From: an uncultured Kiloniellaceae bacterium
GTDB lineage: Bacteria; Pseudomonadota; Alphaproteobacteria; Kiloniellales; Kiloniellaceae
DNA: 64,000 nt
Direction: 5' to 3'
Assembly (NCBI GenBank): GCA_947493695.1
Contig: CANLSF010000002.1
Coordinates: 248,001 to 312,000 of the forward strand
The notes beneath the pieces are model-generated. The model was not told the DNA's origin, did no database searches, and saw only the letters and a program-made list of their open reading frames with translations. The position numbers and the translations under genes were made by a program. This document shows positions 1 to 64,000 of this stretch, one piece after another (the first letter of the stretch is position 1; each line of letters starts with the position of its first letter).

Positions 1-605
1 TGCAGATCACCCTGATTGATCACGCCCAGTGTTCCGGGCGCACCGCCAGCTTGCTGGGTCGGCGCTGTCCCGGCGGCCGTCCCCGGCGTTGTCCCGACGG
101 TCGCAGCACCTGCCCCGCCGACAGCCGCTGGCGCGTCAGAAGTGACTGCGCCACCATTCGCCTGCTGCTCAAGGTTCTGAAGTCTGAGATCAACGTCGGC
201 GACCAGACTGTCGAGCCGTTTACCGACCTGATTTATCTTAAACCCAAACTGCTCGACCTGACCGGTCAGGGATCGTAGCTCCGATTCGAACTGCGACAGA
301 CGCAGTTCGATCCGGGCGGCCTGCGTCCCCGAGAGATCCCCTCCAGCCGCAGCCGCAGCTGCCCCTGCTGGAGGGGCTTCGCCGCGATAAACCTGGCGCT
401 GCAAAGCCGTCAACTCCCGCTGCAGGCGCTCGACCTGCGCGTTCAGATCCTGTGCAGCGACAGGCGTGGTGCCTGAAATCACCGAAACAACGGCCACACT
501 TCCCACCAAAGCTATGGCGAGGGTGGCACGCCGAATTGAACTGCAGAGAGCTCGTTGCATGGCAGGTTTCGTTAAACGATCGTTGAGCAGTTTCATAATT
601 CTCAT
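1..605 (-). CDS. cpoB: Cell division coordinator CpoB (YbgF), N-terminal part, cut by window edge
   Basis: Partial gene; its 3' end lies beyond the left edge. About 201 residues are visible. The N-terminus has a basic start and a hydrophobic export signal (LAIALVGSVAVVSVISG) ending near PVAAQD. A coiled-coil stretch rich in Q, E and L follows (two segments around LNAQVERLQRELTALQRQ and RIELRLSQFESELRSL), then an Ala/Gly/Thr-rich linker. This is the layout of the trimerising N-terminal half of YbgF/CpoB; the C-terminal TPR repeats would lie outside the window. CpoB is periplasmic, binds TolA and couples peptidoglycan synthesis to outer-membrane constriction. It sits last in the tol-pal series as expected. 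The start could be ATG at 605 or at 596; an AGGACGG tract is immediately upstream of the first. The 386-bp gap and a terminator after pal suggest it can be transcribed separately. Confidence 0.85.
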   Translation of the reverse strand, partial: MRIMKLLNDRLTKPAMQRALCSSIRRATLAIALVGSVAVVSVISGTTPVAAQDLNAQVERLQRELTALQRQVYRGEAPPAGAAAAAAGGDLSGTQAARIELRLSQFESELRSLTGQVEQFGFKINQVGKRLDSLVADVDLRLQNLEQQANGGAVTSDAPAAVGGAGAATVGTTPGTAAGTAPTQQAGGAPGTLGVINQGDL

Positions 606-991
606 CCGTCCTGATCGGAGAAATTCCAAATGACAGGACTCATTTGTCCTTGAGACGAGATCAGCCTGAGATCTGGGGGCAGTCTGCACTTACACAATGC
701 CGACCGACCCTAGAAGATGATCAAATTCCAAAGCAGCGCCATCGCACCATGATTGGGCGTCAGCTCGTTTCACGTAGGCGCGTACACTGCATTCGAGAAG
801 CCACCCGTGCACATTTCACCAATGCTCGCGAGACAGTCTTCCCGGACGCACGATAAACTAGAGCCAAATTTCTTGTCAGAAATATGGCGCAGGGTCATCA
901 CACGCGCAAAACGCGGTCGCAGAAATAGCAACGCCCGCTCCCGGGATTTAAAACTCGGAAGCGGGCGAAACCAATCGGATAGACCCGAAGC
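606..991. other. Intergenic region between pal and cpoB
   Basis: No convincing gene. It holds the pal terminator at 932-967 and, close to cpoB, a small hairpin with arms AGGAC/GTCCT at 635-650. Short open frames here have no recognisable product. The cpoB promoter should lie in this interval, but I cannot place it with confidence. Confidence 0.5.
932..967 (-). terminator. Rho-independent terminator after pal
   Basis: On the minus strand an 11-bp stem starting CGCCCGCTTCC pairs with GGGAGCGGGCG (one G-T pair) around an A/T-rich loop. It is followed by TTGCTATTTCT. It lies 25-60 bp past the pal stop, so it can end the tol-pal transcript before cpoB. The T tract is only moderate. Confidence 0.6.
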
Positions 992-1510
992 TCAGTTGAT
1001 CTTGAACACGCCGCGGCGGTTCTGAGCCCAAGCTTCCTGGTTCGAACCAAGAACAGCAGGCTGCTCTTTGCCGAAGCTTACGGTCTGCAGGCGGTTCGGG
1101 TTCACACCAAGCGCAGCAAGGTAATCGCTTACCGAGTTCGCGCGGCGCTCACCGAGAGCCAGGTTATACTCACGTGTCCCGCGCTCGTCGGCATGACCTT
1201 CAACAGTCACGGTTGCGACAGGATAACTGTTCATCCAGACAGCGACCTTCTCGAGCACTTCACGGCTATCTGCCGTCAGGTCACTCTTGTCTGTGTCGAA
1301 GAACACACGGTCCCCAACGTTCACGGTCAGATGCTCCTGGGTTCCAGGAGTTGGACCTTCAATGGCACTTGTCTGGGTAGATCCAGCAGAGCTATCTGTT
1401 GTCGGAGCAGCGGCTCCACTACCTGTACCACTGTTGGAAGTTTCAGGATCGCTTGCACAAGCACCCAGCAGCGATGCTGCCGCAATGAGAGTGAGGAACT
1501 TTAAACGCAT
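992..1510 (-). CDS. pal: Peptidoglycan-associated lipoprotein Pal
   Basis: 172 residues. The N-terminus is a lipoprotein signal with lipobox LLGAC, so Cys18 would be lipidated and the protein anchored in the outer membrane. A Ser/Thr/Gly-rich tether follows to about residue 65. The rest is an OmpA/Pal peptidoglycan-binding domain, with VEGHADERGTREYNLALG and the downstream RRANSV segment typical of Pal. It binds peptidoglycan and the TolB propeller and, driven by TolQRA, is concentrated at the division site. The start has a GAGAGG ribosome site 7 nt upstream. It follows tolB after 145 bp, and an intrinsic terminator lies downstream. Confidence 0.97.
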   Translation of the reverse strand: MRLKFLTLIAAASLLGACASDPETSNSGTGSGAAAPTTDSSAGSTQTSAIEGPTPGTQEHLTVNVGDRVFFDTDKSDLTADSREVLEKVAVWMNSYPVATVTVEGHADERGTREYNLALGERRANSVSDYLAALGVNPNRLQTVSFGKEQPAVLGSNQEAWAQNRRGVFKIN

Positions 1511-1655
1511 ATTGTGCCCTCTCGAGACATCCCCGGAATCCTAATGAACAAGGTCAGGCCTGCTACCGGTCTTCATTGAGGCCCCCTTGGAAAGAATACA
1601 TCCCCCATCACCGGTTAACTACCGGTAAAGTTCCACGTAATATACCGGCCACAAC

Positions 1656-3011
1656 CTATTGAATCAAGGGGGACCACGCTGGGTCGGAACCGTCAATCGG
1701 TGTCGCAACTTCGCGTTCGTTAAAACCGGTAAGATCGATTGTAAAGAGTTTGGTAACCTGTTTACCCCGCGCGTCCGCTGGCATCTGACGATAGAACGAT
1801 AACACACGACCGTTGGGCGCCCAAGTCGGCCCCTCTACCAGGAAGCCTTCGGCAAGCATTCGTTCACCACTTCCGTCAGGCCGCATGACTCCTATGTAAA
1901 AAGTCCCGCCGCTCATACGTGTGAAGGCAATCAGGTCACCGCGCGGCGACCAGACCGGTGTCGCATAGCGTCCCTTATTAAAGGAAATCCGCTGCACACC
2001 GGAACCATCCGCGTTCATCACATAGAGCTGCTGCGAGCCGCCACGGTCGGAATTGAAAACAACTTGTCTCGAATCCGGCGAATAAGACGGCGAGGTATCG
2101 ATGGCCGGATGCCGTGTTAAACGTGTGACCTGCCGGGTTCTGAGGTCCATCGTGTAGATTTCAGTGTTTCCCTGCTGCGCCAGAGACATCACAACTGTGT
2201 TGCCGTCAGGCGAAAAGCGTGGCGCGAATGTCATGCCCGGGAAGTCACCCAGGACCTCCTGCTGTCCCGTATTCAGATTGAGCAGATATACGCGCGGCAC
2301 CCGGTTCACATAGGCGAGATAGGTAATCTCCTGCAGCGAAGGTGAGAAGCGCGGCGTCAGAACCAGGTTGCTGCCGTCGGTCAGGAACTGATGATTGAAA
2401 CCATCCTGATCCATGATTGCCAAACGCTTCTGACGGCGATTCTGCGGACCGCTCTCTGCGATATAAACGATCCTGGAATCGAAGTAGCCTTCTTCACCGG
2501 TCAGGCGCTTATAAACATTGTCGGCAATGATGTGCGCAACCCGGCGCCAGATTGACGGCGGCACGGTGTAGGCGAATGCCGTGAGCTGTCCTTCGCCGAA
2601 CACATCCCAAAGCCGGAATTCCACGCGCAGACGTCCGTCGGCCTGCAGTTCAGCCGACCCGCTTACCAAAGCCTGCGCATTGATCACCCGCCAGTCGCCA
2701 AAGCGCGGAACATTTCTCAGCGCCGCCGGGTCCTGGATGAAGGCCCCTTTATCGATGGGCCGGAACAAACCGGAGCGTTCCAGATCCGCGGCAATCACTT
2801 CTGCTACGTCATGACCGATCAGCTGTTCTTCCGGCGTCGCACCGTAGAAATCAGAAACCGCGATGGGCAGAGGTTCCACAAAGCCCTGGGTAATATCGAC
2901 GTTCAACTGCGCCCGGGCAGGCTGCACCTGTGCCATCGTTACAGCAGTAATCGTGGAAATGATCGCCAGGAGGGCGAACAGGCGGGTCGAGGTAAGTCGG
3001 TTCTTCATCAT
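1656..3011 (-). CDS. tolB: Tol-Pal system protein TolB
   Basis: 451 residues. Sec signal peptide with predicted cleavage after ARA (about residue 34). The N-terminal alpha/beta domain spans about 35-165 and contains the conserved ADLERSGLF segment. The C-terminal part is a six-bladed beta-propeller with repeated blade motifs such as [37 protein letters not shown] and PVWSPRGD. TolB is the periplasmic hub that binds Pal and receives the TolA signal. Its ATG overlaps the tolA stop by 4 bp (ATGA), so the two are probably translationally coupled. Length matches alphaproteobacterial TolB. Confidence 0.97.
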
Positions 3012-3979
3012 GTCCCAAACATCTCTCTTGGATCGAACTTAAGATTGATCACACGCCAGACTTCATACTCGCTCACAGGCAACTTGTAAGGGCTGCAAGC
3101 TTGTATAGCACGTCGCGCGTTTTCCGCAGCGCTTCTGAAGTACGCATCGCCAAACATTCTCGTGAGGTTGACGACTTCGGCCGAAACCAGCGTACCGTCG
3201 CGCCGCAGTGTGATGCGAATTTCGACAACTAGATCTTCCGCCTGCTGCGCGCCCGGATCCAATCGCCAGCAACGTTGAATCTGCTGACGGATGGCACGGG
3301 CAATACCCTCTTGAGCAATACGGCTGACCTGCTGCTTTGGTCTTGTCTGTTCGGCCACCTTCGGCGCAGTCGCAGTCTGTGCCTTTTGCGCAGGCTGCTT
3401 CTTCAGCTTCTCCACATTGCGCAGGATCGAAGTCAAGGCATCCGCGGGCGGCTCCTCGGGCTTTTCTTCTTTTGGCGTTTCTTGTTCGGCGAGCTTGATT
3501 TTCGGCTTTGGCCGTGGCTTGGGCGCGATCGGCTTTGCCTCTTCTTCAGGCTCCGGGGTTGGTTCCGGTTCGGGCTCGGGCTCGGGCTCGGGCTCAGGTT
3601 CCGGTTCCGGCTCCGGAGTTGGCTCAGGTTCGGGTTCCGGCTCTGGCTCTGGCTCAGGTTCAGGCTCGGGTTCCGGCTCTGGTTCGGGCTCAGGCTCCGG
3701 AGTCGGTTCGGGTTCAGGTGCAGGCGCGGGCTTTGGATCAGGCGGTGGCGGCGTCTCTTCCTTCTCAGGCTCGGGCTCTGGAGCCTCTTCCTTGGCGACC
3801 GGCTCAGGCTCTGGGTCTGGCTGCTTCTCTGTCGCCGCTTCCAACTCGGCAAGTGTGACCAATTCAACCGGTACATTCGTAATCGGCGGCAGGGGACTCA
3901 CAAAGGTCGGCAGCCCTACAGCCAACGCGGCAATGACCACCGCGTGAAATAGGATCGAAAAGATGGTCCCGTTGCGCAT
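3008..3979 (-). CDS. tolA: Tol-Pal system protein TolA with long Glu-Pro rod
   Basis: 323 residues. A single N-terminal membrane anchor (about residues 5-26, [20 protein letters not shown]) would contact TolQR. A periplasm-spanning linker follows, dominated by an almost uninterrupted Glu-Pro dipeptide tract (roughly residues 85-147) broken by Thr-Pro units, then a Lys/Pro/Glu segment. The C-terminal domain (about 218-323) is TonB/TolA-like and has two Cys (in RCWRLDP and ACSPYKLP). TolA transmits proton-motive energy from TolQR to TolB/Pal. The rod differs from the Ala/Lys/Glu helix of enterobacterial TolA. It lies between tolR (17-bp gap) and tolB (4-bp overlap). Confidence 0.93.
3541..3724 (-). 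repeat. Hexanucleotide-type repeat encoding the TolA Glu-Pro rod
   Basis: A run of 6-bp units, read on the plus strand as GGTTCC, GGCTCG, GGCTCA and GGCTCT variants, occasionally broken by GGAGTT. Third positions vary, so it is a degenerate repeat kept in frame, not a recent perfect microsatellite. Unequal exchange in it would change rod length by whole dipeptides. Confidence 0.85.
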
Positions 3980-3996
3980 ACTCGCTCGTAACGCTC

Positions 3997-4491
3997 CTAG
4001 CGGCTTTCCGAATCTTCGGACGTTTCGCCCGCTGCATCAGCAGGCGCGGTTCCGCTCGGCAATTCCGCAATCAATGCAACACGCGTGAAGCCCGCCGCAT
4101 TGACCGTCGCCATGACCTCCATCACCCGGCCATAATCGATGCTGCGATCACCACGGACGAAGATACGCGTATCGGGCTTGTTTTCCGTAATCGCAATCAG
4201 GCGCGGTACCAGCTTGCCGATTTCGACTTCGGTGTCCTGAACATAGAGCAGGCCTTTCGCGTTGACGGAAACCACCAGCGGCTCATCCGGATCGGATAGC
4301 GTCTGCGCCTTGGCTTTGGGCAGATCGACCGGTACGCCAACAGTGAGCAACGGTGCCGTCACCATGAAGACGATCAGCAGAACCAGCATCACGTCGACAA
4401 AAGGCGTCACGTTAATATCGCTCAGGGGTTGGTATCTGCGCGACCTCCAGCCCTTACCCGCACGGCCGGAGCTCTGAAACTGCCCGGCCAT
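3997..4491 (-). CDS. tolR: Tol-Pal system protein TolR (ExbD family)
   Basis: 164 residues. Short cytoplasmic N-terminus, then the family signature [24 protein letters not shown]: a transmembrane helix at about 27-48 with the conserved Asp (VDVML) used for proton conduction. The periplasmic ExbD/TolR domain follows, with PVDLPKA and [15 protein letters not shown]. It forms the TolQ-TolR ion channel that energises TolA. The start lies 2 bp after the tolQ stop. An Asp/Glu/Ser-rich tail closes the protein. Confidence 0.96.
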
Positions 4492-4493
4492 GG

Positions 4494-5252
4494 TTAGGGT
4501 TTCTCCTCAAGCTGCCGCGACAGAATGGCACCGAACTCACCGGCAAAGGCCTCAAGACGGCCACCGTAGCGACCCAGATCTGTCGAGATCTTGTTGTAGG
4601 CAATAACCGCAGGAATGGCAGCAACCAGTCCCAGAGCCGTTGCGAAGAGAGCCTCGGCAATACCCGGTGCAACAACCGCAAGACTGGTGTTCTTGGACGC
4701 GGCAATTGAGGTAAAGGCATTCATAATGCCCCAGACCGTTCCAAACAGACCGATGAAGGGGGCCGAAGCGCCGACGGAGGCCAGGAAAATCATGTGGCGC
4801 TCCAGGCGTTCCATCTCGCGTCCCAGCGAGATATCCATAACCCGGTCTATTCGCTGCTGCAGGCTGATGCGATTCTGATCGCTCACCCCACCAAGCCCCT
4901 TGGAGCTTGAGCGGCGCCATTCGCGCATAGCCGAGACAAAGAGCGAAGACATAGGGTCCGGTGGCCGTTTGTCGATCCGGTCATAGAGATCGTCGAGAGA
5001 TCCCCCCGACCAGAAGGCTTCTTCGAACTGCTCGGCCAAACTGCGTAATCGGCGAATCTTTAAAATCTTTTCGAAGATGATCGCCCAGGACCAGACCGAG
5101 GCCACCAGCAGCAGGACCATCACGATCTTAACAACAATGTCGGCCTGCAGAAACAAGCCCCATACAGTCAAATCATGCGCGACGGACCCGGCCAATCCAA
5201 CCGTTTCCACTGCTGTTTCGACCGCTGTTTCGACTGCTTCATTTGCCATCAA
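4494..5252 (-). CDS. tolQ: Tol-Pal system protein TolQ (MotA/TolQ/ExbB channel)
   Basis: 252 residues. Three membrane helices: about 39-60, about 150-175 (SVGASAPFIGLFGTVWGIMNAF, the family signature) and about 190-215. With TolR it makes the inner-membrane proton channel of the Tol system. The N-terminus carries three tandem AVET units (residues about 6-17), a small repeat also visible in the DNA. The start codon overlaps the ybgC stop by 4 bp; tolR begins 2 bp after its stop. Confidence 0.96.
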   Translation of the reverse strand: MMANEAVETAVETAVETVGLAGSVAHDLTVWGLFLQADIVVKIVMVLLLVASVWSWAIIFEKILKIRRLRSLAEQFEEAFWSGGSLDDLYDRIDKRPPDPMSSLFVSAMREWRRSSSKGLGGVSDQNRISLQQRIDRVMDISLGREMERLERHMIFLASVGASAPFIGLFGTVWGIMNAFTSIAASKNTSLAVVAPGIAEALFATALGLVAAIPAVIAYNKISTDLGRYGGRLEAFAGEFGAILSRQLEEKP

Positions 5253-5758
5253 CTTCCCCCAACCGAGGTTGCCATTTTTTCACTCTCAAATCTTTTCAGG
5301 GCGGCCTTAACCGGCTGCGGAATGCGTCCGGGACGCTCACCTACGCCGCGCAGACACGCGATCCTGATTTTCAACTTTGCCAGGCAGAAATCGCCGCACC
5401 ATACATCCTGATGGATTTCGATGGACGCCTCCCCCATGCGTTCGACGCGGGAGCGCACTTCGAGACTGTCGTCCAGCGTTGCCGGCCTCAGATACTCAAT
5501 CGCGCAACTCCGTACGACGAACACTAGGTCATAGTCATTACGGATGTCTGTTTGGTTAACGCCTGCGATTCGCAGCATCTCCGTGCGCGCGCGTTCAGCA
5601 AACTTCAGATAATTCGCGTGGTAGACAATGCCGCCTGCATCGGTGTCTTCGTAGTAGACACGCATCGGCAGGCGGAATTCGGCACCGGCGATGTAGCCCT
5701 GACCCGGCGACGACAAACCAGGTTCAATCGAAGGTAAATTTTCGCTCAGCGCGGTCAC
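5249..5758 (-). CDS. ybgC: Tol-Pal-associated acyl-CoA thioesterase YbgC
   Basis: 169 residues, single hotdog domain. The catalytic signature [17 protein letters not shown] has the conserved Asp and the His/Asn-Tyr motif of the 4-hydroxybenzoyl-CoA thioesterase/YbgC group. YbgC acts on acyl thioesters in the cytoplasm and is almost always encoded first in the tol operon, as here. It overlaps ruvB upstream and tolQ downstream by 4 bp each. The N-terminus carries about 25 extra residues before the hotdog core, so a later start is possible. Confidence 0.93.
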
Positions 5759-6819
5759 GGCATCTCCTCCGGCTCTTCGACGGAGCCGTTCCCGGCCAGA
5801 AGATCGAACTGCGAGGTCAGCGTCGCGGGTACATCCAGACCCAGATAGCTGTAGCCCGCAGATGCCAGAACCCGGCCACGCGGTGTGCGTTGCAAAAGCC
5901 CTTGCTGAATGAGGTAAGGCTCGATCACGTCCTCCAGCACATCGCGCTGTTCGGACAAGGCCGCCGCCATGGTTTCCACACCGACGGGACCGCCGCTATA
6001 ATTCTCAGCGATATTGCGCAGATACCTGCGATCCATCGAATCCAGCCCGCGTTCGTCGATATCCAGCCTGCGCAGCGCCGCATCGGCAGCCTTCGCATCG
6101 ACCGTGCTCGCACCGTCGACCGCGGCAAAATCCCGAACCCGGCGCAACAGCCGTCCGGCAACACGGGGCGTGCCGCGCGAACGTCGGGCAATTTCCAGCG
6201 CGCCATCCCGCGACATCTCGATACCCAGAATCCCGGCGCCGCGCGACACGATCCGCTCCAGTTCGTCGGGTTCATAGAACTGCAGACGCAAAGGTATCCC
6301 GAAGCGTTCGCGCAATGGGGTGGTGATCAGGCCTGAACGGGTCGTCGCGCCGACCAGAGTAAAGGGCGGCAGATCGATCCGCACGGACCTGGCCGCGGGC
6401 CCCTCACCGATAATCAGATCGAGCTGAAAATCCTCCATCGCCGGATAGAGGATCTCTTCCACGGCGGGCGACAGACGATGGATCTCGTCGATAAACAGAA
6501 CATCGTGCGGCTGCAGGTTGGTCAGAATAGCCGCCAGGTCCCCAGCTTTGGCGATCACAGGACCTGATGTGGCGCGAAACCCGACCCCCATCTCCCGGGC
6601 CACCACCTGAGAGAGCGTGGTCTTGCCAAGTCCGGGCGGGCCGAAAAACAGCACATGATCCAGGGCGTCACCCCGACCGCGCGCCGCCTCGATAAAGACG
6701 CTGAGATTCGAGCGCAGTTTTTTCTGCCCGACGAAATCAGCCAGTGAAAGCGGGCGCAGACTTTGCTCAGGCGTATCGCCCTCGGCAAAATCCGGCGTAA
6801 TGATCCGCTCGTCGCTCAT
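5755..6819 (-). CDS. ruvB: Holliday junction branch migration DNA helicase RuvB
   Basis: 354 residues. AAA+ ATPase with Walker [15 protein letters not shown] (about 59-72), Walker [10 protein letters not shown], sensor-1 region [10 protein letters not shown] and arginine-finger region [10 protein letters not shown]-terminal winged-helix DNA-binding domain ends in the conserved [10 protein letters not shown] and GYSYLGL segments. It drives branch migration of Holliday junctions in complex with RuvA. Its ATG overlaps the ruvA stop by 4 bp and its stop overlaps ybgC, placing recombination repair and the Tol system on one transcript. Confidence 0.98.
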
Positions 6820-7439
6820 GAGGAAAGCTCCTTGAGACCGACCCGGATCAGAGCCTCAACCGAAGCTTCCTTGCCCAGTTCATGGACGGCTTTCCCGACC
6901 GCACCGAAGGCTTCGGCGCGGCGATAGCCGAGGTTCACAAGTGCGGAGATTGCATCTTCGGACAGGCCACCGGCTGGCGCAGCCGTGGCCGCCGCAGACG
7001 ATCCCGTAAGATCCGCAGCCATGTTGCCCAGGGCGATGCCCCCGGCTTTTTCCTTCAGCTCAGAAGCAATACGCCCGGCAATCTTGGGTCCGACACCGCT
7101 CGCGCGCGTCAAAGAAGTCTTGTCCTGTGCCGCAATGGCCTGAAGCAGTTCTTCGGGTCCCAGTGTGGAAAGAATGGAAAGCGCCATCTTGGCACCGACC
7201 CCCTGAACCGTGCTCAGCAGGCGATACCAGTCACGCTCACCCTGATCGATAAAGCCATAGAGATGGATGTGGTCTTCCCGCACATGGGTCTCGATCAGAA
7301 CACTCGCCGTCTCTCCAGCGAAGGGAAGCCGCGAGAGAGTGCGCCCGGAGCAAAAGACGACATACCCTACGCCGCCGACGTCGATCATGGCCCAGTCGTC
7401 ACCGCTGCTGTCGAGCTTACCGGTCAGCTTGCCAATCAT
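6816..7439 (-). CDS. ruvA: Holliday junction branch migration complex subunit RuvA
   Basis: 207 residues. Domain I is an OB fold ([10 protein letters not shown] start, [14 protein letters not shown]). Domain II has two helix-hairpin-helix motifs ([14 protein letters not shown] and [17 protein letters not shown]). A flexible Ala/Gly-rich linker leads to the C-terminal domain III, with [16 protein letters not shown], which binds RuvB. RuvA tetramers recognise the four-way junction. Overlaps ruvC and ruvB by 4 bp at both ends. Confidence 0.98.
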
Positions 7440-8017
7440 CGCGCACGTCCAATCACATCGGACTGACGGCCGATCGCATCTGAGGATTTTCTTTTCGGGG
7501 ATTTGGCAGCCGAAAGTGGGTCTTCACGCCCCGTCGACCACTTGCGCCGGGTTGCGATCTGGTGCGCATGACAGATCGCGACCGCTAATGCATCCGCCGA
7601 GTCTGCCGACACGATTTCGCAGCCAGGCAGCAAGCGGCCTATCATCATGCCGACCTGATCCTTCGTTGCATGCCCGGTGCCGACCACCGCTTTCTTCACG
7701 ATCATGGGCAGATATTCACCCACCGGCAAACCGGCCAGGGCGGGCGTCACCAACGCGATACCGCGCGCCATCCCGAGCTTAAGGGTCGAGGAAGGGTTCT
7801 TATTGGCCAACGTCACCTCGACTGCAGCCTCCTGCGGCTCAAAGTCGGTCAGGATCTGCGAGACGCCATCGTGCAACTCCACGAGGCGTTGTGCCAGATC
7901 CTTGGACTGGGTCGATTTGATGACGCCATTGGCAATATGGCGGAGGCTGTGGCCCTCCGCCTCGATGATGCCCCACCCCATGTGGCGCAAACCGGGATCA
8001 AGTCCGACGACTCGCAT
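7436..8017 (-). CDS. ruvC: Crossover junction endodeoxyribonuclease RuvC
   Basis: 193 residues. RNase H-fold resolvase. The first catalytic Asp is in [14 protein letters not shown] (residue 7), a Glu in [19 protein letters not shown], and the acidic pair in [14 protein letters not shown]. It cleaves Holliday junctions bound by RuvAB. The basic C-terminus beyond about 160 is longer than in E. coli RuvC. Starts 31 bp after the yebC stop and overlaps ruvA by 4 bp. Confidence 0.97.
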
Positions 8018-8048
8018 AAACTCGTTCAGACCTCCCTTTGCCGCCTGG

Positions 8049-8798
8049 TCATGCAGTCAGACGTGCCAGAACGTCATCGGCCACTTCGAAGTTCGCCGAA
8101 ACCCGCTGGACATCATCACTGTCATCCAGGGTATCGAGCAGCTTCAGCATGGTCTGCGCCTTATCCTCATCCAGAGGCGTCATGGTCTGGGGCTTCCAGG
8201 CCAGATAAGCTTCCGCCGGATCGCCGTAGGCTTCAATCAAGCCGTCGCGCACGCTTGAAAAATCATCGGGCTCACAAGTCACCTCATGACCGTCTTCCGA
8301 GGTTTCGACGTTACTTGCGCCGGCCTCGACAGCCGTTTCGAACATGGCGTCAGCAGACGCTGTCTCAGGCGGATACTGCAACAGCCCGACGTGATCGAAC
8401 ATGAAGGAAACCGAGTTGGTTTCGCCCAGGCTACCGCCAAACTTGTTGAATGCCGCGCGCACTTCTGAGGCTGTCCGGTTTCTGTTGTCGGTCATCGCTT
8501 CCACAATCAGAGCAACACCACCGGGCCCGTAGCCCTCGTAGCGTATTTCTTCATAGTTCGAATCGTCTTCGCCCAACGCAACCCGCTTGATCGCCCGGTC
8601 GACATTGTCCTTGGGCATGTTGGCTGCGCGTGCGGCAATGACCGCTGAGCGAAGCCTGGGGTTTTTGTCCGGTTCCGGCAGCCCTGACTTCGCGGCAACC
8701 GTGATCTCACGTATCAAACGCGCGAACACCTTCGCACGCTTCTTATCCTGTGCACCTTTACGGTGCATGATGTTCTTAAACTTGGAATGGCCCGCCAT
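8049..8798 (-). CDS. yebC: YebC/PmpR family transcriptional/translation regulator
   Basis: 249 residues from the ATG at 8798, which gives the family N-terminus [22 protein letters not shown] and has AGGA about 9 nt upstream. The frame is open 26 codons further up, but that extension does not look like the family. TACO1/YebC fold with three domains; conserved [26 protein letters not shown] and [15 protein letters not shown]. Members act in transcription regulation and, per more recent work on the family, in relieving ribosome stalling. It heads the ruvCAB series, the usual place for yebC. Confidence 0.96.
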
Positions 8799-9233
8799 GA
8801 CCACGAATCCTAAATGATGATGCAAATAACGAAGATGCCAACCGTATCTTGTGGAAGTGCGGGGTAACAGCCGCAAGAATTATTCCTGCAATATGGCGAC
8901 AATAGGGCGCCTTCTAGCAGGTATTCGCCGCAATCTGAAGCCCTCACACGGCCAATCCGCGCCTCAAGGGATCAAAAGCGCGTATTTTGCTTCAAATGCC
9001 CATGAAATGATCCCTTTCCTGTCTCGATTTTTACACAGCAACCTGCCAAGCGCGCCAAGGATTCGCGCCGAAACACACCCTGCTGTAAGCAACGCTGTGT
9101 TGAGCCTGAATTAACTGCTGCTTAATGCTTTTCCGACAGACTGCCACCACGGGTTTTTCGGGTGCTTTTCACAGTGAGACGCACCTTAGAGACTGGCCGC
9201 GCGTGACGCCGGTCAGGAAAAAAGGGACAAGCA
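8799..9233. other. Intergenic region between divergent yebC and a small plus-strand gene
   Basis: No gene recognised. It must contain the yebC promoter and that of the 92-residue protein. An 87-codon plus-strand frame at 8851-9114 has no family features and I do not call it. Nothing like a tRNA or riboswitch was seen. Confidence 0.4.
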
Positions 9234-9512
9234 ATGGCGTTGTCGATCAATATTCCAGAGCTGAGCGTCGTCACAGACGGCGATACGGACAAGGTGAATT
9301 TCGCCCGGCGCAGTGTGAAAGCCGCCGAGCTGGTCCATGATTTTGTGCAGCAATCGAGCCTCTCCGCGTTCGACGCCTTGCTAGATGCGGCTGAAGAGGA
9401 TCTGCTGAAGTCGGCGATTGGCGCAGCGGATATCGCCGAAGAGGCGACCGAACAGACGGAAATGGTGGAACAGGAAATCACACGCTTCCTGGCTCAGGCC
9501 CCCAAGAGCTGA
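9234..9512 (+). CDS. Small acidic hypothetical protein
   Basis: 92 residues, not recognised. Predicted mostly helical and acidic, with Ala/Glu-rich heptad-like runs (AEEDLLKSAIGAADIAEEATEQTEMVEQEI); no signal peptide or membrane segment and no Cys. The N-terminal part (INIPELSVVTDGDTDKVNFARRSVKAAELVHDFV) looks like a folded start to a helical bundle. It stands alone on the plus strand between yebC and the ymdB-like gene, whose 3' end is only 24 bp away and convergent. Codon use resembles the neighbours, so it is probably a real gene. Confidence 0.6.
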   Translation: MALSINIPELSVVTDGDTDKVNFARRSVKAAELVHDFVQQSSLSAFDALLDAAEEDLLKSAIGAADIAEEATEQTEMVEQEITRFLAQAPKS

Positions 9513-9536
9513 CCCAAGGCGCTTAAAGACTTTGCT

Positions 9537-10361
9537 TTAGGCTGCCCCAAGCACCGGAATCGACTCAGGCAAACGACCGCCCAGGCGAACGGGTTCGATG
9601 CGCTTGGCCAATCCCGTCTTATCATCGGTCTCAACCAAAACTGCACTCAATGACCCCTCGCCCGTCGCGACGGAAAGCCGTTCGGTCGGAAGCTTCCGCG
9701 TGAAGCGCGCAAGAGGCACTTTTTTATCCATCCCGATTACCGAGTCATAGTCACCGCACATACCCGCGTCGGTCTGATAGCCCGTCCCACCGGGCAGGAT
9801 CATCGTGTCGGCCGTAGGAACATGGGTATGGGTTCCGACGCAGAGGCTGACCCTGCCGTCAACGAAGTGCCCCATGGCCATCTTCTCGCTGGTGGCCTCA
9901 CCGTGGAAGTCGAGAATCACTGCGTGAACCGTGGCACCGAGCCGGTGGCGCTCCAGTTCACGCTGAACCGCGGCAAAAGGATCGTCGAGAGGATCCATGA
10001 ACAAACGCGCCATGGCGTTCAGAACCAGAACCTTCCGTCCACGGGTCGCTTCAAAAACCGCAGCGCCGCGGCCAGGTGTGCCTGAAGGAAAGTTATGGGG
10101 GCGCAGCAGGCGTGTTTCACGGTTGATGTAGTTCAGCATCTCGCGCTGATCCCAGGAATGGTTGCCGCCGGTGATAACGTCGACCCCCATTTCAAAGAGA
10201 CTGTTACAGATCTTCTCGGTGATTCCGAAGCCGCTGGCAGCGTTTTCGCCATTCACAACGATGAAGTCCGGCTCCAGCTCGCGCCGGACACGCGGCAGAT
10301 GAGCTTCCAAAGCGTCGCGCCCTGGACGTCCGACAATATCGCCGCAAAAAAGTAGTCTCAT
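9537..10361 (-). CDS. YmdB/TIGR00282-family metallophosphoesterase
   Basis: 274 residues from ATG 10361, which gives the family start MRLLFCGDIVGRPGRDAL and has GGAAG 8 nt upstream. Metal-binding motifs: GDIVG, NGENAASG, GGNHSWDQ, DFHGEATSEK and GTHTHVPTAD. It matches the dinuclear-metal YmdB family, which hydrolyses cyclic nucleotides or phosphodiesters; the cellular substrate in this lineage is not known to me. It starts 4 bp after the stop of the folate cyclo-ligase gene and is surely co-transcribed with it. Confidence 0.9.
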   Translation of the reverse strand: MRLLFCGDIVGRPGRDALEAHLPRVRRELEPDFIVVNGENAASGFGITEKICNSLFEMGVDVITGGNHSWDQREMLNYINRETRLLRPHNFPSGTPGRGAAVFEATRGRKVLVLNAMARLFMDPLDDPFAAVQRELERHRLGATVHAVILDFHGEATSEKMAMGHFVDGRVSLCVGTHTHVPTADTMILPGGTGYQTDAGMCGDYDSVIGMDKKVPLARFTRKLPTERLSVATGEGSLSAVLVETDDKTGLAKRIEPVRLGGRLPESIPVLGAA

Positions 10362-10365
10362 GGTC

Positions 10366-10959
10366 TCATCTTCCGATTTCAAGCGCTTCGCGCTCAGTCA
10401 CGATCCAGTCAAGCGGCTGATCGTTAGTGTCATGTGGCACAGCGTCGACCTCCAGGGCCGAAAATGCCACCCCCACCGCCGTAACCTTCTTGGCGGACCG
10501 AAGTTCGGCGAGCGAACGGTCATAAAACCCGCCTCCGTAGCCGAGGCGATAGCCATGCCTGTCAAAAGCCAGCAGGGGAACCAGCAGCAGATCAGGCGCA
10601 CGGGCCTCGCAGGAAGCCGCTGGCTCCAAAGTGCCGAAACCGGCAGGGACCAGTTCATCTCCGGGCTTCCAGTCGCGGAAGACCAAAGGCCGGTCCTTAC
10701 CCGTCATGGCCGGAAGCACCACCTGACAGTCCCGGCGGCTCAAAATCTCCAGAAGCGGGCGCAGGTCAAGTTCTTCGGCCAGAGGCCAAAAGCCTGAAAC
10801 CACCGCACCTGCGGGAAAATCGAAAACCGACAGAATACGGTCCCGCAACCCGGATTCTGGGGTATTTCCCGTAGCAAACACCTGAGATCGGCGCTTTTTT
10901 GCATCCTTGCGCATCGCCCGCTTGCGCTCGTCAGGCGAGACCGCGTCAAGATTTAACAT
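10366..10959 (-). CDS. 5-formyltetrahydrofolate cyclo-ligase
   Basis: 197 residues. Converts 5-formyl-THF to 5,10-methenyl-THF with ATP. Recognised by ERKRAMRKDAKKRR at the N-terminus (substrate/ATP-binding Lys/Arg), SGFWPLAEELDLRPLL, and the strongly conserved LLLVPLLAFDRHGYRLGYGGGFYDR motif. In E. coli the orthologue ygfA lies directly downstream of the 6S RNA gene ssrS and zapA; the same arrangement is present here on the minus strand. Confidence 0.94.
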   Translation of the reverse strand: MLNLDAVSPDERKRAMRKDAKKRRSQVFATGNTPESGLRDRILSVFDFPAGAVVSGFWPLAEELDLRPLLEILSRRDCQVVLPAMTGKDRPLVFRDWKPGDELVPAGFGTLEPAASCEARAPDLLLVPLLAFDRHGYRLGYGGGFYDRSLAELRSAKKVTAVGVAFSALEVDAVPHDTNDQPLDWIVTEREALEIGR

Positions 10960-10997
10960 TTTGTCGCGCGCCTTTTTCGGGAGGTCGGGCTGTAGTT

Positions 10998-11156
10998 AAG
11001 TGGTGCCGCGATGGCCGTTGGAAACGATCATCCTCTGCGGCCTGCCAAGCAGGTGGGCGCCATATACCGGAACCAGGGCTCCGGCAGGGACAGCTCCCTA
11101 GAGGTTCGATATTGGCCCCAGGGATCGGGTTACCTGACGCACCTCGCAGCACCATC
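10998..11156 (-). ncRNA. ssrS: 6S RNA
   Basis: About 155-160 nt on the minus strand. The two ends pair: GGTGCTGCG (11153 downward) with CGCGGCACC (11010-11002). Internal sequence matches what I remember of alphaproteobacterial 6S RNAs: TGCGTCAGGTAACCC, TAGGGAGCTGTCCCTGCC, GGCGCCCACCTG and AGAGGATGATCG, arranged as a long imperfect hairpin with a central bulge. 6S RNA mimics an open promoter and sequesters the housekeeping RNA polymerase. Position between zapA and the cyclo-ligase gene is the canonical ssrS locus. Ends are approximate. Confidence 0.9.
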
Positions 11157-11291
11157 TAACTAGAACTGATACGTATTTAACCTTTTGCCACCAACTGAGT
11201 GAGAAAAGGTTAAATGCCGTCACTTTATAACTTGAGAATAGATCACGCTTTTGCCGGTTTCCGCAAAAAGCGATCATACTCAGGGAGCTAT

Positions 11292-11666
11292 TTAAGCCCC
11301 TTCCAGGCGGATCGCAATGGATTCCAGCCGGGACGCGCAGGCTTCGAGCGCATTTGCGGCTTTTTCCTCAAGCGGATTCGGGCCTGTTGCCGTGCCATCC
11401 TGATCTGAGGGCTTGGACACAGAAGTACCTGAGCCGCCGTTATCCTGGACTTCCTCCAACTGGATCAGGGCCTCGTCAAGCTCATCCGCAATCATCAGCG
11501 ACGCCATCATCATAAGATGCGACTCACTCAAACTGCCGACGCTTTGCTTCAGAACAGCCACCCTGTCATCGACGAAGGCAGCCAGTTTCATAAGGTGTTC
11601 TTCCTGACCATCGTCGCAGGCAACGTCATAGTGACGGCCGTTAATCGTAACATTTACCTGTGCCAA
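11292..11666 (-). CDS. zapA: Cell division protein ZapA
   Basis: 124 residues. Recognised by MAQVNVTINGRHYDVACDDGQEEHL and the coiled-coil helix after it. ZapA crosslinks FtsZ filaments at the division ring. The start is TTG at 11666: it gives the family N-terminus and has GGAAG 8 nt upstream overlapping the end of the preceding gene, whose stop is only 3 bp away. A low-complexity C-terminal tail is longer than usual. The 6S RNA gene follows. Confidence 0.92.
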   Translation of the reverse strand: MAQVNVTINGRHYDVACDDGQEEHLMKLAAFVDDRVAVLKQSVGSLSESHLMMMASLMIADELDEALIQLEEVQDNGGSGTSVSKPSDQDGTATGPNPLEEKAANALEACASRLESIAIRLEGA

Positions 11667-11669
11667 GGC

Positions 11670-11909
11670 CTAAACTTCCATCACCGATTTGAGCCGTGCA
11701 ATTGTCGAATCCAACCGACTGGAAACCTCACCAGCGAGGTTCTGCAGGTTCTCATTTTCCTCGCGCGCTGCCGCCAGCGCTGCGCGCAGTTCTTCATCGC
11801 CTGACGCGCTTTCGCCGTTCGAGCGCGCCTGCGCCCGGGTTTCAACCGCTTGGTCCAGGCGATCCAGAGCAGACTTAAGTCTCTCAGTCGCTTCATTCAA
11901 TCTTGTCAT
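11670..11909 (-). CDS. Small coiled-coil protein (DUF4164-like) paired with ZapA
   Basis: 79 residues, nearly all heptad coiled coil (LNEATERLKSALDRLDQAVETRAQ, then EELRAALAAAREENENLQNL and SSRLDSTIARLKSVM). This is the DUF4164-type protein commonly encoded just upstream of zapA in alphaproteobacteria. By position and shape it may be a ZapB-like partner at the division ring; that is inference. The stop lies 3 bp before the zapA TTG start, so the two are probably coupled. Confidence 0.75.
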   Translation of the reverse strand: MTRLNEATERLKSALDRLDQAVETRAQARSNGESASGDEELRAALAAAREENENLQNLAGEVSSRLDSTIARLKSVMEV

Positions 11910-12284
11910 GGGCGTATCACTGGAAAGTCATAAGTGTTTGCGCAGCCGATTCTTGCTGAGAGGACAGATTAATTAACAATGCCGGGCAGCATATGCGCCC
12001 GACGCTGCAATGGTCAACCGCCACCGGGCATGAAGACACTGCAATATCACAAAATGACAAAGTGCTTTTTCACGAGTTTCCCGAGACTTGCAGGCTTTCC
12101 TTCAACTCCTGTCACGTCGGGTCTCCTCATTCTTTGATGTCTGAATCACTCACAGGGGTGACATGCCGGTTGACCTTACTGGGGCGCAACGGCATGTTGC
12201 GCGCAAATTTGGTCCGGAACCCAGGATCCGTTGCGTTTTCCAATGGCTGGCGAAGGGCTCTTCCCCATAACGGTGGATACATTA
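11910..12284. other. Divergent regulatory region between the zapA operon and tkt
   Basis: Holds promoters for the minus-strand zapA operon and for tkt. The tkt side contains an 8-bp perfect inverted repeat (see separate entry). Reading upstream in the tkt frame there are earlier ATGs (12231, 12243), but the encoded extension does not look like transketolase. No other gene was seen. Confidence 0.5.
12161..12197. promoter_or_regulatory. 8-bp inverted repeat upstream of tkt
   Basis: ACATGCCG (12161-12168) and CGGCATGT (12190-12197) are exact inverse complements, separated by 21 bp, about 90 bp before the tkt ATG. A TTGACC hexamer sits just inside the left arm. It may be an operator with two half-sites or an RNA hairpin in the leader. 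No regulator is encoded next to it. Confidence 0.4.
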
Positions 12285-14300
12285 ATGAACACATTGCAGT
12301 CGGGCCCATCAGGTTCGAAAGGTGAACTCGCAGCCAGTCACAAAGATATGGCCAATGCGCTCCGCGCCCTCTCCATGGATGCCGTGCAGCAAGCCAATTC
12401 GGGTCATCCGGGCATGCCGATGGGTATGGCGGACGTCGCGACCGTGCTTTACAGCCAGTTTCTGAAATTCGACCCGGCACGGCCGGATTGGGCGGACCGC
12501 GACCGTTTTGTGCTCTCTGCCGGTCATGGCTCAATGCTGCTCTATTCACTGCTGCATCTGACCGGTTACCCGGAGATGACGCTCGATCAGTTGAAGAACT
12601 TCCGTCAGTTGGGCAGCCTGACTGCAGGTCATCCTGAGGTCGGTCACGCTCCGGGTATCGAAACCACCACTGGTCCCCTGGGTCAAGGTCTCGCCAATGC
12701 GGTTGGCATGGCGCTGGCTGAACGCCTTCTGAACGCGCGCTTCGGCGATGCAGCGGTTGATCACCACACCTACGTAATTGCCGGCGACGGCTGCCTGATG
12801 GAAGGCATCAGCCACGAAGCGATCTCGCTGGCAGGACACCTGGGTCTGAGTAAACTGATCGTTCTCTTTGACGACAATGGTATCTCGATCGACGGCCCGA
12901 CCTCCCTTTCGGTCTCCGACGACCAGGCCAAGCGTTTTGAAGCCAGCGGATGGGACTGCTTTGCTGCCGACGGTCATGACCCGCAGGCCATCGCAACCGC
13001 AATCGCCGCTGCCAAAGCGAGCGATAAGCCCGCCATGATCGCCTGCAAGACTGCAATCGGCTTCGGGTCGCCCAACAAGGCGGGCAAGAATTCTGCCCAT
13101 GGGTCACCGCTAGGCGCAGACGAGATCGCCGCAACGCGCGAAGCCCTCGGGTGGCCGCATGCGGCTTTCGAAATCCCCGATGATGTCCGCGCCGCCTGGA
13201 GCGCCACTGGGGCAGCCGGTGCGGAAGCCTCCGCGGCCTGGGACCAGCGCATGGCAGGCCTCGACGACGCCGACCGCGCGGAGCTTGAGCGCCGCATGGC
13301 CGGCGACCTGCCCGCGAACTGGCAGGACAGCTTCACCGCCTACAAGCAAAAGCTGGTTGATGAGCAGCCGAAACTGGCAACACGTGTATCATCGCAAAAG
13401 GCCCTGGATGTGCTCGCGGAAGCCATTCCCGAGTTGATCGGCGGTTCGGCAGATCTGACCGGCTCGAACAACACCAAGGCCGTAAGCCAGAAGCCCGTCT
13501 CCCGCGACGACTTCTCCGGCGATTACATCTACTACGGCGTCCGGGAACACGGCATGGCCGCGGCTATGAACGGCATGGCCCTGCACGGCGGTGTCCTGCC
13601 TTACGGGGGAACATTCCTGGTCTTTACCGATTATTGCCGGCCCTCAATCCGCTTGTCCGCGCTGATGAAGCAAAAGGTCGTCTACGTTATGACCCATGAC
13701 TCCATCGGCCTGGGCGAAGACGGACCAACCCATCAGCCGGTCGAACATCTGGCAGCGCTGCGCACGATCCCGGGTCTGCAGGTTTTCCGTCCTGCGGACG
13801 CCATCGAAACGGCGGAGTGTTGGGAGCTTGCAATTCAAAGCGACGATGCGCCTTCTGTGATTGCCCTGACACGTCAGGGACTGCCGAGCGTCCGCAAAGA
13901 CATCAGCGAGAACTTCTCAAGCTACGGCGCCTACATTCTGTCGCCGGCGGAAAACGAGCGACAAGTTACGTTGATCGCCTCCGGTTCCGAGGTTGAACTC
14001 GCCTTGAAAGCCCAAGAATTGCTGGCTGACGATGGGATCTCGGCGGCGGTTATCTCTATCCCCTGCTGGGAGCTTTTCGCCGCACAGAACCAGAGCTACC
14101 GGGATGAGGTACTTGGTCCGGACAGCCTGAAAGTCGGCATCGAAGCTGCCCTGCCCTTTGGTTGGGAACGCTGGATCGGATCGGATGGCGCGTTTGTCGG
14201 GATGCAGAGCTTCGGCGCTTCGGCACCGGCCGGCGATCTCTTCGCACACTTCAAGATCACACCGGAAGCTGTGGTTGAGAACGTGAAGGCCCGACTTTAA
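12285..14300 (+). CDS. tkt: Transketolase
   Basis: 671 residues from ATG 12285 (GGTGG 8 nt upstream). ThDP-dependent transfer of two-carbon units in the pentose phosphate and Calvin-type pathways. Motifs: [15 protein letters not shown] near the N-terminus, [13 protein letters not shown] (ThDP/Mg site; GDG followed by the conserved Asn region), TGPLGQG, and in the Pyr domain [19 protein letters not shown] and [13 protein letters not shown]. Length is normal for bacterial transketolase. It is followed 109 bp later by gap. Confidence 0.97.
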
Positions 14301-14409
14301 AGACGATTGAACGGCCGCCGCGCAAAAGAGGTTCGGCGGCCAGGGAGTCACAGTTTATCAGCGACGCCGGATCATACGCGTCGAATGTTGAATGAAAGGG
14401 AAGTCTACG

Positions 14410-15417
14410 ATGGCATTGAAGGTAGCAATTAACGGTTTTGGGCGTATCGGCCGTCTGGTGTTTCGTGCCGCCATGGAATCAAAGCGCAGCGACCTGGAGT
14501 TCGTTGCAATCAACGATCTGGGCTCCCCTGCCGATAACGCGCATCTGCTGAAGTACGATTCCGTTCACGGCATTTTTCCCGGTGAAGTCAGCGCGACGGA
14601 CGACAGCATCGTTGTCGATGGCAAAGCCATCAAGGTTCTGTCGGAGCGTGACCCATCCGCCCTGCCCTGGAGCGACCTGGGCGTCGACATCGTTATGGAG
14701 TGCACGGGCATCTTCTCCAACCGTGACGCAGCCGCAAAACATCTTGATGCAGGCGCAAAACGGGTTCTGGTTTCCGCCCCCTGCACCAATGCCGATCTGA
14801 CGGTCGTTTACGGTGTCAACAGCGACCAGCTGACCAGCGAACACACCGTCGTCTCCAACGCGTCCTGCACCACTAACTGCCTCGCGCCCGTCGCTTATGT
14901 GTTGCACGAGCTGGTCGGCATCGAGCAGGGCTTCATGACCACAATCCACTCCTTCACTGGTGATCAGCGGACGGTCGATACCCTGCACAAGGATCTCGCC
15001 CGTGCCCGTGCGGCTTCGGTCTCGATGATCCCGACCTCGACCGGTGCCGCCCGCGCCGTTGGCCTGGTTCTGCCGGAACTGAAGGGCAAGCTGGACGGTA
15101 CGTCCGTGCGTGTCCCGACGCCGAACGTCAGTCTGATCGATCTGACCTTTAACGCCGGAAAGTCCACCTCGGTCGAGGAAGTCAATGCAGCCATTTCCGC
15201 AGCAGCAGCCGGTAAGTTGGCCGGCGTTCTGGCGGTCAACGACAAGCCGCTGGTCTCCACCGACTTCAATCACAATCCGGCCAGTTCCACTTTCGACCTT
15301 GCGGAGACTCAGGTCATCGACGGCAAGTTTGTTCGCGTGATGTCCTGGTACGACAACGAATGGGGTTTCTCAAACCGCATGAGCGACACCGCAATCGCCA
15401 TGGGCAAGCTGCTCTAA
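14410..15417 (+). CDS. gap: Type I glyceraldehyde-3-phosphate dehydrogenase
   Basis: 335 residues from ATG 14410, giving MALKVAINGFGRIGR; the AAAGGGAAG ribosome site upstream fits this start better than the ATG 18 bp earlier. Rossmann motif NGFGRIGR; Asp in AINDLG as in NAD-using enzymes; catalytic Cys153 in SNASCTTNCLAP; catalytic His in the TTIHSFTGDQ segment; C-terminal WYDNEWGFSNRM. Oxidises glyceraldehyde-3-phosphate in glycolysis. Usually pgk and fba come next in related genomes; here they do not. Confidence 0.97.
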   Translation: MALKVAINGFGRIGRLVFRAAMESKRSDLEFVAINDLGSPADNAHLLKYDSVHGIFPGEVSATDDSIVVDGKAIKVLSERDPSALPWSDLGVDIVMECTGIFSNRDAAAKHLDAGAKRVLVSAPCTNADLTVVYGVNSDQLTSEHTVVSNASCTTNCLAPVAYVLHELVGIEQGFMTTIHSFTGDQRTVDTLHKDLARARAASVSMIPTSTGAARAVGLVLPELKGKLDGTSVRVPTPNVSLIDLTFNAGKSTSVEEVNAAISAAAAGKLAGVLAVNDKPLVSTDFNHNPASSTFDLAETQVIDGKFVRVMSWYDNEWGFSNRMSDTAIAMGKLL

Positions 15418-15445
15418 AACCCCATCACCTTCGGGTCTAAAATTG

Positions 15446-15476
15446 AAAAGCGGGGTGCGTGGCACTCCGCTTTTTC
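15446..15476 (+). terminator. Rho-independent terminator after gap
   Basis: AAAAGCGG-G-GTGC pairs with GCAC-T-CCGCTTTT around a 3-nt loop, followed by TTTTTCTTTT. Strong intrinsic terminator 28 bp past the gap stop. Confidence 0.9.
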
Positions 15477-15529
15477 TTTTGCCTGGGCACGGCGCTTTTC
15501 AGCCGCTGTCATTACGATATGATCACGCC

Positions 15530-15952
15530 ATGCCAAACCCGGTCATCATCGTCCATTCCTTCGAGCAGGCCTGCGCGGCCCTGAGCAGCGCAGTCGAGTT
15601 GTCCCGGGACCTTACTCTCCTGTCCGCACCTGACGCCGGCATGCAGACCGGTCCCGCATGGTTTCTCTCTCTCATCGAACAGGCGACGGAGAAAGTGCCG
15701 GGCGCGGGAAAACTGGATATCACCGCATTGCTGGATTGCGGCGACACGCCAGGCCCCGTCCTGGCCGCACTGCGTCACGGCCTCACTAATATCTGCTTCA
15801 CCGGCAAGCCTGAAGTTCTCGCCAAGCTGAGGGAGATCGCCGAACAGCAACAGGCCGGAATCATTCATGAGCGCCCACAAGGCCTCGATTTACTTGGTGT
15901 CGCCGATCCTCAGACGCACTGCCGCGCCTGGCTTGCGCGCGGAAGCGATTGA
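15530..15952 (+). CDS. Hypothetical protein, 140 residues
   Basis: Not recognised by family name. From ATG 15530 the product is soluble, with no signal peptide. Alternating hydrophobic strands and helices (PVIIVHSFEQACAAL, KLDITALLDCGDTPG, ITNICFTGKPEVL-like region) suggest an alpha/beta fold. An upstream open extension to 15443 runs through the gap terminator, so the later start is preferred. It lies between gap and the ThiE-like gene, which follows after 31 bp on the same strand, so the two probably form a unit. Confidence 0.6.
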   Translation: MPNPVIIVHSFEQACAALSSAVELSRDLTLLSAPDAGMQTGPAWFLSLIEQATEKVPGAGKLDITALLDCGDTPGPVLAALRHGLTNICFTGKPEVLAKLREIAEQQQAGIIHERPQGLDLLGVADPQTHCRAWLARGSD

Positions 15953-15983
15953 AATCACCGCGAACCTGCTCTAAGAGCAGCAC

Positions 15984-16628
15984 ATGAATACGCGCCTTTA
16001 TCTTATTGCACCTTCCGACCTCGGGTCGGCAGCACGCCCCGCCGAGAGTTTTGTCGGGGCCTTAAACTCTATTCTCGAGAACGGGGCTGTCGATTGCCTG
16101 CTCCTGCCCGGAGGAAACGGTGATGACACAAGCCTGCGCCAGACCATCGATCTGCTGCGACCCGTTGCCCAGGAGCTCGGCGTCGCTGTGGTCCTGGAGG
16201 GTGACGCCGGACTCGCGCAAGAAACCGGGTGTGACGGGGTGCACCTGCTAAACCCAAAGGCATACCGCGGAGCTCGAAAAATGCTGGGAGACGACGCCAT
16301 TGTCGGCGTCGACTGCGGCATGTCCCGCCATCTGGCGATGGAAGCCGCCGAACAAGGTGCCGATTACGTCGCTTTCCGGCGTCAGATTGTGGAGGGGTCC
16401 AAGGATACCGAGGTAAGCGATGAAGCCGCACCGACGCTTGAAGCCGTTCTGGAGTGGTGGCAGCTCATGATCGAGACGCCCTGCGTGGCTGTAGGCGCCA
16501 GCGATTCCGACGACTGCTTGAGTCTGGCAGAGGCCGGAGCCGATTTTGTCGCCCTCGGAAATGAAGTCTGGGAAGATACGTCCCAAGCGATTGAAGTGCT
16601 CAAAACCGTTGCAGCCCGAATTTCCTGA
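15984..16628 (+). CDS. Thiamine-phosphate-synthase-like (ThiE/TenI) TIM-barrel protein
   Basis: 214 residues. The strand/helix pattern and the segments GCDGVHLL, IVGVDCGMSRHLAMEAAEQGADYVAF and AEAGADFVALGNEVW place it in the ThiE/TenI superfamily. However, the Asn-Asp-Arg motif of ThiE is replaced by LEGDAGLA, and the Lys/Gly-Ser phosphate loop after YVAF is not convincing. It may therefore be a non-thiamine family member or a scaffold-only paralogue. No other thi gene and no TPP riboswitch was seen nearby. Such genes often sit at the end of tkt-gap-pgk-fba clusters in this class. Confidence 0.7.
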   Translation: MNTRLYLIAPSDLGSAARPAESFVGALNSILENGAVDCLLLPGGNGDDTSLRQTIDLLRPVAQELGVAVVLEGDAGLAQETGCDGVHLLNPKAYRGARKMLGDDAIVGVDCGMSRHLAMEAAEQGADYVAFRRQIVEGSKDTEVSDEAAPTLEAVLEWWQLMIETPCVAVGASDSDDCLSLAEAGADFVALGNEVWEDTSQAIEVLKTVAARIS

Positions 16629-16661
16629 AGCTTCCGCCTGTTACCAGAAGACCCTGTAAGC

Positions 16662-16701
16662 CCAAAAGCGTCGACGAGGCCCGAAAATCCTATGCTTTTG
16701 G
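16662..16701 (+). terminator. Possible weak terminator after the ThiE-like gene
   Basis: CCAAAAGC (16662-16669) pairs with GCTTTTGG (16694-16701) around a 24-nt loop and is followed by CCCTTTTG. The stem is short and A/T rich, so this is only a candidate. Confidence 0.35.
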
Positions 16702-16917
16702 CCCTTTTGCGCGCAAACGGCAGCATCCCATTGCCTGAGCGCAGGCGAACTGCTAGCTTCCGCCCGCTTTTCGCCCCAAACCCGCGTTCCGGTCCCGAAT
16801 TGCCGATTGGCTTACGGGACCTTTCATCCCCGGCTTTTGCAAGACGGGCCCAGCGTGGCAGGGCGTAGATACATCTCGAAACATGGCTGAAAACGGCCAG
16901 AAACTGGACGGACGATC

Positions 16918-17484
16918 ATGAAGATTAATGGCAACGCCATTCGCCCCGGAAACGTCATTGAGCACAAAAATCGTCTCTGGCGCGCAACCAAAATCCAGCA
17001 TACGCAACCCGGCAAAGGCGGCGCATATCTGCAGGTCGAGCTGAAAGATATCCGTGACGGCACCAAACTGAACGAGCGCTTTCGCGCCAGTGAGGATGTC
17101 GACCGGGTACGCCTGGATCAAAAGGACTACCAGTTCCTGTTTGCCGACGGTGAGATGCTGACCTTCATGGACAATGAGACCTACGAGCAGGTGATGCTGC
17201 ACAGCGATCTGGTCGGGGAGCCCGTCGTATTCCTGCAGGACGGTATGACGGTGACAATCGAATCCTACGAAGGTGAGTCGATCTCGGTCATGCTGCCGGA
17301 CACAGTTGTCGCCGAGATAGCTGAAGCCGACCCCGTGGTGAAGGGCCAGACCGCGTCTTCCTCCTACAAGCCGGCCAAGCTGGACAACGGAGTCAAGATC
17401 ATGGTTCCGCCGCACATCGAATCAGGCACTCGCGTGGTCGTGAACACAGCGGACTCCAGTTATGTGGAACGCGCCAAGGGCTAA
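16918..17484 (+). CDS. efp: Translation elongation factor P
   Basis: 188 residues, the usual EF-P length. Three beta domains: KOW-like domain I ([19 protein letters not shown]), OB domain II ([16 protein letters not shown]) and OB domain III ([34 protein letters not shown]). The tip loop has PGKGGA with Lys33, the residue that is beta-lysylated in EpmA-type species. EF-P rescues ribosomes stalled at polyproline, which is relevant for a cell that encodes the long Glu-Pro and Ala-Pro-Lys rods seen in this window. GGACGGACGATC precedes the start. Confidence 0.97.
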
Positions 17485-17547
17485 TTCGTCGCTACCCGTA
17501 GTCTTACCTTTCTCCCATCACCTGACGACTTACCCGGAACCCATATC

Positions 17548-18351
17548 ATGGCCACTCGCTCACCTCTGATCACCGTTATGACCCGCGCGGCCATCAAAGC
17601 CTCGCGGGGACTGAAACGCGATTTCGGAGAGGTCGAAAATCTGCAGGTCTCCCGAAAAGGCCCTGCCGACTTCGTTTCAACAGCCGACCTCAAGGCCGAT
17701 AAGACACTGCGCGAGGAACTGGGCAACGCACGGCCTGGATATGGTTTCCTGACGGAAGAATCGGCAGAGACCAAGGGCACAGACGAACACGACCGCCGCT
17801 GGATTGTTGATCCGCTCGACGGCACGACAAATTTTCTGCACGGCCTCCCCCACTTCGCGGTCTCCATTGCGCTGGAAGAACGCGGCGAGATCGTTGCAGC
17901 AGTGGTTTACGACCCGATCAAGGATGAAATGTTCACCGCTGAAAAAGGCGCAGGTGCGTTCTTGAACGACCGGCGCATCCGGGTTTCCGGTCGCACGGCC
18001 ATGAACAGTGCCTTGATCGGCACCGGTGCGCCTTTCCTGGGACATGGCGATCGCCCGGTGTTCCTGAAGGAACTGGACGCAGTGACGGCCGTAACCGCTG
18101 GCATCCGCCGCATGGGTGCTGCAGCCCTCGATCTCGCCTATGTCGCCGCCGGACGCTTCGATGGTTTTTGGGAGCGCGGGCTTTCTCCCTGGGATATCGC
18201 AGCAGGTGTTTTGCTGGTTCGCGAATCCGGTGGACAGGTCAGCACGATTAAAGGCACTGCCTTCAAACTCGAAGGCGACAGCATCCTGGCCGCGAACCTC
18301 GAACTGCATCCTTCGCTGGTCAAGACCCTGCGCTCTGCACGGGACGCTTGA
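17548..18351 (+). CDS. suhB: Inositol monophosphatase family protein (SuhB type)
   Basis: 267 residues. Metal-dependent phosphatase of the FIG superfamily. Metal-binding motifs: EES in FLTEESAE, WIVDPLDGTTNFLHGLP, and the distal WERGLSPWDIAAGVLLVRESGG. Dephosphorylates inositol-1-phosphate; in several bacteria SuhB also binds NusG/RNA polymerase during rRNA synthesis. 63 bp downstream of efp on the same strand. Which role dominates here cannot be read from sequence. Confidence 0.93.
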   Translation: MATRSPLITVMTRAAIKASRGLKRDFGEVENLQVSRKGPADFVSTADLKADKTLREELGNARPGYGFLTEESAETKGTDEHDRRWIVDPLDGTTNFLHGLPHFAVSIALEERGEIVAAVVYDPIKDEMFTAEKGAGAFLNDRRIRVSGRTAMNSALIGTGAPFLGHGDRPVFLKELDAVTAVTAGIRRMGAAALDLAYVAAGRFDGFWERGLSPWDIAAGVLLVRESGGQVSTIKGTAFKLEGDSILAANLELHPSLVKTLRSARDA

Positions 18352-18597
18352 ATACAACTCCGTGCGCAAGCACCGGGCGGAATTTCTGTTGAAAAACGAA
18401 ACTGCTACAGACTTGACACCAAATCCAATCGCCGGACAGGGTTAACAGGATGTTATCATCTCTTGTTTAGAGAATAGTTTTGCCAGGTGTCTATTTGCCG
18501 TCGCGTAACCTGCCTTTCCTAAAGCAGTTGTCGGCGCGCCTGCAGGAGCTTAAGCTAGCGCCCGGATTCGCATAGGGAATCTCTCGGTGGGGAACGA

Positions 18598-20088
18598 ATG
18601 ACACGACAAACGTACCGAACCGGAAATGTGACGACACCGTCTTCGATGAAGGCGAGCGGCGCACTGTCCGGATCGAAATTCCTACATGCTGCACATCGGC
18701 ATGGGATAGCCCCTTACTTCGGTTGCCTTTGCATTGCAGCTCTTCTTTCATCAGCAAGCGTTCCCGCTTTGGCGCAATCCGCACTATTGGGTGCCGATTC
18801 GGGCGTCTTCGTAAATGAAGCCTTGCTCGATGGAATGAACCAGCAGACCGTTCCGGTTCTGCCTTACGGCGCGCAAGGTGCTTATCAGGGTGGCGCCTAT
18901 CAGGCACAACCCAGTTACGGTGCCGGCGGATATAATTCTGGTGCTGGCGGTTCCGGCACGGTCATCATAGGCGGCTCCGGCGATGCGACTGTCCAGGGCG
19001 GCCAGCAGTATGTAACCCGCCCAGGCACACTACTCTTCCCGCCACCGACGTTTCCCAGAAGCCGCGTAACCATCATCGATTCGGGAACGGCGACTGCGAG
19101 CAGAAACGCCAACGCGTCGAATAGAGTTGCCGGGCAAGGCAATCTTGCGGGCACTGCAACGCAAGCCACTTCAAGTCTGGTTCCACCAGCCGCAAATTCA
19201 GGAGCCACGGGCGGAAAGGCCGAGTCTCGCCTTCTCGTTCCCCTCCCACCCAGCATTTCGCAGCAGGCACCAGCCACCAAGACCGCCACAAGCAAGCCGG
19301 CTAAACCCGCAGTGACGGCCGCCAAGAAAGCGCCACCGCCACCCAAAAAGGTCGCACAGGCAAAAGCGCCGCAGCCGCCGAAAAAATCGGCGCCAGTGCC
19401 AGCAGCCCCGGCAAAGCAGGCCTCCGTTGCCCCACCGGCACCACCTGTGAAGACGGTACCTGCTGCACCTAAAGTCGCTGCGGCTCCGCCACCACCAAAA
19501 CTCGCGCCAAAATCGGCGCCGGCGACGGCCGCCCCCACGGCTATCGCACCGAAAACCGCGACCGTGGCTAAAGCGGCGCAGTTGGAGGATACCACTGCCG
19601 CCCTTACGCCGCCTCCTCCGCCGCCTGTAAGTCCATCGGTCGACACGGCTAAGCAAGCCCCTGCGGCGCCGGCGCAGCAACCTGCCGCACCGGCAGCGCC
19701 GACACCCCAAGCGAACGATGCCGCACCACCCGCGCCTTCAACTCAAACGGCATCGCGTGGCGATCCGGCAGTTCAGGTCAGCGAAGTGCAGGTCCTGTTC
19801 AATTCCAGCGAGGCAGGATTGAGCGGCCCAGCAAAAACATCACTCGAATCCGTGGCACAGGCCATGCTGGAGGATGATACCAGCATCGTTCAGCTCTTTG
19901 CCTACGCCGGACAAGAGAACATTGACGCGACCCAGGCACGGCGTTTGTCTCTGTCACGAGCCATGGCTGTGCGGGCTTTTCTGATCGGCAAGGGTGTGCG
20001 CCCTGCCCGCATGCAGGTCCGGGCACTGGGCAACAAAACAACCAGCGGATCCCCTGATCGTGTGGATGTTGTTCCCGCCAAACGCTAA
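18598..20088 (+). CDS. Secreted Pro/Ala/Lys-rich protein with C-terminal OmpA domain
   Basis: 496 residues. The start has GGGGAACGA upstream. The N-terminus is long before a signal peptide core (FGCLCIAALLSSASVPALAQS, cleavage near residue 59), so a later start (ATG 18646) is possible. A Gly/Tyr/Gln-rich stretch (about 80-140) is followed by about 180 residues of Ala-Pro-Lys-Thr linker with poly-Pro runs, like a periplasm-spanning rod. The last about 105 residues resemble an OmpA domain (VQVLFNSSEAGLS, LFAYAGQENIDATQARRLSLSRAMAVRAFL, RALGNK), but the usual peptidoglycan-contact Asp in the HADxxG-type loop is replaced by AGQEN. It precedes a MotA/ExbB-like and a MotB-like gene, with which it may work. 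Confidence 0.75.
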   Translation: MTRQTYRTGNVTTPSSMKASGALSGSKFLHAAHRHGIAPYFGCLCIAALLSSASVPALAQSALLGADSGVFVNEALLDGMNQQTVPVLPYGAQGAYQGGAYQAQPSYGAGGYNSGAGGSGTVIIGGSGDATVQGGQQYVTRPGTLLFPPPTFPRSRVTIIDSGTATASRNANASNRVAGQGNLAGTATQATSSLVPPAANSGATGGKAESRLLVPLPPSISQQAPATKTATSKPAKPAVTAAKKAPPPPKKVAQAKAPQPPKKSAPVPAAPAKQASVAPPAPPVKTVPAAPKVAAAPPPPKLAPKSAPATAAPTAIAPKTATVAKAAQLEDTTAALTPPPPPPVSPSVDTAKQAPAAPAQQPAAPAAPTPQANDAAPPAPSTQTASRGDPAVQVSEVQVLFNSSEAGLSGPAKTSLESVAQAMLEDDTSIVQLFAYAGQENIDATQARRLSLSRAMAVRAFLIGKGVRPARMQVRALGNKTTSGSPDRVDVVPAKR

Positions 20089-20172
20089 TGCCTGTAACGT
20101 TGACTGAACCTCTCGGTTGGGCTAAACGCGGAAGAGGTTAATTGCAGTCGGCTTCGGCTGCAGCCGTAAGTC

Positions 20173-20224
20173 TAGAGACTGATCGATTTTCATTCATTCG
20201 CCGAAAACCGTGAATCAGTCTCTA
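20173..20224. promoter_or_regulatory. Long hairpin element between the OmpA-domain gene and the stator-like pair
   Basis: TAGAGACTGAT (20173-20183) and ATCAGTCTCTA (20214-20224) are exact inverse complements. Inside, TTTTC and GAAAA can extend a second stem. No T tract follows, so it is not a typical terminator. It could be an RNA processing site, a rho-independent pause, an operator, or a dispersed palindromic repeat. Confidence 0.5.
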
Positions 20225-20311
20225 AAACATGAAGTTAGAGAGCGTTCTGCATTCTTGGCTGTTTCGGTCGAGATCAAGCGCACTCTAAGCCGCGGGGCAG
20301 CGTAGCGTACA

Positions 20312-21475
20312 ATGAACCGGCCAAAGCGTTACTTGATCCATATGAGCATTTTTCTGGTGCTCGTCGGACTGGCGGTCTTCGCCCTCTCGGATAAAATTAT
20401 CGATGCCTTTCAAGCGAATGAGCTCTTTAACGGTCTCATCCTTTTTGTGCTGGTTCTCGGTGTCGTCTATATCTTCCTGCAGGTCTGGCGCCTGAATCCA
20501 GAAATCGCATGGCTTGACAACCTGAGACGCGAAAGCAAGGGCGGCCTGGTCTTTCCCGGCACGTTGTCTGAAGAGCGCCCGCCGCGCCTCCTGGGTCCCA
20601 TGGCCAATATGCTCGGCGACCGTGCAGGCAGACTTTCTCTTTCGACCCTTTCCATGCGCACACTCCTGGACGGCATTCACAGCCGCATCGAGGAATCGCA
20701 TGAACTCTCGCGTTACCTGATCGGACTGCTGATCTTTCTTGGGCTCTTGGGCACCTTCTGGGGCCTGCTTGAGACGGTCACCGCAGTTGCCGACACCATT
20801 GGCGGCCTGAATGGCGCAATCGACGATCCGGCTTCCCTGTTCGAAGAACTGAAAAGCGGTCTCGCCACACCGCTTGCGGGCATGGGCACAGCCTTCAGTT
20901 CCTCGCTCTTCGGCCTTGCCGGTTCCCTGATCCTCGGCTTTCTGGAGCTTCAGGCAGGTCAAGCGCACAATCGCTTTCTCAACGAACTGGAAGAATGGCT
21001 TTCAGGCGTTACCAAGTTGTCCTCCGGAAGTGTCACTGGAGATGGTGATCAGTCAGTTCCTGCTTACATCCAGGCGCTGCTTGAGAAAACAGCCGACAGC
21101 CTCGACCAACTGCAAAGAACTATTTCGCGTGGCGAGGAAGACCGTTCCTCCATGACACAGGGACTGGCAGGCCTAACCGACCGCCTCTCGACGCTGACCG
21201 ACCAGATGCGCACCGAACAAAGCGTATTGATGAAGATGGCGGAGAATCAGGCTCAGTTGAAGCAGGTCATGACAAAACTTGCCGAAGGAGATACCGGGTC
21301 TGCGCCCGCAGGCCTGGACGAAGCCTCCCGCACACATCTGCGGAATGTCGACCTGCGCCTCGAGCGTATCGCCAGCGACCTTTCAAGCGGGCGTGAGAAT
21401 GCCATTCAAGAGATTCGCGGAGAGATCCGCCTCCTGACCCGCACCATCGCTGCGATCGCCGAGGAAAGCGAGTAA
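20312..21475 (+). CDS. MotA/TolQ/ExbB-type proton channel protein with C-terminal coiled coil
   Basis: 387 residues. Four membrane segments: about 9-27, about 40-58, about 133-156 (RYLIGLLIFLGLLGTFWGLLETV, the MotA/TolQ core helix) and about 185-212 (PLAGMGTAFSSSLFGLAGSLILGF, the second core helix). Between the first and second pairs is a cytoplasmic loop of about 70 residues; after the last helix comes a tail of about 170 residues rich in heptads (DSLDQLQRTISRGEEDRSSM, LTDRLSTLTDQMRTEQSVLMKMAENQAQL). Four-helix topology is MotA-like and unlike three-helix TolQ. The next gene, 12 bp on, encodes a MotB-like partner. Inference: a five-subunit ion channel of a non-flagellar stator. Related pairs are common and poorly characterised in alphaproteobacteria. 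Confidence 0.85.
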   Translation: MNRPKRYLIHMSIFLVLVGLAVFALSDKIIDAFQANELFNGLILFVLVLGVVYIFLQVWRLNPEIAWLDNLRRESKGGLVFPGTLSEERPPRLLGPMANMLGDRAGRLSLSTLSMRTLLDGIHSRIEESHELSRYLIGLLIFLGLLGTFWGLLETVTAVADTIGGLNGAIDDPASLFEELKSGLATPLAGMGTAFSSSLFGLAGSLILGFLELQAGQAHNRFLNELEEWLSGVTKLSSGSVTGDGDQSVPAYIQALLEKTADSLDQLQRTISRGEEDRSSMTQGLAGLTDRLSTLTDQMRTEQSVLMKMAENQAQLKQVMTKLAEGDTGSAPAGLDEASRTHLRNVDLRLERIASDLSSGRENAIQEIRGEIRLLTRTIAAIAEESE

Positions 21476-21487
21476 GGACCCCTATAG

Positions 21488-23128
21488 ATGTATTCCATGG
21501 GCCGAGGCGGCACACGACGATCGGTAAATATCTGGCCGGGATTCGTCGATGGCCTGGCCAGCCTTCTGCTGGTCGTGATCTTCGTGCTGATGGTCTTCAT
21601 GGTCGCGCAGTTCTTCCTGAGCGTTGCGCTCAGTGGACGGGACGCCGCTCTGGTGAAGCTGGAGCGGGAGGTAAGCCAGCTCGCCGACCTGCTATCTCTT
21701 GAAAGACAGGAGAACGCGGATCTGCGGACCCAATCTTCGGACCTCTCGGCGCAACTCAGCTCGTCTCTAGCCGCGCGCGACACACTCCAAAACCAGCTCT
21801 CCTCATTGAACGATGAACGCGACGGTTTAACCTCTCAGCTCGAAGAGTCGGTCTCACGTCGCGATACCCTCGAGAATCAACTTGCCGACCTCACCCGTCA
21901 ATATGACGAGGCACAGGTGCAGCAGGACTCGCTGAACAATCAGCTCGCCGCCATCATCGAAGAGCGCGACAGCCTGACGTCAGCTGTCTCCGAGCGGGAA
22001 GCCGAAAAAGCCGTGCTGCTGAAAGAGAAAGACGATCTGGCACAACGCCTCGGTTTAAGCGAAGCGGAAATCGCGAAAAACGCCGAGGACTTGAAAACCG
22101 CCTACAGCACCATCGAGGCCGACAAGGAAAAGATCGAGGCCCAGCTTGCTGAGCTGGCCGCCCTCCAGAAACTCCGGGAAGAAGAAGAGGCGAAAGCCGC
22201 TGCCGCCCTGGCCAGCCAGGCTGCGGAGCTCGAAGACGCCTTCAAGTCCATCGAGGCCGACAAGGAGACCATCGAGGCGCAACTCGCCGAACTGGCCTTG
22301 TTGAAACGCCTGCGGGACGAAGAAACCGCCCTGGCCAAAACTCAGCTTGAAGATGCCTACACAACCATCGAAGCCGACCGTGAAACAATTGAGACCCAGC
22401 TCGCGGAACTCGCCTTGCTGCAGCAGATGCGTGACGAGCTGACAGCCGGTCTGGCAACCGCGGACGACGCCGTCGCTGCCCAGGAGGAGCTGACAGCAAA
22501 GGCGCAGGCGGAAGTTGTTCTGCTCAACCGTCAGATTGCGGCTCTACGTCAACAGCTCGCCCGCATCGCGGTAACCCTGGAGGCAACCGAAGCCAAGAAC
22601 CTGGAGCAGGAAGTCCAGATCGCCGATCTGGGCAGCCGCCTCAATGTGGCGTTGGCAAGCAAAGTGCAGGAACTGGCGCGCTATCGCTCCGAATTCTTCG
22701 GACGGCTGCGCGAAGTTCTGGGAGATCGCCGCGACGTGCGTGTTGTCGGTGACCGCTTCGTGTTCCAGTCCGAAGTCCTCTTCGCCAGCGGCGCCGCCGA
22801 ACTGGAGGACGCGGGCAAGGGACAGCTGGCGAGTCTGGCCACGACCCTGCGCGACATCTCCCGCAATATTCCGCCAGAAGTCGACTGGGTTTTGCGAGTC
22901 GATGGTCACACGGACCGGGCGCCGATCAACACCTACGCCTTCCCTTCCAACTGGGAGCTTTCAACCGCGCGCGCGATTTCCGTGGTTAAGTTCCTGAATG
23001 CGCAGGGTATCCCGGCGAACCGCCTGGCAGCCACAGGCTTCGGTGAGTTCCAGCCAATCGATGAAGGCAATGACGAGATCGCCTACCGCCGCAATCGCCG
23101 CATCGAACTCAAACTGACCCAGCGTTAA
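21488..23128 (+). CDS. MotB-like membrane protein with long coiled coil and peptidoglycan-binding OmpA domain
   Basis: 546 residues. AGGA precedes the ATG. One transmembrane helix (about 21-46) starts with IWPGFVDGLASLLLVV: Asp21 sits at the membrane entrance exactly where MotB carries its proton-binding Asp, after the conserved Trp. Residues about 50-395 are continuous coiled coil, including three near-identical repeats of about 35 residues (starting near 201, 247 and 286; each has the core IEAD-x-E-x-IE-x-QLAELA). The C-terminal OmpA domain (about 400-546) has LFASGAAEL, VDGHTDRAPI, NWELSTARA and RRNRRIEL, with the Asp and Arg that hold diaminopimelate. Longer than any MotB. It should anchor to the cell wall and gate the upstream MotA-like channel. 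Confidence 0.87.
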   Translation: MYSMGRGGTRRSVNIWPGFVDGLASLLLVVIFVLMVFMVAQFFLSVALSGRDAALVKLEREVSQLADLLSLERQENADLRTQSSDLSAQLSSSLAARDTLQNQLSSLNDERDGLTSQLEESVSRRDTLENQLADLTRQYDEAQVQQDSLNNQLAAIIEERDSLTSAVSEREAEKAVLLKEKDDLAQRLGLSEAEIAKNAEDLKTAYSTIEADKEKIEAQLAELAALQKLREEEEAKAAAALASQAAELEDAFKSIEADKETIEAQLAELALLKRLRDEETALAKTQLEDAYTTIEADRETIETQLAELALLQQMRDELTAGLATADDAVAAQEELTAKAQAEVVLLNRQIAALRQQLARIAVTLEATEAKNLEQEVQIADLGSRLNVALASKVQELARYRSEFFGRLREVLGDRRDVRVVGDRFVFQSEVLFASGAAELEDAGKGQLASLATTLRDISRNIPPEVDWVLRVDGHTDRAPINTYAFPSNWELSTARAISVVKFLNAQGIPANRLAATGFGEFQPIDEGNDEIAYRRNRRIELKLTQR

Positions 23129-23137
23129 GGCCGGAAG

Positions 23138-25027
23138 CTAAGTTCCAGCCGACTTTTGCAAGCCGTTGAACATCTCGGCTTCCCCGAACTGCAACTCGGC
23201 AAGACGCGCGTAGAGCCCGCCCTGACGAATGAGATCTTCATGGGTGCCACTGGCCACGACGCGCCCCTCATCCAGTACCAGTATCCGGTCCGCCTTTAGG
23301 ACCGTCGCCAGCCGGTGGGCAATGACCAGCGTTGTGCGGTCGGACATCAACCGCTCTACCGCCTGCTGAACGGCACGCTCACTCTCGGCGTCGAGCGCGC
23401 TTGTCGCCTCGTCCAGCAGCAGTACGGTCGGATCACGCAAGATGGCGCGGGCGATTGCCAGGCGCTGGCGCTGGCCACCGGACAGGCGCACGCCACGCTC
23501 GCCGAGGAAGGTGTTGAAACCCTCTGGAAGAGCATCCAGGAAGTCCTTGGCCGCTGCGGCTTCAGCAGCCTGAAGCACTTCTTCATCGCTGGCCTCGGGC
23601 CTGCCGTAACGAATGTTCTCCCAGGCGTTGGCGGAAAAGATGACCGGCTCCTGAGGAACCAGACCAATCCGTTTACGCAGTTCCAAAGGATCCGCCTTTG
23701 TGAGCTCTACACCGTCAAGGCGGATCTGACCGGATTGCGGATCGTAAAAGCGCATCAGAAGCTGAAAGATCGTCGTCTTGCCGGCGCCCGAGGGACCGAC
23801 AATGGCAATCTTTTCACCCGCTTTGACCTGAAGGTCCAACCCGTGCAGCGCAGCGTCCTGCGGACGTGCCGGGTAGTGGAACAGCACCTTCTCAAAGGAA
23901 ATGTCACCCCGTGCAGGCAGGGGGAGCGTTTCTGCAACGACAGGGGCCGCGATATCCGTCTTGGTGGCGAGAAGATCGAACAGGCGCTCTGTAGCACCTG
24001 CAGCCCGCTGTAGGTCGCCAATCACTTCACTGATCGCGCCGACGGACCCCGCAACCACAATTGCGTAAAAGACAAAGGACGAGAGTTCACCCGGCGTAAT
24101 GCGTCCCTCAAGGACATCGCGCCCACCAATCCAGAGAATCGCACTCACGGCGCCGAAGACCAGCATGATAACCACCGCGGTCAGCATTGCGCGTGCCCGG
24201 ATGCGAGAGACCGCCGTTACAAAGGCGTCTTCGGCTCGGCCTCCAAAACGCCTGCGATCGACAGCCTCATGACTGAAGGCCTGAACCGTGCGGATCGCGC
24301 CCAACGCCTCATCCGCGTAGGAGCCAAGATCAGCCACCCGGTCCTGACTGTCGCGGCTCAAACGCCGCACTTTTCGTCCGTAGATGATGATCGGCAGAAC
24401 CACGACGGGCACGACCAGGAACACCATGCCGGTCAACTTCGCACTGGTAACGATCAGGAGGACAGAGCCACCGAGGAAAAGCAGAAAGTTCCGCAAAGCA
24501 ACCGAAACCGAAGACCCTACAACCATCTGCAACAAGGTGGTGTCGGTGGTCAGCCGCGAGAGAACCTCGCCAGTCCGGGTTATCTCGAAGTAAGCCGGCG
24601 AAAGAGTGATCAGATGATTGAAGACCGCCTTGCGGATATCTGCCACCACGCGCTCGCCGATCCAGGAGACCAGATAAAAGCGGCTATAGCTCGCTGCGGC
24701 CAGCAGAACCACCACACCGAGCAGAACCATGACGGCCTGGTCCAGCAACGCCGCGTTCTCTTGTGCGAAGCCGTCATCGACCAGGGTGCGCAGACCGAAA
24801 CCAAGTCCAAGAACCGTCGAAGCCGCAATCACCAGCGCAATCAACGCACCTCCCACCTGAAGCTTATAAGGACTCACGAATTGCCAGAGCCTGACAAGAT
24901 GTGAGAGTTCCTTGCTGGATGGGCGGTCGATAGACTTCGGGTTTGTCGGATCTGAGGCGGCCTCGTTCCTGCCCGCTTCTGGCGAGACACTATTGCTGCT
25001 TTGCTCTGACGGGCCCGGTCGCTTCAT
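23138..25027 (-). CDS. ABC transporter, fused permease and ATPase (MsbA/LmrA-type half transporter)
   Basis: 629 residues. A polar N-terminus of about 45 residues is followed by a six-helix type-1 exporter domain (about 50-340) and a nucleotide-binding domain with Walker A VGPSGAGKTT (about 410-419), Q-loop GLVPQEPVIFS, signature LSGGQRQRLAIARAI, Walker B VLLLDEATSALD and H-loop IAHRLATVL. Works as a homodimer; the substrate is unknown, with lipids or drugs usual for the family. It is convergent with the MotB-like gene (10 bp between stops), so it is not part of that unit. Confidence 0.92.
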   Translation of the reverse strand: MKRPGPSEQSSNSVSPEAGRNEAASDPTNPKSIDRPSSKELSHLVRLWQFVSPYKLQVGGALIALVIAASTVLGLGFGLRTLVDDGFAQENAALLDQAVMVLLGVVVLLAAASYSRFYLVSWIGERVVADIRKAVFNHLITLSPAYFEITRTGEVLSRLTTDTTLLQMVVGSSVSVALRNFLLFLGGSVLLIVTSAKLTGMVFLVVPVVVLPIIIYGRKVRRLSRDSQDRVADLGSYADEALGAIRTVQAFSHEAVDRRRFGGRAEDAFVTAVSRIRARAMLTAVVIMLVFGAVSAILWIGGRDVLEGRITPGELSSFVFYAIVVAGSVGAISEVIGDLQRAAGATERLFDLLATKTDIAAPVVAETLPLPARGDISFEKVLFHYPARPQDAALHGLDLQVKAGEKIAIVGPSGAGKTTIFQLLMRFYDPQSGQIRLDGVELTKADPLELRKRIGLVPQEPVIFSANAWENIRYGRPEASDEEVLQAAEAAAAKDFLDALPEGFNTFLGERGVRLSGGQRQRLAIARAILRDPTVLLLDEATSALDAESERAVQQAVERLMSDRTTLVIAHRLATVLKADRILVLDEGRVVASGTHEDLIRQGGLYARLAELQFGEAEMFNGLQKSAGT

Positions 25028-25207
25028 CGCTGGAATACTTCTTTCACAAAAACAGGTTTACCGCACAAAACCACTTCCGGCGGAAACTGAGCCAACGGGT
25101 TTTCACCCTTTAGCCTCGCTATCCCTTGTGCAATTGCCAAGGTTAAGTCAAGCGCCTTCAACGCGGCATGATGTCCCTCAAGCCCGGTAAAAGGCCATAA
25201 TCGCCGC

Positions 25208-25636
25208 CTAGTGTTTGGACGACAGGCACTGACTATGGGCATGGTCCGCAAGGGTGTCGATCACCCGACAGTCCTCTACCGTCCCGCCGTCACAGGCATG
25301 AACCATCCGCTCAAGTTCAGCCTTAAGCGCCCCGAGGCGCTCTATTCGGTGGTTCACCTCATCCAGGTGTTTCTGCGCAATCGCATTAATCTCTGCACAA
25401 GGCTGCTCAGGGTGGTCGGACAACTCCAGCAGCTGTCGGATCTCTGCCTGGGAGAACCCCAGCTCCCGGCTGTGCCGGATAAACGCCAGCCGCGACAGAT
25501 GCTGCTGACCATAGACACGCTGATTTCCTGCCGAGCGCCCGGGCTCCGGTAACAAACCAATCTGTTCGTAATAACGAATCGTCGGGATTTTACACCCGGT
25601 TTCGCGCGACAAGCGGCCGATTGTGAAGCTTTCCAT
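25208..25636 (-). CDS. MerR-family heavy-metal-responsive regulator (CadR/ZntR/PbrR-like)
   Basis: 142 residues from ATG 25636; a 7-residue longer start at 25657 is possible. Winged helix-turn-helix at the N-terminus (FTIGRLSRETGCKIPTIRYYEQIGLLP), dimerisation helix about 82-114, then a metal-binding end with Cys80, Cys115, Cys123 and Cys137. The Cys at about 80 plus the C-x7-C loop is the pattern of Zn/Cd/Pb sensors, not Cu sensors. It is divergent from a CDF exporter and should twist the promoter at 25666-25696. Metal preference cannot be fixed from sequence alone. Confidence 0.9.
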   Translation of the reverse strand: MESFTIGRLSRETGCKIPTIRYYEQIGLLPEPGRSAGNQRVYGQQHLSRLAFIRHSRELGFSQAEIRQLLELSDHPEQPCAEINAIAQKHLDEVNHRIERLGALKAELERMVHACDGGTVEDCRVIDTLADHAHSQCLSSKH

Positions 25637-25665
25637 AGATCTTCCAGACAGGGTCATTTTTTCTC

Positions 25666-25696
25666 TTGAAGCTATAGTTACTAGAGATATTAGGTT
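25666..25696 (+). promoter_or_regulatory. MerR-type promoter/operator of the CDF exporter
   Basis: -35 TTGAAG (25666-25671), an over-long 19-bp spacer, and -10-like TAGGTT (25691-25696). The spacer holds the near-perfect dyad CTATAGT-T-ACTAGAG (25672-25686). A 19-20-bp spacer with a central dyad is the hallmark of promoters activated by DNA distortion by MerR proteins. The plus-strand exporter starts at 25746; the sensor is transcribed the other way. Confidence 0.85.
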
Positions 25697-25745
25697 GTTG
25701 CTTTGACCAAGATCAAGTGAGCCATCAAAAAGAGAGGACCGGTTT

Positions 25746-26378
25746 GTGGCGGGTTGTTGTGGACAAGATACGAAGTTCGATGGGGCCTCTGTCGCCTTCA
25801 AACGCACACTGATCGCCGTCATTGCAATCAACGGAGCAATGTTCATCACTGAGATCGTGGCAGGCATCACGGCCGGTTCGCAGGCACTTCTGGCGGATGC
25901 CCTGGACTTTCTCGGCGATACGGCGACCTACGCCATAAGCCTTGCAGTCATCGGCATGCCCCTGATCGTCCGCGCGAAAGCCGCTCTTTTCAAGGGGGTT
26001 TCACTAGCGCTGATGGGCTTCTGGGTGTTTGGTTCAACCCTCTATCACGTCCTGGTAACCAGCACGCCGCAAGCAGAGATCATGGGCGCCGTCGGTTTTC
26101 TCGCCCTGCTGGCCAACCTCGCCTCTGTCTTGTTGCTTCTCAAATACCGTGACGGCGACGCAAATGTCCGTTCAGTCTGGCTTTGCAGCCGCAATGACGC
26201 CATCGGCAACGTTGCCGTCATTCTGGCCGCAAGCGGCGTCTGGGCCAGTCAAACCGCCTGGCCCGATCTCCTGGTTGCGGGCCTGATGGCCAGTCTCTTT
26301 CTCTGGTCGTCACTGCAGATTATCCGCCAGGCCCGTGCGGAGATGCTTCACACGCAGCTTGCGCAACAGCGCGCCTAA
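25746..26378 (+). CDS. Short CDF-type heavy-metal cation exporter
   Basis: 210 residues with a GTG start (GAGAGGA 8 nt upstream). About six membrane helices and almost no cytoplasmic C-terminal domain, unlike full-length CDF proteins of about 300 residues. Metal-site motifs are Asp54/Asp58 in LLADALDFLGD (helix 2) and CSRNDAIGN (helix 5), where Asp151 and Asn155 replace the usual His and Asp. The N-terminus has a Cys4-Cys5 pair. I recognise this as the compact CDF subfamily that often travels with CadR/ZntR-like regulators. It should export Zn/Cd/Pb or Co from the cytosol; ion choice is open. Confidence 0.85.
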   Translation: MAGCCGQDTKFDGASVAFKRTLIAVIAINGAMFITEIVAGITAGSQALLADALDFLGDTATYAISLAVIGMPLIVRAKAALFKGVSLALMGFWVFGSTLYHVLVTSTPQAEIMGAVGFLALLANLASVLLLLKYRDGDANVRSVWLCSRNDAIGNVAVILAASGVWASQTAWPDLLVAGLMASLFLWSSLQIIRQARAEMLHTQLAQQRA

Positions 26379-26532
26379 CCGCCGCACCACCGGGACATAA
26401 AGAAGATCCCCGGCTGACGCGTATCTGCAATGCGACGCCCTGCATTGCGACAAGACCTCTTCCTATGACAGACTCTGCCGGCAACAATCGGGCGGCCTGC
26501 CCGGACCATCGAATGGGAAGAAAACAACGGAT

Positions 26533-27540
26533 ATGGAATACCGGAATCTGGGCCGCAGCGGCCTGAAAGTCACCAAACTCTGCCTCGGCACCATGATGTT
26601 TGGCGGTCGCAGCGACGAACCCGCCTCGAAGGAAATCATTGCCCACGCTCGTGACCAGGGCATCAACTTCATCGATACAGCCGATGTCTATAATGGCGGC
26701 GAATCCGAGCGGATCGTCGGGCGTGCCCTCGCCGGCGACCGGGACTGGTGGGTTCTGGCGACCAAAGCCGCCAATGTCATGGGCGACGGGCCAAACCGTC
26801 GGGGCTTGAGCCGCCGCTGGCTGATCCAGGCACTGGAAGACAGCCTGACGCGCCTCGGCACCGATCACGTCGACATCCTCTATCTCCACAAAGAAGACCA
26901 CAGCACGCCGCTGGAGGAGACAGTGCGCGCGGTCGGCGACCTCATTGCCCAAGGCAAAACCCGTTATTTCGGTGTCAGTAACTACCGCAGTTGGCGAATT
27001 GCCGAGATCAGCCGCCTCTGTGACAGCTTCGGCATCCCGCGCCCAATCATCAGCCAGCCACTTTACAATGCCCTGAACCGGACGGTAGAGGCCGAGCATC
27101 TGCCCGCCTGCAATCACTATGGCCTCGGCGTCTTTCCCTACAGTCCTCTTGCCCGTGGTATCCTGACCGGCAAGTACGACCCCGACGCCGCACCATCTGC
27201 CGATAGCCGTGCCGGTGCGCAGGACACTCGGATCATGCAGACGGAATGGCGGCGAGAGTCTCTGGTTCTGGCTCAGACGATAAAGGAACACGCTGAGGCG
27301 CGCGGCATCACTGCGGGCCAGTTTGCGTTGGCCTGGCTGTTCAATAACCAAATGATCACGGGCGCCGTTGCCGGTCCCCGAACCCTGGAGCAGTGGCAGG
27401 AAAACCTGGGCTCCCTCGCCTATCAGTTCACGGCGGAGGACGAAGCGCTGATCGATAGCCTTGTTGTAACCGGTCATCCCTCGACCCCCGGCTACAACGA
27501 CCCCGCCTATCCGATCGAAGGCCGCACACCCTTGAACTGA
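26533..27540 (+). CDS. Aldo/keto reductase
   Basis: 335 residues. TIM-barrel NAD(P)H-dependent oxidoreductase. Motifs: [20 protein letters not shown] at the N-terminus, the catalytic Asp/Tyr in [11 protein letters not shown], Lys in [10 protein letters not shown], and His in [21 protein letters not shown] and the cofactor-binding [12 protein letters not shown] near the end. The group resembles YajO/AKR13-type enzymes acting on small aldehydes or ketones. Physiological substrate unknown. Stands alone, 154 bp after the metal exporter. Confidence 0.92.
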
Positions 27541-27716
27541 CGGCGATCCTGGGGAAAAGGCGAATATTAACCATACAGCCGGATAGTGACCGAGAAACGG
27601 CACTTTCGGTAGATTTACGTCGGGTTAGCGCTGAACGACAGAGCAGTCTTTCTTCCCTATCGGCAGAGTCAGGATCAGCGTTTGCGGAAAAGTGCCTAAT
27701 CGGGGCGTGCTGGGGC

Positions 27717-27745
27717 TTGCGTCCGGGTCATAGCTCGGTTATATA
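27717..27745 (+). promoter_or_regulatory. Probable housekeeping promoter of rpmE
   Basis: TTGCGT (27717-27722), 17-bp spacer, TATATA (27740-27745), with start expected near 27752, about 19 nt before the rpmE ATG and its AGAGGA site. Good match to a sigma-70-type promoter. Confidence 0.65.
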
Positions 27746-27770
27746 CGCGGCCTTCAAGAGGATCAGGACG

Positions 27771-27998
27771 ATGAAACAAGACATCCACCCCGAGTACCAC
27801 GAGATCACCATTCTCATGACCGATGGCAGCGAGTTCAAGACGCGCTCGACCTACGGCAAGGAAGGCGACACGCTTCGCCTGGATATCGACCCCAAGACGC
27901 ACCCGGCCTGGACCGGTGAGCATCGTCTGGTCGACTCCGGTGGTCAGGTTGCCAAGTTCAACAAGCGCTTCGCCGGTCTCGGTCTCAAGCAGGACTAA
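27771..27998 (+). CDS. rpmE: 50S ribosomal protein L31
   Basis: 75 residues from ATG 27771 ([12 protein letters not shown]), with AGAGGATCAGGACG upstream. No cysteines: the CxxC zinc site of E. coli L31 is absent and replaced by LMTDGSEF and IDPKTHPAW, which is the usual alphaproteobacterial form. It bridges the two ribosomal subunits. A strong terminator follows. Confidence 0.96.
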
Positions 27999-28066
27999 GG
28001 TCTCGCTATGCGCTTGGCGCAGTGTTTCGGGAGCGAGTGATCGCCTTTCGGAACAACTGCCAAACC

Positions 28067-28096
28067 AATGGGCTCCTTTCGGGGCCCATTTGTGTT
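28067..28096 (+). terminator. Rho-independent terminator after rpmE
   Basis: AATGGGC-T-CC, TTTC loop, GG-G-GCCCATT, then TGTGTTTCTGTTTT. Clear stem-loop with a T-rich tail, 69 bp past the rpmE stop. Confidence 0.85.
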
Positions 28097-28132
28097 TCTG
28101 TTTTCAGGGTAAGGTCGAGCCGTAAAGCGGCT

Positions 28133-28576
28133 TCAGGCCACACTATCCAGCATCGAATCCAGACGGGCCACGCGCTGATAGAGGCGATGGCTGCGATCCA
28201 GCAGTTCCACTAGTTTCGGCTGCAGCACCACCTCTTCGAGACAGCCGCTTGACTCGCAGACTTCCTGTCCGGAGAGCCTGTGCTCGGCGGATGCCGCATC
28301 GCTTCTGGAAATCTCGCCGGCATGAACGGCTTTCTGAATCAGCAGCCAGGCCATGATCTGGGTCAGGCGCGCGGTGAGCCGCATGGTTTCGCTGCTCGCC
28401 CAGAGCTGCGCCTCCGGCGTCATCTTGGCACGCTCCGCCCTATCGTGATGGGTCAGATAGTCCCGCGACTCACGCATCAAGGCCATAGCCTCGTCGTAGG
28501 TCGAATCAAAAAACGCTACTGGTGCCGCCGAACTACTCAAAATCAAGTTTACCCAGGTTGTGGCCTCGAAAAGCAA
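28133..28576 (-). CDS. DUF1465 family protein
   Basis: 147 residues as drawn, with a TTG start that is uncertain; later starts are possible because the family homology begins about residue 22 (FFDSTYDEAMALMRESRDYL). The family core ETMRLTARLTQIMAWLLIQKAVHAGEIS is clear. Helical cytosolic protein with a coiled-coil C-terminus (VELLDRSHRLYQRVARLDSML). Conserved across alphaproteobacteria and linked in some to cell envelope or cell-cycle control; exact role not known to me. Convergent with rpmE. Confidence 0.8.
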   Translation of the reverse strand: MLFEATTWVNLILSSSAAPVAFFDSTYDEAMALMRESRDYLTHHDRAERAKMTPEAQLWASSETMRLTARLTQIMAWLLIQKAVHAGEISRSDAASAEHRLSGQEVCESSGCLEEVVLQPKLVELLDRSHRLYQRVARLDSMLDSVA

Positions 28577-28740
28577 TAAATGGTGACTGCCACGCAGCCG
28601 CCAGCCAGGGCAGAGAGTCTATCAAGACCTGCCTTAACAATTGGTTGGTTCCAATAATTAAGCAATTCCCGGGTGATATTATAACTTTCAACAGCTTAGG
28701 CAGATGCATCGCCTCATTTCAAAAAATAATCTCACCCTCT

Positions 28741-28769
28741 TGAAGCCGATTTCCCGTCCGACTATATCC
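28741..28769 (+). promoter_or_regulatory. Promoter of the Hsp20 gene
   Basis: TTGAAG (28741-28746), 17-bp spacer, TATATC (28764-28769). Preceded by CTC, so the -35 box reads CTCTTGAAG, close to the CTTGAA box of heat-shock sigma factor RpoH as well. Start of transcription expected near 28776, giving a leader of about 105 nt. Confidence 0.6.
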
Positions 28770-28789
28770 AAAGTGTCGTCAGGCAATGC

Positions 28790-28881
28790 CTCAGAGAGGG
28801 TTGCAGTTGGTGACAAACAGAGGGTCGGACCAGTGTGGTAGGCCCGTTTATTAACCATGTTGCTCATAGGAGGATATGGCA
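28790..28881 (+). promoter_or_regulatory. Probable ROSE-type RNA thermometer in the hsp20 leader
   Basis: The leader ends in CCATGTTGCTCATAGGAGG. TTGCT (28860-28864) faces AGGAGG (28868-28873) as in ROSE elements, where U-U/C-G-C-U pairs with the Shine-Dalgarno sequence through a G-G mismatch; flanking CCAT and ATGG close the stem. An upstream hairpin can form from GGGTCGGACC and GGTAGGCCC. At low temperature the ribosome site would be masked; heat melts it. Position directly before an Hsp20 gene is exactly where ROSE elements occur. Confidence 0.8.
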
Positions 28882-29349
28882 ATGCGTAGTTACGATCTTT
28901 CCCCCCTTTATCGTGCGTCCGTCGGTTTCGACCGGATGATGAACCTTCTGGATTCCGCTGCTCGTGTAGACGAATCCACACCGAGCTACCCGCCTTACAA
29001 CATCGAGAAGATCAGCGAAGACGCCTATCGGATCTCAATGGCTGTCGCAGGGTTCTCGGAGGAAGAGCTCGATATCACGGTAACCAAGAATTCCCTCGTC
29101 ATTTCAGGCAAGAAGGACAAAGCGGCTGATAAGGAAACGGCTTTCCTGCATCAGGGTATTGCGAACCGTAGTTTCCAGCGCAGCTTTGAACTGGCCGACC
29201 ACATTCGAATCGCGGGCGCGGCCCTCCAGAATGGCCTCTTGCACATTGAGTTGGTCCGCGAGGTTCCTGAAGCCATGAAACCCCGCAGCATCAAGATCGA
29301 AGCCACGGCGCCGAAGGCCGCCAAGGTGATCGAAGACAAGGCTGCGTAA
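28882..29349 (+). CDS. Small heat-shock protein Hsp20 (IbpA-like)
   Basis: 155 residues. The ATG at 28882 is preferred: AGGAGG is 8 nt upstream, whereas it is only 2 nt from the in-frame ATG at 28876. This gives MRSYDLSPLYRASVGFDRMM, typical of IbpA-class proteins. The alpha-crystallin domain (about 37-130) has YRISMAVAGFSEEELDITV and NGLLHIELVREVPEAMKPRSI. ATP-independent holdase that binds unfolding proteins. Expression is probably controlled by the RpoH-like promoter and the thermometer upstream. Confidence 0.95.
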   Translation: MRSYDLSPLYRASVGFDRMMNLLDSAARVDESTPSYPPYNIEKISEDAYRISMAVAGFSEEELDITVTKNSLVISGKKDKAADKETAFLHQGIANRSFQRSFELADHIRIAGAALQNGLLHIELVREVPEAMKPRSIKIEATAPKAAKVIEDKAA

Positions 29350-29416
29350 CCTCTTAGCCTTTCAATCATAGTGTGGAACCAGCATTTACGCCCTCGCGTG
29401 AATGCGAAAAAAGAAG

Positions 29417-29444
29417 AGCCGGGCGGAAGAAATTCCGTCCGGCT
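29417..29444. terminator. Stem-loop between hsp20 and the thioesterase operon
   Basis: 12-bp stem AGCCGGGCGGAA / TTCCGTCCGGCT with a GAAA loop. The T-rich flank (CTTCTTTTTTC) is on the minus strand, so it ends minus-strand transcripts best; on the plus strand it follows the hsp20 stop by 67 bp and may protect that mRNA's 3' end. Confidence 0.7.
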
Positions 29445-29912
29445 TAAGTTGACAGGGGAGGAAATGAGCTTGCGAGAAGCCTCGCTTTTCCGAGCCACAC
29501 CGCGAATATAAACGCAGTGCCTTGTAGCCCGTAAATCCAGTGCAATCGCTACATGCGATCCTGCAAAATTCGGATAAGGCCTCTCTGATAAATCCTGATC
29601 AGAAAACCGCCCAAGGCCGTTGTCTGATCCGCAATATCAATTCATATGTAAACATACATATTTATCTTATCGTTTGTAAACATATATTTTAACCATAACG
29701 CATCTTTTTTCGAAAAACATCCTTCGCCGGCACTTCAAATGCCGGACTCGTGTAAAAACAGGTCAGTCGGGCTGGATAGGATCCTGGGTCTGTTGAGGCG
29801 TAAGGAACTCAGGAAGTGAGCGGAAACCACAGAACGGCCCCGGCGAAAATGCGCATTATATTGACGGGCGCTCGGCCTAAAATTGATCGGGTCGAGAGCT
29901 AGGACCGCGTGG
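29445..29912. other. A/T-rich intergenic stretch with repeated TGTAAACATA
   Basis: No gene seen. The part at 29640-29695 is markedly A/T rich and carries TGTAAACATA twice (about 29647 and 29676) as direct repeats, with an overlapping TATGT-AAACATAC partial palindrome. A small hairpin CCGGCA/TGCCGG lies at about 29728-29744. The TTTACAAAC-like core resembles TetR-type efflux operators, but no such pump or regulator is adjacent. Confidence 0.45.
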
Positions 29913-30362
29913 TCAGACCGCGAGCGCGTCCAGCGCGCGACGCAGAGATTCCGGTATCTCCACCGGCTTCATGCCGGTCCGATCGACAAAGACGTGCACG
30001 AAACGCCCCTCGGCAGATACCTCTTCTTCAGGCGCGGCAGCAGGGCTGTTTTTGAACAGCCCGATCTCATAGGTCACGCTGCGTCTGCCCAATCTGGAAA
30101 CGCGCAAACCCGCATCGATCACATCCGGAAATGCAAAAGACGCCCGATAACTGCAGTAGGACTCGGCGCAAACGCCGATCACTTCCCCCTGATGGATATC
30201 TAGCTGCCCCTTCTCGATCAGGTAGGTGTTTATAACCGTATCGAAATAGGCGTAGTAGATAACGTTATTCACATGCCCGTAGATGTCGTTGTCCATCCAG
30301 CGGGTGGGAATCTGGAGAAAATGGGGATAATTGGCGCGGGTCTCGCCAGCAGCTCGCGGCAT
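29913..30362 (-). CDS. Acyl-CoA thioesterase, hotdog fold (YbgC/FadM type)
   Basis: 149 residues. Single hotdog domain with RWMDNDIYGHVNNVIYYAYFDTVINTYL, the 4-hydroxybenzoyl-CoA thioesterase motif (Asp, then GHVNN). Cytosolic; probably hydrolyses acyl- or aryl-CoA. Its ATG overlaps the last base of the preceding hydrolase stop (TAATG), so the two are translationally coupled and may act in one pathway. Confidence 0.9.
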   Translation of the reverse strand: MPRAAGETRANYPHFLQIPTRWMDNDIYGHVNNVIYYAYFDTVINTYLIEKGQLDIHQGEVIGVCAESYCSYRASFAFPDVIDAGLRVSRLGRRSVTYEIGLFKNSPAAAPEEEVSAEGRFVHVFVDRTGMKPVEIPESLRRALDALAV

Positions 30363-31150
30363 TACAGAAAACCCTTCAGCGCCGCCAGCGTATCGTCGGG
30401 CTTTTCGAGCATCATCATGTGCCCGGATCCCTCGATCTTTGCAATCCGTGCGCCGGCGATCTTAGACGCCAGCGCCGAGCCGGCCTTGAAAGGCGTCATC
30501 TTATCCGCCTGTCCCAGAACCAGCAGCGTATTGCAGGTGACCTTGTCAGCCGCTGCCTCTCCGCCTGTGTAGGCACTACAGGCAGAAAGATCATTGTGCA
30601 GCACACCGGGCGCTGCACGTTCCAACAGGCGCGCGCCGCCGCCCATCATCCAAAGGCCGGGCGTGGTATTGCCACCGACGTGACCAGTATCTCCATGAGC
30701 CCAGGAGGTGACCAGATCGACCGCAAGATGGTCGTTCGCCTCAGCCGCATCCAGAAGCGCCGGGTGAACCGGCATGCTCGCGGCAACACCGAGCAACGCA
30801 AGCGCCCTGGCCCTCCCCGGGTGGCGCGCGGCAAACTCAAGCGCAGAAATTGCCCCCATGGAGTGGCCGACCACAGCCGCCGTCTCGAGTCCGGCTGCAT
30901 CCAGCAACTCGGGAAGCCAGTCCGCGATGGCCTCGATTGAAGAAAGAGCTGTTCCCTGAGAAAGTCCATGTCCCGGCAGATCGACCGCAAGGATCGAGTA
31001 GCCGTGATGGGCAAAGTATCTCGATTGAAGGGACCACACGGTCCGATCCATCCCGGCGCCATGGACAAATACGACTGCAGGCAAACTAGGATCGAAATCC
31101 TTTCCACCTGTCGCACCAAAGATGCTGTTGCCACCGACTGTCAGTTTCAT
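30362..31150 (-). CDS. Alpha/beta hydrolase
   Basis: 262 residues from ATG 31150; a TTG start at 31171 is also open. Alpha/beta-hydrolase fold: oxyanion-hole motif VFVHGAGMD, nucleophile elbow VGHSMG (Ser about 102), acid in the LVLGQADKMTP strand and His in EGSGHMMMLEKPD. Members include esterases, lactonases and C-C hydrolases; the substrate is unknown. Encoded just before a thioesterase with a one-base overlap. Confidence 0.92.
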   Translation of the reverse strand: MKLTVGGNSIFGATGGKDFDPSLPAVVFVHGAGMDRTVWSLQSRYFAHHGYSILAVDLPGHGLSQGTALSSIEAIADWLPELLDAAGLETAAVVGHSMGAISALEFAARHPGRARALALLGVAASMPVHPALLDAAEANDHLAVDLVTSWAHGDTGHVGGNTTPGLWMMGGGARLLERAAPGVLHNDLSACSAYTGGEAAADKVTCNTLLVLGQADKMTPFKAGSALASKIAGARIAKIEGSGHMMMLEKPDDTLAALKGFL

Positions 31151-31207
31151 AATGACGTCCCGTTTTTCCAAACTTACGAAGGGCCTGCTGGTTACAGCTC
31201 TTGCGGT

Positions 31208-32503
31208 TTATCCCCTCTGGGATGCCTTAAGCGCCTGGTTAAGGTCGCTGATGATATCGCCCGCATCCTCCAGACCGACCGACAGGCGTATCATGTCTTC
31301 TCCGACACCCGCGTCCTCAAGCTGCTGCGCGGTCATCTGCTGATGGGTTGTCGAAGCCGGGTGGATGACCAGAGTCTTGGCATCTCCGACGTTTGCCAGA
31401 TGCGATGCCAGTGCGCAGCCTTCAATAAAGCGTGCTCCCGCAGCCCGGCCGCCTTTGATACCGAAGCTGATGATCGAACCCGCGCCCTTTGGCATTCGCT
31501 CTTTCGCCAGGGCGAAATCCGGATGGCTCTCGAGGCTTGGATGTATTACCCAGCTGACCGCGTCGTGGGTTTCAAGAAACTGCGCCAGCTTCGTCGTGTT
31601 GGAAACGTGGCGTTCCATGCGCAGCGGCAGGGTCTCGATGCCCTGCAAAATGTAGAACGCATTTTGCGGCGAAAGCACGGCGCCAAAGTCACGTAACCCC
31701 TCGGCCCGCGCCCGCATGGAAAATGCCGTCGGGCCGTATTCTTCGGCGAAGTTGATGCCGTGATATCCTGCGTAGGGTTCGCTAAGGGTCGGGAATTTGT
31801 CATTGGCGGCCCAATCGAATCCGCCTCCGTCGACGACGATACCGCCGAGTGCCAGGCCATGGCCGCCCAGCCATTTGGTCAGCGAATGCATCACAATGTC
31901 CGCGCCATATTCGATCGGGCGGCAGAGATAAGGCGAGGCGAATGTGTTGTCGACCATAAGCGGCAGGCCGGCATCATGCGCCACCTTGGCGACCGCTTCG
32001 ATATCGAGAACCTCAAGTCCTGGGTTCCCGAGGGTCTCTGCATAAATCAGACGTGTATCTTCAGTGATAGCTGCGCGCATCGCATCCGGATCGCGCGGAT
32101 TGACAAAGCTCGCAGTGATTCCGAATCGGGGCAGGCTGTGCACGAACATATTGACCGAGCCGCCATAGAGTGAGGATGAGGCCACGATATGCCCGCCCTG
32201 CCCCATCAGAGTGATAATGGCCAGGTGAAGCGCGGCCTGTCCGGAGGCCGTCGCCACTGCACCTACACCGCCCTCCAGGGCCGCGACACGCTCTTCCACG
32301 ACCGACACCGTCGGATTCGAAATCCGGCTGTAGATGTGTCCCTGCCGTTCCAGATTAAACAGGGAAGCCGCATGCTCGGTATCCTGGAAAACAAACGAGG
32401 AGGTCTGATAAATCGGCACCGCACGCGCGCCTGTCACAGGATCAGGCTGCTGCCCGGCGTGCAACGATAGGGTGTCGAACTTTAAGAACTTTGCATCAAC
32501 CAT
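31208..32503 (-). CDS. metY: O-acetylhomoserine sulfhydrylase / aminocarboxypropyltransferase
   Basis: 431 residues from ATG 32503 (TTG 32509 also possible). Cys/Met-metabolism PLP enzyme: DTLSLHAGQQPDPVTGARAVPIYQTSSFVF start, YSRISNPT, MVDNTFASPYLCRP, and the PLP Lys in HSLTKWLGGHG. The length of about 430 and LHAGQ start fit MetY, which makes homocysteine from O-acetylhomoserine and sulfide, better than the about 390-residue MetB/MetC/MetZ. No SAM-II riboswitch was recognisable upstream. Preceded by an intrinsic terminator and candidate sRNA on the same strand. Confidence 0.93.
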   Translation of the reverse strand: MVDAKFLKFDTLSLHAGQQPDPVTGARAVPIYQTSSFVFQDTEHAASLFNLERQGHIYSRISNPTVSVVEERVAALEGGVGAVATASGQAALHLAIITLMGQGGHIVASSSLYGGSVNMFVHSLPRFGITASFVNPRDPDAMRAAITEDTRLIYAETLGNPGLEVLDIEAVAKVAHDAGLPLMVDNTFASPYLCRPIEYGADIVMHSLTKWLGGHGLALGGIVVDGGGFDWAANDKFPTLSEPYAGYHGINFAEEYGPTAFSMRARAEGLRDFGAVLSPQNAFYILQGIETLPLRMERHVSNTTKLAQFLETHDAVSWVIHPSLESHPDFALAKERMPKGAGSIISFGIKGGRAAGARFIEGCALASHLANVGDAKTLVIHPASTTHQQMTAQQLEDAGVGEDMIRLSVGLEDAGDIISDLNQALKASQRG

Positions 32504-32665
32504 CGTCAACCCCGTCTAACTCTATTCGGGCTCGGCAACACACGACGATCTTGGGAATTAAACAGATTTCCGGGTATTGGAGCCAACCTGGGCCGGAGAC
32601 TACACGAGATTTCAACGTGTTCTCAACGCCCATCAATCCAATGTCGCAAGAAAATTCTATCGCTG

Positions 32666-32747
32666 AAAAAAAGAGAGGGCCTTCGATCCTTATAATGGAT
32701 CGTGGCCCTCATCTTATTATTTACCATACCCTGTCAACTTGCCTTGG
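32666..32747 (-). ncRNA. Candidate small RNA with its own promoter and terminator
   Basis: On the minus strand TTGACC (32781-32776), a 17-bp spacer and TAGTGT (32758-32753) form a plausible promoter. The transcript would start near 32746 (GTGCCAAGGC), run about 80 nt and end in a long two-part hairpin (GAGGGCC..GATCC / GGATC..GGCCCTC, 32675-32710) followed by TCTTTTTTT. It is not an obvious leader of metY, because the terminator would stop it about 165 nt before that gene unless it acts as an attenuator. No known family recognised. Confidence 0.5.
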
Positions 32748-32867
32748 CACGAACACTAAGCAGGCCGAATGAGCCGGTCAAGCGCGGATTTATTAACTTC
32801 GGATGTGATGGATTAAAAATGGATCGCAACGGATTGTTAAGAATAGTGTTCAACTAATCCGTGCTGC

Positions 32868-32895
32868 AAAAGAAAACCGCCGGACGAACCGGCGG
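32868..32895 (-). terminator. Rho-independent terminator downstream of the AEC carrier gene
   Basis: CCGCCGG (32877-32883) pairs with CCGGCGG (32889-32895) with a 5-nt loop; minus-strand tail TTTTCTTTTGC. It lies about 240 nt past the AEC stop, giving that mRNA a long 3' UTR that includes CCTCCC, a possible anti-Shine-Dalgarno seed of a 3'-derived sRNA. Confidence 0.8.
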
Positions 32896-33136
32896 CAAGT
32901 TTACAGGGAGGCATTACAAGGAACGGAAAACTTCCGAACAACGGTGAGTTAACAAAAGAATCACTCGAACCGTTATGAAGAGAATATCGTCCCTCTACTA
33001 ACAAATGGTTAACAGGCATACGAATTTCAATTCTTTTGCCGTTTCACTTTAAAGATACCGGACTATCGATCCGTTGCTTTAAACAAACGGCAAGACTGCG
33101 AAACAAGAAACGCGTTAGGAACAATTTTAAGAAGTT

Positions 33137-34078
33137 TTACGCGAAATACGCGAAATACGCGAGTAACATTGACACGGTCACCAGCGATAAACCAGTAGAA
33201 ATCAAGATGGCTGATGCGGCTCGGGCGGTATAAATTCCGTAGTGCTCCGCCATGATAAACACATTTACACCAACCGGCAGCGCAGACGTCACGACGGCAA
33301 CCGCCGCCCATACAGGTTGCAGATCGAAAACAAAGAAGACCAGAACTGCGGTCACGATCGGGTGGATAATAAGCTTGAATGTAACCAGCGCCGCGCACTG
33401 CCTGAGATCACCCCCAAGCTGATACCCCACCAGCGACGCCCCCAAGGCAAAGAGCGCGCAAGGAGCTGCCGCCCCGCTGAGCAACTCACCGAATCGATCG
33501 ATTGAGACAGGCAATGCCAGGCCGCTTGCGCCGTAAAGCTGACCCGCAAGCAACGCCACGATGATCGGATTTTTGAAGATTGCAAAAAAGATTAATTTCA
33601 GCTTCTGCCCCAGTGACGCCGCCGAGCCACGCCCCAACTCAACAATCAGAGACACCAACGGCATAATGATCGGAGAGTGAAATGCGATAATCAGCGTGAG
33701 GGCCACAAGCCCCTCCTCACCGAAGGCGCCATAAACCAGGGGCAGGCCAAGCAACACGGTGTTCGAAAAAATCGCCCCCATGCCCATAATCGCGGCTTCT
33801 TCTCCGCTGGCGGCAAAGGCCCGGCGGGAAAAAAGCCACGCCATGGCAAAATTGACCGCGAGCGCGCTGAAGTACGCAACGACAATGGAAAAATCGAATC
33901 CGGCCTCCGGCCCACCTTTTGCCATGGTCCGAAACAGCAAGGCGGGAATAGCCAGATAGAACACAAAGGTCGTCAGACCTTTGACCGCTTCCTGCGACAT
34001 GAAGCGGGTCCGCCCGGCCAGATAACCGCAGAGCACCAGCGCAAAGACCGGCAGAACGGTGTTGATCGCCGTTTCCAT
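33137..34078 (-). CDS. AEC (auxin efflux carrier) family transporter
   Basis: 313 residues. About ten membrane helices in two five-helix halves; opening INTVLPVFALVLCGYLAGR and the signature FYLAIPALLFRTMAKGG and FSNTVLLGLPLV are typical. Bacterial members move malonate, malate or other organic anions. The C-terminus ends in a tandem LAYFAYFA encoded by two 9-bp repeats (GCGTATTTC) right up to the stop. No operon partner. Confidence 0.9.
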   Translation of the reverse strand: METAINTVLPVFALVLCGYLAGRTRFMSQEAVKGLTTFVFYLAIPALLFRTMAKGGPEAGFDFSIVVAYFSALAVNFAMAWLFSRRAFAASGEEAAIMGMGAIFSNTVLLGLPLVYGAFGEEGLVALTLIIAFHSPIIMPLVSLIVELGRGSAASLGQKLKLIFFAIFKNPIIVALLAGQLYGASGLALPVSIDRFGELLSGAAAPCALFALGASLVGYQLGGDLRQCAALVTFKLIIHPIVTAVLVFFVFDLQPVWAAVAVVTSALPVGVNVFIMAEHYGIYTARAASAILISTGLSLVTVSMLLAYFAYFA

Positions 34079-34171
34079 TTATTCAGTACAGTTCCTATGG
34101 GCGCCCCATGAAACAGCAGCGCTTTATGCCCGGACGCGGCAGGAAAACCTGGGTGCCGCAGGACGAAAAAA

Positions 34172-34354
34172 TTAACTTTTGAAGAGTGAATCTATCTCGG
34201 AACGGTGGTTCTTCTTGCTGGCAACCTCTGCATCGATCCGCGCGATCTCGGTTTCCAGAGACTCGCGATACGCAGCCAGCTCATCGAGGCCCATCACACT
34301 GAGGTCCTTCAGTTTGGGTTGCTTCTTCCTCGGTTCTAAATCTTCCAGTTCCAT
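34172..34354 (-). CDS. DUF1192 family protein
   Basis: 60 residues from ATG 34354, which has GGAGG 7 nt upstream; a longer frame to 34390 lacks this. MELEDLEPRKKQP, then LSVMGLDELAAYRESLETEIARIDAEVASKK ending in DSLFKS matches the small alphaproteobacterial DUF1192 family: one amphipathic coiled-coil helix. Function unknown. Often found divergent from a quinone oxidoreductase-type gene, as here. Confidence 0.88.
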   Translation of the reverse strand: MELEDLEPRKKQPKLKDLSVMGLDELAAYRESLETEIARIDAEVASKKNHRSEIDSLFKS

Positions 34355-34651
34355 AGAGGTGCCTCCAGCTGTTCGCTTGCCTTGGGTCACAGGCTGCGAC
34401 TAAATTGCCATGCAGTCCAGAGTGTGTTTGCAAAGTCTAGAGGCAAACACCGGCTGATGGAACGACACCTTTTGCCTCTCCTGAGCATAGCGGCTGTGCA
34501 AATTTGTAATAGGAAAAAACTCCCAGAACCTTTTCCGCCAAACCTGACGTGCGAAACGCCCCAACCCAACAAACGAAAACATCTGTCTTGGACGGCATCG
34601 ATCCTGCCCCATATTAGTCTTTGATCTCATTCTCCTATACGAGGCCCCTGA

Positions 34652-35653
34652 ATGACTGCTTCCCTCCCTTCGACAATGACGGCAATCGAAATCAAAGAGC
34701 CGGGCGAGCCCAGTGTCCTGGTCCCCTGTGAACGCCCGATGCCGGAGCCTGGTGCAGGTGAAGTTCTGATCAAGGTAGCAGCGGCAGGTATCAACCGCCC
34801 CGACGTTCTGCAACGAACAGGCGGCTATCCGCCGCCTCCTGGCGCATCAGACATCCCGGGTCTTGAAATAGCCGGTGAAGTTGTAGCTCTCGGCAGTGAC
34901 GTCACAGGCCTGAAATCAGGGGACCAGGTGACAGCGCTGGTCGCAGGCGGCGGATATGCCGAGTACTGCGTCGCACCTGCCCCTCAATGCCTGCCAATCC
35001 CGGAAGGCTTTACGGCGGTCCAGGCCGCGGCTCTTCCCGAAACCTTTTTCACCGTCTGGACCAACGTATTCGACCGGGGCGCCCTGCAATCCGGGGAGGC
35101 TCTTCTGGTGCACGGAGGCTCCTCAGGGATTGGCACAACGGCCATTCAGTTAGCGTCGAGCATGGGGGCACGGGTGTTCGCGACCGCGGGCTCCGCAGAG
35201 AAATGCAAGGCCTGCGAGGATCTGGGTGCAGAACGCGGCATCAACTACCGGGACGAGGATTTCGTGTCCATCGCCAAGGAACTGACAGACGGCAAAGGCG
35301 TCAATGTCATACTTGATATGGTCGGCGGCAGCTATGTTCAACGCAATATCTCTGCATTAGCGCCGGATGGCCGTCTCTGCTACATCGCCTTTCTGGGCGG
35401 CTCGAAAGCCGAGGTCAATCTTGCACCGGTTATGATGAAGCGTATCACGATCTCCGGCTCGACGCTTCGGGCCAGGAGCGTCAAATTCAAGGCGGAAATC
35501 GCGCAAAACCTCAAGAAAACCGTATGGCCCTTGCTCGAGTCAGGTAAAATTGCCCCGGTTATCCATCAGACCTTCCCGCTCCGCGAGGCCAATAAGGCCC
35601 ACGAGATGATGGAATCCAGCGCTCATATTGGAAAAATTGTCCTGACGGTCTGA
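34652..35653 (+). CDS. NAD(P)H-quinone oxidoreductase (zeta-crystallin/PIG3-like MDR)
   Basis: 333 residues. Zinc-free medium-chain reductase. GroES-like domain with AAGINRPDVLQRTGGYPPPPGASDIPGLEIAGEV; Rossmann domain with VHGGSSGIGTTAIQLA binding NADPH; C-terminal SGSTLRARSVKFKAEI and HIGKIVLTV typical of the PIG3 branch. Reduces quinones, probably by one electron. GAGGCC precedes the ATG. It is followed by trcR after 206 bp. Confidence 0.94.
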   Translation: MTASLPSTMTAIEIKEPGEPSVLVPCERPMPEPGAGEVLIKVAAAGINRPDVLQRTGGYPPPPGASDIPGLEIAGEVVALGSDVTGLKSGDQVTALVAGGGYAEYCVAPAPQCLPIPEGFTAVQAAALPETFFTVWTNVFDRGALQSGEALLVHGGSSGIGTTAIQLASSMGARVFATAGSAEKCKACEDLGAERGINYRDEDFVSIAKELTDGKGVNVILDMVGGSYVQRNISALAPDGRLCYIAFLGGSKAEVNLAPVMMKRITISGSTLRARSVKFKAEIAQNLKKTVWPLLESGKIAPVIHQTFPLREANKAHEMMESSAHIGKIVLTV

Positions 35654-35859
35654 TCCCCAACAGCCCGACAGATGCAGTTTTGTGCATTTGCCGGGCTGAT
35701 ATGTCTTTTTCCCGCTTGGCTGGAGCCTATATTCAGGGTATCCCACAGTTTCCGATCCGCGCGCAGCCGCGTTTGTGGCGCGATGGCGGACGACCGAAAC
35801 ACGCGCAGCCCCTGTCGATGGTTCACGAGAACCGGAATCCGGGCAGACGAGGAGAGAAA

Positions 35860-36468
35860 ATGTCTCAGCCACTTATGCCAAAAGCGACCGCCGTCTGGTT
35901 GGTCGAGAACACCTCGCTCGAATTCGAGCAGATCGCAGAATTCTGCGGATTGCATAGACTTGAGGTTCAGGGTATTGCCGACGACGAAGTCGCGGTGGGC
36001 ATTCAGGGCATCGATCCGATTGCCAACAGCCAGCTGACCCAGGCGGAAATTGATCGCTGCCAGGCAGACCCGACCGCTCGATTGAAACTTCTGAAACTTG
36101 ACCTGCCGCAGCCGTCCAAGCGCACCAAGGGCCCGCGCTACACGCCGGTTGCCAAGCGCCACGACAAGCCGGACGGGATTGCCTGGGTGCTGCGTCATCA
36201 TCCGGAGCTCAAGGACTCACAGATCTCGAAGCTGATCGGAACCACCAAGACGACAATCCAATCTATCCGTGATCGGTCGCACTGGAATATGGCCAACATC
36301 CGGCCCCGCGATCCCGTATTGCTCGGACTCTGCGGACAGATTGACCTGAACGCAGCCGTCGACAAAGCCCGCAAGGCAGCGGAGCGCGCAGGTATCGCAA
36401 TCCCTGCGCCTCAGTTTGAGGAAGAGGCCCCCTCTCCTCTGGCAGGTTTCGGGCTCAGCAACGACTAA
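35860..36468 (+). CDS. trcR: Cell-cycle transcriptional regulator TrcR (DUF1013)
   Basis: 202 residues from ATG 35860 with GAGGAGAGAAA directly upstream; the frame is open earlier, but the extension is not family-like. Conserved MPKATAVWLVENTSLEFEQIAEFCGLHRLEVQ and DGIAWVLRHHPELKDSQISKLIGTTKTTIQSIRDRSHWN, a helix-turn-helix that should contact DNA. In Caulobacter-type bacteria TrcR is reported as a cell-cycle regulator associated with RNA polymerase. A strong terminator follows. Confidence 0.93.
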   Translation: MSQPLMPKATAVWLVENTSLEFEQIAEFCGLHRLEVQGIADDEVAVGIQGIDPIANSQLTQAEIDRCQADPTARLKLLKLDLPQPSKRTKGPRYTPVAKRHDKPDGIAWVLRHHPELKDSQISKLIGTTKTTIQSIRDRSHWNMANIRPRDPVLLGLCGQIDLNAAVDKARKAAERAGIAIPAPQFEEEAPSPLAGFGLSND

Positions 36469-36518
36469 GCGTCCACGTTGTTTCTGCCAATATCTCGATT
36501 ACTGGCGGATCGCGAAGA

Positions 36519-36554
36519 AAAACACCCTGGCCGGATATTCCGCCAGGGTGTTTT
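36519..36554 (+). terminator. Rho-independent terminator after trcR
   Basis: AAAACACCCTGGC / GCCAGGGTGTTTT: a 13-bp perfect stem with a 10-nt loop, 51 bp past the trcR stop. A/T ends on both sides allow function in either direction. Confidence 0.92.
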
Positions 36555-36706
36555 GATTTGGCACGAAACGACAAACCAAAATCGATAGTTGAGACACCCG
36601 CATTGCTGCTCTGCGATTGTAACGGTTGTTCGAATCCCGAAAACGCCCTATGCCTAATTTCAGGGTCGGTTGAAGTTCCGAATGAAATAAATTAGCGGCA
36701 TGCTTC

Positions 36707-37438
36707 ATGAAGCCAGTTAAGACGGTCTGTCACCGGGGCGCCAACAAAGTCGCACCGGAGAACACTTTCGCGGCGGCACAGGCCGCGATGGCATTTGGCG
36801 GCGATGTTATCGAACTCGATGTTCGACAGAGTGTGGACGGCGTGCTCTATGTGATGCACGACAAGTTGGTCGACCGAACCACGGACGCCTTTGGCCCAAT
36901 CGCCGAAATGACGGCATTTGAAATCGACAACCTAGACGCTGGTATCGGTTTCGGCCTGGAGTTTGCCGGCGAGGAAGTCCCGCGCCTGGAACATTATCTG
37001 AAGGCCTTCAGAAAACGGGCGGGATTTTACGTCGAGATTAAACACGCCGACTGCGAGGCCATAGCCAGGCTTCTAAACCGCCTCGATGTCGTTGAGCAGT
37101 GTTTTAGCTTTTCTTTCGATCCTGAGATGCGTGACGCCATCCACAAAGCCGCACCCGGTCTGCGAAAAATGGTGAACTGGTCGGTGACCAACGACCCGGC
37201 CGAAGCGCAAAGCCAGCATCATGCCTCTATCTACGAAACCCAGATCACGGCCTTGTCGCGAGACCTGGTTGATCGGACCCACGAGTTGGGAATGGAGATC
37301 ATGGTTTATTACGAAGGCAATTCCGTCGCAGACTTCCAGCGCATGATAGAATTCGGCATCGACTACATTAACCTGGACGAACTGGGGCTCTTTCAATCCG
37401 TCCAGCGTGAAATGCTTGCTAAGGATCACTCCTGGTAA
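36707..37438 (+). CDS. Glycerophosphodiester phosphodiesterase family protein
   Basis: 243 residues, GDPD TIM barrel. Catalytic/metal motifs: CHRGANKVAPENT (His, Arg, Glu), IELDVRQSVDGVLYVMHDK (Glu, Asp, His) and EIKHAD (Glu, Lys). Release of glycerol-3-phosphate from glycerophosphodiesters is the usual role. No signal peptide, so probably cytosolic. The C-terminal strand INLDEL lacks the Trp-Thr of classic enzymes (earlier NWSVTND partly matches), so substrate may differ. Confidence 0.87.
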   Translation: MKPVKTVCHRGANKVAPENTFAAAQAAMAFGGDVIELDVRQSVDGVLYVMHDKLVDRTTDAFGPIAEMTAFEIDNLDAGIGFGLEFAGEEVPRLEHYLKAFRKRAGFYVEIKHADCEAIARLLNRLDVVEQCFSFSFDPEMRDAIHKAAPGLRKMVNWSVTNDPAEAQSQHHASIYETQITALSRDLVDRTHELGMEIMVYYEGNSVADFQRMIEFGIDYINLDELGLFQSVQREMLAKDHSW

Positions 37439-37537
37439 ACCGCAGCGCCCTCATTTCAGGACGAAGAGAGCGGGCCACACCAGATCAAATCAGGTCGTGT
37501 GTCACCCGCCCTCAGGCGAAATCGCACAGAAGCAACC

Positions 37538-38314
37538 TTAATCAGCCAGGGGCATGGTGTAGTTCAGCGCCATGCGGCCACCATCCGGGTAGATCGTCTG
37601 CCCAGTGATATAGCTGGAGTCGTCGCTGGCAAGAAAGACCGCGACCTTGGCGATTTCATCCGGCTCACCGACCCGGCCCATGGGCGTACGCATCATGATC
37701 TTGTCCATCGCCTCCTTGTTGTCGGCGACGGCCTTCAGAACATCGGTGTTGACGGAGCCAGGCCCGATGCCATTGACCCGGATACCCTTGTCCGCGAGCG
37801 AAATCGACATCGTCTTGGTCAACTGATTTACGCCGCCTTTGGCAACGACATAGGGCGTGATGCTTGGAATGGCCATCACCGCGTTTACGGAGGACATATT
37901 GATAATCGCGCCGCCGCCACCCTGAGCAACCATCTGACGCGCCGCCGCCTGCCCGGTCAGGAAAACGCCCTTCAGATTGACGCGCAGCACCCGGTCGAAA
38001 TCATCTTCTTCCAGATCGAGAAAATCGCAGGCGTGCACAATCCCGGCGTTGGCGATGACGCAATCCAGTCTTCCGAACGCAGCAACAGCGCCAGCGATCA
38101 ACGCGTCGACCTGCGCCTTATCACCGACATCACAGGCGATAAAAATAGCGTCCGCACCCGTTTCCTGAAGCGCTTCAGCAGCCCGTTCGCCCTTCTCTAC
38201 TGATACATCGGACAACACCACTCTGGCCCCTTCCGATGCCAGGCGCTGCGCGCAGGCAAGGCCAATTCCAGCAGCAGCACCGGTGACGACGGCCACCTTG
38301 TCTTTTAAACGCAT
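37538..38314 (-). CDS. SDR family oxidoreductase
   Basis: 258 residues. Classical short-chain dehydrogenase: cofactor loop VTGAAAGIG (residues 10-18), Asp in LSDVS (NAD-type), NAGIV, Ser in INMSSVNA, YVVAK with catalytic Tyr/Lys near 157-161, and PGSVNTD. C-terminal SSYITGQTIYPDGGRMALNY. Substrate not predictable. AAGGG lies 9 nt before the ATG. Confidence 0.93.
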   Translation of the reverse strand: MRLKDKVAVVTGAAAGIGLACAQRLASEGARVVLSDVSVEKGERAAEALQETGADAIFIACDVGDKAQVDALIAGAVAAFGRLDCVIANAGIVHACDFLDLEEDDFDRVLRVNLKGVFLTGQAAARQMVAQGGGGAIINMSSVNAVMAIPSITPYVVAKGGVNQLTKTMSISLADKGIRVNGIGPGSVNTDVLKAVADNKEAMDKIMMRTPMGRVGEPDEIAKVAVFLASDDSSYITGQTIYPDGGRMALNYTMPLAD

Positions 38315-38738
38315 AACTCAAACCCTTTGGAATACCGAACCTGCTCTGAAGTCCGGCAATTTCATCGATAGTCGCAACATCGATGCCGTCCTGAAATGCA
38401 TCAACACTGCATCGCCCAAGACTTCACGCAACGACGCGCTCAGTATCTTGTCCGGAGGGGGCGCGAGCAAGGTTTGTGAGACTGCAATAAATCCGGAATG
38501 CAAAGACACCAACGGTCAAACGCCATCGGTGCTTCAGAGCAAACCGATTGGTCGCCTTGCAAAAGCTTTTCGATATCAGTCAACAAGCCCATGCAGATAC
38601 ACAGCAATCATTACCAATGACTGCCCTTGAGTATCCTGCGTTAGGTGCCGCAGAAACCTGTGTCCGACATCTTATTTAGGGTCGAGGCGAACCTCATGGC
38701 ATCCGACTCGACGCTATAAGTCTGTCAGGAGTCCGGTG
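38315..38738. other. Intergenic region upstream of the SDR gene
   Basis: Should contain the SDR promoter (minus strand) and the 3' end of the DUF465 transcript. No gene, terminator or clear repeat seen. Confidence 0.4.
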
Positions 38739-38912
38739 TCAGTGAGGTTCCACCAGCATTTCGCTGATTTCGTCCTTGATCCTGAGCTTTTCGCGTTTAA
38801 GTTCGTGGAGGCGAGTGTCATCGGGGTGAGGTCTTTGGTTTTCTTCGACTATTTCCCGATCTAGAGAAGCATGCTTACCTTGAAGAGATACAATCCGTTC
38901 AGACGCTGGCAT
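38739..38912 (-). CDS. DUF465 (YdcH-like) small helical protein
   Basis: 57 residues, easily missed because of its size. ATG 38912 has AGGAG 7 nt upstream. The sequence MPASERIVSLQGKHASLDRE, then HPDDTRLHELKREKLRIKDEI matches the DUF465/YdcH family: a helical hairpin with a conserved LxxxKxxLKDEI segment. Function unknown. A second DUF465 gene lies at 42091-42297. Confidence 0.85.
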   Translation of the reverse strand: MPASERIVSLQGKHASLDREIVEENQRPHPDDTRLHELKREKLRIKDEISEMLVEPH

Positions 38913-39021
38913 ACGTAATCTCCTAATTTTCGATGTGGATATATGCTAAACCTCCCCGACGCAGAATGCAAAGGCGCAAGGGTTAATACGGCGTGAGAAT
39001 TAAGCAGAATCGAGAGACCAA

Positions 39022-39642
39022 ATGACGCACCCGGACCGCCTTATCATCGGGATCAGCGGCGCCAGTGGCGTCGTCTATGGAATCCGCTTGCTGGAATGCC
39101 TGAAACCCCTGCCGATCGAGACTCATCTCGTCATGAGTAAGTCGGCCGAAATCACCCTCGCCTACGAGACCGATCTGAAGGTCGCAGAGGTCCAGGCCCT
39201 TGCCGACGTCACTCATCCGGCAGCCGACATCGGCGCTTCGATTTCCAGCGGTTCCTTCAAGACTCTGGGGATGGTCATCGCCCCCTGTTCGATCCGCTCC
39301 ATGTCTGAAATTGCGAGTGGCGTTACTTCGACCCTGCTGACGCGGGCAGCCGACGTTGCTCTCAAGGAACGGCGACGTCTGGTGCTGATGTTGCGCGAGA
39401 CACCGCTGCATACCGGACACTTGAGAAATCTGGTTGCCCTATCAGAAATGGGAGCCGTTATCGCACCGCCCGTTCCGGCCTTCTATACCAACCCACAGTC
39501 TGTCGATGATATCGTGGATCATTCGGTCGGGCGGGTTCTGGATCTTTTCGATATCAACAGCGGCAAGCTTAAGCGCTGGGGCGAAGACGCACCCGACGGC
39601 TCCCCGCCTGTCCGCGCGCCAAAGCGACGCAAACGCACCTGA
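39022..39642 (+). CDS. ubiX: Flavin prenyltransferase UbiX
   Basis: 206 residues. Makes prenylated FMN, the cofactor of UbiD-type decarboxylases in ubiquinone synthesis. Recognised by LIIGISGASGVVYGIRLLE (FMN loop), SGSFKTLGMVIAPCSIRSMSEIASG (DMAP site) and RRLVLMLRETPLHTGHLRNL. The C-terminal tail is basic (APKRRKRT). No ubiD adjacent. GAGAGACCAA precedes the start. Confidence 0.96.
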   Translation: MTHPDRLIIGISGASGVVYGIRLLECLKPLPIETHLVMSKSAEITLAYETDLKVAEVQALADVTHPAADIGASISSGSFKTLGMVIAPCSIRSMSEIASGVTSTLLTRAADVALKERRRLVLMLRETPLHTGHLRNLVALSEMGAVIAPPVPAFYTNPQSVDDIVDHSVGRVLDLFDINSGKLKRWGEDAPDGSPPVRAPKRRKRT

Positions 39643-39800
39643 AGGCAACCATAGAATTCCCGGTGCTGTTTAGGCATGGCCTGACAAAAGCCTGGACCTT
39701 TTGGCCGCACAGCTTTGCCATTCGATAGCGGGCTTTGCACAGCTACGAAATCGACATAAGGTCGGCGCGTCGCTTAAGATCGTAAATTACAGGATGTTCA

Positions 39801-40133
39801 ATGAAGGTTCCTCAATCGCCATTTACAATGACCGACTGGTCAAAGGTTCCTGCCACTGAACATCCCGGAGAAACCGGTGTCGCGATCTGGCGGACTGTGA
39901 ACGTCGGCGACCTTCGCATACGTCACGTTGAATACTCCGCGGACTATCTTGCAGATCACTGGTGCGATCGCGGCCATGTGTTTTACGTCCTCGAAGGTGA
40001 ACTGGTCTCGGAGTTGCGAGACGGCCGCAAAACAGTGATGAGCGCGGGAACAAGCTACCATGTCTCGGATTTCGGCGACGCCGCGCATCGCTCCTACTCA
40101 AAAAATGGCGCTAAGATCTTCGTCGTTGACTGA
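39801..40133 (+). CDS. DHCW-motif cupin-fold protein
   Basis: 110 residues, single cupin barrel. The characteristic ADHWCDRGHVFYVLEGELVSEL segment gives the family name (Asp-His-Trp-Cys here) and has two His and one Glu fit for a metal. Second cupin motif in SAGTSYHVSDFGDAAHRS. AGGA 6 nt upstream of the ATG. Enzymatic activity unknown. Confidence 0.87.
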   Translation: MKVPQSPFTMTDWSKVPATEHPGETGVAIWRTVNVGDLRIRHVEYSADYLADHWCDRGHVFYVLEGELVSELRDGRKTVMSAGTSYHVSDFGDAAHRSYSKNGAKIFVVD

Positions 40134-40215
40134 TTTGAACAGCGGCTCATTTTATATCCTGCGGGCTTGCGCGGGGCCTGGTTGGCGATAAAGTCAGAAG
40201 CCTGAATAACTTGCA

Positions 40216-40806
40216 CTAAACCAGGGTCCAGACGGCTTCCAGGGGCGCAAGCGAGGGAACTGCGCCGCGCAGGACAGCGGCCAGATCTGCCGTCACGGCG
40301 GAATCACAATCGACACCCAGCATTTTAACGTAAGTCTTGAGGTTATCCGCAGCGATCTTTTCCGACCCTTCACCTGCCTCCAACGGCAGGCATTTGAAGA
40401 GCATCCGCTGCTGCACAGCCTCCGCCTCCAACTCCGCCGATTTAAGCTTGTCCAAGAGACCGGCGCCAGCTCCCTCGTGCGCTCCGCCTTTGCCCAGCAG
40501 CCGCCGCACGGCCCGCAGAGGTTCGAGGATCTCACCCCGCCATGGCTTTACAGCCTCGCTCAGCGTCTCCAGTTCTGAAGCGTTTAAAGCGTGGCCTCTT
40601 ACCCCGGCCCAGCAGCAAAAAAGCAGTAGATTTACATCGACACCCTTTGTGTCCTGCAACGCCAGGCATGCGGGCGCGGTACCGTCTCTGGCGTAAACCG
40701 CAAGAGAGAAGTCCCAGAAGGGATTCGGCTCCTCCACCTGCTTTGACACCTCGGCAACTGCCTGGCCTTTTCTTCGCCCACGGCTCGCCGGCGCATCTTT
40801 CTTCAT
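40216..40806 (-). CDS. TIGR02444/DUF2390 family protein
   Basis: 196 residues from ATG 40806; an overlapping TTG start at 40824 is also open. Conserved NPFWDFSLAVYARDGTAPACLALQDTKGVDVNLLLFCCWAG identifies the family. Helical, cytosolic, function unknown. It starts 4 bp after the pfkA stop and should be co-transcribed with it. N-terminus is basic and probably disordered. Confidence 0.85.
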   Translation of the reverse strand: MKKDAPASRGRRKGQAVAEVSKQVEEPNPFWDFSLAVYARDGTAPACLALQDTKGVDVNLLLFCCWAGVRGHALNASELETLSEAVKPWRGEILEPLRAVRRLLGKGGAHEGAGAGLLDKLKSAELEAEAVQQRMLFKCLPLEAGEGSEKIAADNLKTYVKMLGVDCDSAVTADLAAVLRGAVPSLAPLEAVWTLV

Positions 40807-40810
40807 CGCT

Positions 40811-41890
40811 CTAGTCGTCGCCAAAACAGATCCCCACTCCCCTGGCCGTCTTTACCAGACTGCCCTTCGGATCAACCGCATTGTACCCTGCAATGGCTTC
40901 CGCGATCGGAATAGCCGTCACCTGCCGTTCCGACCAGGCCACCATATGGTCGAACTTCTCCTCCGCGATCAAATCGACCGCATGAACTCCAAACGCGGTC
41001 CCCATCAGCCGGTCCGTCGCGGTCGGCGAACCGCCACGCTGAACATGCCCTAGGACCGTTACCCGGGTCTCAGCTCCCGTAGCCTCGGCGATGCGACCGG
41101 CGATGTAGTGCCCGACTCCACCATAGTTTACAGCACCACCGGCCTGATGTTGCGTAACCGGCTCGCCATCCTCCGTCGTAACCGCTTCCGCAACCACCAC
41201 CAGCGCGAAATTGCGGCCGGCGTCTCTCAGCGCAGCAATCTTTCGCGCAATGCTATCGACCCGATAACTGATTTCAGGGATAAGAATGACATCAGCGCCG
41301 CCCGCAATACCTGCACTCAGAGCAATATGGCCGGCATCCCGCCCCATAACCTCGAGCACCATAACCCTGGAATGGCTGGCAGCGGTGGGCTGCAGGTGAT
41401 CAAGCGCATCAGTTGCGACTCCGACCGCTGTGTCGTAGCCGACAGAGACCTCCGTATGGCCGAGGTCATTATCGATTGTTTTGGGAATCCCGACCAGATT
41501 CAGAGCGCCCTGCTGCGCAAGACGGCGCAGGATCGCCATGCTGCCGTCGCCGCCGATCCCGATCAGGGCATCTAGCTTCATCTCGCGGTATGCCGCAATA
41601 ATCTCTTCGGAGCGATCAATGCGGCGACCGTCTCCGGTCGGATAGTCAAAGGGGTTTCCACTGTTCGTGGTGCCTAGGAACGTCCCGCCCCGACGCAGCA
41701 AATCTCCCTCAAAATGGCTAATTTCCAGCCTCTCGGCCTCTATGGGACGCGCAAGCATTCCAGCGGTTCCTTGACGGATGCCGAAGACCTCCCATCCGTA
41801 CCCGGTGACGGCCCGCAGGGTCACGGCACGCACGACCGCATTGAGGCCTGCACAGTCTCCACCGCTCGTCAGAACAGCAATTCGCTTCAT
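40811..41890 (-). CDS. pfkA: ATP-dependent 6-phosphofructokinase
   Basis: 359 residues from ATG 41890 (KRIAVLTSGGDCAGLNAVVRA). GIGGDGS has the Gly found in ATP-dependent enzymes, where PPi-dependent ones carry Asp; catalytic PKTIDNDL; substrate motif EVMGRDAGHIAL; VLGHVQRGGSP. It phosphorylates fructose-6-phosphate. The 359-residue length is near group III mixed-specificity enzymes, so ATP versus PPi should be confirmed. Many alphaproteobacteria lack Pfk, so the gene implies a working upper glycolysis here. Confidence 0.92.
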   Translation of the reverse strand: MKRIAVLTSGGDCAGLNAVVRAVTLRAVTGYGWEVFGIRQGTAGMLARPIEAERLEISHFEGDLLRRGGTFLGTTNSGNPFDYPTGDGRRIDRSEEIIAAYREMKLDALIGIGGDGSMAILRRLAQQGALNLVGIPKTIDNDLGHTEVSVGYDTAVGVATDALDHLQPTAASHSRVMVLEVMGRDAGHIALSAGIAGGADVILIPEISYRVDSIARKIAALRDAGRNFALVVVAEAVTTEDGEPVTQHQAGGAVNYGGVGHYIAGRIAEATGAETRVTVLGHVQRGGSPTATDRLMGTAFGVHAVDLIAEEKFDHMVAWSERQVTAIPIAEAIAGYNAVDPKGSLVKTARGVGICFGDD

Positions 41891-42090
41891 CTCAACCAAT
41901 GACTCTGGCTATTTCAAAGGCTTAGCTACGGGATTCTCGCGTAAAATCAACACTAACGCAAACAACTGCGAAAAAAACGATCTGGAAAACGCAAAGTCTG
42001 ATGCAAATCTGGGCGGTTCCTGTGCTAAACTAAGCTTGGAAGGCCCAATTTCGGGTTATTATTTTTGGGCGTTTACCACTCGTGACACTC

Positions 42091-42297
42091 ATGGAAGAAA
42101 CCAACCAAGAGAAAATGAGGCAGCAGCTTTCGCAGCTTCTGGAAGAGCATCGCGACCTCGACGATGTCATCGCAAGAATCCACGAACAGGTTCCGTTCGA
42201 TCAGCTTCAGCTCCAACGCATGAAAAAGCGCAAACTGATGTTGAAGGATTCGATACTAAAACTCGAGAGCGAACTGCTTCCGGACATCATAGCCTGA
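42091..42297 (+). CDS. DUF465 family small coiled-coil protein
   Basis: 68 residues from ATG 42091; a GTG at 42082 is also in frame. Two helices (REKM-type first, then LQRMKKRKLMLKDSILKLESEL) with the family KxxLKDxI segment. No strong ribosome site. Convergent with the diguanylate cyclase gene. Function unknown. Confidence 0.8.
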   Translation: MEETNQEKMRQQLSQLLEEHRDLDDVIARIHEQVPFDQLQLQRMKKRKLMLKDSILKLESELLPDIIA

Positions 42298-42323
42298 GAT
42301 AACGGCAATCGGCGTTTTTTGAA

Positions 42324-43070
42324 TTATTCCTGCTTCGCGGCTGCGTTGCGTTTTTGCTCGTACATGGCTTTGTCGGCGGCGTGGAGCGCATCGTCGATGT
42401 GCTCCTCTCCCGAGAAAGTATGCACACCGTAGGAAACCGAAACCTCGAGCTCGACGCCTTCCCAGACAACCGGCTCCGACTGCACGTCATTCGACAGCTG
42501 AGCCGCCTTTTCCATCGCGATCTCTGTCGTCGCCTGAGCCAGAACCACACCGAATTCATCGCCGCCCAGTCGGCCGACGATATCCGACGACCTGACGTTT
42601 TCCAGCAGGCTGGAGGCAATGTGCTTCAGCGCTGCATCTCCGGCACCATGACCATGACTATCGTTGACCTGTTTCATCCCGTTCACATCAAAAAACAGGA
42701 CGCTTCCCGGAGAACCATAACGTTCCGCAAAGGACATCATCCGTCCAAGTTCACGCACGAACGCCCGGCGGTTCAGCACGGGGGCCAGACTGTCCTGATC
42801 AGCGAGTTCTTCCAGGTACCCGATCCGCTTCTGTGCCCGCTCCAGTTCCTGGCGCATGTTGACGACTTCGGTCAACAGCTTTTCAAACGCAGCCTTGACC
42901 TTGGGCGTCAGTTCCGATTCCGGAATACCCATGATCGTCGTGACATCGATCGGTTGATCGGCTGCACGCCTGGTCTGCGCCACCGCCTCCGTTTTTTTCG
43001 CCGGGCCGGCGCTGGCAACACCGGTAGCACCTGACAGGTAGGAGGAGGTTGAATTGTTTCTGACTTTCAT
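42324..43070 (-). CDS. GGDEF-domain diguanylate cyclase
   Basis: 248 residues. N-terminal low-complexity region, a coiled coil (about 58-90, FEKLLTEVVNMRQELERAQKRIGYLEEL) and a GGDEF domain (about 92-245) with FFDVNGMKQVNDSHGHGAGD and an intact RLGGDEFGVV active site. Makes c-di-GMP from two GTP. The allosteric RxxD I-site five residues before GGDEF reads RSSD, so product inhibition is likely. No membrane segment, so cytosolic. Confidence 0.93.
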   Translation of the reverse strand: MKVRNNSTSSYLSGATGVASAGPAKKTEAVAQTRRAADQPIDVTTIMGIPESELTPKVKAAFEKLLTEVVNMRQELERAQKRIGYLEELADQDSLAPVLNRRAFVRELGRMMSFAERYGSPGSVLFFDVNGMKQVNDSHGHGAGDAALKHIASSLLENVRSSDIVGRLGGDEFGVVLAQATTEIAMEKAAQLSNDVQSEPVVWEGVELEVSVSYGVHTFSGEEHIDDALHAADKAMYEQKRNAAAKQE

Positions 43071-43333
43071 AGTCGCCTTTGCTCTGAACGGCCGGATCTA
43101 TGTCCGCACCCTCTCATTACACAATTAATCTATCACGAAAGTTAATACCGATCCGTAAACCTGCCGCATAGTAAGGGGATATCCGCGATTCAGGCTCTCC
43201 ACGCCAATTAATGCCCCCGGCGTCACGACAGCCCGGTTCTGCCCGTGTAGCGGCCAGACCTTACTGCACTTGCTTCAACGCGACCTTGTAACAATAATGC
43301 GGCCTCTTTTGGGCAAGAATAATTGGTAGGCGA

Positions 43334-43834
43334 ATGACTTCGGACAAGAAACCGCATGTCGGTATCATAATGGGCAGCCAGTCTGACTGGCCAACGATGA
43401 CACATGCCGCGAAGGTTCTCGAAGCACTTGGTGTTCCTTTCGAAAAACGAATCGTGTCCGCTCACAGAACGCCTGCGCGCATGATCGACTATGCCCGGAC
43501 AGCACGTGAGCGAGGCCTGAAGGTCATTATCGCAGGTGCAGGTGGTGCAGCACATCTTCCCGGAATGGTTGCTTCAATGACATCACTACCGGTTCTGGGC
43601 GTCCCTGTCGAGAGCAAAGCGCTGAGCGGGCAGGACAGCCTGCTTTCGATCGTGCAGATGCCCGGAGGCATCCCGGTGGGCACGCTGGCAATCGGCAAGG
43701 CCGGCGCCACCAACGCAGGTCTTCTGGCAGCGTCTATCCTGGCCTTGAGCGACACGGCTCTTGCCGAAGCGCTGGATCTCTGGCGGAAAGAGCAAAGCGA
43801 AGCCGTCGCTGAAGAGCCCAGCGACGAGGTTTGA
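43334..43834 (+). CDS. purE: 5-(carboxyamino)imidazole ribonucleotide mutase PurE
   Basis: 166 residues. [31 protein letters not shown] with the catalytic His, [17 protein letters not shown] and [25 protein letters not shown] are diagnostic of class I PurE. It isomerises N5-CAIR to CAIR in purine synthesis, receiving its substrate from PurK encoded 108 bp downstream. Confidence 0.97.
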
Positions 43835-43942
43835 TCAAGGAACCGCCCAAACCACAGTGGCATGCGCGCAATCGCGTCGGGTACAAACGAAGCCATCAGG
43901 CGTGAAGTACCCGTCGATACGATAACGGATTGAGTATCGAAT

Positions 43943-45043
43943 ATGACTGACAGTCAGAAGTCTCCCCTGCCTCCCGGCTCGACGATCGGCATGCTTGGCG
44001 GTGGACAACTTGGCCGCATGGCAGCGCTGTCGGCGGCGGCACTGGGTTACAAGGTCCACGTTTTCAGCCCTGAAAATGACGGTCCGGCCGCCCAGGTCAC
44101 CTCATTGAATACGGTAGCAGCTTATGACGACTGGGCGGCGCTCGAGAGCTTCGCCAGTGCCGTCGATATCGTCACCTACGAATTCGAGAACGTGCCCTCG
44201 GCTACAGCCGCCTTTCTGGCCGAGCGTCTGCCTGTGCGACCCGGCCCAAATGTGCTTCACATCTGCCAAAACCGTCTGCGGGAGAAGGATTTCTGTAATT
44301 CGGTCTCGGTACCGACCACACGCTATGCTCCGGTCGAGAGCGCAGAAAACCTTATACAGGTTACCGATGATTTCGGGCTGCCCTGCATTCTGAAAACCGC
44401 AGAGTTCGGGTATGACGGAAAAGGTCAGGTCTTTATTTCACCGGGCGATGACATCGCCGCCGCCTGGAACACCATGTCCGGCGGCAGGGAAAGTGTTCCC
44501 GCTATTGTGGAAGGCGTGATCGACTTTCGCATGGAAATCTCGGTCATTATTGCCCGGACTGCCGGTGGGACAAGCGAATGCTATGTCCCGGTCGAAAACC
44601 GGCACAAAAACCATATTCTGGACGAAACCCACGTGCCCGCGGGCATTAGCGCTGGCCTGGCCGAGCAAGCTGAAGCCACGGCGCGCCGTCTCGCTGAGGC
44701 CATGGACCTGCAGGGCATGCTGGCCATTGAGATGTTTGTCACTCGGGACGATCAGATCCTGGTAAATGAGATGGCGCCAAGGCCGCATAACTCCGGCCAC
44801 TGGACCATGGATGCCTGCGTAACTTCGCAGTTCGAACAGTTTATTCGGGCTGCCGCGGGCCTGCCTCTTGGATCCCCGGACCGCCATTCAGACGCCGTGA
44901 TGAAAAATCTGATCGGGGATGACGTCAGGGACTGGAAGAATATTCTATCGGAGCCAGGCGCGAAGCTGCACCTCTATGGAAAAGCTGAAGCCCGCCCAGG
45001 CCGAAAGATGGGCCACGTCAATCGGATGTCACCGAAGACCTAA
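43943..45043 (+). CDS. purK: 5-(carboxyamino)imidazole ribonucleotide synthase PurK
   Basis: 366 residues, ATP-grasp enzyme. TIGMLGGGQLGRMAALSAAALGYKV start; ATP-grasp strands PCILKTAEFGYDGKGQ and the metal site LVNEMAPRPHNSGHWTMDAC. It carboxylates AIR to N5-CAIR with ATP and bicarbonate. Follows purE on the same strand. Confidence 0.97.
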   Translation: MTDSQKSPLPPGSTIGMLGGGQLGRMAALSAAALGYKVHVFSPENDGPAAQVTSLNTVAAYDDWAALESFASAVDIVTYEFENVPSATAAFLAERLPVRPGPNVLHICQNRLREKDFCNSVSVPTTRYAPVESAENLIQVTDDFGLPCILKTAEFGYDGKGQVFISPGDDIAAAWNTMSGGRESVPAIVEGVIDFRMEISVIIARTAGGTSECYVPVENRHKNHILDETHVPAGISAGLAEQAEATARRLAEAMDLQGMLAIEMFVTRDDQILVNEMAPRPHNSGHWTMDACVTSQFEQFIRAAAGLPLGSPDRHSDAVMKNLIGDDVRDWKNILSEPGAKLHLYGKAEARPGRKMGHVNRMSPKT

Positions 45044-45123
45044 CGCTGACAGCACCTGGAATTAGTTTCAAAAGAAACCAAGTCGCGTGAATCGTCAGCG
45101 ACTGCGAATAGTCGCGACCTGCG

Positions 45124-45828
45124 CTAGCTGCCGGATCCGAATCGCCGTCCCGGACCACGTGTCGCAAAGCCTCGCGCTTTCATCAGGGGATCGCCCTTTC
45201 CGAAGCGTTTTCCCCGATCCAGCAACTTCTCAGGCAGGCTCAGAACACTGCTCATAGCCTTGCCGAAACGGCCGCCGACCTTCAGCACTTCACCGATTCG
45301 CCGGTCCAGAAAGGCCCAGCTCTCGCTGTAACCTTCCGAGCTGTCGTTCAGCCAGAAAAGAAGCGTCGAGGAATACACCCCCGCCAGAAGCAGCCGTTTG
45401 CTATAGAAATTATAGTCGGTCGCTCGGTCGCCTGCCATGAACCACATGGCGTCAACTGTCTTGTACAGACAGGTCAGTCCCAACTGCGCGTTCTGCGGCA
45501 TTGCCAGATAGGTCAGGCCACGCCGAATCGACTCGCGATGTGGCTCCAGGAGTTCGAGACGCAGGCGCACAGCCGCGGCAATCCGGTCGCGCACCTTCAT
45601 CGCCGGGAGGTCCTGTGCCTCAAGAGCGACCATCATCTGATGGTCGATATGTGCGCTGAAGACTTCGATGAGTTCGGCGACACCACCCGGGAAAAGGTTT
45701 TGCGCCTCAACCGGCTCCAGACCCAGCTCTCGCCCTCCGGCCTGAATTGACTTCAGACTCCAGCCGTCAAAAGCAATATGCGGCAATGTCGCTTCCAGGA
45801 GCTCGATACGCGCTTTGTCGGTGGTCAT
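45124..45828 (-). CDS. COQ9 family ubiquinone biosynthesis protein
   Basis: 234 residues, TetR-like fold without a clear DNA-binding helix-turn-helix. ATLPHIAFDGWSLKSI at the N-terminus, RRGLTYLAMPQN and TDYNFYSKRLLLAGVYSSTLLFWLNDSSEGYSESWAFLDRRI are hallmarks of the COQ9/rpsU-divergently-transcribed family. COQ9 binds lipids and presents quinone intermediates to COQ7. Here a deformylase gene separates it from rpsU. The C-terminal tail is unusually basic. AAGGA lies 8 nt before the ATG. Confidence 0.92.
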   Translation of the reverse strand: MTTDKARIELLEATLPHIAFDGWSLKSIQAGGRELGLEPVEAQNLFPGGVAELIEVFSAHIDHQMMVALEAQDLPAMKVRDRIAAAVRLRLELLEPHRESIRRGLTYLAMPQNAQLGLTCLYKTVDAMWFMAGDRATDYNFYSKRLLLAGVYSSTLLFWLNDSSEGYSESWAFLDRRIGEVLKVGGRFGKAMSSVLSLPEKLLDRGKRFGKGDPLMKARGFATRGPGRRFGSGS

Positions 45829-45908
45829 CGCTTAAATCCTTACAAAAGCTTGGCTTGCGGGTCACCGTCTCACGAGTCCCGGCAAGCCTGATCTATCTTG
45901 ATGACGGT

Positions 45909-46508
45909 TTATCCGTCGGAATCACCATCTTCTTGAGAAGGTTCGCTGGCGGCGCCGATTTCGGTGGTGAAGGTCAGGCTCGAAAGGTCCGTCATACGCT
46001 GCGGATAGAGGACTCCGTCCAGATGGTCACACTCATGCTGCACGACACGGGCGTGAAAGCCCTTTGCAACCCGCTCAAAACGCTGCCCCTCAAGATCATA
46101 GGCGCTGTAGCGCAGGGCTGTGTAACGCGGCACCTGCCCCGCCAGACCTGGCACAGAGAGGCATCCTTCCCACCCCACGGACTGATCTTCACTCAAAAAC
46201 TCCAATTCCGGGTTGATCAGCACCGTCAAGGGCACGCCGCCATCGCGCGAATCGGCATCAAAATCGCCAGAATCCTGGTCATCACCAGCGTTTTCGCGCG
46301 CCGCGCGCCCCTCATTGACGAAAAAAACCACCACCCGGAGCGGTATATGGACCTGCGGCGCCGCAAGTCCCGTCCCATTGGCGTCGCGCATGGTTTCAAT
46401 CATATCAACCACCAAACGGCGGATTTCCGGGGCTGTCGGGTCTTGAACCTCAGCCGCGCGCTGTTTTAGAACGGGATGCCCCATTCGGGCAATTTTCAAC
46501 AGTGTCAT
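45909..46508 (-). CDS. def: Peptide deformylase with acidic insertion
   Basis: 199 residues. Motif 1 GTGLAAPQ, motif 2 EGCLSVPG with metal ligand Cys116, motif 3 QHECDHLDG with His158, Glu159 and His162 are intact. Between strands around residues 66-91 there is an unusual Asp/Glu/Asn-rich loop (RENAGDDQDSGDFDADS), and an acidic tail follows. Removes formyl from nascent proteins. No fmt neighbour, so this may be a second, lineage-specific deformylase. Lies between COQ9 and divergent rpsU. Confidence 0.93.
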   Translation of the reverse strand: MTLLKIARMGHPVLKQRAAEVQDPTAPEIRRLVVDMIETMRDANGTGLAAPQVHIPLRVVVFFVNEGRAARENAGDDQDSGDFDADSRDGGVPLTVLINPELEFLSEDQSVGWEGCLSVPGLAGQVPRYTALRYSAYDLEGQRFERVAKGFHARVVQHECDHLDGVLYPQRMTDLSSLTFTTEIGAASEPSQEDGDSDG

Positions 46509-46768
46509 GGGAATAATATGGCGGCGACCGCTTCTGTGGTAAAGTCACCCTGCAAGCCTGACCGTGTTTTTTTGGCTTGCTGCGGCAAAAAGCGTCAGAT
46601 TCTTGTAAATCGTCCTTCACATGGCCTTTTCCGTATGATACCACCCTCCACACCACGCTACGGTATCGCCATAGCGAGTGGATTGGTTTGTTCTTAACCC
46701 TGACATGACCGTTAGGATGAGCCGATGGGTCTTAGAGGCCTGTCGCACTGAAAGGAGCATGGTCGCCC

Positions 46769-46972
46769 GTGCAAGTACACGTTCGCGATAATAACGTTGA
46801 TCAGGCCCTACGCGCGCTGAAGAAAAAACTGCAGCGCGAGGGCGTCTTCCGTGAGATGAAGTTGCGTCGCCACTTCGAGAAGCCTTCCGCACGTAAAAAG
46901 CGGGAGCGTGCCGAGGCGGTTCGCCGTCACCGGAAGCTTCTGCGTAAGCGTATCGAGCGCGAGGGCTTCTAG
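46769..46972 (+). CDS. rpsU: 30S ribosomal protein S21
   Basis: 67 residues, very basic. [40 protein letters not shown] is characteristic. Start is GTG 46769 with AAAGGAG 11 nt upstream. Between them lies an out-of-frame ATG (46759) opening a 10-codon frame that overlaps the rpsU start. S21 aids initiation on the 30S subunit. A terminator follows. Confidence 0.95.
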
Positions 46973-47045
46973 CCCAGACTTGAAATTCGACAGGTATGCT
47001 CTGGTGACAGAGCTACCTGAAGAAAATCAGGGACGACGAGAAATG

Positions 47046-47084
47046 AGGGCCGTAGGCAATAGCCTCTTCAGCGGCCCTTTTCTT
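47046..47084 (+). terminator. Rho-independent terminator after rpsU
   Basis: AGGGCCG (47046-47052) pairs with CGGCCCT (47072-47078); an inner AGGC/GCCT pair extends it; tail TTTTCTTGTG. 74 bp past the rpsU stop. Confidence 0.8.
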
Positions 47085-47178
47085 GTGCCTGCGTTTTGAC
47101 CAATACAGATGATGCGAACGCTAGAAATCCACCCTCGCTCGATCCAAGCTTAAAGCGGTTGCAAACGCGAAGAGCCCG

Positions 47179-47937
47179 ATGCACGAACCGAATGACATTT
47201 ACGATCCTGAGTACGTGAAAAACGTATTCGATCGTTGCTCGGCCCGTTACATCACGTATAGCAATATCTTCTCGTTTGGGTTCATCGAGCGCTGGCGTCG
47301 ACAGTGTATCGAGTCGATGCCCGCGCCTGAAACACCGGCCCCGTTCGGATACGATCTTATGGCGGGAACAGGTGAGATCTGGCCACATGTTCTGAAACGC
47401 TTCCCAGATACGAACGCGATCACTGCAATTGATATATCGCCGGGAATGCATCGCCACGCCGTTGATCGCCTGCATTTACATCGTGCTCATAAAATCGAAT
47501 TTATTGAGGACGACGTATTTGCCAGCAACCTGCCCAGCGAAAGCGCCGATTTTGTAGTCTCGACCTTCGGCTTGAAGACCTTCAGGCTTGAACAGCATGC
47601 GCAGCTGGCGCAACTGGTAGGACGGGTCCTGAAACCCGGGGGCGTCTTTTCCCTGATAGAAGCATCCGACCCAAAAGGCTGGCTGTTTCGCCCCCTCTAT
47701 CTGCTACACCTGAAATTCGTCCTACCATTGATCGAGCGGACTCTGCTTCGAGGCGCCCAGGATTTCGCCATGATCGGCACCTATACTTCGAACTTCGGAG
47801 ATGCCTCCAGAATGACCGAAATGCTGCGTTCAGAAGGCTTAGAGGTGGAGTACAGACGCTACTTCTTTGGCTGCGCCACAGGAGTCACTGGCAGAAAGCC
47901 AATTAAACACTCACAAATAAAAAGCGGCGGAGCCTAG
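47179..47937 (+). CDS. Class I SAM-dependent methyltransferase (UbiE/COQ5-like)
   Basis: 252 residues. The SAM-binding motif I is YDLMAGTGEIWP, with the acidic end of strand 2 at TAIDISPGM and motif with VLKPGGVFSLIEASDPKGW. An N-terminal FDRCSARY segment resembles UbiE. Spacing and the later membrane-proximal hydrophobic region (RPLYLLHLKFVLPLIERTLL) fit quinone or lipid methyltransferases, but the UbiE signature is incomplete, so the substrate is open. Its stop codon sits in the loop of the following terminator. Confidence 0.8.
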   Translation: MHEPNDIYDPEYVKNVFDRCSARYITYSNIFSFGFIERWRRQCIESMPAPETPAPFGYDLMAGTGEIWPHVLKRFPDTNAITAIDISPGMHRHAVDRLHLHRAHKIEFIEDDVFASNLPSESADFVVSTFGLKTFRLEQHAQLAQLVGRVLKPGGVFSLIEASDPKGWLFRPLYLLHLKFVLPLIERTLLRGAQDFAMIGTYTSNFGDASRMTEMLRSEGLEVEYRRYFFGCATGVTGRKPIKHSQIKSGGA

Positions 47938-47950
47938 GCCCCGCCGCTTT
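47921..47950 (+). terminator. Terminator overlapping the methyltransferase stop codon
   Basis: AAAGCGGCGG (47921-47930) and CCGCCGCTTT (47941-47950) form a 10-bp perfect stem; the 10-nt loop contains the TAG stop (47935-47937). Tail CTGTTTTG on the plus strand; A-rich flank on the other side also allows use by the convergent pnt operon. Confidence 0.85.
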
Positions 47951-47987
47951 CTGTTTTGAGACCAACAGGGCCTCAAAAACTTTTGCG

Positions 47988-49385
47988 CTACTCCATCGCT
48001 TTGACGATGTCCTCACACATCTTCTTCGCATCACCGAACAGCATCATGGTGTTGTCGCGGAAGAAGAGCTCGTTCTGGACGCCGGCGTAACCGGTTGCCA
48101 TGGAGCGCTTGATGAAGAGCACCGTTTTGGCCTGATCGACCTCAAGGATCGGCATACCGTAGATCGGAGAGGCCGGATCGGTTTTGGCCGCCGGGTTGGT
48201 GATGTCGTTGGCGCCGATGACGAAGACCACATCCGTCGACTTGAAGTCGCGGTTGATCTCCTCCATCTCCAGCACCTCATCGTAAGGCACGTTGGCTTCG
48301 GCCAGCAGAACGTTCATATGTCCTGGCATACGGCCCGCCACCGGATGAATGGCATAGCGCGTCTCCACACCACCGGCCTTCAGAATGTCGGCCATCTCGC
48401 GCAAGGCATGCTGTGCCTGTGCAACCGCCATACCGTAACCAGGTACGATGACGACAGATCCGGCGTTCTGCATCATGAAGGCGGCATCGTCGGCTGAGCC
48501 GGACTTGGCAATGCGGTCATCGTCACCGCCTGCACCGCCGGTTGGAGAGCTGCCGTCGGTGCCGAAACCACCCAGGATCACATTGAAGATCGAGCGGTTC
48601 ATGCCTTTACACATGATGTAGCTCAGGATCGCCCCCGAGGAGCCCACGAGCGCACCGGTCACAATCAAGAGGTTGTTGCCCAGCGTGAAGCCAATACCGC
48701 AGGCCGCCCACCCTGAGTAGGAGTTGAGCATGGAGATAACCACCGGCATGTCCGCCCCGCCGATCGGCAGGATCAGCAGGAAGCCCACTACCAACGCCAG
48801 GATGATAATCAGCCAGAAGACCGCATTGGATTGATCGATACAGAGCACCACGATCAGAACGACAATCGCGATGCCGATGGCTGCGTTCAGCTGATGCTGG
48901 AACGGAAAGACCAGCGGCTTCCCGCTGATCAGCGCCTGAAGCTTGCCGAAAGCCACCAGGGAACCGGTAAAGGTGATGGCACCGATGGCAACACCGAGCG
49001 ACATTTCGATCAGGCTGGCGACCTGAATGTCGCCGGGCGTTCCGATGCCATAGGCCTGCGGCTTATAGAAGGCCGCGACCGCAACGAAGACAGCCGCCAG
49101 ACCTACCAGCGAGTGGAAGGCCGCCACGAGCTGCGGCAGTGCCGTCATATTGATCTTGAGGGCGATCACGGTGCCGATGGCACCACCCACAAGGATGCCG
49201 GCGATGATCAGGCCGTAGCTGACGACACCCGGCATTGCCAGGGTTGTGAGAATGGCAATGGCCATACCGACCATGCCGAAGAGGTTACCGCCGCGACTGG
49301 TTTCAGGATGCGAGAGTCCACGCAGAGCCATGATGAAGCAGATTGAGGCGACGAGATACAGCAGTGCTGCGAGATCTGGTGACAT
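47988..49385 (-). CDS. pntB: NAD(P) transhydrogenase subunit beta
   Basis: 465 residues. N-terminal half is domain II with about nine membrane helices; the C-terminal about 180 residues are domain III, which binds NADP(H): VVIVPGYGMAVAQAQHALREMADIL, HPVAGRMPGHMNVLLAEANVPYD, VFVIGANDITNPAAK and GYAGVQNELFF. Part of the proton-pumping transhydrogenase that makes NADPH from NADH. AAGGGGCG precedes the ATG; 13 bp after the preceding gene. Confidence 0.97.
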   Translation of the reverse strand: MSPDLAALLYLVASICFIMALRGLSHPETSRGGNLFGMVGMAIAILTTLAMPGVVSYGLIIAGILVGGAIGTVIALKINMTALPQLVAAFHSLVGLAAVFVAVAAFYKPQAYGIGTPGDIQVASLIEMSLGVAIGAITFTGSLVAFGKLQALISGKPLVFPFQHQLNAAIGIAIVVLIVVLCIDQSNAVFWLIIILALVVGFLLILPIGGADMPVVISMLNSYSGWAACGIGFTLGNNLLIVTGALVGSSGAILSYIMCKGMNRSIFNVILGGFGTDGSSPTGGAGGDDDRIAKSGSADDAAFMMQNAGSVVIVPGYGMAVAQAQHALREMADILKAGGVETRYAIHPVAGRMPGHMNVLLAEANVPYDEVLEMEEINRDFKSTDVVFVIGANDITNPAAKTDPASPIYGMPILEVDQAKTVLFIKRSMATGYAGVQNELFFRDNTMMLFGDAKKMCEDIVKAME

Positions 49386-49398
49386 TTACGATCGCCCC

Positions 49399-49809
49399 TT
49401 ATTTCTTCTTCTTGAACATCTGCAGCATGCGCTGCGTGACGATGAAGCCGCCGAAGATGTTCACCGACGCCAGGGTCACAGCCAGAAAGCCCATGACTTC
49501 GCTGAACCCGAAGTCAGCCGGACCGGCAGCGATCAACGCGCCAACGATAATGACCGAGGAAATCGCGTTGGTGACGCCCATCAAGGGTGAATGAAGCGCA
49601 GGTGTCACCCGCCAGACCACGTAGTATCCGACGAAAACCGCAAGCACCAGGACGGTCAGACCGACAACTGTCGGAGAAACGCCGCCACCGCCCGAAGACT
49701 CGACCGCGAGCCTGCTGGCTTCACCGGCGAGACCGATCAGCTCGTTCGACAGTTCACGGGCCTGATTGGCCGCTTCCGTCGCTTTTTCAACAAAAGATTC
49801 GCTAGACAT
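49399..49809 (-). CDS. pntAB: NAD(P) transhydrogenase alpha subunit, membrane part
   Basis: 136 residues. An N-terminal helix and Gly/Ser stretch lead to three membrane helices (about 46-66, 77-99 and 103-125), ending in a Lys-rich tail (LQMFKKKK). It is the split membrane part of subunit alpha, as in Rhodospirillum rubrum, where transhydrogenase is made of three polypeptides. [20 protein letters not shown] is conserved. Lies 7 bp after pntAA. Confidence 0.95.
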
Positions 49810-49816
49810 CTAACTC

Positions 49817-51082
49817 TTATCCCTCCCCCTTAACGGCTGAATCGGACGCGGCTTCACTCGAAGATTCAGGATCTGTCGACTCGCTGCTTGCATCCGCCGC
49901 AGGTGCTTCGTCCTTGGCTGCCGCCTTTTCGTCAGGCGCGGGCTCTTCCTTGGGCGCAAGTCCCGGGTGAACGATCTTTCCATCCCGGGTAATGCAGGTT
50001 CCCTTAACGATCTCGTCTTCCCAATCGATCGCCAGCGCCTTGGTCTCGCCATCGACCAGTAATTGCAGAAGATTGAAGAGGTTCCGGGCGTAGAGCGCAG
50101 AAGCATCTGCGGCAACACGGCTCGGTACGTTGTTGTGGCCGACGATTTTGACACCGTGCTTGGTCACGACCTTGCCCGCTTGGGCCAACTCGCAGTTACC
50201 GCCGTTCTCGACCGCAAGATCGACAATCACAGACCCGGGCTTCATGGTCTTGACCATATCCGCTGAAATCAACATGGGTGCCGGACGTCCCGGGATCAGC
50301 GCCGTCGTGATGACGATGTCCTGTTTCTTGATGGTCTCGGCGGTCAGTTCGGCCTGTTTCTGCTTGTAGGCGTCACTCATTTCCTTGGCGTAACCGCCCG
50401 CAGTCTCGGCTTGCTTGAACTCGTCATCCTCAACGGCGACAAACTTACCGCCCAGGCTTTCGACCTGCTCCTTGGCCGCCGGTCGCACGTCCGTGGCCGA
50501 AACCACGGCGCCGAGTCGTTTCGCAGTGGCGATGGCCTGCAATCCGGCAACACCGGCGCCCATCACCAGTACCTTTGCGGGCGAGACCGTACCAGCCGCC
50601 GTCATCATCATGGGAAACGCGCTGGCATATTCCGCCGAAGCGTCAAGGACAGCCTTGTAACCGGCCAGATTGGACTGACTGGAAAGCACATCCATCGACT
50701 GAGCGCGCGTAATCCGCGGCACAAGATCCATCGCAAAAACCGTAGCACCGGACTTGGCCAATGCCGCGACATCGTCGCCCGCTCGGTAGGGATCGCAGAT
50801 CGCCATAACAACGGCACCGGACTTGTAGGAGGCGAGCTCCGCATCCTTGCCGCTGACGATCGGGCGTTGCACCTTCAGAACAACGTCGGCATCCGCCGTA
50901 ACATCGGCAGCGATCGTTGCTCCTGCCGTTTTATAGGCTTCGTCGGTGAAATTGGCGCCAAGACCGGCCCCTTTTTCAACCGCGACCTCGGCCCCCAGAC
51001 CGATCATTTTCTTGACTGTTTCAGGGGAAGCGGCAACACGAGACTCGTGTGCGCGCCGCTCTTTTGGAATGGCGATTTTCAT
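49817..51082 (-). CDS. pntAA: NAD(P) transhydrogenase alpha subunit, soluble NAD-binding part
   Basis: 421 residues. Alanine dehydrogenase/PNT fold: MKIAIPKERRAHESRVAASPETVKKM start, RITRAQSMDVLSSQSNLAGYKAV, and the NAD Rossmann loop VLVMGAGVAGLQAIATAKRLGA. Binds NAD(H) and delivers hydride to PntB. The last about 45 residues are a Glu/Ala/Ser/Asp low-complexity tail, longer than usual for the roughly 380-residue family. A 355-bp non-coding leader precedes the gene. Confidence 0.97.
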   Translation of the reverse strand: MKIAIPKERRAHESRVAASPETVKKMIGLGAEVAVEKGAGLGANFTDEAYKTAGATIAADVTADADVVLKVQRPIVSGKDAELASYKSGAVVMAICDPYRAGDDVAALAKSGATVFAMDLVPRITRAQSMDVLSSQSNLAGYKAVLDASAEYASAFPMMMTAAGTVSPAKVLVMGAGVAGLQAIATAKRLGAVVSATDVRPAAKEQVESLGGKFVAVEDDEFKQAETAGGYAKEMSDAYKQKQAELTAETIKKQDIVITTALIPGRPAPMLISADMVKTMKPGSVIVDLAVENGGNCELAQAGKVVTKHGVKIVGHNNVPSRVAADASALYARNLFNLLQLLVDGETKALAIDWEDEIVKGTCITRDGKIVHPGLAPKEEPAPDEKAAAKDEAPAADASSESTDPESSSEAASDSAVKGEG

Positions 51083-51437
51083 GTAATTCCTGCTCTGCTT
51101 TCCCTAGAGACCCGAGAGACGGCTGAAGACTGAGACCAGATGCTGATTGAAGCTTTGTGGAAGCCTGTACCAGCTCATCCTTCCCCTCTTTAATGAACGT
51201 ACAGTCCGGTTCGTTCAAGGTTTTTTGGCGGAAACCCGACGATTCAAGATTGTTTTCTCACGTACATACAAAAATACTTGGCACAGTTCCCAAGGATTTT
51301 TTGTGGAAGCCCTACCTTAGTCGAATAACAAAGAGACAGCCTTCGCCAACGCGACAGGATCGCGATACGAGAAGCAGAGCACAGAGATATTGGGCGTCGC
51401 ATGACCTGGACGCAAAGCGCAGCACGCGACAGTTGGT
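51083..51437. other. Long regulatory region upstream of the pnt operon
   Basis: No gene. It carries the pnt promoter on the minus strand and two dyads: TGAACG/CGTTCA at 51194-51217 (separate entry) and CTTGG-N8-CCAAG near 51279-51296. The 3' part overlaps nothing; the ABC1 kinase stop is at its far end. Confidence 0.5.
51194..51217 (-). promoter_or_regulatory. Inverted repeat in the pnt promoter region
   Basis: TGAACG (51194-51199) and CGTTCA (51212-51217) are exact inverse complements. On the minus strand the right arm forms part of a TTGAAC hexamer with CATTAA 17 bp further on, so the dyad would span the -35 to -10 interval of a candidate promoter. Suggests repressor control of pnt by a TetR- or similar-type protein encoded elsewhere. 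Confidence 0.45.
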
Positions 51438-52838
51438 TTATTCGGGAAGAGCGAGCCCTACAGCTTTCAGCGACTCGGTCTGGCGTCGCTCAAGGTCCGC
51501 GACATCGAAACCTTCGATCATTTCATGGAACAGCCGGTGCCAGTTGATCTCCGCTTTCAGGTGAATGAAAACGGATCCCAGGCCCACGGCCGCCCGGTCC
51601 ATCAATACGAATTCACGGGGTGGCTTCACACCTCCAAGGCGTTTGAGTTCCGCATGCACCTGGTTGGCGACGCGCGCCCCATACATGCCGCCCTCGCCTT
51701 CCATGATCTGCTGGGGTTTGTCTTCCAGCAACGGCGCATAGAGGAACTTCGCCCAGATGTTCAGGGCCTCCAGAAGCTCCTTGGTGATCTTGTTGAACCC
51801 CCAGGATTCGTAGGCATGAACCGCCAGCGCCTCGTCATCGCGTTCCAGCGCATAGTAGAGATCGATGACCCCCTTTACGAAGGTCGGGTTGAACACGCGT
51901 ATGCAACCGAAATCGAGCAGATTCACCCGGCCGTCCTCACGCAAGGTGTAGTTGCCGAGGTGCGGATCGCCATGGATGACGCCATAGTAATAAAACGGCA
52001 CATACCAGGCGCGGAACATGTTCATGGCGACCTGATTGCGCTGCTCGACATCATCGGTCTCTGCCAGGAAATCCATCAGGGGAACACCCTGCAGCCAGTT
52101 CATTGTCAGCAGGCGCTCACCTGACAATTCACTGATGGCTTCGGGCACCACGACGCCTTCTTCCTGCGCCAGCATGATGCGGTAAAGCTCCATGTGCTGG
52201 GCTTCGCGATTGTAATCCAGCTCCTCACGCAGCCGGTCGGAGAGCTCGGCGAAGATGTTGGAGGGGTCTATGGCCCGGTCATAACGGCGATAGATGCCAA
52301 AAAGAATCTTGAGCTGCTGCAGATCGGCTTCCACCGCCGACTGCATATCAGGGTACTGCAGCTTGCAGGCCAGCCGCTGGCCGTCCAGGCCGATGGCCTC
52401 GTGGACCTGTCCGAGCGAGGCTGCCGCCGACGCACTCTGACCGAAGCTCTCAAACTTCTTCTGCCAGCCCGGCCCCAGTTCTGCGCGCATACGGCGTTTG
52501 ACGAAGGGCCAGCCCATCGCCGGGGCGTTGGACTGCAGCTGACGCAGTTCCTCGGCGTATTCAGGCGGCAGGGCGTCGGGAATCGTGGCCAGAATCTGTG
52601 CGGCCTTCATCAGGGGGCCCTTGAGACCACCCAATGCCTGCTTCAATTCGTTGGAATGGATGCCTCGATCCAGATTCAGGCCCAGATATTTGGACCCGAC
52701 AACCTGAGCCGCCAAACCGCCGACCGACGTTCCAACCTTGGCATAGCGCCGGATTCGGCCGCCGAACCGAGATTCTTCTCTTCCAAAATCCTCATCACTC
52801 ATGGTGGGAACATGGGCCCGGCGTTTCAGCTTGTCCAC
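51438..52838 (-). CDS. ABC1/UbiB family atypical kinase
   Basis: 466 residues from a GTG at 52838; ATG 52802 is an alternative. Family motifs: GGLKGPLMKAAQILAT (K-x-x-Q region), Ala-rich loop SAAASLGQVHEA replacing the usual Gly-rich loop, ACKLQYPD with the ATP-binding Lys, HGDPHLGNYTL catalytic loop and LLDFGCIRV (DFG). ABC1 proteins are ATPases that help ubiquinone biosynthesis. Cytosolic: no C-terminal membrane helices as in UbiB, so it may be a paralogue. Confidence 0.9.
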   Translation of the reverse strand: MDKLKRRAHVPTMSDEDFGREESRFGGRIRRYAKVGTSVGGLAAQVVGSKYLGLNLDRGIHSNELKQALGGLKGPLMKAAQILATIPDALPPEYAEELRQLQSNAPAMGWPFVKRRMRAELGPGWQKKFESFGQSASAAASLGQVHEAIGLDGQRLACKLQYPDMQSAVEADLQQLKILFGIYRRYDRAIDPSNIFAELSDRLREELDYNREAQHMELYRIMLAQEEGVVVPEAISELSGERLLTMNWLQGVPLMDFLAETDDVEQRNQVAMNMFRAWYVPFYYYGVIHGDPHLGNYTLREDGRVNLLDFGCIRVFNPTFVKGVIDLYYALERDDEALAVHAYESWGFNKITKELLEALNIWAKFLYAPLLEDKPQQIMEGEGGMYGARVANQVHAELKRLGGVKPPREFVLMDRAAVGLGSVFIHLKAEINWHRLFHEMIEGFDVADLERRQTESLKAVGLALPE

Positions 52839-52881
52839 CCGTGTCGGCGCTTTCCACGTTTATGCCGTCAAAAGCGGGCAA

Positions 52882-54684
52882 TCAGTCCATTTGCTCCAAT
52901 TCGTCGATAAAGCGGCCGATTAAACTCAGGCCCTGTGCCCAGAAGTCAGGATCAGAAGCATCCAGACCGAAGGGAGCCAGAAGCTCTTTGTGACGTTTTG
53001 TCCCGCCGGCGCTGAGCATATCCAGGTATTTTTCCGCAAATCCCTCCGAGGCCTGCTCGTAAACGGCATAGAGGGAATTCACCAGACAATCGCCGAAAGC
53101 GTAGGCATAGACGTAGAAGGGCACATGAATGAAATGCGGGATGTAGGCCCAGTAATGCTTGTAATCCGCATCGAACTTCAGTGCAGGTCCAAGACTCTCC
53201 CGCTGAGTCTCCAGCCAAATCTCGCCAAGACGCTCCGGCAGTAGTTCACCCGACCGGCGCTCGTCATGTACCCGGGCTTCGAACTGGTGCATAGCGATCT
53301 GTCGCACCACTGTGTTCAGCATGTCCTCGACCTTCGAGGCCAGCATCACCTTGCGCCGGGTCGGGTCGGTTTCGGCACGCAACAGCGACTGGAAAGTCAG
53401 CATCTCGCCAAACACCGATGCCGTCTCCGCCAGAGTCAAAGGCGTATCCGCCATCAGATGTCCCTGTGGCGCCGCAAAGACCTGATGGCAGCCATGTCCG
53501 AGTTCATGCGCCAGGGTCATGACATCGCGTGTGCGGCCCTGATAGTTGAGCAACAGATAGGGATGTGCGGACGGTACGGTCGGATGGGCAAAGGCGCCGG
53601 GCGCTTTACCGGGCCGAACCGGCGCATCGATCCAGGGTTTATCGAAGAAACGGCTGCCGACTTCCGCCAGCTTCGGCGAAAAGGACGCGTAGGCATCAAG
53701 CACCGTGCTGCGCGCGTCGTCCCAGGAGATGACCTTATCGTTGTCGTCCGGCAGCGGCGCATTGCGGTCCCAGTAAGGCAACTGCTCGACCCCGAACCAC
53801 TTGGCCTTCAGCTTGTAATAGCGGTGAGACATTGAGGGATAGGCGTCAGTGACCGAACTCACCAGGGCGTCAACCACCTCGTCCTCGACCACATTGGCCA
53901 GATTCCGCGAGGAGATCGGGCGCGCGAAGTTACGCCAGCTGTCCTCGGTCTGCTTGTCCTTTGCCAGGGTGTTGGTGATCAGCGCGAAGGTACGCTGATT
54001 TTCGCCCAGGACCTTGCCAAGCGACTTGGCGGCTTCCTTGCGCACCTCGCCATTCCGGTCGCCCAGTTTGTTCAGAATTTCGGCATTGCCGAGCTCGCCG
54101 CCTGAGAAAGGAAAACGCAGAGCCGCCATGGTTTCATCGAAAAGCCGGGTCCAGGCGGCGCGGCCACTGACGGATTTTTCGTGGAGAAGACGCTCGATTT
54201 CTTCATCGAGCTGATGCGGCCGGTAAGAGCGAAGATCCCGGAGCCAGGGGCCATAGTGCGCCAACTCGGGCGATGCGAGTTTGAACTGCAGCAGATCGTC
54301 TTCCAGTCCGTTAAGCTCCAGAGTGAAGAAAAGCATGGCCGTCGAGATGACGGTCGTGCGCTCCTGCATGGCCTGATAGAACTGTGTGACGGCAGGGTCA
54401 CTCATGTTGCCGGAATAAACCAGCTGCGCGTAGCTCATAACCCGACCCAAGGTTTCCTGCAGAGCCTGATAGGCATCGATGGCGCCCGCGAGGGCTGCCC
54501 CGTCCAGATCCGCCAGCTTGCCTTCATAGCGCGACCTGAAGTCCTTCGCAGCGGTTTCGCAGCGATCGAGATCCTGCTTCAGCTCCGGCGAATCCGTGCC
54601 GGGATAAAGGTCGCTCAAATCCCACGCAGGCAAGGTGCCCAGCTTCTCATCGAGCACAGATTTCGGCTTCGCGGCATTCGACAC
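52882..54684 (-). CDS. pepF: M3 family oligoendopeptidase F
   Basis: 600 residues. Zinc metallopeptidase with MTLAHELGHGCHQVF (HExxH around residue 390) and the third ligand in the helix ETASVFGEML. N-terminal helical domain (LPAWDLSDLYPG start) typical of the pepF/M3 clade. Cleaves short peptides in the cytosol. 43 bp upstream of the ABC1 kinase gene on the same strand, so the two may be co-transcribed. Confidence 0.95.
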   Translation of the reverse strand: MSNAAKPKSVLDEKLGTLPAWDLSDLYPGTDSPELKQDLDRCETAAKDFRSRYEGKLADLDGAALAGAIDAYQALQETLGRVMSYAQLVYSGNMSDPAVTQFYQAMQERTTVISTAMLFFTLELNGLEDDLLQFKLASPELAHYGPWLRDLRSYRPHQLDEEIERLLHEKSVSGRAAWTRLFDETMAALRFPFSGGELGNAEILNKLGDRNGEVRKEAAKSLGKVLGENQRTFALITNTLAKDKQTEDSWRNFARPISSRNLANVVEDEVVDALVSSVTDAYPSMSHRYYKLKAKWFGVEQLPYWDRNAPLPDDNDKVISWDDARSTVLDAYASFSPKLAEVGSRFFDKPWIDAPVRPGKAPGAFAHPTVPSAHPYLLLNYQGRTRDVMTLAHELGHGCHQVFAAPQGHLMADTPLTLAETASVFGEMLTFQSLLRAETDPTRRKVMLASKVEDMLNTVVRQIAMHQFEARVHDERRSGELLPERLGEIWLETQRESLGPALKFDADYKHYWAYIPHFIHVPFYVYAYAFGDCLVNSLYAVYEQASEGFAEKYLDMLSAGGTKRHKELLAPFGLDASDPDFWAQGLSLIGRFIDELEQMD

Positions 54685-54815
54685 GTACGTTCCTCCTCGG
54701 CAGTGACACCTTGACCGCTAGCGATATAGGCTCCAAATACGAGATCGCCAAGGACAAACCTGCGTGATCAACGCAGACAGACAAGCGCCGCGAAGCTGGT
54801 GCGCCAGGGGGAGCA

Positions 54816-56618
54816 ATGAATTTTTCGGGCTGGAACAGCTTAACCGAAATGTTTTTCGAGCAGGCGGAGACGCATGCGAACCGGAATTTTCTCTGGGCAA
54901 AACGCGATGGCGCGTACCAACCCCTGACCTGGCGCGAGGTTGAGACTAAGGTTAAGGATCTGGCGCGCGGCTTGCGCAGCCTGGGTCTGGAGCGCGGAGA
55001 GAGAGTCGTGCTTGTCTCCGAAAACCGCCCGGAATGGCTCATTGCCGATGTCGCAGTCATGGCTGCAGGTGGGATTACCGTTCCTGCCTACACCACCAAC
55101 ACCGTCAGCGACCATCTCCACATCCTCACCAACTCACGCGCCAGAGGCGTCATCGTCTCAACCCGCTCGCTGGCCCGCAAGCTGATGCCCGCCGCGCTGG
55201 ATTCACCCAATTGCAAATGGGTGATCTCGATCGAGGATCTGGAACAAGGTCAGTCCGTTCCAATCGACCTGCACCGCTGGGACGAGGTTCTGCATCAGGG
55301 CTCACTCGCGCCCGATGATGTCAAGGAATACGCGGGCTTCGCCACACGGCAGGAAACAGCCTGCTTCATCTACACCTCAGGCACCGGCGGTGTTCCCAAA
55401 GCCGTCATGCTCAGCCATGGCGCAATCATGTGCAACTGCATGGGCGCGCATGACCTGCTCAAAGAACTTGGTCTTGGACGGGAATCCTTTCTCTGTTTTC
55501 TCCCCCTCACCCATTCCTACGAACATACAGCCGGTCAGTTTTTCCCGATGTCGATCGGCGCCGAGATCTACTACGCGGAGAGCATAGAAAAACTGCTCAA
55601 CAATCTCGGCGAAGTCAGACCAACGATTATGACGGCGGTGCCGCGCCTCTACGAAAGCATGCTGCAGCGCATCCGGCGCGGCGTCGAAACCCAGAGCCCC
55701 TTCAAACAACGCCTCTTCAATCTCGCGGAAAGCCTCGGGCGTAAGCGCTACGTGGACCCTACCAGTCTGACAGCGAAGGAACGCCTGCTCGATTTCGTTG
55801 TCGAGATTCTCGTCCGCCGCAAAATCAGGAAGCGCTTCGGCGGGCAGCTGAAAGCCATGGTTTCCGGAGGCGCTGCGCTCAATCCGGATATCGGCGTTTT
55901 CTTCATCGCCCTCGGTCTTCCCGTGCTTCAGGGCTACGGACAGACGGAATCCTCGCCGGTGATTTCCTGTAACCGGCCGGGGCGCGTGAAGATGCACACG
56001 GTGGGCCCGCCCCTGAAGGGTGTTGAGGTCAAGATTGCCGACGACGGCGAAATCCTGGTGCGCGGCGAACTGGTCATGAACGGGTATTGGGACGACGAAG
56101 AGGCCACGGCGAACGTCATCAAGGATGGCTGGTTGCACACGGGCGATGTCGGACGCCTTGATGAACACAACTACATCCAAATCACCGACCGTAAGAAAGA
56201 CATCATCGTCTTTTCCGGCGGTGACAACGTTTCCCCCGCCCGTGTCGAGGGCTTCCTGACCCTGCAGCCCGAACTCCATCAGGCGATGGTCTACGGTGAC
56301 AAGCGCCCCAATCTGGTGGCTCTGCTGGTGCCCGACGAGGAATTCATAAGCAGCTGGGCGAAAGAACACGACAAGAAGCCCGATCTGAAAACCCTGAGCG
56401 CCGATCCGGATTTGCGCAAGCATCTGGCCGGTGTGGTCGATGAGGTCAATAAGCTGCTCTCGCCAATGGAAAAGGTCCGCCGTTTCATCATCGCGCCGGA
56501 GGCCTTTACCACCGAAAACAGCATGATGACGCCCACACTGAAGATCCGCCGTCACAAAATTAAGGAAGAGTACGGCAAGGTTCTGGACGAACTCTATGAA
56601 AAGAAGAAAAGGGCCTGA
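54816..56618 (+). CDS. Long-chain acyl-CoA synthetase (AMP-forming)
   Basis: 600 residues, ANL superfamily. P-loop motif YTSGTGGVPKAVMLSHGA (about 185-202; the usual TGxPK is TGGVPK here), PLTHSYEHT, GYGQTESSP, and the hinge DRKKDIIVFSGGDNVSP followed by the C-terminal Lys region. Activates fatty acids to acyl-AMP then acyl-CoA. Size and motifs fit FadD15-like eukaryote-type ligases. AGGGGGAGCA lies before the ATG. Divergent from pepF. Confidence 0.93.
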   Translation: MNFSGWNSLTEMFFEQAETHANRNFLWAKRDGAYQPLTWREVETKVKDLARGLRSLGLERGERVVLVSENRPEWLIADVAVMAAGGITVPAYTTNTVSDHLHILTNSRARGVIVSTRSLARKLMPAALDSPNCKWVISIEDLEQGQSVPIDLHRWDEVLHQGSLAPDDVKEYAGFATRQETACFIYTSGTGGVPKAVMLSHGAIMCNCMGAHDLLKELGLGRESFLCFLPLTHSYEHTAGQFFPMSIGAEIYYAESIEKLLNNLGEVRPTIMTAVPRLYESMLQRIRRGVETQSPFKQRLFNLAESLGRKRYVDPTSLTAKERLLDFVVEILVRRKIRKRFGGQLKAMVSGGAALNPDIGVFFIALGLPVLQGYGQTESSPVISCNRPGRVKMHTVGPPLKGVEVKIADDGEILVRGELVMNGYWDDEEATANVIKDGWLHTGDVGRLDEHNYIQITDRKKDIIVFSGGDNVSPARVEGFLTLQPELHQAMVYGDKRPNLVALLVPDEEFISSWAKEHDKKPDLKTLSADPDLRKHLAGVVDEVNKLLSPMEKVRRFIIAPEAFTTENSMMTPTLKIRRHKIKEEYGKVLDELYEKKKRA

Positions 56619-56847
56619 TCCACAAAAGCATCTTTGCGGGTAAGCTGAAATTCTGCCACCTGACGATTCGCGAACTATAAATTACGTTCGGGTGCGACAA
56701 GTTGGCACTTTCGTTAATCTAATCCAATATAATGGATATGAACGTTGCTTTTTTAACCGATTCGACCGTCGCAAATTGCCATTTAGGTCAGCATTGATTA
56801 CCTTTTAGAGTATAAGCCGATAATAATCCTGCTCGGGAGAGGAAACG

Positions 56848-59800
56848 ATGGCTCTTAATGCGGTAACTCTCGACGACAAGTATGCGCTCGAGTCCGGACG
56901 GGTTTACCTGACCGGCACACAGGCGCTGGTGCGCTTGCCCATGATGCAGCGCCAGCGCGATGTGGCGGCAGGTCTGAACACCGGCTGTTTCATCTCGGGC
57001 TACCGTGGGTCTCCTCTCGGCGGCGTCGACCAACAGCTCTGGTCCGCCCGGCAGTTTCTCGCGAAAAATCACATCCATTTCCAGCCCGGCGTCAACGAAG
57101 ACCTCGCAGCCACGGCGGTATGGGGCAGCCAGCAGGGCAACCTCTTCGGCGACAGTAACTACGACGGCGTCTATTCCCTTTGGTACGGCAAGGGTCCTGG
57201 CGTCGACCGCAGCGGCGACGTCTTCCGCCATGGCAATCTGGCGGGTTCTTCTCCGAACGGCGGCGTTCTGTTGCTGGCCGGCGATGATCACACCGCCAAA
57301 TCCTCCACGACCGCACACCAGTGCGAATACGCCTTCATGGATGCGATGATCCCGGTCCTCAATCCGGCAGGTGTTCAGGAATTCCTGGATCTCGGCCTTC
57401 TCGGCTGGGCCATGAGCCGTTACTCAGGGTGCTGGGTCGGCTTCAAAACCATTGGCGAAACGGTGGATTCATCCGCGAGTGTTTATGTCGACCCGCATCG
57501 TATCGACGTGGAGATGCCGACGGACTTCAACATGCCAGCCGAGGGCTTGAACATCCGCTGGCCGGATGGCGTTCTGGAACAGGAAGAGCGTCTGCAGGCC
57601 CACAAGATCTATGCGGCCCTCGCCTTTGCCCGCGCCAACAAGCTCGACAAAACGGTGATCGACTCGCCTCAAAAGCGACGCCTCGGCATCGTCACCGCCG
57701 GCAAGTCCTATCTGGATGTCCGTCAGGCCCTCGATGACCTGGGCATTGATGAGGAAATGGCGGCGGACATCGGTCTCAGCCTCTATAAGGTCGGCATGAC
57801 CTGGCCGCTGGAGCGCGAGGGCATGCGCCGCTTTGCGGAAGGCCTGGAAGAGATCGTCGTCGTCGAAGAAAAACGGGCGGTCATCGAAAACCAGTTGAAA
57901 GAGCAACTCTACAACTGGCGTCCAGACGTGCGTCCAAGGGTGATCGGCAAATACGACGAAGATGGCGAATGGATCTTGCCGTCAATTGACGAGATCACAC
58001 CGGCGCGCATCGCGCGGGTGCTGGCCCAGCGCATCGGCCGTTTCTATAGCAGCGAACGGATCAACCAGCGTCTGGCCTTCCTGGAACAGAAGGAACAGGC
58101 GCTGAACGCGGAAGCGGCACCCATTGCCCGCATTCCCTACTTCTGCTCTGGCTGCCCGCACAATACCTCGACCAAGGTACCGGAAGGCAGCCGCGCGCTG
58201 GCCGGGATCGGTTGCCACTACATGGCGATCTGGATGGACCGGGATACGGAGACCTTTACCCAGATGGGTGGCGAAGGCGTTCCCTGGGTCGGACAGGCCC
58301 CCTTCAGCAAGACCAAGCACGTTTTCGCCAATCTGGGCGACGGCACCTATTTCCATTCCGGCATCATGGCGGTACGGGCCTCGGTCGCGGCCAAGGTCAA
58401 CATCACCTACAAGGTGCTTTACAACGATGCGGTCGCCATGACCGGCGGCCAACCCCATGACGGCCCGCTGGATCCGGCGATGATCACCCGACAGCTGGAA
58501 GCCGAGGGCGTGACCCGCATCGTCGTGGTCACGGATGAGCCGGACAAGTATCCCATGGGCACCGAATGGGCGCATGGCATTACCATCGAACACCGCGACG
58601 AGTTGGACCGGGTTCAACGCGACATGCGTGAGATCGAGGGCGTTTCGGTCATCCTCTACGACCAGACCTGTGCGGCGGAGAAACGCCGGCGGCGGAAACG
58701 CGGGCTCTTCCCCGATCCCCCCAAACGGGTCTTTATCAACGACGCTGTCTGCGAAGGCTGCGGCGACTGTTCGGTTCAGTCGAACTGCGTCTCCGTCGCG
58801 CCGCTGGAAACCGAGTTCGGTCGCAAGCGCGTCATCGACCAGTCCTCCTGCAACAAAGACTTTTCCTGCGTGAAGGGCTTCTGCCCTAGCTTCGTCACCG
58901 TGCACGGTGGCGCGTTGCGTAAAAAGAAACCTATCGTCAAGGACAACACCAACAGTCAGGCATCCGAATGGGGTGAGCTTCCCGATCCGGCCCTGCCCGC
59001 ACTGGACGAGCCCTATAGCATCGTCATCACCGGTGTCGGCGGCACCGGCGTGGTCACGATCGGTGCACTGATCGGCATGGCCGCGCACATCGAAGGCAAA
59101 GGCTGCTCGGTCCTCGATATGGCCGGTCTCGCGCAAAAAGGCGGCGCGGTAGTCAGCCATGTGCGTATCTCGGCCCAACCGGAAGACATCCACGCAGTCC
59201 GGGTCTCGGCGGGTGGCGCGAAACTTCTGCTCGGCTGTGACCTGGTTGTCGCGGCGGGTTTCGATGCCCTGTCAAAGGTCGAACAAGGCCGGGGCCGGGC
59301 GGTGATCAACAGTCATGAAGCCGTCACGGGGGAGTTCACCCGCAACCCGGACCTCCTTTTCCCATCGCAAAGCCTGCGGGAGCGGATTGAAGGCGAGGTC
59401 GGCGCGGATCAAACGGACTTCCTGGATGCAACACAGATCGCAACCGCCATCCTCGGGGATTCTATTGCGACCAACCTCTTTATGCTGGGTTACGCCTGGC
59501 AGCAGGGCCTTATCCCGCTCAGCCTGGATGCCATCGATCAGGCTATCGTGCTGAACGGTGTCGCTGTCGAAGCCAACACGCGAGCCTTCCGCTGGGGCCG
59601 CCGGGCCGCCAACGATCTCTCCGCCGTGCAGGCTTTTGCCGCGCCGCCAAAAGAACCGGTAAGCCATCATTTCTCGCAGAGTCTCGACGAGGTGATCGAC
59701 CGGCGCGTCGCCTTCCTGACAGACTATCAGGATGCAGCCTACGCCACCCGCTACCGGTCTCTTGTCGACAAGGTCCGCAAGGTCGAAGCAGCAGCCAAGC

Positions 59801-60342
59801 TCTCAAACAGCACGGCATTGACCGAGGCAGTCGCGCGCTACTACTTCAAACTGCTCGCCATCAAAGACGAGTACGAAGTTGCACGCCTCTATTCGACCGA
59901 TGAATTTACCGAAAAACTGCGCCAGCAATTCGAAGGCGACTTCAAACTGAGTGTCCATCTCGCGCCACCGATCATGGCGGCACGGGATCCTGAAACCGGA
60001 CAACTCAAAAAACGTGAGTACGGCCCCTGGATCCTGCAGGCTTTCAAACTGCTGTCAAAATTCAAAGGCCTTCGTGGCGGCCGCTTCGACATCTTCGGGC
60101 GTACGGCTGAGCGTAAGATGGAACGTCAGCTCATCACCGATTACGAAGGTCTGGTGGAAGAGCTGACCGCCGGCCTCTCTCACGACACCCATAGTCTTGC
60201 CGTCGAACTCGCGTCGCTGCCCGAGCACATCCGGGGCTATGGTCATGTGAAAGAACGCCACGTCACAGAAACCAAAGAGCGTGAGACTTCGCTTCTTCAG
60301 AGCTTCCGCAATCCTGAGCCTTCACGCAGCGCTGCTGAATAA
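56848..60342 (+). CDS. Indolepyruvate:ferredoxin oxidoreductase, fused alpha-beta-type, 1164 residues
   Basis: Oxidises arylpyruvates to acyl-CoA, passing electrons to ferredoxin. N-terminal pyrimidine-type domain (GYRGSPLGGVDQ, FQPGVNEDLAATAVWG), a central ThDP domain with YFCSGCPHNTSTKVPEG (about 431), ALAGIGCHYMA and GLGDGTYFHSG-like NLGDGTYFHSG, a 4Fe-4S domain with CEGCGDCSVQSNC (about 635) and SCNKDFSCVKGFCP, then a gamma-type domain with ITGVGGTGVVTIGALIG (about 727). The fusion is common in proteobacteria and differs from archaeal two-subunit IorAB. GAGAGGAAACG precedes the ATG. Electron acceptor not encoded nearby. Confidence 0.95.
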   Translation: MALNAVTLDDKYALESGRVYLTGTQALVRLPMMQRQRDVAAGLNTGCFISGYRGSPLGGVDQQLWSARQFLAKNHIHFQPGVNEDLAATAVWGSQQGNLFGDSNYDGVYSLWYGKGPGVDRSGDVFRHGNLAGSSPNGGVLLLAGDDHTAKSSTTAHQCEYAFMDAMIPVLNPAGVQEFLDLGLLGWAMSRYSGCWVGFKTIGETVDSSASVYVDPHRIDVEMPTDFNMPAEGLNIRWPDGVLEQEERLQAHKIYAALAFARANKLDKTVIDSPQKRRLGIVTAGKSYLDVRQALDDLGIDEEMAADIGLSLYKVGMTWPLEREGMRRFAEGLEEIVVVEEKRAVIENQLKEQLYNWRPDVRPRVIGKYDEDGEWILPSIDEITPARIARVLAQRIGRFYSSERINQRLAFLEQKEQALNAEAAPIARIPYFCSGCPHNTSTKVPEGSRALAGIGCHYMAIWMDRDTETFTQMGGEGVPWVGQAPFSKTKHVFANLGDGTYFHSGIMAVRASVAAKVNITYKVLYNDAVAMTGGQPHDGPLDPAMITRQLEAEGVTRIVVVTDEPDKYPMGTEWAHGITIEHRDELDRVQRDMREIEGVSVILYDQTCAAEKRRRRKRGLFPDPPKRVFINDAVCEGCGDCSVQSNCVSVAPLETEFGRKRVIDQSSCNKDFSCVKGFCPSFVTVHGGALRKKKPIVKDNTNSQASEWGELPDPALPALDEPYSIVITGVGGTGVVTIGALIGMAAHIEGKGCSVLDMAGLAQKGGAVVSHVRISAQPEDIHAVRVSAGGAKLLLGCDLVVAAGFDALSKVEQGRGRAVINSHEAVTGEFTRNPDLLFPSQSLRERIEGEVGADQTDFLDATQIATAILGDSIATNLFMLGYAWQQGLIPLSLDAIDQAIVLNGVAVEANTRAFRWGRRAANDLSAVQAFAAPPKEPVSHHFSQSLDEVIDRRVAFLTDYQDAAYATRYRSLVDKVRKVEAAAKLSNSTALTEAVARYYFKLLAIKDEYEVARLYSTDEFTEKLRQQFEGDFKLSVHLAPPIMAARDPETGQLKKREYGPWILQAFKLLSKFKGLRGGRFDIFGRTAERKMERQLITDYEGLVEELTAGLSHDTHSLAVELASLPEHIRGYGHVKERHVTETKERETSLLQSFRNPEPSRSAAE

Positions 60343-60458
60343 GCCTGCTCAAGACCTGTGAGCTTTCGGTTTGCCTGACAGCGGGAACGCGTCAGAATGG
60401 GGAAACTGCGAGCGCTGCAAGCTCTCAGCGGAAACTGATTTTGGAGACTTGAGAAGAT

Positions 60459-60746
60459 ATGCCAGCTTACATGATCGCACGCGTGAAGGTTCATGACCCA
60501 GAGGGTTACGAGGCCTACAAAGCCAAAGCCTCGGTCGCAATAGAGGCACACGGCGGGCGTTATCTGGTGCGCGGCGGAGCGCTGGAAGTCCTGGAAGGTG
60601 AAGACAGTGGTGCGCGGCTGGTCATCGTCGAATTCAAGGACATGGACACCGCCAAGGTCTTTTACAATTCGGACGCCTATCAGGAAGCCGTAAAGATCCG
60701 TCAGCCGGTATCCGAAGGCAACTTCATCGTGGTCGAAGGCCTGTAA
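60459..60746 (+). CDS. DUF1330 family protein
   Basis: 95 residues, ferredoxin-like dimeric alpha/beta-barrel fold. PAYMIARVKVHDPEGYEAYKAKASVAIEAHGGRYLVRGG and VIVEFKDMDTAKVFYNSDAYQEAVKIR are diagnostic. Function unknown. 116 bp downstream of the oxidoreductase gene on the same strand. Confidence 0.93.
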   Translation: MPAYMIARVKVHDPEGYEAYKAKASVAIEAHGGRYLVRGGALEVLEGEDSGARLVIVEFKDMDTAKVFYNSDAYQEAVKIRQPVSEGNFIVVEGL

Positions 60747-60789
60747 TCAAATCTGAAAGCTTAGGTTTAGAGCACCCTAAACAGCGGCG

Positions 60790-61788
60790 TCACCCTGCCG
60801 ACCGAAAGCGGCTGCGGTAGACGCCGGGCGTGAGCCCCAGGTGCTTGGCGAAAGCCCGGCGGAGGGTCTGTGCGTCCCGGAGTCCTGATAGACTCGCCAC
60901 AGCGTCGAAGGACGCTGGTGTCTGTTCCAGGGCATTGCGGGCAAAATCGACGCGCACCCCCTCCACGTAGCGCGAGGGACTCTCACCGAACTCTCTGATG
61001 AAAAGCCTGTGCAGGCTGCGTTCGGTAAGGTTGGCGAATTCACTCATCCGCGTGACACGCCAGTCCGCCGCAGGTTCCGCGGCGACAGCCTCACAGAGCT
61101 TGCGAATCCTTGGAGACGCGGCACTTTGCGCCCGCAGTGGCCGAGAATACTGGCTCTGACCACCGGAGCGGCGGACATAGACCACCAACTCGCGCGCAAC
61201 CTCCAGCGTAACGTCACTGCCCAGATCTTCCTCCACCATCGCCAGCGCAAGATCGATGCCCGCCGTCACACCGGCTGATGTGAAGATGTTTTCTTCCTGG
61301 GTGTAGATTTCATCCGGCAGCCAATTTACCGAGGGGTAGCGCCGCCAGAGATCCGGCGTCCGGCTCCAATGGCAGGTTGCCTTCCGACCATCCAGCAATC
61401 CTGCCTCCGCCAGCAGGAGGCTGCCCGAGCAGACCGATGCGATCCGGCGTTGCTCTGGAGCCGCCTGTCGCAAAAACTCGACCATCGCCGCATTGGCACA
61501 CTGCCGATCAACGCCGGGCCCGCCCGGGACAAAAAGATCGCCCGGTGGCAGATCAGTCTCAAAACCGGCATCGGCCATCAGAACAAGACCAGACTCTCCC
61601 CTCACCGGATTACCGTCCAGGCTGGTGGTGCGCACTTTGTAGAAAGCCTGATCGACAAAGCGGTTTGCGGTGCTGAAAACCTGAAGCGGTCCAACAACGT
61701 CCAACATCATCACATCGGGGAAAAGAACCATGGTGACCGGAACTGGTGTCCCATTCAATTCTGTCTGTTTTTGATTGCGTATTGTCAT
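60790..61788 (-). CDS. GlxA-type transcription regulator (DJ-1/PfpI domain plus AraC helix-turn-helix)
   Basis: 332 residues from ATG 61788 (TTG 61797 is also open). N-terminal DJ-1/PfpI domain with FPDVMMLDVVGPLQVF and the nucleophile-elbow Cys in IASVCSGSLLLAEAG; C-terminal AraC-type double helix-turn-helix (about 240-330) with NLTERSLHRLFIREFGESPSRYVE and GLRDAQTLRRAFAKHLGLTPGVYRSRF. Likely senses a small molecule and controls the divergent DJ-1-family gene. Binding site probably the inverted repeat at 61829-61849. Confidence 0.93.
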   Translation of the reverse strand: MTIRNQKQTELNGTPVPVTMVLFPDVMMLDVVGPLQVFSTANRFVDQAFYKVRTTSLDGNPVRGESGLVLMADAGFETDLPPGDLFVPGGPGVDRQCANAAMVEFLRQAAPEQRRIASVCSGSLLLAEAGLLDGRKATCHWSRTPDLWRRYPSVNWLPDEIYTQEENIFTSAGVTAGIDLALAMVEEDLGSDVTLEVARELVVYVRRSGGQSQYSRPLRAQSAASPRIRKLCEAVAAEPAADWRVTRMSEFANLTERSLHRLFIREFGESPSRYVEGVRVDFARNALEQTPASFDAVASLSGLRDAQTLRRAFAKHLGLTPGVYRSRFRSAG

Positions 61789-61802
61789 ATCAGACAAAAT
61801 TT

Positions 61803-61849
61803 AGCGTTGTTACGCTCTTTAAGTCAAACAAATACAAATGTTGTATTTG
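61803..61849. promoter_or_regulatory. Inverted repeats between divergent GlxA-like and DJ-1-family genes
   Basis: CAAATACAA (61829-61837) and TTGTATTTG (61841-61849) form a perfect 9-bp dyad with a 3-nt centre. A second, weaker dyad AGCGT-TGTT-ACGCT is at 61803-61816. Both lie in the short divergent promoter region, so operator function is likely. Confidence 0.65.
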
Positions 61850-61884
61850 GAATTTCGAATTCTAAATGTTAAAGGAAAAATATC

Positions 61885-62490
61885 ATGCAGATTGGAATCC
61901 TGCTCTTCGACAGGGTGGAAGAGCTCGACTTTGTCGGTCCCTATGAGATCCTGGCTGCTGCCGAAGACCGCCGGCCCGAGGAAATTCAGGTCAAGACCTA
62001 CGCCCTCGATCAGTTGGAAGTAAGCTGCAACAAACGACTGAAGGTTCTGGCTCATGGCTTGTGCGCGGATGCGCCCCAGCTGGATGTTCTGCTGGTTCCC
62101 GGCGGCAACGGCAGCAGAGTCGCCGCCGAAAACTCCGAGGTTATCGCCTGGGTGCAGAAACAGGCAGCGGGCGCAAAGTGGGTCACATCGGTCTGCACGG
62201 GCGCACGCATCCTTCAGGCCGCCGGTCTGATTGACGGTAAACGGGTCACAACCTTCCACGATGCAATTCAGGATCTGCGCGACGCGGGCCGGGCTGCGGA
62301 GGTTCTGGACAATGTCCGCTATGTTCAGGACGGCAACCTGGTCACCTCTGCCGGTGTATCGGCAGGCATCGACATGACCCTCTGGCTACTCGGTCAAATG
62401 ACCTCCCCTGATTTCGCCCGTGAAGTTCAGGCTTACGTCGAGTACTTCCCCTCTCCGCCTTATAGCGCAGAAGTAACCCAGGCAGCCTGA
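61885..62490 (+). CDS. DJ-1/PfpI family protein, isonitrile-hydratase-like
   Basis: 201 residues. IGILLFDRVEELDFVGPYEIL at the N-terminus with Asp15, and the nucleophile Cys104 in WVTSVCTGARIL. The Asp/Cys arrangement and the SVCTG motif match isonitrile hydratase (InhA), which turns isonitriles into N-formamides, more closely than proteases or glyoxalases of the superfamily. AAAGGAAAAATATC precedes the ATG. Divergent from the GlxA-like regulator. Confidence 0.88.
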   Translation: MQIGILLFDRVEELDFVGPYEILAAAEDRRPEEIQVKTYALDQLEVSCNKRLKVLAHGLCADAPQLDVLLVPGGNGSRVAAENSEVIAWVQKQAAGAKWVTSVCTGARILQAAGLIDGKRVTTFHDAIQDLRDAGRAAEVLDNVRYVQDGNLVTSAGVSAGIDMTLWLLGQMTSPDFAREVQAYVEYFPSPPYSAEVTQAA

Positions 62491-62938
62491 TCCCTGGGTA
62501 AACAGACGCTTCTCGCCCCTCGTGGATTGATTACACGAATATAATTGCGCGGTTTAGCCACCAGGGCGGGATGAGATGTCTCCAGAGCCTGGCCATTTTT
62601 CACTGGAACGGTGAACAGCGGTCAGGCTCGTTTTTTTTACTTGTTCAAGACTCAATAGCTTTCGGGCATACAGCGACCCGCCCCTTCCCGTCCCCACCTC
62701 AGCATACCCATGCCTCATGAAGCCGCGCCGAACTCGCAAAAATCACCTCAGTACATATGGGTGTAATTTCTCACAATTACTCATCCATGGCGCGCAGCTC
62801 AAATATTATTCAATAATGACTTGTTAAATAACAGTCGTTATAGAAAATGTTATGCTATGGCTTCGGCTACGGAGCAAAGCAAGCTGAAGAGCAGCTTGAA
62901 TATTTAGTGCGCCATGGCAATCTGAGAGTTATGAATTC
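62491..62938. other. Intergenic region upstream of the PAS protein
   Basis: Besides the terminator above, the stretch 62740-62870 is A/T rich and likely carries the promoter of the PAS gene. A 16-codon frame at 62855 was seen but is not supported. Confidence 0.4.
62585..62638 (+). terminator. Rho-independent terminator after the DJ-1-family gene
   Basis: GAGCCTG-G-CC pairs with GG-T-CAGGCTC; an inner TTCAC/GTGAA stem closes the loop; tail of eight T (62631-62638). Strong, about 95 bp past the stop. Confidence 0.88.
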
Positions 62939-63442
62939 ATGGATTCTTTTCGGCAGTCGAGAGCGCGCATATCGGATGATTGGAGTCCGCTCCAATATGA
63001 TCCCGACCTGAACTTCGAACACCCCCTGCTCAAAGAAGCTCACGCTCTTTGGCAAAAACTCCGTGGTGACAGGGAGTTACCTTCGCGTCGGGACCTGGAT
63101 CCCGTTCAGATTCCCCCCGCAATGTTACCCCATATGCAGTTGCTCGACATAGAGCCGGGACCGCCGGTGCGCTATCGCTGGCGCTTGATCGGCACCCATA
63201 TTACCGCTGCCCTTGGACGTGATTCCACGGGCAAGTATTGGGATGAGCTCTACGTAGACGCCACACTCCAGTCCTTTGCGACAGGTGCCGAGTGGATTCA
63301 GAGCAACAGAAAACCGATCCGCTGTTTTGGTAAGTCCGATTTCGCCCAAAAGCATTTCCAGTCTTTCGAGGCTATTGAGATGCCGCTGTCGGAAGACCAG
63401 CAGGATATCAGGACCATCTGGATCGTCGCGATTTACAGCTGA
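62939..63442 (+). CDS. PAS domain protein (PAS_5 family)
   Basis: 167 residues, single domain. RRDLDPVQIPPAMLPHMQLLDIE and YRWRLIGTHITAALGRDSTGKYWDELY are typical of the PAS_5 family widespread in alphaproteobacteria. No output domain is attached. Ligand and partners unknown. A/T-rich upstream region without strong ribosome site; start chosen because it gives the expected family length. Confidence 0.87.
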   Translation: MDSFRQSRARISDDWSPLQYDPDLNFEHPLLKEAHALWQKLRGDRELPSRRDLDPVQIPPAMLPHMQLLDIEPGPPVRYRWRLIGTHITAALGRDSTGKYWDELYVDATLQSFATGAEWIQSNRKPIRCFGKSDFAQKHFQSFEAIEMPLSEDQQDIRTIWIVAIYS

Positions 63443-63477
63443 TGCGAGGGCTGCGAACGCACCGATACCATCGCCCC

Positions 63478-63993
63478 TTAAACTGCGCAGACTGACTGAA
63501 AGCGCCGAAGGTCCCGCAGCGAACGAATATGCACGATATCCCGGTCGTTACGGCGCGCCGCAATCTCGCTCAGCAGTTTGGGCCGCATCTCGCGATGCAG
63601 CCGCCACATCATCCGGTAAAGCTTAAAGGTCGCCCGCCACATCGGGCAGCCCTCAGGTCCATCCGCTCGACCGAAAAACACGGAACGAACCTGTCGTTTC
63701 GTGGCCCAATACAGATGTCGCCATAAGGGGAAATCGACAAAGATAATCGTATCGGCAGCATCGAAGCGCCGTTCGATATCGCGCCAGGGCCCAAGACCGT
63801 CGATAATCCATCGCTCCTGTGCAATCAGGGCTTCATGCCTGATATGAAATTCCGCCTCAGGCATCATCACCCAGCCGGGGCGCCACTGGATGTAATCGAC
63901 AGGATAGTAAGGCAGCCCTGCCACTCGGCTCAGTTCCCTGCAAAGGGTCGACTTGCCGCCGCCTGCATTTCCGATCACCGCAACTCTGGTCAT
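63478..63993 (-). CDS. P-loop NTPase (adenylate-kinase-like, FlaR/topology-modulation type)
   Basis: 171 residues. Walker A VIGNAGGGKSTLCRELS (residues 6-22), followed by YYPVDYIQWRPGW (substrate region with Asp) and VDFPLWRHLYWATKR. The family is often annotated as DNA topology modulation protein FlaR, but the fold is that of small nucleoside or shikimate kinases. Real activity is unknown. ATG 63993 is the last start before the right edge. Confidence 0.85.
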   Translation of the reverse strand: MTRVAVIGNAGGGKSTLCRELSRVAGLPYYPVDYIQWRPGWVMMPEAEFHIRHEALIAQERWIIDGLGPWRDIERRFDAADTIIFVDFPLWRHLYWATKRQVRSVFFGRADGPEGCPMWRATFKLYRMMWRLHREMRPKLLSEIAARRNDRDIVHIRSLRDLRRFQSVCAV

Positions 63994-64000
63994 AACAAAC

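Follow-up and report, generated by a model that had tools for sequence, protein, structure and literature searches.

Two adjacent genes of an uncultured Kiloniellaceae bacterium, here called A and B, probably encode a wall-anchored, non-flagellar 5:2 ion motor with a role in the cell envelope, and the best reading of the pair is a so far uncharacterised version of a motor type already known. Both are located in the 64,000-nucleotide stretch of DNA that was analysed (the window; contig CANLSF010000002.1, positions 248,001 to 312,000), where they are separated by 12 bp and preceded by a gene for a secreted rod (Table 1). A stator-type pair with an upstream rod had been proposed in a sequence-only reading of this DNA, and gene calls, residues, domains and predicted models confirm this observation as a whole. 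The pair is not a chance arrangement, since 29 further genomes of the order encode an A that is 57-96% identical over almost the entire protein and B scores above the NCBI equivalog cut-off of NF006543 (PRK09039.1-2; 481.9 bits vs. 305). A scan for promoters and terminators yielded nothing exceeding chance.

Table 1. Features of the A-B locus and its upstream context (window coordinates).
Feature	Position	Strand	Remarks
Elongation factor P (context)	16918-17484	+	Pfam; old synteny
Inositol-phosphatase family gene (context)	17548-18351	+	Pfam; old synteny
Secreted Pro/Ala/Lys-rich rod, degenerate OmpA-like end	18598..20088	+	496 aa; accessory in part of the class
A, MotA/ZorA-type motor subunit	20312..21475	+	387 aa; frame, kinship, predicted model, fold
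A Thr148 codon, presumed polar ring of ion path	20753..20755	+	invariant in 64 rows
A Ser196-Ser198 codons, presumed polar ring	20897..20905	+	64-row alignment
A helical C-terminal tail, residues 251-386	21062..21469	+	predicted model
B, MotB/ZorB-type subunit	21488..23128	+	546 aa; NCBI family PRK09039 / NF006543
B Asp21 codon, presumed ion carrier	21548..21550	+	Asp in 79/79 rows with a residue there
B long helical stretch, about residues 45-412	21620..22723	+	predicted model; repeats start at 205, 251, 290
B OmpA-type peptidoglycan-binding domain, residues 431-537	22778..23098	+	Pfam OmpA, E 4.6e-16

The four-helix MotA topology with a long helical tail that had been ascribed to A is present in its predicted model, which comprises helices at residues 4-24, 37-59, 112-165 and 173-238 and a tail formed by residues 251-328 and 337-386; this tail is absent from three relatives (L188, L189, and L196). 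In an alignment of 64 rows (the window and 63 of the 80 named loci, that is, the best 80 of 582 relatives), Ser198 is invariant and Ser196 nearly so, and Thr148 lines up, by eye, with the GT of the ZorA and TolQ motifs. Pore helices with a Thr/Ser ring in the fold common to MotA/TolQ/ExbB thus appear to occur in A, which, as judged from sequence and predicted model, likely belongs to this fold class. The corresponding Pfam family (PF01618) was matched at E <= 0.01 by 51 of the 64 A proteins and its gathering cut-off of 22.9 bits was exceeded by eight orthologues from genomes of the order, with the window protein itself staying below it at 16.5 bits. When the model of A was compared with known folds, 5:2 motors occupied ranks 1-28 with Z up to 12.4, in a range where unrelated rows appear from Z 9.5 and where the tool warns on helical proteins (under about 13); the best Foldseek match was modest (E 2.4e-3), and a search of PDB chain sequences with A returned unrelated coiled coils alone (E 0.05-1) and no ZorA, TolQ or MotA.

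The translation of B reads MYSMGRGGTRRSVNIWPGFVDG and contains both Trp16 and Asp21 at the positions given earlier. Conservation of Asp21, on which the sequence-only reading had made its proposal depend, holds in all 79 rows with a residue there in an alignment of the window and 79 loci, in which residues were counted without requiring the WPG motif and in which the wall-binding residues Asp476 (75/75) and Arg495 (75/76 rows with a residue there) are kept as well. The predicted model shows helix between residues 17 and 412, interrupted at 174-183 and 321-330, and then passes into the strands and helices of the OmpA domain. From Trp16 to its end, B spans 300-642 residues (n = 73 complete proteins with the WPG motif), and this variation, together with the separation of the coil into three helices, does not bear out the suggestion of a spring of tens of nanometres. 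The cut-off of PRK09039 (NF006542-NF006546, 'peptidoglycan-binding protein') was exceeded by B of five of the six wider loci tested; the record names B alone and assigns no motor role, and A has no NCBI model of its own. The label 'uncharacterised' is apt for function, within the literature searched, and inapt for B as a family, which was already catalogued. No functional study of the pair was found in that literature, which left supplements and most subscription journals beyond reach, and the available parts of PMC9389320, PMC9275681, PMC10470522, PMC10787603, PMC11640390, and PMC10246785 hold nothing attributable to it. A MotA/TolQ/ExbB member, which may or may not be A, is up-regulated by FlcA in Azospirillum according to the part of PMC4264754 available.

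B follows A in 79 of the 80 named loci (best 80 of 582 relatives) and the remaining contig ends, so that the co-conservation of the two genes, the other point on which the sequence-only proposal had hinged, was borne out; L077 and L079 carry the same sequence, being one contig in both orientations, which leaves 79 distinct loci among the 80. One of the named loci (L086) is that of Azospirillum brasilense. Of the 31 genomes of the order, 30 have A and 30 have it as a single copy; of the 389 sampled for the class, 266 have it, some as small as 0.7-1.1 Mb, and 123 (about a third) gave no match. Fixed synteny and single copy favour vertical housekeeping inheritance, and these sequence comparisons speak for a housekeeping pair inherited across most of the sampled Alphaproteobacteria. 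A strong claim of essentiality is spoken against by the lower conservation of A as compared to TolQ (median identity 65% vs. 78% in 27 genomes). A dependence on wall synthesis found no contrast in these data, as a transpeptidase occurs in all 389 genomes of the class.

In profile comparison and tree, ZorA is the nearest known subunit to A. While hhalign gave 97.2 / 2.8e-11 against ZorA, the flagellar stators matched weakly (MotA 14.3, PomA 5.9), and a branch with 100/98 support joins A and ZorA apart from TolQ, ExbB-type, MotA and PomA proteins in a tree of 70 rows (three rows were dropped for lack of the trimming motif) whose bootstrap had not settled and whose long branches were flagged. The comparison families held 3 to 28 rows each, mostly from one order, and their labels were afterwards checked against NCBI cut-offs, with TolQ and MotA above, the PomA-like proteins below and two ExbB-type proteins matching tolQ/exbB weakly; 51 of 79 B and the window entered the B profile, and the letter X was changed to the letter A or removed in the input for profile comparison and tree. 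One A protein (L200) joins ZorA at 92/89, so that the A rows do not form one clade in the tree, but such a clade was not rejected (p-AU 0.32) and several arrangements of A and ZorA inside their joint branch are compatible with it. Membership of A in the flagellar, Tol or Ton families was rejected on the strength of hhalign and tree, in agreement with the original view of a non-flagellar, non-Tol, non-Ton stator-type system with a wall anchor. The tolQRA genes said to lie elsewhere in the window are indeed there, on the minus strand (tol genes at 992-5252): tolQ, tolR, tolB and pal exceed the NCBI cut-offs, and tolA (frame 3008-3979; no NCBIfam match at E 1e-15) owes its name to position and make-up. 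TolQR and ExbBD belong to the same fold class as A, with Z up to 12.4, but they lie on the opposite side of the 100/98 branch and B here carries an OmpA domain, which generic (Exb/Tol-type) B subunits do not show in the available part of a survey (PMC12505986).

By analogy with 5:2 motors, five copies of A may assemble around two of B. Asp21 of B would sit in the membrane against the Thr/Ser ring of A (Thr148, Ser196-198) and let ions through, the two B subunits would hold on to the peptidoglycan through their OmpA domains, and the helical stretch of B would span the distance from membrane to wall. With B held by the wall, ion flow would then rotate the A ring around it. What is conserved is the core of A, Asp21 and the wall-binding domain, whereas the tail of A, the length of the coil and the rod are variable or missing; the output common to the family therefore presumably arises at the membrane or within the periplasm, and we infer envelope upkeep or tension sensing parallel to Tol-Pal.

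The kinship with ZorA raises the question of a Zorya-type anti-phage motor, in which B would sense phage damage to the wall and A would signal to an effector encoded elsewhere. By hhalign and tree, A falls on the ZorA branch, its GLLGTF and AFSSS motifs line up with GMLGTF and AFGTS of ZorA, and PADLOC matched ZorA1 (E 1.4e-13) and ZorB3 (E 2.6e-21); the systems further share the membrane Asp and OmpA-type domain of B and a cytoplasmic helical tail on A. In the available text of PMC11890865, the Asp of ZorB packs against the Ser/Thr ring of ZorA, wall binding and ion flow are important for function, and the effector genes are ZorC/ZorD or ZorE. The likeness to Zorya is hence closer than the sequence-only reading thought, and its remark that no nuclease or helicase is adjacent stands: none of these families was found by Pfam among the ten neighbours from 12231 to 27540, one of them without a Pfam match. 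As Zorya has its effector genes beside the motor, membership of the pair in Zorya proper was rejected. Against a comparison set of six type III-like loci and the type I ZorAB of the PDB, the proteins also differ in build (frames of 700-850 aa in six ZorA vs. an A tail of about 150 residues; ZorB frames of about 220-330 aa vs. 300-642 residues for the span of B alone). With a single copy in nearly every genome of the order, vertical and syntenic inheritance and retention in genomes of 0.7-1.1 Mb, an anti-phage function appears quite improbable.

A secretion motor like SiiAB, which the available part of PMC12204202 counts among the 5:2 motors, would instead aid a type I exporter. This likeness, one of gene plan and context, draws on the motor pair as such, on two divergent relatives (L194 and L195) that adjoin ABC exporters and HlyD-like frames and so hold part of a SiiAB-type cluster (HlyD, ABC exporter, TolC), and on an ABC half-transporter gene that is convergent to B in the window and present in 30 of the 80 named loci (best 80 of 582 relatives). 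However, this gene lies on the opposite strand, wider-class loci often lack an ABC gene nearby, and a neighbour scan saw no HlyD- or TolC-type gene adjoining the window pair, which is thus without an exporter operon, all of which makes this reading unlikely. A further difference from SiiAB-type motors lies in the OmpA motif of B, which is intact, and in its long run of helix. If the pair had lost ion conduction and served as a passive tether or scaffold at the wall, the long helices and wall-binding domain of B would be enough; yet such a role would require neither the conserved Asp in the membrane nor the invariant Thr/Ser pair of A, and we consider it rather improbable. An extra flagellar stator is very hard to reconcile with the data: MotAB/PomAB do share the four helices, the membrane Asp and OmpA-type domain of B and the fold (Z about 9.7-10.3), and the source genome has flagellin genes, but it also has separate MotA- and PomA-like proteins, and A matches the flagellar profiles weakly and lies on the other side of the branch. 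Moreover, A occurs in 20 checked genomes without a match to flagellin (the one flagellar marker searched), and in a set of 22 genomes flagellin was found in one and A in 21, so that A neither groups with MotA/PomA nor follows the flagellum as gauged by flagellin.

The favoured wall-anchored ion motor would be kept across the class, even in 0.7-1.1 Mb genomes without a flagellin match, and no job assigned to it was found. If true, this would add a housekeeping member to a motor branch known from phage defence and bear on the origin of Zorya. More tentatively, and in our estimate somewhat doubtful as a whole, most Alphaproteobacteria might carry a second housekeeping 5:2 wall-anchored motor of the Zorya branch beside Tol, from which Zorya and exporter-linked motors were recruited and which does mechanical or sensing work at the cell wall unaccounted for by described systems. 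The favoured reading would also make it testable whether a second motor works in the alphaproteobacterial envelope alongside Tol-Pal.

The rod, which the sequence-only reading had placed just upstream of the pair, is an accessory found in some members of the class. In a hand-picked sample, a rod HMM (built from 48 of the named loci and the window) placed it next to A in one of 21 wider-class loci and in none of six loci outside the class, and the rod was rejected as a core component. Its residues 400-481 match Pfam OmpA (E 1.2e-9). The binding motif of OmpA-type wall binders includes an Asp and an Arg, and this motif is degenerate in the rod: Asp occurs at the expected spacing in three of 49 rods (11 rods without the search motif were left out), and the Arg position is kept in 58 of 60.

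The rod, A and B frames described by the sequence-only reading were recovered unchanged in position and spacing (see table). B starts with a short basic stretch, followed by Trp16-Pro-Gly-Phe-Val-Asp21 and a membrane helix, and carries an OmpA domain (Pfam E 4.6e-16); the OmpA-like end of the rod gives a weaker Pfam match (E 1.2e-9). B belongs to an already catalogued family, the NCBIfam equivalog PRK09039 (“peptidoglycan -binding protein”; 481.9 bits, cut-off 305), whereas A does not, as NCBIfam holds no model specific to it. PRK09039 sub-models are also matched by B proteins of six tested wider-class loci, which we guess to be Rhizobiales-, Rhodobacterales-, and Caulobacterales-like; five of the six pass a cut-off, and that of locus L196 falls below. 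Window A itself stays below the Pfam MotA_ExbB cut-off (E 0.0071; 16.5 versus 22.9 bits), which eight A orthologues within the order pass, and 51 of 64 A proteins match this model at E <= 0.01. At E <= 0.001, the NCBIfam models matched were two for ZorA (by 10 and 9 of the 64), PRK09039.1-3 (by 1), and PhaE (by 1). Searches of open-access papers yielded no functional study of the pair; within this scope, the earlier term “uncharacterised” holds for function but not for B as a family.

Open frames of the rod and the A-B pair in the window
Feature	Position	Strand	Remark
Rod, secreted	18598-20088	+	open frame
A	20312-21475	+	open frame; 12 bp before B
B	21488-23128	+	open frame; 12 bp after A

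We class A-B as a probable housekeeping motor within the Zorya branch of the 5:2 type, with a task that is easily tested. In profile-profile comparisons, A is nearest to ZorA (probability 97.2, E 2.8e-11; comparison set type III-like), followed by a small unnamed own-genome family (91.2) and TolQ (74.3), with MotA (14.3), PomA-like (5.9), and ExbB-type proteins (3.5) lowest. A placement within a flagellar, Tol, or Ton subfamily was examined in a 70-row unrooted tree, where a 100/98 branch groups A, ZorA, and divergent A, with TolQ, ExbB-type, MotA, PomA-like, and the small own-genome family across it; the ZorAB resemblance noted from sequence thus stands in both profile and tree. One A row (L200) groups with ZorA, and A as a single clade has a p-AU of 0.32, so that A as sister to ZorA and ZorA arisen inside A are both compatible. 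The own-genome small MotA_ExbB protein (277 aa, G000:C3:289279-289551, L006) forms a separate branch and has no NCBIfam match at E 1e-15. Likewise without such a match, the TolA-position protein (window 3008-3979, minus strand) is rich in Pro-Glu repeats and in this respect closer to TonB than to E. coli TolA, which is helical.

For the predicted A chain (pLDDT 79.4, pTM 0.58), Foldseek placed type I ZorAB, ExbB, and TolQ on top (best E 2.4e-3, none < 0.001). In a second structure comparison, ranks 1-28 were all TolQ, ExbB, ZorA, MotA, or PomA chains (Z 9.7-12.4; ZorA 8qyy: Z 11.1, rmsd 3.2, 189 residues), with unrelated rows starting at 9.5 and helical proteins below about 13 possibly sharing arrangement only. 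The fold call therefore rests on the consistency of this second list and on sequence motifs. A survey of MotAB relatives recognises two kinds of ion transporter among them, flagellar and generic, describes generic B subunits as lacking homology to OmpA, and omits ZorAB from its tree (PMC12505986); a B subunit that is non-flagellar and has a strong OmpA domain matches neither of these descriptions.

Of the order's 31 genomes, own included, 30 contain A, each with a single match; in the class, A was detected in 267/387 genomes by single-sequence query or 266/389 by 64-row profile (95 %-complete sample), the latter leaving 123/389 without a match. Across 397 genomes sampled from the phylum, A is matched in 139, of which 32 lie outside the class. 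Seven of these 32 have strong matches (E < 1e-90; G468, G522, G532, G544, G608, G710, and G745); of the remaining 25, 20 match weakly, in ZorA-sized frames (698-1295 aa). As had been proposed, the pair is not flagellar: in a chosen set of 22 genomes, made up of the own one, five from its order with at most one MotA_ExbB match, and sixteen sized 0.7-1.1 Mb, A occurs in 21 (G023 lacks it) and a flagellin match in the own genome only. The pair is probably not a defence system either. Six of the small genomes (0.7-1.1 Mb, group f94) hold exactly two MotA_ExbB matches, a strong one in a TolQ-sized frame (241-267 aa) and a weak one in an A-sized frame (380-418 aa). Retention of such a pair in reduced genomes, as a single copy and within an old synteny, is consistent with a housekeeping task. 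We keep this claim modest, as A is less conserved than TolQ (median 65 % versus 78 % in 27 genomes, the A figure including its tail) and many class genomes lack a match.

A is followed by B in 79 of the 80 named loci (the best 80 of 582 relatives), the contig of the remaining one stopping 246 bases past A, and both are adjacent in 21/21 wider-class and 6/6 out-of-class loci (hand-picked). Together with Asp21, conserved like Trp16 and Val20 in 79/79 rows having the residue, this bears out the predicted co-conservation. The wall-binding motif of B is likewise kept (Asp476 in 75/75, Arg495 in 75/76 rows). Across 64 rows of A, Thr148 and Ser198 are fully and Ser196 is nearly invariant. For comparison, the ZorB Asp (type I D24, type II D21) is described as packing on a ZorA Ser/Thr ring, and Zorya defence is reported to need wall binding, ion flow, and the ZorA tail (PMC11890865). 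Gene order suggests that A and B are produced together; by fold and analogy with relatives, they would form an A5B2 assembly, in which the conserved Asp21 may carry the ion past the Thr/Ser ring of A, peptidoglycan would hold B via its intact motif, and the A ring would turn. The output at the membrane is the least certain step, and our guess, guided by which parts are kept and which are dispensable, is envelope upkeep or wall-tension sensing. Two of the loci, L077 and L079, are identical and stem from opposite orientations of one contig (JAMFRO010000072.1), which resembles an inverted duplication and is perhaps an assembly artefact.

The cytoplasmic tail of A is absent in L188, L189, and L196, where A comprises 252-267 residues (L188:8540-9343, L189:6736-7491, L196:7985-8803; an intact B adjoins each). 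From Trp16 to its end, B spans 300-642 residues (73 complete B; median 418), with window B (531) lengthened by repeats starting at residues 205, 251, and 290. At a helix rise of 0.15 nm per residue, about 365 residues in one straight helix would extend past 50 nm, further than the usual periplasm is wide, so that a folded-back or bent form is expected; the B model (pTM 0.40) interrupts the helix at 174-183 and 321-330. Accordingly, tens of nanometres of spring or reach, as suggested from sequence, are no family trait.

Upstream in the window lie transketolase, GAPDH, a frame without Pfam match, and a thiamine-phosphate-synthase-like gene (Pfam), then, nearer, elongation factor P and an inositol-phosphatase-family gene (Pfam); an ABC half-transporter follows B on the opposite strand. 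By tblastn, the 80 named loci (best 80 of 582) hold imp in at least 61, efp in at least 57, the ABC gene in at least 30, the thiE-like gene in at least 29, gap in at least 20, and tkt in at least 16, all lower bounds because many loci end early. Of the 21 wider-class loci, 13 have an imp match upstream on the same strand, at a distance of about 6 kb in L199, and 10 have an efp match. These surroundings are old synteny rather than a functional cluster. At L208, an M23 peptidase gene (a wall hydrolase family; 10389-11357, minus strand) directly follows B on the opposite strand.

The rod lies directly upstream of A in 62 of the best 80 of 582 relatives by HMM (60 with a stricter distance), the window rod as tblastn query matches in 48 of these 80, and by HMM a rod adjoins A in 1/21 wider-class (L212) and 0/6 out-of-class loci. 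By a simple rule, 48/60 rods have a signal peptide and 4/60 a possible lipobox; in the OmpA-like end, the Arg position is kept in 58/60, the Asp in 3/49, and AYAG is frequent there. From these features, we take the rod for a periplasmic accessory, probably without the usual mode of wall binding. Elongation factor P (16918-17484), two genes upstream of this proline-rich protein, is reported to relieve ribosome stalling on proline runs (PMC4739656), their proximity probably being mere synteny because efp is also present there without the rod. Between rod and A, a perfect inverted repeat of 11 bases makes a hairpin (window 20173-20224) that no T run follows; by eye, a similar one is present in same-genus loci L008 and L009 and absent from L010.

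In two class genomes, divergent A-B pairs (L195:2828-7636, with B preceding A, and L194:4083-11405) adjoin an ABC exporter and an HlyD-like frame (named from its translation), L194 additionally an outer-membrane efflux protein. By gene setting, both seem similar to SiiAB, the type I secretion motors that have been listed with ZorAB among 5:2 motors (PMC12204202). Counting ZorAB, the motor branch hence seems to occur in three contexts or more, namely phage defence, type I secretion, and as the free-standing core pair. In L195, a PilZ gene and the gene for elongation factor P lie next to the pair as well.
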